From Bacteroidia bacterium (GTDB lineage: Bacteria; Bacteroidota; Bacteroidia; NS11-12g; UBA955), in assembly GCA_030158725.1 (NCBI GenBank), contig JAOASJ010000119.1, positions 74,439 through 107,708 of the forward strand: a DNA stretch of 33,270 nt, read 5' to 3'. Of the stretch, positions 1 to 33,270 are shown in pieces. The position numbers were made by a program, and so were the translations under genes. Each line of letters opens with the position of its first letter. Position 1 is the stretch's first letter. The notes under the pieces are model-generated. The model did no database searches. It worked only from the letters and a program-made list of their open reading frames with translations, and was not told where the DNA came from.

Positions 1-439
1 GAAAAGCAAGGTCGTTTATTGGCTGAGAAACATTGTCTTTGAGCGTATAGCCGTATTTTTCTTTAGCTTTTACAACAGATAACAGGGCAGAGGCCTCTTT
101 TTCTTTGTCTAAATTTATTGCTATATCAAATTCTGCATGCTGCAAATAGAGGGCAGATGCATAATCAAATTTTAATATTTCATCAATTTTTCCTGCAGGT
201 AAAATTGCAGGAGTCATTGTCAACCATGTGATTTTGCAGTTGGGATATAATTTTTTATAGGTGCTAATGAGCGGAGTTGTTCTAATAACATCGCCTATCG
301 CTCCTAATTTTATAATTAAGATGCGTTTGCTGATTTTGGAATAAGCAGGGCAATCTTTGCAATGGTAGCCATTTTCTTTATGTGGCCCGCAAGGCAAATC
401 GCCTTTAAAATGTAAACAATCTGAATGGTAGATTTCCAT
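1..439 (-). CDS. Glycosyltransferase family 9 (heptosyltransferase-like), C-terminus cut off by window edge
   Basis: Reading the minus strand from the ATG at 439 gives an open frame of 146 codons to the window edge, so only the N-terminal part is present. The motif KLGAIGDVIRTTPL at about residues 43-56 is the GxIGDxxxTTP signature at the start of family 9 glycosyltransferases, the family of ADP-heptose:LPS heptosyltransferases; a Rossmann-like strand pattern follows. These enzymes transfer a sugar from a nucleotide donor to a lipopolysaccharide or similar acceptor at the cytoplasmic face of the inner membrane. An N-terminal extension of about 40 residues carries four cysteines (C8, C17, C27, C30) and two histidines, which could bind a metal. 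There is no signal peptide. The gene is divergent from the surface-protein gene at 610. Donor and acceptor cannot be read from the fragment. Confidence 0.85.
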   Translation of the reverse strand, partial: MEIYHSDCLHFKGDLPCGPHKENGYHCKDCPAYSKISKRILIIKLGAIGDVIRTTPLISTYKKLYPNCKITWLTMTPAILPAGKIDEILKFDYASALYLQHAEFDIAINLDKEKEASALLSVVKAKEKYGYTLKDNVSQPINDLAF

Positions 440-530
440 ATCGTAATAGGTGCAAAATAATAGATTTTGAGACGAAATAAAAAATTGCGAGGTAATTCGG
501 TCGAAAAAAAGATATTTTTTCCTCCAAAAA

Positions 531-559
531 GAAACCTTTTGCCGTTAACTGCGTCTAAT
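531..559 (+). promoter_or_regulatory. Candidate ECF-sigma promoter upstream of the T9SS type B protein
   Basis: GAAAC (531-535), then 16 bases, then CGTCTAAT (552-559). This resembles group 4 (ECF) sigma promoters, which have a GAAC/GAAAC-like -35 and a GTC-containing -10 at this spacing. Transcription would start near 566, leaving about 44 nt before the ATG at 610. The exact octamer CGTCTAAT occurs only three times that I could find in the window, always between genes. The other well-placed copy is at 32642-32649 on the minus strand. Confidence 0.5.
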
Positions 560-609
560 CATACAATAAGTTGTACGATTTTTGTTTATTTTTGTATTAT
601 AGTTTGTTA

Positions 610-3600
610 ATGTTTAGAAATAAAATTTTCTTCGGTCTGATTTTGGTCTTTTCAATATTTATTGCAAAGCCATTAAAGGCAACCCATCTAGTTGGTGGGT
701 TCATTAGCTACGAATATGTTGGAACCTCTAGTTTTGGTGCAAGATATACCATTACAATTACTTCGTACAGAGATTGTAAGCCTGGCTCAATTCCATTTGA
801 ACCCAATATTGACGTTTGTGTCTTTCAAATAAGTGATAAGAGACTTTATAAATCCTATAATTTTGTTAGGCAAAGCGTTGGTAAAGTTAAGCCTATAGGA
901 AGAACTGATTGTCCTGAAGCTACTCAAGTTTGTTTGGAAAAAGCTGTATATCAAAGACAGATTGACCTTCCTACTAGTGCATTTGGATATTACGTAAAAT
1001 GGGAAGTTTGTTGCAGAAACACCCAGGTTAATTTGCGTGATGGACAAGGTGGAACCCCTTATATTGGACAAACCTACCAAACAATTATACCTCCAACAAA
1101 TGTTAAGAATAGCACTGCTTTCTTTACGGAAACTCCGGTTCCTTTTATTTGTATAAACGATACCACAGAAATTAATAATTATGCTGTTGACCCAGATGGA
1201 GATTCATTGGTTTATAAACTCGCTACTCCATGGGATGGGGGATCTTCTGCCACCAATTACCCTGGTTGTGGACCAATATACTCACCACCTGTACCAATCG
1301 ATCCAACGGATTATCAACTTGGATTTAATGGTAATATTCCTTTCGGGACTAATGGACTTTGTACAGTAAATCCTTCAAATGGAGTTGCCACAATTTTTGC
1401 AAGAGCAGTAGGAAACTATGCCGTGGCAATAGATTTATACGAGTACCGAAATGGTGTACAATTGAGTGTTACCCGACTAGACTTACAAATTTTGGTGATT
1501 AATTGTGGGATAAACGCAAAACCATCAATATCCACAACATCCAAAAAATATACAATTTTTGCGGGCGATAAACTGTGCTTTAATGTTACAGGCAAAGACA
1601 AAGACAATCAAAATTTGTCTTTAGATGGATTCGGTGATTTGTTGACTGGCGCAAATGGATTTGTTGGCAATAGGGCAACATTTGCCTCCGCTGCTGGAAA
1701 TAGTTCAGTTACGTCACAGTTTTGTTGGCAGACTTCATGTAACCAGGCTCGAAAAAGTCCGTATATCTTTACCGCAAGGGTTGTTGATGATGGATGTCCA
1801 TCTAAGTACAACCTAGTAAATATTGAAATTTTTGTTAAGCCTTTCACCGGTAAGGCCAGTCTCACAGGAACTAACACTGCCTGCGAGGGAGCAAAAGGGG
1901 TTTTATACAATATAAGAACCACAGCAGACTCTCTGCCAGAATTAATAGGTGTGAGTCATCAAGTTGTAGTAACTAATGGCGTTTTGGTTTCCCAAAATAT
2001 AAATCAAATTTCAGTTAATTGGAATCGAGGAGTTTCAACGGGAAGCATAACTATTCGTGCAATTTCAAAATTTGGATGTTTAGGAGAACCATTTACATAT
2101 AATGTTACTTTAATAGCCTCTCCTCCAAAACCTGTTGTAAAAAATATTGATACCGTTTGTGAAAATTCAAGTGCGACATATAGCACACCATTGACTAGCG
2201 GGTTTACCTATCAATGGTTTGTTGTAAATGGAAGTATATTTGGTTCAAGTACTGGTAATTCAGTTAGTATTGTATGGGGAGCGCCAGGCAAAGCCAATGC
2301 ATATTTGGTTCAATTCAATCAAAATGGTTGTCCAAGCGATACTGCTGTTGTTGATGTTTGGATTTCAAAGCCGGCTATTCCTAGTATAATTGGAAAACAA
2401 TCTATTTGTCCGAATGCAAAAGGTTTGATTTACACCGTATCAACAGCTTCTTTGGGTAGTTCATTTAAGTGGTTTGTTGCAGGTGGAACTATAGTAGGAA
2501 GTACAAATAGCCAATCAATAACAATCAATTGGGGAAATCCAGGGATTGGGTTTGTGAAGGTAATAGAGACCAATCGATTTGGTTGTTCAAGTGATACTGG
2601 TTTATACCCTGTATCGAAATCATACAATTTAAATGCGGAGTTTATACAAGGCGATACTGATGTTTGTGAATTTTCAAAAGCCCAATTATTCTCTGTGATT
2701 TTTGCGCCTAATACAACTTATAATTGGACTGTAAGTGGAGGAACTTTAATTAGTGGTCAAGGTACAAATTCTATATTGGTTGATTGGGGAGTGAGTGGGC
2801 TTGGTTCAGTTGGTATGTACCAAACAAGTTATGACTCTGTTAATCAAAAGTCTTGTGTCAGCAACTTAGTAAGTCGAATTGTAAATATTAGACCATATCC
2901 AACTGCCAATATAATTAACGGTGTTTTGGAAGTTTGTCAATATTCAAATGCAGGAGTATATTCTGTTAATGGTTTGCCTGATTCTAAGTATGTTTGGATG
3001 ATTAATGGCGATACCAATAACATAGTGGGACAAGGAACAAGTTCAATTATATTTGATTACAGCAAGGAAGGCCTTTTTGATTTAGAAGCCATAGAGACAA
3101 GTGAATATGGCTGCTCAGGTCCTAGTTTGAAAATACAAATTATAGTTCATCCAAAACCTAGAACCACTCCTATAGTTGGTGATAGCATTATTTGTTCACC
3201 AAATTTATTGAATTATAATTATTCCGTAACAGGATTTAACACCTCTAAATTCTATTGGACAGTCAATGGCGGCACTCCAAAAGCAATTAATAATTTACCA
3301 AATATTGGAATTGATTGGAACGGCCAACAATACAACAAATTAAAGGTGGTAGAAGTTTCTGATTTTGGCTGTGTTGGTGATACCATGCGCCTAGATGTTT
3401 TCTATGATAATCCATATTTGTATTTGAATTATATAACTGTAAATCCACCACCGAGAGCTGATGATGGCATTGATGTATTCTGGTCTTTGCGCAATGCACC
3501 TAAATACAACAATCAATTTTTCATAGAAAAACGTGCAGCAGGTTCATCTGGTGTATTCAACACCGTTGGGACAGTTAATGGAAGTGCAGTAACCTTCAAT

Positions 3601-4239
3601 GATTTTAATACCATGAACGATTCTAATGCATGGGAGTATCGAGTAAAGGGCTTTGATTTATGTGGCAAGCCATTTTATACTTCCATTCATACCAATATAT
3701 TATTGAAAGGACAAAAGTTGGGCGGTTATGATATTAGCATGCAGTATACACCTTATTTAGGTTGGGGTTCAAGTACAATAAAATATGATTTGTACCGCTA
3801 CTTAAAAAATACAGGTCAATATGAATTGTTTGAGCCCAATATGAATACTTTTAATCTTTCTTATTCAAATGGATTGGAATATTACACACAATGTTATAGG
3901 GTTAAGGGAACTAAAATAGGCACAGACACGGTAACATGGAGTAATGAGGTGTGTTTTAATTTCGATCCTGTAATTTTTATACCGAATGCTTTTTCTCCAA
4001 ATGACGACGATAATAACGATGCTTTTGGCGTAAAAGGCGGTGCATTGAAATCTGTAGAGTTGTTTATATACAACCGTTGGGGTGAGAAGTTATTTGTAGG
4101 GAAGAGTATAAATGATACTTGGGATGGAACCTATATGGGTAAAGCCCAGCCGCAAGACGTATATATGTATTACTGCTATTATTACGGTTTTGACGGCCGC
4201 AAATATTCGACCAAAGGAACTATTACGTTATTGCGTTAG
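610..4239 (+). CDS. Large T9SS type B (gliding-motility C-terminal domain) surface protein with Ig/PKD-like repeats
   Basis: About 1209 residues. I place the start at ATG 610 because MFRNKIFFGLILVFSIFIA begins a clean Sec signal peptide; an in-frame TTG at 571 would add an unlikely extension. After the signal peptide a THLVGG-type N-terminal domain (about 25-330) is followed by an array of about six repeats of 80-90 residues (about 415-955). Each repeat shows a W-V-x-G-G strand, a WG turn and a terminal GC-SDT-like strand, i.e. Ig/PKD-like folds with a likely disulfide. The last 90 residues (VIFIPNAFSPNDD..., IYNRWGEKLF, W-D-G-T, KGTITLLR) form the CHU_C/TIGR04131-type sorting domain, which directs type IX secretion. 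It is therefore probably a secreted or cell-surface adhesin-like protein. The ligand is unknown. Confidence 0.9.
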   Translation: MFRNKIFFGLILVFSIFIAKPLKATHLVGGFISYEYVGTSSFGARYTITITSYRDCKPGSIPFEPNIDVCVFQISDKRLYKSYNFVRQSVGKVKPIGRTDCPEATQVCLEKAVYQRQIDLPTSAFGYYVKWEVCCRNTQVNLRDGQGGTPYIGQTYQTIIPPTNVKNSTAFFTETPVPFICINDTTEINNYAVDPDGDSLVYKLATPWDGGSSATNYPGCGPIYSPPVPIDPTDYQLGFNGNIPFGTNGLCTVNPSNGVATIFARAVGNYAVAIDLYEYRNGVQLSVTRLDLQILVINCGINAKPSISTTSKKYTIFAGDKLCFNVTGKDKDNQNLSLDGFGDLLTGANGFVGNRATFASAAGNSSVTSQFCWQTSCNQARKSPYIFTARVVDDGCPSKYNLVNIEIFVKPFTGKASLTGTNTACEGAKGVLYNIRTTADSLPELIGVSHQVVVTNGVLVSQNINQISVNWNRGVSTGSITIRAISKFGCLGEPFTYNVTLIASPPKPVVKNIDTVCENSSATYSTPLTSGFTYQWFVVNGSIFGSSTGNSVSIVWGAPGKANAYLVQFNQNGCPSDTAVVDVWISKPAIPSIIGKQSICPNAKGLIYTVSTASLGSSFKWFVAGGTIVGSTNSQSITINWGNPGIGFVKVIETNRFGCSSDTGLYPVSKSYNLNAEFIQGDTDVCEFSKAQLFSVIFAPNTTYNWTVSGGTLISGQGTNSILVDWGVSGLGSVGMYQTSYDSVNQKSCVSNLVSRIVNIRPYPTANIINGVLEVCQYSNAGVYSVNGLPDSKYVWMINGDTNNIVGQGTSSIIFDYSKEGLFDLEAIETSEYGCSGPSLKIQIIVHPKPRTTPIVGDSIICSPNLLNYNYSVTGFNTSKFYWTVNGGTPKAINNLPNIGIDWNGQQYNKLKVVEVSDFGCVGDTMRLDVFYDNPYLYLNYITVNPPPRADDGIDVFWSLRNAPKYNNQFFIEKRAAGSSGVFNTVGTVNGSAVTFNDFNTMNDSNAWEYRVKGFDLCGKPFYTSIHTNILLKGQKLGGYDISMQYTPYLGWGSSTIKYDLYRYLKNTGQYELFEPNMNTFNLSYSNGLEYYTQCYRVKGTKIGTDTVTWSNEVCFNFDPVIFIPNAFSPNDDDNNDAFGVKGGALKSVELFIYNRWGEKLFVGKSINDTWDGTYMGKAQPQDVYMYYCYYYGFDGRKYSTKGTITLLR

Positions 4240-4318
4240 GGTCGTAAAGACTGATAAAATTCAGTAATTTTTATTTCAAGTTTTGTGGGTTTTTTTTACG
4301 AGATTTGCTGCATAGATT

Positions 4319-4666
4319 ATGGCCATAATAATAACCGACGAATGTATTAACTGTGGGGCATGCGAGCCTGAATGTCCAAACAATGCTATTTATGAGAGTG
4401 GTGTTGAATGGAGAATAAAAGATGGAACTAGTGTTGAGGGAACCTATAAATTAAATGATGGTTCATCAGTAGATGTTGACCATAAATTTGCCCCAATAAG
4501 TAGTGAAGTATATTACATTGTACCTGATAAATGTACAGAGTGTATGGGCTTTCATGAAGAACCACAATGTGCAGCGGTTTGCCCAGTAGATTGTTGCATA
4601 CCTGATCCTGATAGAGTTGAAGCCGAAGAGGTTTTACTTGACAGAAAATCTAGATTGCACATATAA
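4319..4666 (+). CDS. 4Fe-4S dicluster ferredoxin
   Basis: 115 residues with two iron-sulfur binding motifs. The first is [12 protein letters not shown] (C10, C13, C16, C20). The second region reads CTECMGF followed by [10 protein letters not shown], where an insert separates the first two cysteines from the rest, as in the YfhL/Chromatium-type ferredoxins. A further insert of about 40 residues separates the two clusters. It is a small soluble electron carrier; its partners cannot be read here. The stop TAA and the ATG of the next gene share one base (TAATG), so translation of the two is probably coupled. Confidence 0.9.
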
Positions 4667-5403
4667 TGTCTAATAAGGGTACTTGTCTCCAAACATATAT
4701 TCCGCTTCGAAGTGCAGCAAGTCCTGCGTCGGAAATGGTAAGCAGTTTGATTTTTGGAGAGTCGTATTCAATTCATGATGATGAAAATGGCTTTCTTAAA
4801 ATAAGCTGTGATTTTGACGGTTATGAAGGTTGGATAAGCAAGAATTCACATTCTGAATACACCGCCTATGATTCCATAGTTGAATTTGCTTTTTTGGAAG
4901 CTAAGGGCGATCACCATATTCTATTTATTCCGTGTGGCGCCCACATACCTTCTGAAGGTAATATTTTAATTGACGGTGTTTCTTTTTCCATTGACCGTAA
5001 ATTGAAAACCTATCACCATTTGCCAATTTCAATTCGCATTCAAAAATTAGCCACTTCTTTTGTTAATATGCCCTATTTATGGGGAGGAAGGACATTCATG
5101 GGTATGGATTGCTCAGGATTTATACAAGTGGTTTTTAAAGCCAGTGGTTTTACCTTGCCAAGAGATACTTCTAAGCAAATTGAATCGGGAACACTGGTAA
5201 ATTTTAAAGATGCAAAGGCCTGTGATTTGGTTTTTTTCTCAAATATTGATTCAGAAAAGGTTTCACATGTTGGTTTGTTATTAGACAAATCAAAAATCGT
5301 TCATTCTAGTGGTAAAGTCCGAATAGATAGTTTCACCCCAGAAGGAATTGTACAAGATGGCAAATTGATTTATAAGACCATTTCAATCAGAAGAATCTTA
5401 TAA
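4666..5403 (+). CDS. NlpC/P60 (C40) cysteine peptidase with N-terminal SH3-like domain
   Basis: 245 residues. The N-terminal half (about 5-110) has SH3b-like strands. The C-terminal half is an NlpC/P60 domain: YLWGGRTFMGMDCSGF places the nucleophile at C149, SHVGLLL gives H201, and IVHSSG gives H213 as the third polar residue. The Y-x-W-G-G-R-T-x-x-G-x-D-C-S-G signature and the SH3 plus NlpC layout match gamma-D-glutamyl-L-diamino acid endopeptidases (dipeptidyl-peptidase VI / YkfC type), which cut peptidoglycan peptides after L-Ala-gamma-D-Glu. No signal peptide or lipobox is visible, which favours cytoplasmic muropeptide recycling over wall cleavage. It overlaps the ferredoxin by one base and ends one base before the next ATG, implying a shared mRNA. 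Confidence 0.88.
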   Translation: MSNKGTCLQTYIPLRSAASPASEMVSSLIFGESYSIHDDENGFLKISCDFDGYEGWISKNSHSEYTAYDSIVEFAFLEAKGDHHILFIPCGAHIPSEGNILIDGVSFSIDRKLKTYHHLPISIRIQKLATSFVNMPYLWGGRTFMGMDCSGFIQVVFKASGFTLPRDTSKQIESGTLVNFKDAKACDLVFFSNIDSEKVSHVGLLLDKSKIVHSSGKVRIDSFTPEGIVQDGKLIYKTISIRRIL

Positions 5404-5404
5404 T

Positions 5405-5881
5405 ATGCCAATAGATCCACATTGGAAACGCAAAAGTAAAGACAAGCAGAAGCAGTTTAAGCGCTATTTAGACAGAGCCAATCCTTCTAAATTAATTCGC
5501 GAACTTCCAGAATTACATGAGGAAGCATTTTCGAAAATTGATTGCTTGGAATGTGCCAATTGCTGTAAAAATCATAGTCCTACATTTAAGGCAACAGATA
5601 TAAAGAGAATTAGCAAATATTTGGGGTTAAAAGAAGCTGTCTTTGTAGACACTTACTTGAAACTAGATGAAGAGAATGATTTTGTTGTTAAGCAATCTCC
5701 TTGTGCTTTTTTAAATGAAGACAACTCATGTCATATATATGATGTTCGTCCCTCAGATTGTTCTCGTTATCCCTATACAGACGAAGATGTTTTTATTAAA
5801 CGCAAGGCACTAACAATGGCGAATTCAATGGTTTGTCCAGCTGTTTTCCATATTCTAGAAAAAATATCAGCGATTGATTAA
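5405..5881 (+). CDS. YkgJ-family cysteine-cluster protein (zinc- or iron-chelating, UPF0153)
   Basis: 158 residues. Cysteines occur as CLECANCC (C47, C50, C53, C54), then SPC (C100), CHIYDVRPSDC (C109, C119) and C144. This CxxCxxCC plus C...C-x-I-Y-x-x-R-P-x-x-C pattern defines the YkgJ/PF03692 family, predicted to bind zinc or an iron-sulfur cluster. No biochemical role is established for most members. The protein is basic at the N-terminus and has no signal peptide. The ATG lies one base after the preceding stop. The next gene's start (5892) is 10 bases past this stop. Confidence 0.88.
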   Translation: MPIDPHWKRKSKDKQKQFKRYLDRANPSKLIRELPELHEEAFSKIDCLECANCCKNHSPTFKATDIKRISKYLGLKEAVFVDTYLKLDEENDFVVKQSPCAFLNEDNSCHIYDVRPSDCSRYPYTDEDVFIKRKALTMANSMVCPAVFHILEKISAID

Positions 5882-5891
5882 CTTTGCAGCA

Positions 5892-6887
5892 ATGAAAATT
5901 GACTGCCATGCGCACATAATGCCAGCCAAATGGCCAGATTTGAAATATAAATTTGGTTATGGAGGGTTCATACATTTACTACACGACGAAAAGACCAAAA
6001 CCGCTGATATGATGCGTGATGATGGGAAGTTTTTCAGAAAAGTTGAAGAAAACTGTTTCAATCCAGAAGCCATACTTTGGGACATGTCAGCCAATAACGT
6101 AGACAAAATGGTTTTGTGCACGGTTCCAGTATTGTTTAACTATTGGGCTAAACCGAAAGATGCGGCATGGTGGGCTACATTTTTAAATGAGCACATTGCA
6201 GAGGTTCAAAATAATTATTCAGATAAGTTTATTGCCTTAGGTACCTTGCCAATGCAAGATATTGAACTTTCAATTTTAGAATTGCAAAGATTGAAAAGCA
6301 TGGGTGTTAAAGGCGTTCAAATAGGTTCTAATATTAACAAAGTTAATTTGGATGATGAGCGGTTCTTGCCATTGTATGAAGCTATGGAAAGTTTGGACAT
6401 GGCTTTATTTGTGCACCCTTGGGAAATGATGGGGGAAGAATATACTCAGAAATTTTGGTTGCCATGGTTGGTAGGTATGCCAGCTGAAACCAGTCGTGCT
6501 ATTTGTAGTATGATATTTGGTGGCATATTCGATAAATACCCTAAACTAAGAGTGATGTTTGCCCATGCTGGTGGTTCCTTTCCTTTTACTTTAGGTCGTA
6601 TAGCACATGGGTGGGCAGTTAGACCAGATTTGGTGAATTTAAATGATGTTAGAAATCCTAAAGATTATATTGGCAAATTTTGGGTAGATGGAATAACACA
6701 TGATCAAAAATCATTTGAGTATTTATTGGATTTATTTGGTGCTGATAAAATATGTTATGGAACCGATTATCCTTTTCCATTGGGCGATTTAGAACACGGG
6801 AAGTTTATTGAAGAAAATCCTCGAATTTCAGATAGCGATAAAACTAAAATCTTTAGTGAGTCTGTTAAAACATTTTTAAAATTATAA
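5892..6887 (+). CDS. 2-amino-3-carboxymuconate-6-semialdehyde decarboxylase (ACMSD)-like amidohydrolase
   Basis: 331 residues from ATG 5892 (MKIDCHAHIMP); an upstream in-frame TTG at 5874 is less likely. The sequence follows ACMSD over its whole length: WPDLKYKFGYGG near the start, TVPVLFNYWAKP at 77-88, GTLPMQ, GVQIG, LFVHPWEM, WLPWLVGMPAET, FAHAGGSFPFT and GTDYPFPLG. Zinc ligands expected for the family are present (H6, H8, H175, D292), as are the catalytic H225 and the substrate arginines R49 and R236. ACMSD decarboxylates the unstable kynurenine-pathway intermediate ACMS to 2-aminomuconate semialdehyde, diverting tryptophan or anthranilate carbon away from quinolinate. No other kynurenine-pathway gene is in the window. 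A related decarboxylase acting on another substrate is possible, but the conserved arginines favour ACMSD. Confidence 0.9.
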   Translation: MKIDCHAHIMPAKWPDLKYKFGYGGFIHLLHDEKTKTADMMRDDGKFFRKVEENCFNPEAILWDMSANNVDKMVLCTVPVLFNYWAKPKDAAWWATFLNEHIAEVQNNYSDKFIALGTLPMQDIELSILELQRLKSMGVKGVQIGSNINKVNLDDERFLPLYEAMESLDMALFVHPWEMMGEEYTQKFWLPWLVGMPAETSRAICSMIFGGIFDKYPKLRVMFAHAGGSFPFTLGRIAHGWAVRPDLVNLNDVRNPKDYIGKFWVDGITHDQKSFEYLLDLFGADKICYGTDYPFPLGDLEHGKFIEENPRISDSDKTKIFSESVKTFLKL

Positions 6888-6949
6888 GTATCAAAGATAG
6901 CATACTCATATCGAGCAATTCGAATGCACGGTTCAAGTTTCTTCAAAGT

Positions 6950-7687
6950 TTGGAGAAGTCTAAAACACGCAGGCAACTAAGTCTCACGGCAGTTGAAGGC
7001 ATTAAAGAAATTGAAATGGCTTTAGAGTCAAACATGCAATTTCATTCATTGTTTTTTGTGAAAGAACTTGCGGGTTATGAATTCATCCAAAAGATAGTTA
7101 GAGCTAATCCCAACTTGGATGTTTATGAAATTAGTGCTGATTTGTTTTCCAAAACCGCTTATAGGGAATCAACGGGTGGTTTGGTTGCGATTATTAAAAC
7201 TGCTGAAAATAAAATAAGTTCGTTTAAGCCAAATAAAAATCCACTTGTTTTGGTTATAGATGGCGTTGAGAAGCCAGGTAATCTTGGTGCTATTTTGCGC
7301 ACTGCTGATGCTGCAGCAATTGATGCTGTTATTTGCAGCGACTTACCGGGTGATTTGTATAATCCAAATACAATAAGAGCGAGCTTGGGAACAGTCTTTA
7401 CTGTGCCGGTATATGTTGGAAAGGGAGATGAAGTGCGCACATGGTTGAAGAGCAATCATTTCAAAACCTATTGTACCAATTTACATTTGTCGCACGACTA
7501 TGATGTAGAAGATTACAGAGGAGCTTGTGCAATTGTTGTAGGTACTGAAGCCACTGGAGTAACTGATGAGTGGATACAATTTGCAGATCAAAATGTTAAA
7601 ATACCTATGCTGGGCAAAATTGACAGCATGAATGTATCTGTTGCAAGTGCTATTATGCTGTTTGAGGCTAAGAGGCAAAGAAAATAA
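6950..7687 (+). CDS. TrmH/SpoU-family RNA 2'-O-methyltransferase (true start probably upstream)
   Basis: At least 245 residues. The N-terminal domain (VEGIKEIEMAL, SPOUT substrate-binding type) precedes a SpoU methyltransferase domain with the three family motifs: DGVEKPGNLGAILRTADAA (motif 1), IVVGTEATGV (motif 2) and KIPMLGKIDSMNVSVASAIMLFEA (motif 3), which form the knotted AdoMet site. It should methylate a ribose 2'-OH in tRNA or 23S rRNA. The only usual start codon is TTG 6950, but family-like coding (ISSNSNARFKFLQSLEKSKT) continues upstream in frame to a stop at 6866-6868 with no ATG, GTG or TTG. Either a rare start (ATA or ATT) is used or a base is wrong. It follows the ACMSD gene by 62 bases and is likely co-transcribed. 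Confidence 0.85.
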   Translation: MEKSKTRRQLSLTAVEGIKEIEMALESNMQFHSLFFVKELAGYEFIQKIVRANPNLDVYEISADLFSKTAYRESTGGLVAIIKTAENKISSFKPNKNPLVLVIDGVEKPGNLGAILRTADAAAIDAVICSDLPGDLYNPNTIRASLGTVFTVPVYVGKGDEVRTWLKSNHFKTYCTNLHLSHDYDVEDYRGACAIVVGTEATGVTDEWIQFADQNVKIPMLGKIDSMNVSVASAIMLFEAKRQRK

Positions 7688-7795
7688 TTTTTAGCAACAA
7701 TTAATTGATGTCTTTTTTAGGCATGGTGTAATTTTTTCGTCAGCACCATAATTATTTTATGATTAATGCGTTTGGCAATGTATTATTGTAATAGA
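7688..7795. other. Intergenic spacer with a weak dyad
   Basis: The 108-base gap between the methyltransferase and the TonB receptor contains ATGGTG (7723-7728) and CACCAT (7744-7749), a six-base inverted repeat with a 15-base loop. It lacks a long T tract on the plus strand, so it is at best a weak terminator. I see no clear TAnnTTTG promoter element with a matched upstream TTTG here. Confidence 0.3.
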
Positions 7796-10156
7796 ATGAA
7801 AACTATCTTATCGATTTTCACCCTTTTAATCCTTTCAAATCTAACATTTGCTCAGCGAAGTATATATGGATATGTACAAGATTCTGCTAGTGGAGAGCGT
7901 ATTGTAAATGCCTATGTAAAAGTGTATGGTGAGGATGTGTCAACTACCAGTAATTCTTTCGGATACTTTACCCTGAAGACCAATAAGGATTCTTGTTTGT
8001 TGTTGATTAGCAATCCTGGGTTTGAAAACCAAGCCAAATTGGTTTTGATAAATGAACCTATGCCTTTGTTGCTTATAATGAGTCAGACAAGAACATTAAA
8101 GGGAGCAGTTGTAAGATCAAAGAAAGATGATAAGGTTGTAAATTCGACACAAATGAGCTCAGTGTCCATTACCATGGCGCAAATTAAAATGTTGCCAAGG
8201 TTCTTCGGAGAGGCTGATGTTATTAAAGCCATACAATTAATGCCTGGTATAAAAGGTGGATCAGAAGGTAGTTCAGGTCTATATGTAAGAGGCGGGGGAC
8301 CTGATCAAAATTTAATATTATTAGATGGGGCACCTGTTTATAATGCCAGCCATTTATTTGGATTCTTCTCAATATTTAATAGCGATGCAATAAACCATGT
8401 TCAGTTGTTGAAAGGTGGTTTTCCAGCACGTTATGGCGGACGCTTGTCTAGTGTGCTCGATGTTACCATGAAAGAGGGTAATATGAAGAAGTATAAAGTT
8501 GAAGGAAGTTTGGGTTTATTGGCCAGTAAAATTGGTATTGAAGGTCCTATAAAAAAAGATAAGGCCTCGTTTATGGTGTGCGCAAGAAGGACCTATTTGG
8601 ATTTTTTGTTGCAACCTATATTCAGATTGGCAAATGGAAATGCGAGTATAAGCCAAGGCTATTTTTTTAGCGATTTAAACGCAAAAGTTAATTGGAAATT
8701 GAATAAGAGGAACCGCTTGTTTTTAAGCTATTATGTAGGGAAAGATAAGTATTACGTTCAAAGCAAGCCATATTCTTATTTATATGATGGCACAACGATA
8801 TCTGATCAAAGTGAAGATAGGAATCAATGGGGCAATCAGTTGGGTGGATTGCGGTGGAATAAAATAGTAAGTAAAAACGTCTTTATAAATACCCAAGTTA
8901 ATTACACCAAATATTATTACGAAATTGTTCAGTCGGCTAGCAGCAGTGAGGTGAATGACACAAGCTCAATTGAACAGTATAATTACTACGGATTTAAAAG
9001 CAGCATTAGAGACTTGTCTTTAAGGTCTGATGCCGAAATTAATATGGGTAAGCATTACATTAGAACTGGACTTTCATTGGTTGCACATCAATTTGAACCA
9101 GGTACTGCAGTGGTTAAATATTCGGAAACAGGGCAAAAAAGTATAGACACAGCATTTGGAAGTGGCAAGGTTAATTCATTGGAGGCTTCATTGTACGGAG
9201 AAGATGATTTTGAAGTGTCGAAGAAACTAAAGATAAATTATGGCCTTCACTTTAATTTTTATAATTATAAAAAGAGTTTGTTCCCTTCTATTCAACCAAG
9301 GCTTGCTGCGCGTTATTTGTTAAGTAAAACATGGTCGGCCAAAGGCTCATTTTCTAACATGCGTCAAAACATACATTTGTTAACGAATACAAGTTTAGGA
9401 TTACCGAATGATTTATGGGTTCCTGCCACCAATCTAATTAAGCCGATGAGCTCTAATCAAGTGGCATTAGGTATTGCCAAAACCTTTAAAGATATTTATG
9501 AATTGACATTTGAGACTTATTACAAGTCTATGAAAGGTGTTATTGAATACAAAGAAGGTGCATCATTTTTAAATGTAACAGAAAATTGGGAGAACAAAGT
9601 AGCTAGAGGGAGAGGGGAATCTTATGGTTTTGAATTTTTAGCCCAAAAGAAATCTGGGAATTTGACAGGATGGGTAGGCTATACTTTGTCGTGGGTTAAG
9701 CGAACTGTTCCGGAGGTGAATTTCGGTAAGACCTTTTATTACAAATACGACAGCAGACATGATGTTTCATTTGTGTTGAATTATAAAGAGAATGAGAAAT
9801 GGGATTATGGATTGGTTTGGGTTTTCAGAACAGGCAATGCCACCACCATGCCAACGGCTGCTTATCCAAGTTATACGCCTAATAGCTATTTCCCTAACAA
9901 TTACAATCCTGCTTATGCCTATTCTGGACGCAATAATTTTAGGTTTGCCAATTACCATAGGCTCGATTTAAGCATTACCAAACATGTAAAGAAAAAATGG
10001 GGTTTAATTGACCTTAACTTGAGTATTTATAATGCCTACAGCAGGATTAATCCTTTTTATTACAAAGTTGGGGTCGATTATAGAGGAAACAGACAAATAA
10101 CAAGGGTAGGACTATTTCCAATTTTACCATCTTTTAACATTGCATTTAAGTTTTAA
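7796..10156 (+). CDS. TonB-dependent outer-membrane receptor with N-terminal carboxypeptidase-regulatory-like domain
   Basis: 786 residues from ATG 7796 (MKTILSIFTLLILSNLTFAQ signal peptide); an ATG at 7766 would add ten non-signal residues. Residues about 21-105 form a CarboxypepD_reg-like beta domain (YGYVQDSASGERIVNAYV, GYFTL). The plug follows at about 125-235 with VIKAIQLMPGIKGGSEG, LYVRGGGPDQNLILLDGAPV and GGFPARYGGRLSSVLDV. The rest alternates aromatic beta strands and ends in a terminal phenylalanine, as outer-membrane barrels do. It imports an unknown ligand across the outer membrane using TonB energy. No SusD-like gene follows; the partner is the DUF4249 lipoprotein 4 bases downstream, a frequent pairing in Bacteroidota. 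Confidence 0.92.
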   Translation: MKTILSIFTLLILSNLTFAQRSIYGYVQDSASGERIVNAYVKVYGEDVSTTSNSFGYFTLKTNKDSCLLLISNPGFENQAKLVLINEPMPLLLIMSQTRTLKGAVVRSKKDDKVVNSTQMSSVSITMAQIKMLPRFFGEADVIKAIQLMPGIKGGSEGSSGLYVRGGGPDQNLILLDGAPVYNASHLFGFFSIFNSDAINHVQLLKGGFPARYGGRLSSVLDVTMKEGNMKKYKVEGSLGLLASKIGIEGPIKKDKASFMVCARRTYLDFLLQPIFRLANGNASISQGYFFSDLNAKVNWKLNKRNRLFLSYYVGKDKYYVQSKPYSYLYDGTTISDQSEDRNQWGNQLGGLRWNKIVSKNVFINTQVNYTKYYYEIVQSASSSEVNDTSSIEQYNYYGFKSSIRDLSLRSDAEINMGKHYIRTGLSLVAHQFEPGTAVVKYSETGQKSIDTAFGSGKVNSLEASLYGEDDFEVSKKLKINYGLHFNFYNYKKSLFPSIQPRLAARYLLSKTWSAKGSFSNMRQNIHLLTNTSLGLPNDLWVPATNLIKPMSSNQVALGIAKTFKDIYELTFETYYKSMKGVIEYKEGASFLNVTENWENKVARGRGESYGFEFLAQKKSGNLTGWVGYTLSWVKRTVPEVNFGKTFYYKYDSRHDVSFVLNYKENEKWDYGLVWVFRTGNATTMPTAAYPSYTPNSYFPNNYNPAYAYSGRNNFRFANYHRLDLSITKHVKKKWGLIDLNLSIYNAYSRINPFYYKVGVDYRGNRQITRVGLFPILPSFNIAFKF

Positions 10157-10160
10157 ACCT

Positions 10161-11066
10161 ATGAAACATTTATTATATATACTATTTGTTGCGGTTCTCA
10201 TTTCATCTTGTGAGAAGACTGAAAAAGTAGATGATTTTCCAGTGCATAAAAGCCAGTTGGTGACAAATTGTTTTTTTAATGAAGACACTTGTTTTGTTTT
10301 CTTTTTGTCAAAAAGTCTGTCACCTATAGACAATGCCCCTTTTAAAAACATGAACAGTAGCAATGCATTTATACGTGTATTTGAAAATGGAATTTTGTTT
10401 GATTCCTTCAGATATGATGCGTCTTCAAAGAATTACCATGGAGATGAGAACAAACGTCCTAAAGTGGGCGCACTTTACAAATTTGAGTGTAGTTACCCTG
10501 GATTTCCTTTGGTTTATGCAGAAGACTATATTCCTTCAAAAGCAGTGGTAAAGAAACATTCCATTTATACAAATGTTACCCGCACATGGGAGAACACAGA
10601 CACTGCAGTTTATGGAATATATAATGTGAATTTAAAAGTTGAATTAGATCCGGTAAAAACAGGAAACTGTTTAATATTATCTTTTGAAGAAACCGATTCT
10701 ATATTAAGAGGATACTACTATTATTCTTCTTCACGAACGAAAATGAATTTAAAGGATTTAAATCCTGAGAATGAATATGTATATGCTGGTAATAAGTTAT
10801 TCATTTACAATGAAAAAGGAATCAAATCCTTGGCTCTTCAATGGGAAAATTACGGAGTTTTGTTCAAGAATAAAGTTACGGTAATACAAGATTTAAAACT
10901 TCAAACGTGCAGTAAAAGTACCTTTGAATATTTAAGACGCATGACTGTGCAAGGAGAAAACGCTGACGATCCATTTTCTGAGCCTACACCAATTAGCAAC
11001 AGCATTCAAAATGGATTTGGTGTATTCGGAGGGATTAATGAAATGAAGTATAGATTTCGATATTAA
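10161..11066 (+). CDS. DUF4249-family lipoprotein
   Basis: 301 residues from ATG 10161; an in-frame ATG at 10140 lies inside the receptor gene and lacks a better signal. MKHLLYILFVAVLISSC is a lipoprotein signal peptide with the lipobox cysteine at residue 17. The body is beta-rich: an early Ig-like segment (LVTNCFFNEDTCFVFFLSKS, ending in AFIRVFENG) followed by the Y-x-F-x-C-x-Y-P-G-F and YIPSKAVV strands typical of DUF4249. Members are thought to sit at the outer membrane beside a TonB-dependent receptor, possibly as an accessory or lid protein, but the function is unproven. It ends 18 bases from the convergent gatA. Confidence 0.82.
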   Translation: MKHLLYILFVAVLISSCEKTEKVDDFPVHKSQLVTNCFFNEDTCFVFFLSKSLSPIDNAPFKNMNSSNAFIRVFENGILFDSFRYDASSKNYHGDENKRPKVGALYKFECSYPGFPLVYAEDYIPSKAVVKKHSIYTNVTRTWENTDTAVYGIYNVNLKVELDPVKTGNCLILSFEETDSILRGYYYYSSSRTKMNLKDLNPENEYVYAGNKLFIYNEKGIKSLALQWENYGVLFKNKVTVIQDLKLQTCSKSTFEYLRRMTVQGENADDPFSEPTPISNSIQNGFGVFGGINEMKYRFRY

Positions 11067-11084
11067 TCGAATTTGTATTTAAAA

Positions 11085-12503
11085 CTATTCGAAAGACTTT
11101 GCTAAATCGAGCAATACGCCTTCTGCAAATGGTTTGCCCATTAACTGCATGCCAATAGGCATCTTGTTTTCAGAGTGAATGCCATAAGGAATAGAAAGTC
11201 CTGGGATGCCAGCTAAATTTGCTTGTACGGTAAACAAATCGGCCAAATACATAGCGATAGGGTCACTTGATTTTTCGCCAATTTTAAACGCAACTGTACT
11301 GGTTGTAGGTGTGACAATAACATCAAAGTTTTTGAAGATATCCAAAGTCTTTTGACGGATTAGTTGTCTTACCTTTTGGGCTTTGGTATAATAAGCATCG
11401 TAGTAATCACTGCTTAGTACAAAAGTGCCCAACATTATTCTTCGTTTTACTTCAGGACCAAATCCTTCAGTTCTTGATTTCTTAAATGTGCTTTCTAAGT
11501 CAGTGGCATTAGGGCTTCTGTAGCCATAAGTAAGACCAGAAAAGCGACTTAGATTACTACTTGCCTCTGCGGTTGTAAGCACTTGGTAGCAAGGAACCAT
11601 TTGGTCTAAGTATGGGAAATCAATGCCTTCAACAATATGACCTTTAGATTTTAGTTCGTTGATAAACTGCTCTGTTTGCGATTTTATTTCAGAATCCAAT
11701 CCAGGGTGTTGCAAACAATCTTTGATGTAGGCAATTTTAAGAGGCTTTTGGCTTGCCTCATTTTGGTATTGGTATGCTTTATGGGCATACATGGTTGCAT
11801 CGTGTTCGTCCGCTCCACTGATAACTTCCATGATGGTTTGCATATCTGAAACAGAGGAAGTAAAAGGGCCAATTTGATCGAAGCTACTTGCAAATGCGAT
11901 TAGGCCCCAACGGCTAATGGTTCCATAAGTTGGATATAAGCCATAGGTGCCAGTGAAAGCGGCTGGTTGACGGATAGAACCTCCGGTATCACTACCTAGA
12001 GACAATAAACACATGTCAGCTTGCACTGCAACTGCGCTTCCACCGCTGCTTCCACCAGGAACGCGTGTGTGGTCTAAAGCATTTAAAACAGGACCGAAGG
12101 CAGAGTTTTCATTGCTTGCACCCATTGCAAATTCATCGCAATTGGTTCGTGCAATAATGATGGCATCCTCAGCAAGTAGTCTTTCTACAACTGTTGAGGA
12201 GTATAGTGATTTGAAACCACTTAAAATTTTTGAAGAAGCTGAAGAAGCGTGGTCTTTGTATACAATATTGTCTTTAATTGCAATGACCATTCCAGCAAGT
12301 TTACCTGCTGATTTTGCTTCTAATTTAACTTGAATTTCGGAGGCTTTTAATTTTGCCTCATCAGAATATACTTCTAATATGGCATTTAGATTTTTATGCT
12401 CATCTATTTTAGATAAGTAGTAATCTACAAGTTGGGGTAATGAAATCTTGGATTCAGAAATTTCTTTTTGAATTTCCTTCAAAGAAGAAAAGCGTTTTTT
12501 CAT
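11085..12503 (-). CDS. gatA: Asp-tRNA(Asn)/Glu-tRNA(Gln) amidotransferase subunit A
   Basis: 472 residues, the usual length for GatA. The amidase signature is intact: catalytic lysine in MVIAIKDNIVY, cis-serine in PGGSSGGSAVAV, and nucleophile serine in LGSDTGGSIRQPAAFTG. GatA releases ammonia from glutamine for the GatB-catalysed conversion of misacylated Glu-tRNA(Gln) or Asp-tRNA(Asn). GatB and GatC are not in the window, which is common because the subunits are often scattered in Bacteroidota. The start ATG (MKKRFSSLKEIQKE) lies 12 bases after the tatA stop, so tatA-gatA probably form one transcript. A general amidase is the alternative, but the GatA-specific blocks (TNCDEFAMGASNENSAFG, GYRSPNA) argue for GatA. 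Confidence 0.93.
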   Translation of the reverse strand: MKKRFSSLKEIQKEISESKISLPQLVDYYLSKIDEHKNLNAILEVYSDEAKLKASEIQVKLEAKSAGKLAGMVIAIKDNIVYKDHASSASSKILSGFKSLYSSTVVERLLAEDAIIIARTNCDEFAMGASNENSAFGPVLNALDHTRVPGGSSGGSAVAVQADMCLLSLGSDTGGSIRQPAAFTGTYGLYPTYGTISRWGLIAFASSFDQIGPFTSSVSDMQTIMEVISGADEHDATMYAHKAYQYQNEASQKPLKIAYIKDCLQHPGLDSEIKSQTEQFINELKSKGHIVEGIDFPYLDQMVPCYQVLTTAEASSNLSRFSGLTYGYRSPNATDLESTFKKSRTEGFGPEVKRRIMLGTFVLSSDYYDAYYTKAQKVRQLIRQKTLDIFKNFDVIVTPTTSTVAFKIGEKSSDPIAMYLADLFTVQANLAGIPGLSIPYGIHSENKMPIGMQLMGKPFAEGVLLDLAKSFE

Positions 12504-12515
12504 TGAGGGACAAAA

Positions 12516-12731
12516 CTATTTAGTTTCTTCAGTATCGTTTTTAGGTTTTTCGTTTAAACCTTTTTCGATTTGACCTTTAACGTTGTTCTTAGCGTCATTG
12601 AATTCGCGAATTCCTGAGCCTAAACCTCTCATTAATTCAGGGATTTTTTTGCCACCAAAGAAAAGTACAACAACCAAAATGATAACGATCCATTCTGAGC
12701 CTCCAATTCCTGGTATTAATAGTATAGACAT
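12516..12731 (-). CDS. tatA: Twin-arginine translocase subunit TatA/E
   Basis: 71 residues: a short periplasmic N-terminus, one membrane helix ([14 protein letters not shown]), the [14 protein letters not shown] hinge and amphipathic helix, and a charged cytoplasmic tail. This is the TatA layout; TatA oligomers form the passage for folded proteins carrying twin-arginine signal peptides. TatC is not in the window. The gene leads the tatA-gatA pair and has a well-formed promoter just upstream. Confidence 0.93.
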
Positions 12732-12752
12732 TTTTTATTTTGTTTAACCCCG

Positions 12753-12782
12753 CAAAGATAATCTTTAAATATCGTTTTCAAA
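12753..12782 (-). promoter_or_regulatory. Primary-sigma promoter of tatA-gatA
   Basis: On the minus strand, TTTG (12782-12779), 18 bases, then TATCTTTG (12760-12753). This is a full match to the Bacteroidota -33/-7 pattern TTTG ... TAnnTTTG with accepted spacing. Transcription would begin near 12746, giving a leader of about 15 nt before the tatA ATG. Confidence 0.6.
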
Positions 12783-12870
12783 ATAATTTTCATGGCTGAT
12801 TTAATTCGAAAAAAAATTTTTATAAGTATTGATAAATATGTTGATTTGCAAGTACAAATCGTTATTTACC

Positions 12871-13434
12871 ATGAGTCAAACCATTAGTGATGTTTTAAAA
12901 GAATTTACAGGCAATTTAGAAAAGTGTATTAACCACACTTCTTATGAGTTTTCTAATATCCGTGCAGGCAAAGCTTCGCCGGGAATGTTGGAAAGTGTAA
13001 CTGTTGAATATTACGGTGCACCTGTGCCATTGTCGCAAGTTGCCAATGTGTCTTCTCCTGATGTTCGAACTATTTTAGTGCAACCATGGGAGCGCAATAT
13101 CATCAACGATATTGAACGTGCAATTATCAACAGCAATTTGGGTTTTGCCCCAGGAAATGATGGTGTAGCTATTCGTATTACTATTCCTCCAATGACTGAA
13201 GAAAGAAGGTCTCAATTGGTGAAAATGGTAAAACAAGAAGGCGAAGCAAGTAAAATTGTTGCTAGAAATTACCGCAAAGACACCAACGAAAAGATTAAGA
13301 AACTTCAGAAAGATGGTCTAAGTGAAGATGAAGCCAAAGATTCAGAAGCTAAAGTTCAAAAACAATTGGATGCATGTATCGTGAAAATAGATGCTATGAT
13401 TGTTGACAAAGAAAAAGAAATCATGACAGTTTAA
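12871..13434 (+). CDS. frr: Ribosome recycling factor
   Basis: 187 residues from ATG 12871 (MSQTISDVLKEFTGNLEK), the family length; an in-frame ATG at 12829 adds a non-conserved extension. Family blocks are present: SNIRAGKASPGMLESVTVEYYG, VRTILVQPWERNIINDIERAI, IRITIPPMTEERRSQLVKMVKQEGE and the helical C-terminus. The conserved R of IRAGKASP is intact. It splits post-termination ribosomes together with EF-G. It is divergent from tatA and followed by a bidirectional terminator. Confidence 0.95.
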   Translation: MSQTISDVLKEFTGNLEKCINHTSYEFSNIRAGKASPGMLESVTVEYYGAPVPLSQVANVSSPDVRTILVQPWERNIINDIERAIINSNLGFAPGNDGVAIRITIPPMTEERRSQLVKMVKQEGEASKIVARNYRKDTNEKIKKLQKDGLSEDEAKDSEAKVQKQLDACIVKIDAMIVDKEKEIMTV

Positions 13435-13451
13435 TGCTGTTTAAAAGGCAT

Positions 13452-13488
13452 AAAAAAAGCTGCACTATTTGTTTAGTGCAGCTTTTTT
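13452..13488. terminator. Bidirectional intrinsic terminator between frr and the sugar transporter
   Basis: A run of A, then GCTGCACTA (13459-13467), a six-base loop, the exact complement TAGTGCAGC (13474-13482) and TTTTTT. The A run before and T run after let it end transcripts from both converging genes. Confidence 0.9.
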
Positions 13489-13501
13489 GTTTTATAACAA
13501 A

Positions 13502-15340
13502 TTAATGTCCTCCACTGGTGGTGGTGTCGTATTCAACGCCTTGCTTTTTCAATAATCCTTTGACTCTAAAGGCAAAGAAAGTTATGTAAGCAAAACACAA
13601 AACAGCTACCCAGTACGATTGGTGTATACCAATAATGTCAGCTAGTTTACCTTGGATTGGAGGTATTATACTTCCACCTAATATCATCATAACCAAGAAG
13701 GCAGCACCTTGGGTCGTGTATTTGCCTAAGCCAGCAACTGATAGGGTGAAAATTGAAGGCCACATGATTGAACAGAATAAACCGCCACTTAAGAAAGCGT
13801 AAACAGCAATTTGTCCTTTTGTAGAAACGCCTATTAGCATAGCCACGATGCTTAATATGCCAAAAACAAGTAGAGTTCTGGCAGGTTTTTCTTTACTGAT
13901 AAAAAATGCAATGATTTGAACAAAGACGCAAACAACATAAAAGTATAAAGGACTCATGTCTTTTTGAGCAAGCGTGTTTACGCCAATTACTACACCGAAA
14001 GCAATTAGAGGTACTACGATTAATAAGATTGATTTTAAGTTTTTTGAAGGGTTAAATACATTGATTGCACCAGCCCAACGCCCAATCATTAAACTGCCCC
14101 AATACATTGAAACAAATGGTGCAATTTGCGACGATTGGTATCCTCCAAATTCAGCCTGTTTAAGTAATTCACCTAAGTTAGATCCGATGGCTACCTCAAC
14201 ACCTACATATAAGAAAATTGCAAGCATACCTAGTACCAATTGAGGGTATTGCATAGCGCCCCAATTTTCCGGTTTTTTATTGGCTGAAAAATTAGCAAAT
14301 AATAAACCTAGTACAATAACAGCTAAGGCACCCAATAACCATTTCATACGGTATTCTTCAAGTGGTGCTTTAATGCTTTCTTTTTCTGCATTTAGTGCAG
14401 CTATATTAATATTAGCTAATTTTATTGAAGTATCTGCCAATGTTTGTGTAGCTCCAGGAAGCGTAATATCATTCTTGCCAATAGTTGGCGCAAGTAGTTC
14501 TATTACTCTTTCTTCATTTGCTATTTTCTTTTCTATGCTTTCGATTGCTGCAACTTCAGCGCTTTTATAACTGCTGAAAACAGGGGTGAAGGTTATAATC
14601 AATAAGCCGGTAATAACTAATAGTGTGTATAAAGCTTTCTTTGCAGGTTCTTGTTTTTCGGCACTAATACCAGCTGGTACTTTCTTTGAAAAATGGAATA
14701 GTGCAGCGGCAGCTATAAACAAGGCGCAAACACCAGAATATAGAATTAAAACTTTCCCAAGATCTAAGGCTGCAATTTGCTCATCGGAAATATCTGCTGC
14801 ACTGCCAAATAAAGCTAAACCTAATACCAAAGGTCCAATTGTTGTTCCAAATGAGTTAATACTTCCACCTAAGTTAATTCTATTACTACCAGTGGCAGGA
14901 TCTCCAAGCATAATTGCAAAAGGATTGGCTGCTGTTTGTTGAAGACTAAAGCCTAAAGCCACTATGAATAAGCCGAATAACATACCTGAAAATGTGTTTG
15001 CATTTACAGCAATGATCATGGCTATTGCTCCAAGAGCACTAAATAAAAGACCGTAAACAATACTTTTTTTGTATCCCCATTTAGCCACTAGATCTTTTCC
15101 ACCCAAGGCCCCATAGGCGAATAATATTAAGGCACCTATGTAATAAGCGAGATAAAAAGCGAAGTCAATCAATTGGCTTTGGAACTGGTCTAAATGAAAG
15201 TAATGTTTGCAAAAAGGTATAAAGACACTGTTTCCTGCGGCTATGAAACCCCAAAAGAAAAACACCGTGATAAGGGTGCTTAGTGCTCCATAATTGGTGG
15301 CTTTTGGGTCATTTGATTCGTTGGTTTTTAATTCTTCCAT
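13502..15340 (-). CDS. FucP-type sugar/H+ symporter (MFS) with a periplasmic insert
   Basis: 612 residues from the ATG at 15340 ([10 protein letters not shown]). An in-frame ATG at 15355 is possible, but the probable promoter leaves only about five bases before it. Twelve MFS helices are visible, with [11 protein letters not shown] in TM1, [24 protein letters not shown] in TM5 and GVEVAIGSN in the first helix of the second half, all typical of the fucose/glucose/galactose:H+ symporter (FHS) family. Family members are about 400-440 residues. Here an extra helix (about 237-255), a charged stretch (256-332) and another helix (333-350) are inserted between the two halves. It should import a monosaccharide, probably glucose given the adjacent beta-glucan enzymes. 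The gene is divergent from the secreted protein gene at 15836. Confidence 0.88.
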
Positions 15341-15365
15341 ATTGATTTTGATCATCTAGTGGCTA

Positions 15366-15373
15366 CAAATATA
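15366..15373 (-). promoter_or_regulatory. -7 element of the sugar symporter gene
   Basis: TATATTTG on the minus strand matches TAnnTTTG exactly. I see no TTTG at the expected upstream distance. The start site would be near 15360, leaving about 20 nt before the ATG at 15340, which supports that start over the one at 15355. Confidence 0.45.
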
Positions 15374-15785
15374 TTTTTTTAAATGAATTAATAGCGATTT
15401 TATAAGGAATTGATATTAAAACTTTAGTAAGGTTTGTTTTTTACTGTTTTATAAATAGCAAATACTCTGAACTTTCCTTTCTGTTTTTTATATATCAAGT
15501 TGCAAAAGAAATATTATCAGAATTCGAGTGAAATTTTAAATAAATAATATCAAAACATATTTGTTTAATGATTGCGATTTATTTCTTAAACGGGATTTTG
15601 TGGCACTGTTTTGTTCTGGTTTTATATTGTATGGTGCTGATAATTAATATTTTGAAACGGGGCAGCTCATTTTAATTAATTATTTTTTCTAATATGAATT
15701 TGTTTAATTAAATCAAGTCTGAAAATTTATTAAAAAATTAATGTTCTCACAATCTGCAAACAATACCAATATCAGACAAATTAAG
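15374..15785. other. AT-rich divergent intergenic region without a gene
   Basis: This stretch separates the symporter from the glucan-binding protein gene. I find no open frame with coding character and no RNA gene. It is very rich in A and T with scattered short TTAATTAA-like palindromes. Its length (about 400 bases) leaves room for an upstream activator site, but no convincing long dyad or direct repeat stands out by eye. Confidence 0.5.
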
Positions 15786-15816
15786 TTTGAGACTTATGTT
15801 TTTTTCTTTATCGTTG
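15786..15816 (+). promoter_or_regulatory. Promoter of the T9SS-secreted glucan-locus protein
   Basis: TTTG (15786-15789), exactly 19 bases, then TATCGTTG (15809-15816), which matches TAnnTTTG in all but one position. Transcription would begin near 15823 with a 13-nt leader. An alternative -7, TAAGTTTG at 15782-15789, has no upstream TTTG. Confidence 0.5.
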
Positions 15817-15835
15817 TAGCTTAATTAAATTTATC

Positions 15836-17170
15836 ATGAATAAAAAATATACTTTTTTTAGTTTACTAAAAGGGATGACTTTTTCAGCTTTATTGCTGTC
15901 ATCTACTTTTGTTTTTGGCCAAAATGCGCCAATTGATTTTGAAAGTGCTGGTAAAGGCGCTAATTGGACTTGGACAACGTTCGAGAATGTTGGTAATTCT
16001 CCAATAGAAATGGTTGCAAATCCAAGTGCTACAGGTATCAACACTTCAGCAACTGTTGCTAAGTTTACTACTTTAATCGGCGGTCAACCTTGGGCTGGTT
16101 GCGAAAGTAAACATGGTGCTGACATCGGAACATTCACTTTGTCATCTAGCAATGCTATTGTTAAAATCATGGTTTACAAATCTGTAATCAGTGATGTAGC
16201 AATTAAATTTGCGACTTCTTCTAATAGTTCAAGTGGTGAGATTAAAGTTCCAAATACTAAAATCAACGAATGGGAAGAATTAACTTTTGACTTCTCTTCA
16301 AAAATTGCAGAAACCAATGATCAAATTATTGTTTTCCCTGATTTCCAAACAAGAACTACAGATAACGTATGTTATTTTGACAACATTACTTTCTCTTCAG
16401 GTGGAACTACCTTAGCTGAGCCTACTGTTGCTGCTCCAACACCAACAAAATTAGCTGCTAATGTTATTTCAATGTTTAGTAATGCTTACACCAATGTAAC
16501 TGTTGATACTTGGAGAACTGGTTGGTCAATGGCTACCTTAACAGACATGCAAGTTGCAGGTAACGATGTTAAAAAATACTCAGCTTTGGATTTCGCTGGC
16601 GTAGAAGCTGTTGGTGCTAACACTATAAATGCATCTACTATGGATCATTTCAATATTGATGTTTGGACTCCAAATGCAACTACTTTTAAAATTAAATTGG
16701 TTGACTTTGGTGCTAATGGTACCTACCAAGGTGGTGATGATGTTGAACATGAATTGTCATTCACTCCAACCAAAGAAACTTGGAATACTTTAAGCATCAA
16801 AATGTCTGACTTTACAGGTTTAACCACTACATCTCACATTGCTCAAATAATTTTTGTAGGTGTGCCAACTGGAACAAGTGTTGTATACATCGATAACGTA
16901 TACTTCTCAAAAGCAGCTGCAAGTGTTTCTAGCTTTAACAGTGCTTCAGTTAAAATGTATCCTAACCCAAGTGTTGGTTCATTCACAATTGAATCAGTAA
17001 AGAACATTGAAAACGTTACTATCATGAATTCAATTGGTCAAGTTGTTTTAAGTTCTGAAGTGAACAGCAATTCTTTCAACTTTAACAACAGCAACCTTGC
17101 TAAAGGTGTTTATGTTGTTCAAGTAACAATCGAAGGTGTTGTTTCTACTGCAAAATTGATCGTAGAATAA
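15836..17170 (+). CDS. T9SS type A secreted protein with two probable carbohydrate-binding beta-sandwich domains
   Basis: 444 residues. The signal peptide ends at about 28 (STFVFGQ). Two beta-sandwich modules follow: one at about 30-190 (IDFESAGKGANWTWTTFEN, ending VCYFDNITF) and one at about 205-360 (DTWRTGW, FNIDVWTPNATTFKIKLVDFG, ending VVYIDNVYF). Each ends in the Y-x-D-N-x-x-F strand seen in many galactose-binding-like and CBM folds. The last 75 residues (MYPNPSVGSFTIES, IMNSIGQVV, LAKGVYVVQV, AKLIVE) are a type A T9SS sorting domain. No catalytic motif is visible, so it probably binds rather than cuts polysaccharide at the surface. Codons look strongly biased (frequent GCT, GGT, ACT), suggesting high expression. 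A strong hairpin separates it from the enzyme operon. Confidence 0.8.
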   Translation: MNKKYTFFSLLKGMTFSALLLSSTFVFGQNAPIDFESAGKGANWTWTTFENVGNSPIEMVANPSATGINTSATVAKFTTLIGGQPWAGCESKHGADIGTFTLSSSNAIVKIMVYKSVISDVAIKFATSSNSSSGEIKVPNTKINEWEELTFDFSSKIAETNDQIIVFPDFQTRTTDNVCYFDNITFSSGGTTLAEPTVAAPTPTKLAANVISMFSNAYTNVTVDTWRTGWSMATLTDMQVAGNDVKKYSALDFAGVEAVGANTINASTMDHFNIDVWTPNATTFKIKLVDFGANGTYQGGDDVEHELSFTPTKETWNTLSIKMSDFTGLTTTSHIAQIIFVGVPTGTSVVYIDNVYFSKAAASVSSFNSASVKMYPNPSVGSFTIESVKNIENVTIMNSIGQVVLSSEVNSNSFNFNNSNLAKGVYVVQVTIEGVVSTAKLIVE

Positions 17171-17192
17171 TCACGATTAAAATATAATATTT

Positions 17193-17227
17193 AAGTAAAA
17201 GCACTTTTTTAAAAAGTGCTTTTACTT
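17193..17227 (+). terminator. Strong hairpin between the binding-protein gene and the glycosidase operon
   Basis: A perfect 17-base inverted repeat (17193-17209 and 17211-17227) built around AAAAGCACTTT / AAAGTGCTTTT, starting 22 bases after the stop. T-rich sequence lies within the right arm. It can act as an intrinsic terminator in either direction or as a 3' stabilising structure that lets the upstream gene be expressed far more than the downstream operon. Confidence 0.75.
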
Positions 17228-17237
17228 TGTAATTTCA

Positions 17238-17280
17238 TTGGGAATTAATATTCAAAAAAAAAATTAAAAGAAGTTCCCAA
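17238..17280 (+). promoter_or_regulatory. Inverted repeat in the leader of the glucan operon
   Basis: TTGGGAA (17238-17244) and TTCCCAA (17274-17280) are exact complements separated by 29 bases that include a ten-A run. The dyad ends 24 bases before the start codon at 17305. It could be an operator or an RNA fold affecting translation. No TAnnTTTG promoter is visible in this gap. Confidence 0.35.
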
Positions 17281-17304
17281 ACATTGATAAAATCAAGACC
17301 TAAA

Positions 17305-18654
17305 ATGAAACACAAATTGAAATTAACTTTATTAGCGTTTGTAATACTATATTCTGGTATTCAAATTTCTGCACAAACTAAAGTTCAGACCACCGATTCA
17401 GGGTATGTACTGATCCGTAACGGCAGTCCTTATTATGTAAAGGGAGTCGGCGGAGAAGTTAATTTTGATAAAATGATTGCTATTGGCGCTAATTCATTTA
17501 GAACATGGGGAGTTGAAAATGCTCAAAAAGTTCTTGATGAAGCTCAGAAAAGAGGCTTAACCGTTATGTTGGGTTTGTGGTTACAGCATGAAAGACATGG
17601 CTTTGATTACAACAACAAAGAAAAAGTTAAATCTCAATTAGAATATTTTAAAAACGTAATCAAACAATTCAAAGACCATCCTGCTCTACTTATGTGGGGT
17701 GTTGGAAATGAACTTGATTTAGATTACACCAACCCGAATTGCTGGAATGCAGTGCAAGACATTGCTCAGTTTATTCATCAAATAGATCCTAATCACCCAA
17801 CCAGCACAGTAACCGCTGGTTTGGATTCTTTAGAAGTTCAATTTATAAAATCGAGGTGCCCAGATATAGATATCTATTCTATAAATACATACGGAAACAT
17901 AGCTGGAGTGCCACAAAATATCGCGAGATATGGTTGGAATGGCCCTTATATGATTACCGAGTGGGGACCTAATGGTCATTGGGAATCACCTCAAACAAAA
18001 TGGGGCGTTTCAATAGAACAAACCAGCACAGAAAAGACAACATCATACCTTACCAGGTATAAAGAATATATAGCACCCAACAAAAATTATTGCTTAGGCT
18101 CATATGCATTTTTATGGGGTGCAAAACAAGAGTATACGGAAACATGGTATGGCTTGTTTTCAAAAGACAATCTTCCAACTGAACCAATTGATGCCTTAGA
18201 GTTTGTATTCACTGGTAACTGGCCTAAAATGCCTGCACCTTCATTAATGGCAATGCGAGTAGATGGCAAAGATGCATTTTCAAGTATAAATTTAAAGGGT
18301 GGTGAGAAATACCCAGCATCGATAAAAATAGTTCTGCCTGATTCTATGCTTAATGCCAATGTAAATTTCGTTTGGCGCATTTTTGAAGAAAGTACAGATA
18401 AAAAATCAGGAGGCGATGTAGAAGCTGAAGCAACAGAATTAACAGGCTTAATTATTAAGGGTGGGAACAAATCTGATATTTTGTTTAGAGCACCCTTGCA
18501 AGCAGGTTCTTATAGGATTTTTGTCACAGTAATACATAATGGAAAAGTTGCTTATGCAAATATTCCATTTAAAGTCCTTGCACGTGAGGCTGGTGAAAAG
18601 CAATCACGTTTTATACAGTTGAAATATACAGATATGAAAGAATTTGAAAAATGA
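17305..18654 (+). CDS. Secreted clan GH-A glycoside hydrolase (GH2-TIM-barrel/GH158-like), probable beta-glucanase
   Basis: 449 residues from ATG 17305, with a Sec signal peptide (LTLLAFVILYSGIQISAQ) and no lipobox. The TIM barrel shows VKGVGGEVNFDKMIAIGANSFRTWG, GLWLQHERHGFDYNN, LLMWGVGNELD with the probable acid/base E136, SINTYGN, and MITEWGPNGHWE with the probable nucleophile E219. Two glutamates at the ends of strands 4 and 7 define clan GH-A retaining enzymes. A beta domain of about 120 residues follows. Such proteins are often labelled 'glycoside hydrolase family 2 TIM barrel'; the size and catalytic spacing also fit GH158 endo-beta-1,3-glucanases, which I cannot decide by eye. It overlaps the next gene by ATGA, so translation is coupled. 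Confidence 0.8.
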   Translation: MKHKLKLTLLAFVILYSGIQISAQTKVQTTDSGYVLIRNGSPYYVKGVGGEVNFDKMIAIGANSFRTWGVENAQKVLDEAQKRGLTVMLGLWLQHERHGFDYNNKEKVKSQLEYFKNVIKQFKDHPALLMWGVGNELDLDYTNPNCWNAVQDIAQFIHQIDPNHPTSTVTAGLDSLEVQFIKSRCPDIDIYSINTYGNIAGVPQNIARYGWNGPYMITEWGPNGHWESPQTKWGVSIEQTSTEKTTSYLTRYKEYIAPNKNYCLGSYAFLWGAKQEYTETWYGLFSKDNLPTEPIDALEFVFTGNWPKMPAPSLMAMRVDGKDAFSSINLKGGEKYPASIKIVLPDSMLNANVNFVWRIFEESTDKKSGGDVEAEATELTGLIIKGGNKSDILFRAPLQAGSYRIFVTVIHNGKVAYANIPFKVLAREAGEKQSRFIQLKYTDMKEFEK

Positions 18655-20549
18655 AAGTAAAAATCAATAAAATATTAGGTGCTGGATTGGTTTTAGCTTT
18701 AACTGGTTTGATTGGAACTGCAAATGCCCAAAGCAACGATTTGTTGAATTCTAAATTTAAGGATTCAATGAACAAAGCATACCGCAGTGATGTGAACTTT
18801 AATTTTAATAAGCCACTAGATATTCTTGAGAATTTAGAAATTAGTGGATATTATCGATTCATTACCAACTATAGACATCTTAGTGAAACTTACAGCCATT
18901 TAGACGCAAATAGAAACAATATCTTTGTTGGAGATGATAGCCAAATTCCTCAACTGATGGTGAATTTGAAAGGCTATGCAAGCAGTAAAGTTATGTTTGG
19001 TACAGACTTGTTTCTATGGACGCCAATGACAGGTGCTGGTGAGAAAGAAAATGTTAAGGGATTAAATCTAGGGGTTAGTTTATACGGAATGTTCTCAACC
19101 AGTTTGGGGAATTTTACAGTGCGCACTGGTGGTATCAATTGGTACACTTTGTCGCCATTTACATTCCAAGCCAATAAGGGGTATAACCGATACAGTTTAT
19201 TTGAACGCAATCCATGGGATCCTAACACATCAAAAGTAGATTCAAGGTATTCTGATTTTTATGGCTCAGGAGCTATTAATCAAGACCAAAGATGGGGTAA
19301 CCAAGCGTTTCATGGCTTAATTGTTGAAGGTGCTCAATTACCACATAATTTTTCTTTTAGTGCAATGGTAGGTAAAACACAATTCGATGGTGGATTGTCA
19401 TCTATTCCCAATACATCTGCTGGAGGAAGATTGAGTAAGTCATATTCAGGGTCAAACGGATTGCTGTCATTAAATACATTTAACAACGACAGTTATTTAG
19501 ATTCTTTAGGCAAACAGAAGGCAGGATTTAACATGGTGACGGGTGAAATTAAACATCAATTTAAACGTGTTAAATTATTTTCGGAGATAGGTATTGGAAG
19601 ACGTTATGCAGGAACCACTACTTCAAAATGGGGTGAAGCAATTTCTGTCAAAATTTCTGGAGATATTTTGAAAAAGGTTGCAACTGAATTTCATTTTTAT
19701 AGAATAAGTCCAAATGTATTTAACAACAGTTCTGTTTTTATAAATTCATCGATTCAGCAAACCGTTCAAACCAATGCAACCCAAACGCAACCAGTATTGA
19801 TTCCTGTGTCTAGTGCTTTATTGCCTATTGGTCAACTTTCAAACAACAGACAAGGTATTGAATTGAATGCCCAGCTAGATTTTGGTCGTTTGAAAAACTC
19901 AATTGGTTATTCAAATGCAATGGAATTGGATAAATTGTCACCAAAGATTACTTATACCCATGCATTTAATAATTTAGCATTGTCTAGATTTTGGAGATGG
20001 GATTTCCCAAGTGGGGTTGGGCCGTATAAAAACTTAAATAAAATTTACCGTTCAGTATTTGAAACAATGTATGTTACTGAATTGGATGCAGACGGCAAGC
20101 CATTGTATAGAAAGTACTTTAACACGATCGAATTAAATTCTAAATACAAAACAAAGTTGCTCAATAGAGAATTGTATCTGTTTTATTTAGGGTCAATTAA
20201 TTCTGTGCAAAATTTTGCAAGCCCATTTGTTGTGTTTAGTGAAAGGGCTTTAATGCGCGCATACTTCCATCAAGTTGAATCTTATTTGAAAATAAACCAT
20301 AGATTGGTGTGGACCAATTATGCAAGTTTTGAACGCATTATTGGAAATTATCAAACCGAGGTAAATTCGGATACACGTAGACCCAAGAATCAAAAGGGTT
20401 TAAGTTTAGCAACTGGATTTGATATACAATTAAGTAAGGGTGTCGGATTATACATAAGAGAGCGTTATATGCAATACAAAGACATGAGTTTTGCCTTAGA
20501 TAGGTATAAAGGATTTGAAACGACCATTGAATTAAAAGCTTTCTTTTAG
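18651..20549 (+). CDS. Outer-membrane beta-barrel protein of the glucan operon (first of two)
   Basis: 632 residues with a signal peptide (ILGAGLVLALTGLIGTANAQ). The rest alternates polar and aromatic residues in 10-12-residue strands (LEISGYYRFITNYRH, GTDLFLWTP, FSFSAMVGKTQFDG, IELNAQLDFGRLKNSIGYS) and ends in phenylalanine, so an outer-membrane barrel of porin type is likely. There is no TonB box, no plug domain and no CarboxypepD-like domain, so it is not SusC. I do not recognise a named family. A large W/Y-rich early part (about 95-230) could hold loops or a plug-like constriction. Its place directly after the glycosidase, with four-base overlap, suggests oligosaccharide passage or surface binding. 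Confidence 0.7.
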   Translation: MKVKINKILGAGLVLALTGLIGTANAQSNDLLNSKFKDSMNKAYRSDVNFNFNKPLDILENLEISGYYRFITNYRHLSETYSHLDANRNNIFVGDDSQIPQLMVNLKGYASSKVMFGTDLFLWTPMTGAGEKENVKGLNLGVSLYGMFSTSLGNFTVRTGGINWYTLSPFTFQANKGYNRYSLFERNPWDPNTSKVDSRYSDFYGSGAINQDQRWGNQAFHGLIVEGAQLPHNFSFSAMVGKTQFDGGLSSIPNTSAGGRLSKSYSGSNGLLSLNTFNNDSYLDSLGKQKAGFNMVTGEIKHQFKRVKLFSEIGIGRRYAGTTTSKWGEAISVKISGDILKKVATEFHFYRISPNVFNNSSVFINSSIQQTVQTNATQTQPVLIPVSSALLPIGQLSNNRQGIELNAQLDFGRLKNSIGYSNAMELDKLSPKITYTHAFNNLALSRFWRWDFPSGVGPYKNLNKIYRSVFETMYVTELDADGKPLYRKYFNTIELNSKYKTKLLNRELYLFYLGSINSVQNFASPFVVFSERALMRAYFHQVESYLKINHRLVWTNYASFERIIGNYQTEVNSDTRRPKNQKGLSLATGFDIQLSKGVGLYIRERYMQYKDMSFALDRYKGFETTIELKAFF

Positions 20550-20605
20550 GAAGTATATAAGAAGAGAAAAAAATATAGACATTGTCAATATAATTAAAAA
20601 CGAAA

Positions 20606-22339
20606 GTGAACTTAAATAGAAAATATAAAAAATCTGGATTAAAACTAGGCATATTGATTGCCATAGGATTGACCGTATTTAATGTAAATGCACAGAAGGA
20701 CCGCAAAGTAAGTTTTGTTGGTGGTGCGCGTTCATTAATGAACAGCAATTCGTTAATTGTAAACGATACAATTGCTGATACAAGCACTGTGAAACGCAAA
20801 AACGGAGGTTATGCACTGCTAGACCTTGGTGTGAACATTAAACCAAATAAAAACACCGAGATTATGGGAATGTTCCGCATAAGAAATGAGTATGGCGGAT
20901 TTTGGGGCTCAGGTGTAAGTTTTGACGTAAGACAATTATGGATTAAAGGTGTAGTTGCTAATGCACTTCGTTATCAATTGGGTGATTTGAATTTAAAACA
21001 AACCCAATTTACATTATACAACCACCACTCTGACCAATTGGATTCACTTCCTAGTATTTTCAATTTGCAAAAAAACATTGTTTCTTATGAAAGATTCTAC
21101 ATGGGTAATAACAGTTGGAGAATGCAAGGAGCTAGTGTTGATTTTGGATTTACATTCTCTAAATATTTAAAGGAAGTTAATGTCAATGCCTTCTTAACAA
21201 GATTGAATGCTACTGACTTTGCAAATATCAACGACCGTTTGATGAGGGCCTTAACTCTACAAATAGTTCAAAGTAAAAATTTTTATTTAGCCTACAACAA
21301 CAACACAGTATTTGATGTAAAAGGAACCGTAAAGAACGATAACCTTTTTAAGAATTCTGTCAATACTGTAGACTTTAAATACTATCAAAAAATTGGAAAA
21401 GAGAATCTTTTGATAGCTGGAGAACTTGGTCAAAGCAATTACCAATATTCTGCAGATACTTTAGCTCCAAAACTAAACGATTACTTTATGCATTTTTATG
21501 CACAAATGAAAGTTTCGAATTTTAATGCAACTCTTGGATTTTTAAGTGTAGGACCAGATTTTAGAAGCATAGGTTCTCAAAGTAAAGATGTCAATTACAA
21601 TGCACAAACTGTTTTTTATAACCGTTATACCAATGCACAAGTTCAAAGACCAGTTGCTTTAATTGATTTAATTGGCAACGAAAATATTTACAACAGAACT
21701 ATCAGCAATTCATTAATGACGCCAAGTCAAATATACAATACCATTTCTCCATTTGGAATGGCCACATTTAATAGACAAGGGGCTTATGTTAGGGTTCAAT
21801 ATAAGACCAAACAAAAAATTGAATTGAATGCTGAATACCAAAGTTTAAAAGAAATAAGAGGTCAGGGATCAAATTCGCTAAGAGAGTTTTCTCAAACTAA
21901 GGTATATGCTTATTTGCCTCTTCATGAAATATTAGGACTAAAAAGACATTTGAGTATTCAAGCTTCAAATAAAATGCAAACGGCAAAAAGAAACAGCCAA
22001 GAAACCATTGAAAATGTGGATTTGAAAATGAATCAAATGAGTGTGGGACTTAAGTGGGAATTTAGTGATGGCTTTGAATTGTTAGGAGGTTTGGTAAATC
22101 AGACCAATAAAGGAGTAGATTTTATAGCCGATAGAAATTCATACTCAGAAGTTATTTATTTCCATCAAAACAATTTGAATCTAAGTCAGCAAATAAAGGC
22201 AGTTGGATTGCGTTATAATTTTAGTCCGAAAGTTTATTTAGCCATACTTTATCAGCAAAGCGCTTATAAAGATCAAACAAAAACAAATGCGAATTTTAAC
22301 ATGAATCAATTAGGAGTTATTTACAGTATTACACTATAA
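20606..22339 (+). CDS. Outer-membrane beta-barrel protein of the glucan operon (second of two), GTG start
   Basis: 577 residues. The only start that keeps the signal peptide (LKLGILIAIGLTVFNVNAQ) is GTG 20606, 56 bases after the preceding stop. Barrel-like strands are regular (TEIMGMFRIRNEYGGFWGSG, VSFDVRQLWIKGVV, LRYQLGDLNLKQT, AVGLRYNFSPKVYLAILYQ) and the protein ends in ITL. The segment R-I-R-N-E-Y-G ... RYQLGD resembles early strands of alginate-export-type porins only in style. No plug, TonB box or SusC motif is seen. It is not closely similar to the preceding barrel protein, so the two are not a simple duplication. Function is unknown; a glycan porin or scaffold is inferred from context. 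Confidence 0.7.
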   Translation: MNLNRKYKKSGLKLGILIAIGLTVFNVNAQKDRKVSFVGGARSLMNSNSLIVNDTIADTSTVKRKNGGYALLDLGVNIKPNKNTEIMGMFRIRNEYGGFWGSGVSFDVRQLWIKGVVANALRYQLGDLNLKQTQFTLYNHHSDQLDSLPSIFNLQKNIVSYERFYMGNNSWRMQGASVDFGFTFSKYLKEVNVNAFLTRLNATDFANINDRLMRALTLQIVQSKNFYLAYNNNTVFDVKGTVKNDNLFKNSVNTVDFKYYQKIGKENLLIAGELGQSNYQYSADTLAPKLNDYFMHFYAQMKVSNFNATLGFLSVGPDFRSIGSQSKDVNYNAQTVFYNRYTNAQVQRPVALIDLIGNENIYNRTISNSLMTPSQIYNTISPFGMATFNRQGAYVRVQYKTKQKIELNAEYQSLKEIRGQGSNSLREFSQTKVYAYLPLHEILGLKRHLSIQASNKMQTAKRNSQETIENVDLKMNQMSVGLKWEFSDGFELLGGLVNQTNKGVDFIADRNSYSEVIYFHQNNLNLSQQIKAVGLRYNFSPKVYLAILYQQSAYKDQTKTNANFNMNQLGVIYSITL

Positions 22340-22340
22340 T

Positions 22341-23342
22341 ATGAAACAAAAAATTATCTTACTTTCTTTTTTGGTATTAAGCCTAGCAGCTTGCAGAAAA
22401 GACAACAAAATAGATGGTCCAAGTATTGCTGAAATCTACAGCAATTTTAAATTATTGGATCCGTTCAAAGCAAGTAAAGATTCTGTAGATTTTAAAACCT
22501 CAGAAACAGTTTTCTTTTCTGCTTCTTTTAATAAAATAGTTACTTGGGAAATTAGCATTGAAGGACAAACGTCTAAAGCGAAAAAAATCATAAGCGGACA
22601 AAGCAGAATAATTGCTTTGAACAATGCACTATGGAATGGTTCTACGACAAACTTCCCAATGTTTAAAGCAGAGAAGTGCATAGCGACATTAAAAATCGCT
22701 GATGTTGCTGATTCGTTTATGGTGAATGTTAATGTTAAAAACCCAAAAGTTAATGATGGTTTTATCATAGCTGATTTTGAAACAGGACTGAAAACATCTT
22801 GGACGAAGTTCTTTCAATCTGGCGCCAATATGGATTGCAAAGTAAAAACAGATAACTTGGCTCCAGAAGGAGGTAGTTATTTAAATATGGCAGGGACTGT
22901 GAATTGGGACTATCTAATTGGTTTGGTCGATTTTCCAGCTTCAGCATACAATTCAGCTGTTACTTTTCCGCTTAATACAAATCCAGATGCAGTTTATTTT
23001 AATTGTTTAATTTATGGTACAAGTAGCGCGAATCCATCTTTGGTCTTATTCCAATTTAAAGAAGATGAAAACAGTGATGGAACTTTCTCGGCTAGCAATG
23101 AAGATGAATACGACTATCAAATAACAGTAGATTGGGAGGGATGGAAATTAATTTCAATTAAATATTCTGACATCGTTACTTTGGTTAATGGAAATCCTGC
23201 AACTCCAAAAGGTAACGGTCTCCATAATCCAAATAAATTAAGTAAAATATCCATGTTGCACTTGGCAAATCCCAACAATGGTTTTGCAAGTACTAAATTG
23301 GATTATTTGATGTTTTCAAACAACAAACCACTTGAACCGTGA
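22341..23342 (+). CDS. Lipoprotein with Ig-like and carbohydrate-binding-like domains
   Basis: 333 residues, starting one base after the preceding stop. MKQKIILLSFLVLSLAAC is a lipoprotein signal with the cysteine at residue 18. Residues about 30-135 look Ig-like (ETVFFSASFNKIVTWEISIEG, ATLKIADVADSFMVNVNVK). Residues about 140-330 form a beta-sandwich opening with FIIADFETGLKTSWTKFF and closing with a strand LDYLMFSNN, the arrangement of galactose-binding-like CBMs. It includes an acidic EDENSDGTF segment that could bind calcium. It is a candidate surface glycan-binding protein, filling the place SusE/SusF-type lipoproteins take in Sus loci, though not recognisably homologous. Confidence 0.72.
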   Translation: MKQKIILLSFLVLSLAACRKDNKIDGPSIAEIYSNFKLLDPFKASKDSVDFKTSETVFFSASFNKIVTWEISIEGQTSKAKKIISGQSRIIALNNALWNGSTTNFPMFKAEKCIATLKIADVADSFMVNVNVKNPKVNDGFIIADFETGLKTSWTKFFQSGANMDCKVKTDNLAPEGGSYLNMAGTVNWDYLIGLVDFPASAYNSAVTFPLNTNPDAVYFNCLIYGTSSANPSLVLFQFKEDENSDGTFSASNEDEYDYQITVDWEGWKLISIKYSDIVTLVNGNPATPKGNGLHNPNKLSKISMLHLANPNNGFASTKLDYLMFSNNKPLEP

Positions 23343-24004
23343 GTAAATATATTAAGTTCTGCTTTGGTCTCGCTTGTTTAGCTCTTTTGGGGGCTTGTAA
23401 CAGCTTTGTGCAAGTTCAGGATAGATCTTTGTACAACGAAGTAGCAATTGTCGATAGCAACGAAATTGATGGCTTTAAAGCCGTATACATTTTTAATAAT
23501 GATTTTGATAAAAGTGTTTGGGTTTCACCTGAAGTGCAATGTGTTCAATTAGCAACGGAAAAAGTAAATGTTTTTTCAGGCTCGGCAGGATTGAAAGTAA
23601 CTTGGGATAAAATTGCAGGCAATTGCAAATGGATAGGCATTGGATTTGGTTGGAACAATTGGATGTCAAAAGACATTTCGGACTTAAAAGACAATTCAGC
23701 TGTTCAAATGAAAGTTAAGTCAGCAAAAGGTTCATTTAAGAATTTGCCAGTTGCATTTGCCTTTGAAGATTATTCTGGCGTTCAATGCTATTATGGTTTT
23801 AATTATTCTTTAGCAGCCGGTGAATTTACCGATTCGACATGGACTACTGTTCTAATACCTTTATCAAAATTTCCATTTGAAGCTAGGGACTTTGATTTGG
23901 AAAGAGTGAAGCAATTTATAATTCAATTAGAAGGAGATGGCAATATATATTTGGATGAAATTAAATTTATTAAACTTGAAGATGAGAAAGTTATTCGTTC
24001 TTAG
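23339..24004 (+). CDS. Lipoprotein with a single carbohydrate-binding-like domain, GTG start
   Basis: 221 residues. The start is GTG 23339, overlapping the previous stop as GTGA; this keeps the lipoprotein signal (FCFGLACLALLGAC, cysteine at residue 20). The rest is one beta-sandwich (about 45-215): VYIFNNDFDKSVW, GLKVTWDKIAGNCKWIGIGFGWNNW, SAVQMKVKSAKG, PVAFAFEDYSG and a final GNIYLDEIKFIKL strand. This is the shape of CBM11-like or CIA30-like galactose-binding folds. Exposed W/Y residues would suit glucan binding. Its end overlaps the GH3 gene start by 23 bases, which implies translational coupling. Confidence 0.72.
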   Translation: MSKYIKFCFGLACLALLGACNSFVQVQDRSLYNEVAIVDSNEIDGFKAVYIFNNDFDKSVWVSPEVQCVQLATEKVNVFSGSAGLKVTWDKIAGNCKWIGIGFGWNNWMSKDISDLKDNSAVQMKVKSAKGSFKNLPVAFAFEDYSGVQCYYGFNYSLAAGEFTDSTWTTVLIPLSKFPFEARDFDLERVKQFIIQLEGDGNIYLDEIKFIKLEDEKVIRS

Positions 24005-26228
24005 TTTATTGGTTTCTTTACCTTGGGTATGTTTGTCCCAAAATTTCTTATCAAATAAACAAATTGACTCTATAATTTCTTTGATGAGTCCTGAAGAAAA
24101 AGCAGGACAAATGACACAAATAGATTTGGGTGTTATTGCTGAAGGTGGTATCTGTAATTTGGTGCAGCCGCAAGCTTTAAATTTAGACAAACTAAAAACA
24201 GCAATTCAGAAATACCATATTGGATCAATTTTAAATGTTGGTTGTGGAAGTGGTACCATCTCACTTGAGAGTTGGCACAAAATTATCAACACCATTTTCG
24301 AGCAAAACAAGAAGTATAGCCATTTAAATATTCCCATAATTTATGGTATTGATGCCATACATGGCGCCAATTATACAATGGGCGCAACGTTATTTCCACA
24401 ACAGATTGGACAAGCTGCAACTTGGAATCCAGGCCTTGTAAAAAAGATGTATCAAATTACAGCTTATGAAACAAGAGCAAGTGGTATACCTTGGAATTTT
24501 TCGCCAGTTTTAGATTTAGGCAGAATGCCACTATGGTCGCGCTTCTTTGAAACATTTGGTGAAGATGTTTATCTCGCAAAGCAAATGTCAAGAGTTGCCA
24601 TTCAAGGTATACAGAATAATGGAGTTAATGGTCCATATCAGGTTGCTTCTTGTATGAAACACTTCTTGGGTTATAGTATGCCTTTAAGTGGAAAAGACAG
24701 AACGCCTGCTTGGATTTCTGACCGTGAATTGAGGGAGTATTTTTTGCCAAGTTTTAGAGAAGCAATTAATCAAGGAGCTAAAACAGTTATGATTAATTCA
24801 GGTGAAATTAACGGAACACCTGTGCATGTAAACCATGATATTTTGACCACCTTGTTAAGGGATGAATTAGGCTTTAAAGGGGTTGCTGTAACAGATTGGG
24901 AAGATGTCTATAAATTGGTTAACATTCATAGAGTGGCAGCCACCAAAAAGGAAGCTGTGAAAATGGCTATAATGGCTGGGATAGATATGAGCATGACACC
25001 CAATGATTTTGAATTCACTGAGCTTTTGGTAGAATTAATTAAAGAAGGTTCTATTCCTATGTCGCGCATAGATGCTTCGGTTAGGAGGATATTGAATTTG
25101 AAAAATGAAATGGGCTTGTTTCAATTTAAGAAAATCTCTAAAGATTTATATCCTTTGTTTGGTTCAGCAGAGCATGCCCAGCAAAGTTATAACTTGGCTG
25201 TAGAGAGCATGACTTTGTTAAAGAATACAAACAATGCTTTACCTATAAATTCTTCGGCTGAAAAAGTATTGGTTTGCGGTCCAGCTGCCAACAGTTTAAA
25301 TTTATTAAATGGCGCGTGGACACACACATGGCAAGGGTTAGATGCAAGATTTAACACCAAAGGTAAACTAAGTGTGGTGGATGCTATGAAGCTTGTTAAT
25401 GCGAAGAATGTTACTTATGTCCAAGGATCTAGCATAGATAGTGTACTAGATATTGAAGCTTGTATTCAAGCAGCCAAAACGGTTGATAAAATAGTGGTTT
25501 GTTTGGGTGAAACACCTTGCACAGAATTGCCGGGAAATATTGATAATTTGGATTTAACCTTAGCTCAGAAAACTTTAGTAAAGCGTTTAAAAGAATTGAA
25601 TAAACCTATAGTTTTGGTGTGCTGCTTTAACCGACCAAGAATCATAAAAGATATTGCTGGACTAGCTGATGCAATCTTGTACGCATATTTGCCAGGCGAT
25701 GAGGGTGGACGGGCTATTTCGGATTGTTTGTTTGGGGTAAAAAACCCAAGTGGTAAATTGCCATTTACTTACCCATCAAATCAGAATGCATTGATTCATT
25801 ATGACCGCAAACAATCTGAAGATTTAGATGTTGATTTTTCAATGAATGCTTATAGACCACAATTTGATTTTGGATTCGGTTTGAGTTATACTCAATTTGA
25901 GTTTTCAGATTTAAGCGTTAGCAAGGATACTTTAAATGACTTTGATTCTATAGTAATAAAAGTTAATGTGAAGAATGTTGGAAGCAGGGCAGGGCAGGAA
26001 GTTGTGCAATTGTATTACAGTGATTTGTTCGCTAGCATAACGCCTTCGGTGAAAAAGCTAATGGCATTTTCGAAACTTGCTTTTGAGCCAAACGAAACAA
26101 AAACAGTTTATTTTTCAATACACAAAAGCGATTTGTCTTTTGTAAATAAGGAATTACAAGTAGTTACAGAATCAGGAGAATTCGACTTAATAATTAACAA
26201 TCAAAAAAAACGCATTTATGTCAATTAA
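23982..26228 (+). CDS. Glycoside hydrolase family 3 beta-glucosidase
   Basis: 748 residues from ATG 23982, chosen because MRKLFVLSLLVSLPWVCLSQ is a Sec signal peptide; an in-frame ATG at 23937 is buried in the preceding gene. Order: GH3 N-terminal barrel (about 25-375) with IIYGIDAIHGANY, CMKHFLGYSMP and KGVAVTDWEDVY, where D305 is the nucleophile; GH3 C-terminal domain (about 405-610) with GETPCTELPGNIDNLDL, where E515 is the likely acid/base; and a fibronectin III-like tail (about 645-748) with GFGLSYTQFEF. It should release glucose from beta-linked gluco-oligosaccharides, most likely in the periplasm. The linkage preference cannot be read. It overlaps the next gene by 11 bases. Confidence 0.94.
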   Translation: MRKLFVLSLLVSLPWVCLSQNFLSNKQIDSIISLMSPEEKAGQMTQIDLGVIAEGGICNLVQPQALNLDKLKTAIQKYHIGSILNVGCGSGTISLESWHKIINTIFEQNKKYSHLNIPIIYGIDAIHGANYTMGATLFPQQIGQAATWNPGLVKKMYQITAYETRASGIPWNFSPVLDLGRMPLWSRFFETFGEDVYLAKQMSRVAIQGIQNNGVNGPYQVASCMKHFLGYSMPLSGKDRTPAWISDRELREYFLPSFREAINQGAKTVMINSGEINGTPVHVNHDILTTLLRDELGFKGVAVTDWEDVYKLVNIHRVAATKKEAVKMAIMAGIDMSMTPNDFEFTELLVELIKEGSIPMSRIDASVRRILNLKNEMGLFQFKKISKDLYPLFGSAEHAQQSYNLAVESMTLLKNTNNALPINSSAEKVLVCGPAANSLNLLNGAWTHTWQGLDARFNTKGKLSVVDAMKLVNAKNVTYVQGSSIDSVLDIEACIQAAKTVDKIVVCLGETPCTELPGNIDNLDLTLAQKTLVKRLKELNKPIVLVCCFNRPRIIKDIAGLADAILYAYLPGDEGGRAISDCLFGVKNPSGKLPFTYPSNQNALIHYDRKQSEDLDVDFSMNAYRPQFDFGFGLSYTQFEFSDLSVSKDTLNDFDSIVIKVNVKNVGSRAGQEVVQLYYSDLFASITPSVKKLMAFSKLAFEPNETKTVYFSIHKSDLSFVNKELQVVTESGEFDLIINNQKKRIYVN

Positions 26229-27054
26229 ACATATAGGATTGGGAATGTACATATTGCTGTTATCCATAACAGCATGTAAGCAGTCACCACCACCTGAAAT
26301 TAAAATAGTAGAAAAAACAGGTCCAGTTTATTTTTCTGGATATTATTGGGATTATAAAGACAGACCAACCCCTGTTGGGCCAGGGCCAAATAGATTCTTA
26401 GGAACAAAAGAAAATGCTTTTGTTGACAGCTTAGGACGTTTGCATTTAAAGATTAGTAAGAAGAATGGCTTTTGGTATTGCAGTGAAATTATAAGTGTTA
26501 AAGAATTTAAATATGGCACTTATGTTTTTACTTGTGAAAGTGATATTCGTAATTTTGATGAACGCGTTGTCTTTGGCTTTTTTACATGGGATGACCATTC
26601 ATTCCAAACGCAAGGAAATAGTGAAATAGATGTTGAATTTTCAAAATGGAATGCAGCTGGAGATACTTCAATGGTTACCTTTAGTGCACAGCCCGTTTGG
26701 TTTAGCAATCCAGCGCCTTATCCTGAGCGCACACACAAACCTTTAATTGCCCAACGCTACATTAGTAAATCAATGACCTATATGATGAAATGGACGCCTG
26801 AAGCGGTTACTTGGGAAAGTTATGAGGGTGATACTTATCCTGGAGCAAATAAGACATCGTCATGGAAGTTTGATAACACCAATATTACAAGGACTAAAAT
26901 TGAAGGTTCACAAGTGTCTAATCCTATAGTCGTGCCTGCCCCAGGCGACTCGACCAATGTGCGTTTTAATTTCTGGTTGCTCAATGGAGCTGCACCAAAC
27001 AATGGCTTAGAACATGAGATAATTGTTAAAAATTTCTCTTTTCAACCCTTATAA
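26218..27054 (+). CDS. GH16-like lipoprotein (concanavalin-type beta-glucanase)
   Basis: 278 residues. A lipoprotein signal (LGMYILLLSITAC) puts the lipid on C20, so the enzyme is membrane-anchored, probably at the cell surface. The jelly-roll core includes GFWYCSEIISVKEFKYGTYVF and NSEIDVEFSKW. The catalytic GH16 signature ExDxE is complete (E136 nucleophile, D138, E140 acid/base) and is of the shorter, non-bulged form found in lichenases and xyloglucan transglycosylases; laminarinases usually have ExDxxE. It would cut internal bonds of a beta-glucan. It is the last gene of the operon and overlaps the convergent kinase gene by six bases. Confidence 0.82.
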   Translation: MSIKHIGLGMYILLLSITACKQSPPPEIKIVEKTGPVYFSGYYWDYKDRPTPVGPGPNRFLGTKENAFVDSLGRLHLKISKKNGFWYCSEIISVKEFKYGTYVFTCESDIRNFDERVVFGFFTWDDHSFQTQGNSEIDVEFSKWNAAGDTSMVTFSAQPVWFSNPAPYPERTHKPLIAQRYISKSMTYMMKWTPEAVTWESYEGDTYPGANKTSSWKFDNTNITRTKIEGSQVSNPIVVPAPGDSTNVRFNFWLLNGAAPNNGLEHEIIVKNFSFQPL

Positions 27055-30000
27055 TTCGTTCAGGTGATTCTTCTTTAAGTCATTTATACACAACTCTATG
27101 GTTGTGATAAATTCTTGAACCATAAACTTATTAGGGAATTCCAAACCTTGTTCTTTAATGAACGATTGCATTTTAGTGGCCATTGCAGAGACTGAATGTA
27201 ATTCAAAATGAGCCAAGCTAGGTTTTAACTTATGTAAGTGTTTTGAAAATGCAATTACATCATTGTTTTTATAGGCGTTTGATAAGTCTTCTAAGTAGTT
27301 AGGTGTTTCGCTAACAAATAGGGCCACCATTTTATCTACAAATTCTTTTTTGCCATTCGAAATTAAATTAAGATGGTTTAGGCTATACAATGGTTCATTC
27401 AAGTTTTCTTTACCTTCATTTTGGTTAAGAATGATATTCCTTTTGTGAATTGCATTAATAATTACTGCATTTAACGTTTTCTCATCAAATGGTTTTGTGA
27501 TGCAATGGCTAAAGCCCATACTTAAGTATTTTTTAGCGTCTCCTAAGAGCGCATTGGCTGTTAAAGCAATGATAGGCGTACCGTTGTAGTTATGAGAGCT
27601 AATAATCTCTTTACTGGCTTCTATTCCATCTTTTTCAGGCATTTGGATGTCCATTAAGATAATGTCATATTTGTTTTTCAAATAGGCTTCTACAACTTCA
27701 TTTCCATCATTAACAATGGTAACATCGCAACCCCATGCACTTAAAATGTGGTTGAGCATAAATCGGTTGATTTCTACATCTTCTGCGGCAAGAACTTTAA
27801 TGCCTTGAAGAGACTCGGTATTGGCCAAGTTTTCATCAATAATTTCTGATTCGTTTTCTAATTCGTCTGAACCTTGAGCAAAAGGTATTTGAATTGTGAA
27901 TGTGCTGCCTTTGCCATATTCGCTTTCAACTGTAATACTTCCACCTTGCATTTCAATAATAGATTGGCAGATGCTTAAGCCTAATCCAGTTCCACCGTAT
28001 AGACGGGCAATTTCTTTTCCACCTTGAGAATATGGATCAAAAATATGTTCAATTTGTTCTTCTTTTATGCCTATTCCAGTATCCGAAATAACAATTTCCA
28101 CCCAAGTTAAATCATTCTTTTTATGAGAGATTTTTACTTTTAATCCTATCTTCCCATTACTTGTAAATTTAATGGCATTTCCCAAAAGGTTATTTATAAC
28201 TTGGGTCAGTCTATGAGGGTCGCCACTAACTGTGAAGTTCACAGGTAATTCACTCATGAACTGAAGTTTCAAACCTTTCTCAGCTGCTCTATGGTGAAAG
28301 GTTTCTATTGATTTTTCAATCCTAGCTTCTAGGTCAAATGTTAAGCTTTCTAAAGAAATTTTACCTGAATTAATTTTTTCTAAATCTAAGATGTCATTAA
28401 CAATTGCAAGTAGATTGTCTGCCGAATCACTAATGATATTTAGATACTTTCTTTGGGTTTCATCAAGCTTGGTTTTTGCTAAAATTTTTGTCATGCCCAA
28501 GAATGCATTCATTGGCGTTCTTACTTCATGACTCATCTGTGCTAAGAACTCAGATTTTGCAATGGTAGATTTTTCAGCAATTTCTTTAGCTTTAAATGCA
28601 TTGTTTTCAAGTTGATTTCTCTCAATAGCATTTGATATACTGTTGGCAAAACTTTGTAACAAAGCAATTTCATCATCTGACCATTCTCTGTCGTTTGTGC
28701 AATCATCATAACCCACAAATCCCCAGAAGAAGTCTTTGTGCATTATAGGGATAATTAATATTGAACGAATTCCTTGAGCCTGCAATAAATCTCTAACCTC
28801 TTTGCTTTTTATCTCACTTACTATTGCTTTAAATGGTTCTTTTTTGTAAAGTGTGTCGAGAATATTGCCGAAAATGTTAATTGGTACATTTTGCAATTCT
28901 GGATTGTCGATTTGAGCTGGAGTGTCGTTGTTGGTCCATTCAAATCTTTGAGAAGTAAGGAAATCTAGTTGTTCAGGATCAAAACTATTTTCAAATAGAT
29001 AGGTACGGTCAACATTAACAGCATGGCCTATCCAAGGTAAAGATTTGTAGATGGCATTATAGAAATTGGGATTCGATAAAAGCTCATTTGTTGCCAAGGC
29101 AATAGCATTTAACATGCCTTGTTTGCGCAATAAAGCTTGTTCGAAGTTTCTTCTCATTGTTATGTCACGAGAACTTGCTATGATATACCCAGTGTCTGCA
29201 ACTTTAAGATATTTAACAGTTACTTCAACAGGGAAACTAAATCCAGTTTTTACATTTATGTTTTCACCTTCTACAATAATACTTTCATTTTTCTTCAGCG
29301 TCGAAACATGCTCTTCCCACACCAATTCATCGTTAAATAGCTGTTCAAAGTCTTGTACAAAATATTCGTTCACACGCTTAGCTTCTATACCCAGTCTTCT
29401 AATTGCTTCTGAATTTAGATAAAATAGACGGCCATCTTCTTGTGAAACCTGCATGGCATCATAAGAGTTGTCAATAATAAATTGAGATAAAGTTAGATTT
29501 CTATTGGCTTCCATTAAAGCCAATTCGTTCTTTTTGCTTTGGGTAATATTTAAACCATACCCGATAACCATAGTAACCTCGTTTTGAGCGTTCAAAACGG
29601 GATACATCATACGCATATGGTATTCTTTATTTCCGTCTGGGGTTACTATTTCTTCATACCAGGTATGAACATTTTTGCTTTCGAAAGCAGATGTGAAATG
29701 TTTCCGTCTTTCATCAGCAATAGAAATTGGCTTGTTTCTGTAAGTGCAATAGTCGTAATCGGTTTTGCCAATAATCCACTCTCGAATTTCTTTGTTTTTA
29801 ATTCCGTAAGGATTAACAAATAAGTAGCGGTGGTCTTTGTCGAAGGCTGCTATATCTGCTGGAATTTCATTCAGGATTTCTTCGTAAAACTCTTCTTGCT
29901 CTTTTATTTTAATTTGAGCCAATTCGTCTTTGGTGACATCGATGTAAACCCATAGATGTCCATCGTAAATGTCTTCTTTCCAAAGAGGAATATAGTCGCG

Positions 30001-30471
30001 TCTGAAATATCTTCCATCTTTAAGTTTAAGAAGTACTTTTTCAACTTTTGTTTTATCCTTGAGAGATCTGTCTATTTCATCTAAAAACCCAATTTCATCC
30101 TCAAACATTTTAGATGTGTCACCGGCAGAGGCCGCACAGTCAAAACCCAGCATTTGCTCGGGACTCAAAGGGATACCAAAAAGTTTTGTAAACGTCTCAT
30201 TAACTAAGACAATTTTCCTTTCTGAATTTTCTAAAAGTAAACCAAGTTGAATATTGTCAAGTATGAGATTTAGTTGTCTGCTATTAACTTCCAAACCCTC
30301 TTTTTTGCTCGGTTTTTCAGCACTAATTTGGTGTGCTAAATGTGCCAATTGCACCTCTAACTGTTTAATTGTATTGGATTGCTCGAGAATTTGATTCTCA
30401 GCAGCTAATAGTTTCTCGGAAATCTTATCAGGATTTAATTCCTTAGAATCAGGAGTATTTGTGTTATTCAT
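27049..30471 (-). CDS. Soluble hybrid histidine kinase: PAS-PAS-PAS-GAF-HisKA-HATPase-receiver-Hpt
   Basis: 1140 residues without a signal peptide or membrane helix, so it senses an internal cue. A coiled N-terminus (15-60) leads to PAS domains at about 68-185, 192-315 and 325-445, each ending in a D-x-T/N-x-T-like PAC motif (VYIDVTKDE, GYGLNITQSK, SSRDITMRR). A GAF domain lies at about 455-620. HisKA has MSHEVRTPMNAFLGM with the phospho-His; the ATPase domain has VINNLLGNAIKF (N box), SDTGIGIK (G1) and GGTGLGLSIC (G2). The receiver has DIILMDIQMPEKDG with the phospho-Asp. The C-terminal Hpt has KHLHKLKPSLAHF. All phosphorelay residues are intact. It lies 49 bases after the LytTR regulator gene, so the two are probably one operon. 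Confidence 0.93.
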   Translation of the reverse strand: MNNTNTPDSKELNPDKISEKLLAAENQILEQSNTIKQLEVQLAHLAHQISAEKPSKKEGLEVNSRQLNLILDNIQLGLLLENSERKIVLVNETFTKLFGIPLSPEQMLGFDCAASAGDTSKMFEDEIGFLDEIDRSLKDKTKVEKVLLKLKDGRYFRRDYIPLWKEDIYDGHLWVYIDVTKDELAQIKIKEQEEFYEEILNEIPADIAAFDKDHRYLFVNPYGIKNKEIREWIIGKTDYDYCTYRNKPISIADERRKHFTSAFESKNVHTWYEEIVTPDGNKEYHMRMMYPVLNAQNEVTMVIGYGLNITQSKKNELALMEANRNLTLSQFIIDNSYDAMQVSQEDGRLFYLNSEAIRRLGIEAKRVNEYFVQDFEQLFNDELVWEEHVSTLKKNESIIVEGENINVKTGFSFPVEVTVKYLKVADTGYIIASSRDITMRRNFEQALLRKQGMLNAIALATNELLSNPNFYNAIYKSLPWIGHAVNVDRTYLFENSFDPEQLDFLTSQRFEWTNNDTPAQIDNPELQNVPINIFGNILDTLYKKEPFKAIVSEIKSKEVRDLLQAQGIRSILIIPIMHKDFFWGFVGYDDCTNDREWSDDEIALLQSFANSISNAIERNQLENNAFKAKEIAEKSTIAKSEFLAQMSHEVRTPMNAFLGMTKILAKTKLDETQRKYLNIISDSADNLLAIVNDILDLEKINSGKISLESLTFDLEARIEKSIETFHHRAAEKGLKLQFMSELPVNFTVSGDPHRLTQVINNLLGNAIKFTSNGKIGLKVKISHKKNDLTWVEIVISDTGIGIKEEQIEHIFDPYSQGGKEIARLYGGTGLGLSICQSIIEMQGGSITVESEYGKGSTFTIQIPFAQGSDELENESEIIDENLANTESLQGIKVLAAEDVEINRFMLNHILSAWGCDVTIVNDGNEVVEAYLKNKYDIILMDIQMPEKDGIEASKEIISSHNYNGTPIIALTANALLGDAKKYLSMGFSHCITKPFDEKTLNAVIINAIHKRNIILNQNEGKENLNEPLYSLNHLNLISNGKKEFVDKMVALFVSETPNYLEDLSNAYKNNDVIAFSKHLHKLKPSLAHFELHSVSAMATKMQSFIKEQGLEFPNKFMVQEFITTIELCINDLKKNHLNEL

Positions 30472-30520
30472 AATAAACGGCGCGCTCTAAATGCGCTTAT
30501 TCAAAACATAATAAAAAAGC

Positions 30521-31270
30521 TTAAAGCTTTTTATCTTTTATAATAGATCTCAAGAATTCATCTTTTTTAGCTCTTGAAATTTCAATTCTGCTGCCGTCTT
30601 GCATGACAACCATACCATCGCCTTCGTTTTTGATAATTTCACGAATTTTATTCAAGTTAACGAAATGGCTGCGGTGCAATTTGTAGAAAGGATGTTTGGC
30701 CAAAATGGTTTCATAATAGTTCATTTTTTTAGTTGAATTGATTTTGGTTCCATCCTCTAAAAAAATGTCTGTATATGATCCAGCTGCTTCCATTCTCAAA
30801 ATTTGCTGAATGTCAATAAATATAGTCTTATCTTGTCTATTAACAACTAAAATGTTGTCAGAGATTTCATGTTCATTGTTTGTTGCACCAGATTGTTTTT
30901 CCAATTTGTTTAAACATTCTCTGATATCGGTAATGCTAACTGGTTTTTTAAGGAAATCGAAAACCGAGTGACGGAAAGCCTTAAGTGCATATTCATCGTG
31001 TGAGCTTACAATAATAATTTTTGCTTTTGACTGATCTGATATTGCGCGAATTAATTCAAATCCGCTTAATTCAGGCATCTCAATGTCTAGAAAAATTAAA
31101 TCTATTTTTTCTGAATTGATATATTTTAATGCATCTGTTGCGACATTAAATGTATTAATTATTTCAATGTCGTTGCTAAAAAACTCATTGCAAAGGTGTT
31201 CAAAAACTGCAATGTTTTGTGGCTCATCATCTACGATGATGCATTTGTATTTGTTGTCTGTGCTGCTCAT
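30521..31270 (-). CDS. LytTR-family response regulator
   Basis: 249 residues. The receiver (about 8-125) has the acidic pair in IIVDDEPQN, the phospho-acceptor D62 in IDLIFLDIEMPELSG, a serine in IIIVSSHDEY and the lysine in FDFLKKPV, all canonical. The C-terminal LytTR DNA-binding domain (about 145-245) contains ILRMEAAGSYTDIFLEDG, YKLHRSHFVNLNKI and GSRIEISRAKK. Such proteins are dimeric activators that bind spaced direct repeats. The gene lies just upstream of the hybrid kinase, its likely partner via the Hpt domain. Targets are not identifiable here; the glucan operon is one possibility by proximity only. Confidence 0.94.
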   Translation of the reverse strand: MSSTDNKYKCIIVDDEPQNIAVFEHLCNEFFSNDIEIINTFNVATDALKYINSEKIDLIFLDIEMPELSGFELIRAISDQSKAKIIIVSSHDEYALKAFRHSVFDFLKKPVSITDIRECLNKLEKQSGATNNEHEISDNILVVNRQDKTIFIDIQQILRMEAAGSYTDIFLEDGTKINSTKKMNYYETILAKHPFYKLHRSHFVNLNKIREIIKNEGDGMVVMQDGSRIEISRAKKDEFLRSIIKDKKL

Positions 31271-31405
31271 GTTGTTTTTAGTTTATAAATTTGTAAAAGT
31301 CTAAATAGTAATTGAAAACTATATTTTTTTTCTTGAATTTATTACAAATTTACAAATTCTATTCAAAGTTGTATATTTTTTTTATTAAATTATACTAAAA
31401 TCACT

Positions 31406-31459
31406 AAAAAACAATACTCACTATGAACCATTTAACTGAAAATTGGCTCATAGTGAGTA
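31406..31459 (-). terminator. Terminator-like long dyad after the LuxR-type regulator
   Basis: TACTCACTATGA (31415-31426) and TCATAGTGAGTA (31448-31459) are perfect 12-base complements with a 21-base loop that can pair further (CCATTT with AAATTGG). On the minus strand the hairpin is followed by TTGTTTTTT, so it should end transcripts of the regulator gene before the LytTR gene. The perfect dyad could also serve as a binding site upstream of the LytTR promoter. Confidence 0.65.
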
Positions 31460-31484
31460 AGTTATGATCTTAGGGTTGCTTGAT

Positions 31485-32117
31485 TTAGCTAACTAGTTTT
31501 AGAGAAACTGCTTTTTTAATTAATCCTGCAGAATTTTTTACATCCAATTTGCGGCAAAGTTTTCTTTTGTAGTAATATAATTTACCTCTTGGCATTTTAA
31601 GTTTCTCTACCAAATCAACTTCAGTCATTTCATCAGAAATGTATTGTAACAGGGTTAATTCAAATTCACTCAAAGTACTGGTTTCCATTTTCTTGTTGCT
31701 CGGTGTTTTTCTTAACAAGCGCAAGACAAGGTTTGAATCAATATAGTATTCATTGTTAAATACTTTATAAATAGCAAATTCCAATTCTCTTTCTTTAAAA
31801 TCTTTGATTAGGAAACCATTGGCATTTGAAGAAAGACAGTTGTGTAAATCACTTTCATCACTTATCGACATCATGATTACTTTGCAATCAGGATTGTTTG
31901 ATTTAATTGTGTGGCAAAATTTAATACCACCAATGTCAGGAAGCATAATATTTAACAGAACAAGATCAGAACCTTTGTCAGATTTTAAGAAGTCAGCACC
32001 TGTTGCATAAATAGCTATTTCGCTATTTTGTGTTGCTGGCAAGCTTTGAAGAATAACTTTGATGCCTAAAGCATAAAAATTATTGTTGCCAATGATTGAA
32101 ATTTTTGAAATGTTCAT
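31485..32117 (-). CDS. LuxR-type regulator with a degenerate receiver (no phospho-acceptor Asp)
   Basis: 210 residues. The N-terminal half (about 5-120) folds like a NarL-type receiver, but the acceptor position is asparagine N56 (DLVLLNIMLPD, codon AAT), and the usual acidic pair is replaced by NNN (11-13). The switch serine (about S84, IMMSISDES) and lysine K105 (GFLIKDF) remain. The C-terminal half (about 145-208) is a helix-turn-helix of GerE/LuxR style (LSEFELTLLQYISDEM, LYYYKRKLCRKLDVKNSAGLIKKAV). It is probably an orphan, phosphorylation-independent DNA-binding protein. It is separated from the LytTR gene by a terminator-like dyad, so it is likely its own unit. Confidence 0.85.
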   Translation of the reverse strand: MNISKISIIGNNNFYALGIKVILQSLPATQNSEIAIYATGADFLKSDKGSDLVLLNIMLPDIGGIKFCHTIKSNNPDCKVIMMSISDESDLHNCLSSNANGFLIKDFKERELEFAIYKVFNNEYYIDSNLVLRLLRKTPSNKKMETSTLSEFELTLLQYISDEMTEVDLVEKLKMPRGKLYYYKRKLCRKLDVKNSAGLIKKAVSLKLVS

Positions 32118-32550
32118 TTTCGTCTAATACTATAATTAACTTATTGTGGTGCAAAAGTGAAAATAAAATCAGACCTATTTTTAGGGGTTTTCTTGAATAT
32201 GTATATAATTCTCTCGAATGGTATATTAAATATTAATTACTTGACTTTTTAGGCCGATTTTAGCTGACAAAAGGCGTATAATTTCAAACTTAAGTATGTT
32301 TTTTTCTATTAAAAGTTTAAAAAAAGTCAGTAAAAGTTATGTTACAAATCTCAGTAATACAATATTTTGTAAAATTAATATCAAACATTGTTGCTTAATG
32401 TTTATGGAACTGGATAAAAATAGTATCTTTAAACTTTCTGTCTATGTTCTTGAGCTAATTATTCGTTTGAACGCAGTGTAAATATTTTCAATTTTGTAAG
32501 CTCCTATGGTTAACATTTTACAAAATTAATAACTGGAATATTGTAATAAC
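32118..32550. other. Gene-poor AT-rich spacer with one ECF-like -10 octamer
   Basis: No convincing gene: a 61-codon frame at 32296-32481 has no conserved character and is a string of common AT codons. The region contains a third CGTCTAAT (32121-32128, plus strand) with GAAAT 18 bases upstream, a weak ECF promoter candidate. It also holds the inverted pair ATTTTGTAA (32491-32499) / TTACAAAAT (32518-32526), and the symmetric CCTATTTTTAGG (32174-32185). Confidence 0.45.
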
Positions 32551-32586
32551 AAAAAAGCCATGGTGAATGTTCACAATGGCTCTTTT
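32551..32586. terminator. Bidirectional hairpin terminator at the end of the candidate small RNA
   Basis: AAAAAAGCCATGGTGAA pairs with TTCACAATGGCTCTTTT with one mismatch in the stem and a two-base centre. On the minus strand the stem is followed by TTTTTTGTTATT; on the plus strand by TCTTTTG. No annotated gene ends here, which points to a non-coding transcript. Confidence 0.65.
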
Positions 32587-32636
32587 GCATCAGCGTATGA
32601 AATGGACTCTTAGATTACTAAACTAAGAATTGCATT
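32553..32636 (-). ncRNA. Candidate ECF-sigma-controlled small RNA, about 85 nt
   Basis: The unit is defined by a strong ECF-type promoter at its 5' side and an intrinsic terminator at its 3' side, with no gene between. Within it CTTAG and CTAAG (32609-32613, 32623-32627) form an upstream hairpin, then a single-stranded stretch of about 25 nt precedes the terminator stem. The longest reading frame from an ATG is five codons. A leader or attenuator for the LuxR-type regulator gene about 430 bases downstream is the main alternative. No known RNA family is recognised. Confidence 0.4.
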
Positions 32637-32641
32637 TACCT

Positions 32642-32672
32642 ATTAGACGCAGGTTTCATTGCGAACGTTTCA
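32642..32672 (-). promoter_or_regulatory. Candidate ECF-sigma promoter of the small RNA
   Basis: On the minus strand TGAAAC (32672-32667), 17 bases, CGTCTAAT (32649-32642). AATGAAAC occurs twice in tandem, 14 bases apart, so the -35 is duplicated. The -10 octamer is identical to that upstream of the T9SS type B gene at 552-559. The start would be near 32636. Confidence 0.5.
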
Positions 32673-32767
32673 TTTAAAATGTATTATGACCAAAATATGA
32701 CAAATTCTTGAAGTATCTAAGTAAGTGAGTCGCGTAAACTTTGCATGGTTTAGCGCCTAAAAGTAAT

Positions 32768-32775
32768 TACTTTTG
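32768..32775 (+). promoter_or_regulatory. -7 element of tRNA-Arg
   Basis: TACTTTTG fits TAnnTTTG exactly and would start transcription about five bases before the mature tRNA. The nearest upstream TTTG (32740-32743) is 24 bases away, longer than usual. Confidence 0.45.
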
Positions 32776-32786
32776 CGCCCATAAAT

Positions 32787-32858
32787 GGCTCCATAGTTCA
32801 ACGGATAGAACGAGGGTTTCCGAAACCCTAAATTCAGGTTCGATCCCTGATGGGGCCA
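32787..32858 (+). tRNA. tRNA-Arg (anticodon CCG)
   Basis: A complete 72-nt cloverleaf: acceptor GGCTCCA pairs with TGGGGCC (one G-T), D stem GTTC/GAAC, anticodon stem AGGGT/ACCCT with loop TTCCGAA, T stem TCAGG/CCTGA with loop TTCGATC, discriminator A. The anticodon CCG reads CGG (arginine). CCA is not encoded; the next bases are CGA. Confidence 0.95.
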
Positions 32859-32866
32859 CGAAAATT

Positions 32867-32892
32867 AAAACCGCCCTAAAGGCGGTTTTTTT
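32867..32892 (+). terminator. Intrinsic terminator after tRNA-Arg
   Basis: AAAACCGCC, loop CTAAA, GGCGGTTTTTTT. The fold extends outward because CACGAAAAT (32857-32865) complements ATTTTCGTG downstream (32893-32901), giving a longer interrupted stem that begins in the last bases of the tRNA. Confidence 0.92.
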
Positions 32893-32902
32893 ATTTTCGT
32901 GT

Positions 32903-32949
32903 GCCCCGTACCGTGTTTGTAGCGAAGCGAAAAACTCTGGTACTGGGGC
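32903..32949. repeat. REP-like hairpin, family A copy 1
   Basis: Arms GCCCCGTACC and GGTACTGGGGC flank a centre with GTAGCGAAGCGAA and ACTCT. The sequence closely resembles copy 2 about 100 bases downstream, sharing CCGTACCGTG and CTCTGGTA. Confidence 0.7.
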
Positions 32950-33005
32950 TTTATCAATATTCGTTCAGACCTTTTTTAATTATCATCGGGCTTTTACAAC
33001 ACGGG

Positions 33006-33056
33006 GTGTGACCCGTACCGTGACGAAACGAAGTGTAGTCTCTGGTATGGGGACAC
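33006..33056. repeat. REP-like hairpin, family A copy 2
   Basis: Arms GTGTGACCCGTACC and GGTATGGGGACAC pair with few mismatches around a centre containing GACGAAACGAAG and TCTCT. Sequence differences from copy 1 fall partly in paired positions and keep the stem, suggesting the fold matters. Confidence 0.7.
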
Positions 33057-33088
33057 TTCACAACAGAGCGAGAGTGGGAGCGACAGTG

Positions 33089-33114
33089 TTCACCGAAGCT
33101 TTAGCGAAGGTGAA
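33089..33114. repeat. REP-like hairpin, family B copy 1
   Basis: TTCACC and GGTGAA enclose GAAGCTTTAGCGAA. AGAGT (33071-33075) and ACTCT further out may extend the fold. Confidence 0.7.
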
Positions 33115-33162
33115 TGCGGACATTCTAACTCTCATTTTTGCTTGTCCTTTGCAGCTTTTATT

Positions 33163-33190
33163 TATCACCGTAGCTTAAGCGAAGGTGATA
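33163..33190. repeat. REP-like hairpin, family B copy 2
   Basis: TATCACC and GGTGATA enclose GTAGCTTAAGCGAA. It matches copy 1 except for compensating changes in the outer arm (TTC...GAA versus ATC...GAT). Confidence 0.7.
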
Positions 33191-33270
33191 GCGAAGAAGG
33201 TACTTCACTTCCAAACTCACCCCAAACTTATTTGATAATTAAATCCCATAAGAATTTATAGGCTATGGTT
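33191..33270. other. Window-edge sequence without a recognisable feature
   Basis: No reading frame of note on either strand and no RNA fold seen; the region is cut by the window edge. Confidence 0.5.

Follow-up and report, generated by a model that had tools for sequence, protein, structure and literature searches.

A SusCD-free putative beta-1,3-glucan locus of a lake bacterium built around a conserved quartet of barrels and SGBP-like lipoproteins

Genes and enzymes of the locus

The window (the whole 33,270-nucleotide stretch of DNA that was analysed) comes from a lake bacterium and carries a putative glycan cluster for beta-1,3-glucan at positions 13502–27054. Its operon encodes, in order, a GH158 enzyme, barrel 1, barrel 2, two CBM-like lipoproteins, a GH3 enzyme and a GH16-like lipoprotein, and has next to it the genes of a T9SS-sorted protein and a GluP/FucP-type symporter. 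The first-pass annotation of this DNA had listed the same inventory (GH-A, GH3, GH16-like, lipoprotein, barrel, T9SS and symporter genes), and each gene was recovered in its place; all lie on the plus strand except the symporter gene, which is divergent from the others.

The first gene of the operon (17305–18654) encodes a predicted GH158 endo-beta-1,3-glucanase; its ORF opens with a TTG at 17284 and we chose the ATG at 17305 as the start. The protein matches PDB entries 9oro (3.2e-95) and 6pal (BuGH158, 1.4e-71), and in the alignment to 6pal its residues N135, E136 and E219 fall on N136, E137 and E220 of BuGH158, in the numbering of the BuGH158 paper. The catalytic Asn-Glu pair and the Glu nucleophile are invariant in 28 aligned proteins, as expected of a GH158 enzyme. 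A type I signal was called by a location heuristic that is crude, as it labels only 44 of 67 SGBP1 proteins as lipoproteins and misses about one third; with this heuristic, 59 of 63 homologues from the named loci described below were SPI or SPI-like, two were lipoproteins and two had no signal. A T9SS tail is absent from GH158 in 28 of 28 proteins and, together with the type I signal, this makes the endo-enzyme seem periplasmic. The apparent type I signal is a difference from BuGH158, for which the accessible text of its description (PMC7157763) gives a type II signal.

The GH3 beta-glucosidase (23982–26228; Glyco_hydro_3 4.2e-70), whose ORF opens at 23937 and whose start at 23982 was chosen by us, has a type I signal and is probably periplasmic. 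It scores 425.6 bits as BglX-like and 422.8 bits as an exo-beta-1,3/1,6-glucosidase, both below the respective cut-offs. The last gene (26218–27054) encodes a lipoprotein with the lipobox ITAC that is probably located at the surface. Its ExDxE motif (E136/D138/E140) is invariant in 23 aligned proteins, its Pfam match to GH16 is below the cut-off (E 0.013) and its nearest PDB family is that of the lichenases (E 0.0036), which suggests, weakly, a GH16 enzyme. GH158, with its catalytic residues kept, GH3 and GH16-like proteins also make up the hydrolase set of the Bacteroides uniformis 1,3GUL (BACUNI_01484–01490), and on this ground we read the likely substrate as laminarin-type. As far as the accessible text of PMC7157763 describes that system, it has the GH16, GH158 and GH3 families and an SGBP in common with the window, but the window operon lacks the TBDT, SGBP-A (SusD) and HTCS genes.

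Two SGBP-like lipoproteins are encoded between the barrels and GH3. SGBP1 (22341–23342) has the lipobox LAAC followed by RKDNK and a C-terminal CBM11-like region (CBM_11 E 0.003, below the Pfam cut-off), while SGBP2 (23339–24004) is a protein of 221 residues with one CBM30/SGBP-B-like domain (CBM30 3.8e-5, SGBP_B_XBD 0.0024, both below the cut-off); profile searches of the PDB with the two proteins returned nothing significant. Upstream of the operon lies the gene of a predicted secreted, CBM-like protein with a T9SS sorting tail (15836–17170; Por_Secre_tail 1.1e-11). It may form a separate transcript, since a hairpin follows its 3' end at 17193–17227. A T9SS-tailed protein is also encoded upstream of the barrels and SGBPs in loci L183, L159 and L240. 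The predicted inner-membrane MFS symporter (13502–15355, minus strand) has gluP as its best NCBIfam match (2.2e-56), its 191.7 bits being just under the cut-off of 202.55, followed by fucP (1.2e-36). In a relative (L171) an SSF symporter gene is placed between GH158 and barrel 1. Loci L173 and L175 have similar-sized ORFs at this position, known by size alone.

Predicted plugless barrels in a genome where no SusD was found

Barrel 1 (18651–20549) and barrel 2 (20606–22339) are predicted outer-membrane beta-barrels. The AF2 model of barrel 1 (pLDDT 80.3, pTM 0.77) is plugless with 22–24 strands and that of barrel 2 (pLDDT 87.1, pTM 0.81) is plugless with 22 strands. TonB receptors have a plug domain, whereas the Plug family is absent from 46 of 46 barrel-1 and 52 of 52 barrel-2 aligned proteins (Pfam, E 0.001). 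Judged by sequence and model, then, the barrels are not TonB receptors, which also settles the question, left by the first-pass annotation, of whether either one is a SusC. Assignment to a known family was ruled out for the window barrels, since NCBIfam and sequence searches of the PDB matched neither of them and no Pfam family exceeded its cut-off; among the aligned homologues the generic OMP_b-brl family matches three of 46 barrel-1 and two of 52 barrel-2 proteins, and DUF2490 matches two of 52 barrel-2 proteins. Barrel 1 and barrel 2, compared by hhalign (probability 20%, E 0.001), are possibly distant relatives and not wholly unrelated.

The barrel folds were compared by Foldseek and VIA. 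Foldseek places chitoporin, MOMP and OprD/Occ channels among the closest structures, with TM scores by query length below 0.5 among the 50 matches listed for each barrel. The overlap with 5t3r (BT1762–1763), of which we take the chain compared to be the SusC, extends over 387 residues at 4.0 Å for barrel 1 and 388 residues at 4.3 Å for barrel 2. Chitoporin, OprD/Occ, AlgE and TonB-receptor barrels have the beta-barrel fold in common with the window barrels, at a sequence identity of about 10%. A search of a plasmid collection gave no barrel match.

As the first-pass annotation had proposed, the operon is free of SusC and SusD, no Plug or SusD family being detected by Pfam in the ten proteins scanned at the locus. 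Of the features of a SusCD-type PUL, the locus has the linked CAZymes and the extra glycan-binding proteins and has neither a SusC-like TBDT nor a SusD/SGBP-A. Searches with SusD_RagB and SusD-like_3, in which the positive control Bacteroides ihuae was detected, gave no match anywhere in the genome, which is 90% complete, nor in the ten other genomes of the genus tested (11 with our own). Of the 68 genomes known to carry the barrels, 58 were surveyed as well, the other ten all being less than 90% complete; SusD was found in 35 of the 58 and not in 23. In f70, an order, SusD was found in none of eight genomes tested, though these keep one or several barrel loci.

The annotation had also considered a SusCD pair elsewhere in the genome; its SusD half was not found in the searches above, but the genome does hold 16 TonB plug matches, 15 of them over the cut-off. 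One belongs to a TBDT paired with a DUF4249 gene in the same window (7766–11066), which lies outside the operon, beyond a divergent amidase gene and frr and 2.4 kb from the symporter gene. Because of these plug matches and this pair, another receptor could import the glucan, with the barrels serving in adhesion, assembly or sensing. A further point for such a role is relative G032 (locus L035), where a true SusC-SusD pair lies directly upstream of the barrel operon in the same orientation; barrel 1 is split into two ORFs there. We nevertheless regard import by a TonB receptor as improbable. The window TBDT has a match in only one of 147 barrel loci (17 of the 147 being repeats) and DUF4249 in none, so this pair was rejected as a partner of the barrel operon, and there are lineages, such as f70, that keep barrel loci where SusD was not found, in which a TBDT could still act without SusD.

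Conservation and enzyme cargo of the quartet

Many related bacteria have the order barrel 1-barrel 2-SGBP-SGBP, here called the quartet, next to enzymes that degrade laminarin, cellulose or chitin. Across 80 named loci (79 of them distinct), which include MAGs labelled Fluviicola and Lishizhenia, barrel 2 comes immediately after barrel 1 in 76 of 76 cases, and SGBP1 and SGBP2 are in place in 65 of 65 and 57 of 58, each denominator being the loci whose contig reaches far enough. In 49 further loci the corresponding counts are 47 of 48, 43 of 44 and 29 of 41; these come from a recount, as 17 of 67 further loci repeat named ones. The original count had also passed over L162, where barrel 1 is masked by an overlapping reading frame. 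The co-occurrence that the first-pass annotation had proposed to look for across Bacteroidota is therefore present for the barrels and SGBPs, whose order is kept in both sets. Since this order recurs across the phylum, the packing of the genes is not due to chance, and chance clustering was discarded as an explanation. By gene order and sequence, the quartet is a real module, the constant core of the barrel loci.

Among 395 Bacteroidia genomes sampled, 48 have barrel 1, and so do six of 392 genomes sampled from the phylum, of which four come from another class; both counts include our own genome. Up to five barrel places occur in a single f70 genome, the order having only ten genomes in the collection. 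This breadth bears on the idea that the locus is what remains of a canonical PUL after loss of SusCD. In Bacteroides, GH158, GH3 and GH16 families do occur with SusCD in the accessible literature, but the SusCD-free order is kept at nearly every place where the barrel frames are open, throughout the class and also in a second class of the phylum. In the sole SusCD-bearing relative seen it is the barrel that is split, contrary to the pattern expected if SusCD had decayed. We consider decay hardly credible.

The enzyme linked to the quartet varies. Besides GH158 loci, the quartet lies beside GH18, NagB and SSF genes and, in loci L238–L241 of f70 genomes, beside GH9, as found by genome search and for L240 also by Pfam; the barrels of these GH9 loci match window-type barrel profiles with E-values of at most 4e-98 and 1e-113. 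Clades of barrel 1 track the linked enzyme, with nine changes against 18.3 in shuffled data over 61 selected rows, in which the GH18 label of L201 and L202 was taken from same-sized neighbours and only that of L198 was checked by Pfam. Catabolic partner sets such as GH18-NagB-SSF speak against AlgE-like barrels that export a polysaccharide edited by the hydrolases, as do the two lipoproteins with CBM-like regions and the scan of window proteins, in which no family of glycan synthases was detected; we judge export very improbable.

More weight is due to the proposal that the barrels are general or glucose-type porins, through which glucose or very short sugars freed by extracellular enzymes would enter passively, while longer oligosaccharides would not be taken up in any organised way. 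In its favour, the nearest structural matches include chitoporin, MOMP and OprD/Occ channels, the locus encodes a symporter of the glucose type and the title of a paper cited for chu_1276 mentions glucose uptake. However, GH158 seems periplasmic by its heuristic type I signal and missing T9SS tail, and the barrels are specific to the linked enzyme and usually accompanied by two SGBPs. Simple porins are thus unlikely, and we favour, as part of the overall explanation given below, the quartet as an interchangeable import unit that probably pairs with different enzymes for different glycans.

A candidate route for glucan uptake and its relation to Cytophaga hutchinsonii

The explanation that we consider probable is that the operon serves the use of a laminarin-type beta-1,3-glucan and that a SusCD-free module, of the atypical-PUL type of C. 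hutchinsonii chu_1276–1280, provides its outer-membrane step. The first-pass annotation's claim of a different, SusCD-free architecture is borne out to this extent, as SusD was found neither in this genome nor in 23 of the 58 barrel-bearing genomes and the quartet is the constant core. In the route that we infer, as regards protein locations, transport and substrate alike, the T9SS-secreted binding protein and the two SGBP-like lipoproteins would hold the glucan at the surface, where the GH16-like lipoprotein would cut first. Oligosaccharides would then enter through the plugless barrel pair, which the two SGBPs probably cap or organise, periplasmic GH158 and GH3 would reduce them to glucose, and the GluP-like symporter would take the glucose in. 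That the barrels carry out uptake is suggested by the cargo-linked clades, the inner-membrane symporters encoded at the loci and the C. hutchinsonii literature. A bolder extension, possible but doubtful at present, is that the quartet is a second general Bacteroidota outer-membrane glycan importer, parallel to SusCD and TonB-independent, with barrels gated by the two SGBP lipoproteins; glucan, cellulose or chitin chains would thread into the periplasm, endo-cutting by GH158, GH9 or GH18 would pull the reaction, and the quartet would be the main system in SusD-free lineages.

Bacteroidota PULs are commonly recognised by the susCD pair. If the quartet does serve import, many of the loci for laminarin, chitin and cellulose would have been mis-scored, and SusD-free genomes may still take up glycans. 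A North Sea study, in its accessible text, classes susCD-free enzyme sets as 'CAZyme clusters' and reports the Variant 1 laminarin PUL of the NS4-clade MAG W_MB115 without susCD; its laminarin enzyme list includes GH158, as in the window (PMC10108472). A study from 2018 that dealt with C. hutchinsonii and Sporocytophaga calls, in its accessible text, the proteins by which cellooligosaccharides cross the membranes not known (PMC6247017). With a quartet that acts on laminarin, which is soluble, this transport question could be tested away from crystalline cellulose.

Our searches of the literature on susCD-free PULs, GH158 and the module, in which subscription papers were mostly out of range, found C. 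hutchinsonii as the only such system among the papers listed, plus the NS4 MAG. The architecture therefore has a precedent and the idea is not wholly new; what is new is that there are versions for beta-1,3-glucan and for chitin, that the distribution is broad and that one lineage has several barrel loci but no SusD that could be found. In the accessible parts of the sources, chu_1276–1280 is named an 'atypical PUL' for cellulose without SGBP-A (PMC12016534) and CHU_1280 is a GH9 enzyme (PMC6247017). That cluster and the window both have two adjacent outer-membrane proteins, two beta-sandwich SGBP-like proteins and a hydrolase with no SusC/SusD in the cluster; in the window, paired outer-membrane proteins followed by two SGBP-like proteins are predicted. 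They differ in that GH3 and GH16-like genes, not GH9, follow SGBP2 in the window, and in that no SusD was found in the window's genus. CHU_1279 has two domains and 375 residues, against the single domain of the 221-residue window SGBP2, which does not show the aromatic pattern of CHU_1279 (W89, F92, F180, Y253, F256, F343). Sampling a further 378 and then 395 genomes added no other full-length SGBP2 of the GH9 type. In the four GH9 loci, which are close relatives of each other, all four SGBP2 proteins (380–381 residues) carry the pattern with Y for W89 and shifts of 0–8, and it occurs in none of the other 110 of 114 ORFs of 350–410 residues. The GH9 quartet matches chu_1276–1280 in gene order and in the published CHU_1279 residues; through these loci, whose barrels match the window-type profiles, the barrels are linked indirectly to CHU_1276 and CHU_1277 as candidate homologues.

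The glucan locus and its neighbours

The locus at 13502-27054 is a SusCD-free glucan locus on a recurring module of two barrels and two surface glycan-binding proteins (SGBPs), and this module extends in substrate and taxonomic range well past the published Cytophaga cases. It is centred on a tight run of seven plus-strand genes encoding a GH158 enzyme, barrel 1 (18651-20549), barrel 2 (20606-22339), lipoproteins 1 and 2 (SGBP1, 22341-23342; SGBP2, 23339-24004), a GH3 enzyme and a GH16-like lipoprotein, in which adjacent genes overlap or lie no more than about 60 bases apart. The locus also holds a sugar symporter gene, divergent from the run, and a gene for a T9SS-tailed secreted protein. The close packing of these genes described in the first-pass annotation was confirmed, and its GH-A glycosidase is a GH158 enzyme; among solved structures this enzyme is closest to 9oro, a GH158 deposition (E = 3e-95), followed by 6pal (E = 1e-71). 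The structure of BuGH158 from Bacteroides uniformis is described, and 6PAL mentioned, in a passage of PMC7157763 (mBio); the Asn-Glu acid/base pair and Glu nucleophile named there are invariant across 28 aligned GH158 proteins. The GH16 assignment is less secure than that of GH158; the lipoprotein scored under the Pfam cut-off and its closest solved structures are lichenases (E = 0.004), while its ExDxE motif is invariant in 23 aligned proteins. A strong hairpin at 17193-17227 (16 pairs, loop of 3) lies between the T9SS and GH158 genes, which may be separately transcribed.

The reported lack of SusC and SusD was borne out, with no match to the Plug and SusD families in ten scanned proteins (the locus and its downstream neighbour). 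Throughout the host genome (2.67 Mb in 131 contigs, 90% complete) SusD_RagB and SusD-like_3 found no match, though there are 16 TonB plug matches, 15 of them above cut-off; the positive control, Bacteroides ihuae, was matched. One plug match falls inside the window, where a TonB-dependent receptor with a carboxypeptidase-like N-terminus is followed by a DUF4249 lipoprotein (7766-11066). The receptor was matched in one of 147 related loci and the lipoprotein in none of them, and by synteny the pair appears unrelated to the glucan operon. A further gene of the window (571-4239) codes for 1222 residues with PKD repeats and a CHU_C type IX secretion domain.

Recurrence of the module and its relation to SusD

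Counting the window's own genome each time, barrel 1 occurs in 19 of the 59 near genomes, 48 of the 395 Bacteroidia genomes sampled and six of 392 phylum-wide genomes; four of the last six belong to another class and have a local GC of 60-69%. A named species collection yielded 181 confirmed places, the best 80 of which (79 distinct) form the named-locus set. Counting only loci with contigs that reach far enough, the best 80 named loci have barrel 2 directly after barrel 1 in 76/76, then lipoprotein 1 in 65/65 and lipoprotein 2 in 57/58. The corresponding counts for 49 further loci, after removal of 17 duplicates of named loci, are 47/48, 43/44 and 29/41; in several loci without lipoprotein 2, another SGBP-like protein takes its place. 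The sole barrel 2 exception is locus L035, in which the two halves of barrel 1 are separate reading frames and the second half comes first. On the fetched stretches, many of them on short contigs, the linked enzymes were found at these rates: GH158 on 67/80 named and 28/49 further ones, GH3 on 43/80 and 24/49, and GH16 on 33/80 and 14/49. One Bacteroidota-type barrel locus, L102, stands in a record titled as a Euryarchaeota archaeon MAG, which is probably mislabelled or contaminated.

A SusD_RagB search of 80 genomes found SusD in 35 of the 58 with barrel 1, none being found in the other 23, and in 10 of the 22 without barrel 1. Within the window's genus SusD was not found in any of 11 genomes, its own included, and barrel 1 is present in five. 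Family f70, the sole family of its order in the genome collection, has barrel loci in 10/10 genomes, with as many as five barrel places per genome (seven match pieces) and chitinase, beta-glucanase or GH9 neighbours; SusD was found in none of the eight tested (G460, G499, G529, G556, G581, G606, G628 and G650). By coordinates, at least one of the 58 genomes, G032, has SusD no more than 10 kb away from barrel 1, a lower bound as many contigs are short; in G053 the distance is 15 kb. In G032 a SusC-SusD-GH16 set is directly upstream of the GH158 and barrel genes (L035:9455-15941), which argues against strict mutual exclusion of SusD and the barrels. L035 may capture an ongoing replacement, or it may be a misassembly.

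Barrel folds and predicted transport

The barrel 1 model (pLDDT 80, pTM 0.77) has 22-24 strands once broken ones are merged and the barrel 2 model (pLDDT 87, pTM 0.81) has 22. Neither model, nor any homologue scanned, contains a plug domain, which speaks against either barrel being SusC. Fold matches were broad, taking in OprD-type and AlgE barrels as well as pilus ushers and TonB-receptor barrels, with no clear structural relative among them; 5t3r (BT1762-1763) overlaps the barrels over 387-388 residues at 4.0-4.3 Å. By a simple heuristic, lipoboxes occur in the named loci in 44/67 SGBP1, 24/63 SGBP2 and 17/32 GH16-like proteins and in 2/63 GH158 proteins, and a T9SS tail was found in none of 28 GH158 proteins. 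BuGH158, by contrast, is given a type II signal in a passage of PMC7157763. These features suggest that the GH158-type endo-enzyme is periplasmic, in which case the barrels would let oligosaccharides through, not glucose alone. The first-pass proposal of a different architecture with uptake via the two barrels is partly supported: the SusCD-free module recurs, and the barrels are predicted import channels that may act without TonB.

Enzyme cargo, Cytophaga relatives and candidate regulators

The quartet of barrels and SGBPs adjoins a GH18 chitinase, an SSF symporter and a NagB-domain protein in f70 locus L198, and in four f70 genomes (L238-L241) it directly precedes a GH9 cellulase (GH9 by Pfam for L240). 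A tree of 61 selected barrel 1 proteins places the GH9-linked rows together with full support. Another supported group has four rows, of which three are the GH18-labelled ones (two labelled by neighbour size only), and the remaining rows are mostly GH158-linked. Enzyme labels change 9 times against 18.3 expected by shuffling, part of this clustering being due to shared ancestry.

The GH9 loci share the gene order of chu_1276-1280, the Cytophaga hutchinsonii cluster called an 'atypical PUL' in PMC12016534, whose passage on it also names aurantiaca and Sporocytophaga myxococcoides; a passage of PMC6247017 gives CHU_1280 as GH9. Their second SGBP (380-381 residues) has aromatics matching W89, F92, F180, Y253, F256 and F343 of the second Cytophaga SGBP, CHU_1279, with Tyr for W89 and position shifts of 0-8. 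At the tolerances used, the pattern is confined to these four among 114 ORFs of 350-410 residues and is absent from all 39 ORFs of that length labelled as lipoproteins; since the four are mutual relatives, they count as one case. With the window-type profiles, the barrels of the GH9 loci reach E-values no worse than 4e-98 and 1e-113. Together, gene order, SGBP pattern and barrel matches make common ancestry of the window module and chu_1276-1280 very probable, by an indirect link through the GH9 loci.

A large hybrid histidine kinase (27049-30471; PAS, GAF, HisKA, REC, Hpt) is convergent with the GH16-like gene, with a 6-base overlap, and has a LytTR response regulator gene behind it. Because it occupies the same place only in L021 and L022, the two nearest relatives, among 18 loci (some contigs end before), it is probably not the regulator of the glucan operon. 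For other families, the candidates for regulating the module are Reg_prop/Y_Y_Y regulators that have GerE-like matches at the C-terminus; their genes (L183:2902-5730 and L181:12037-14958) are close to barrel loci and divergent from them.
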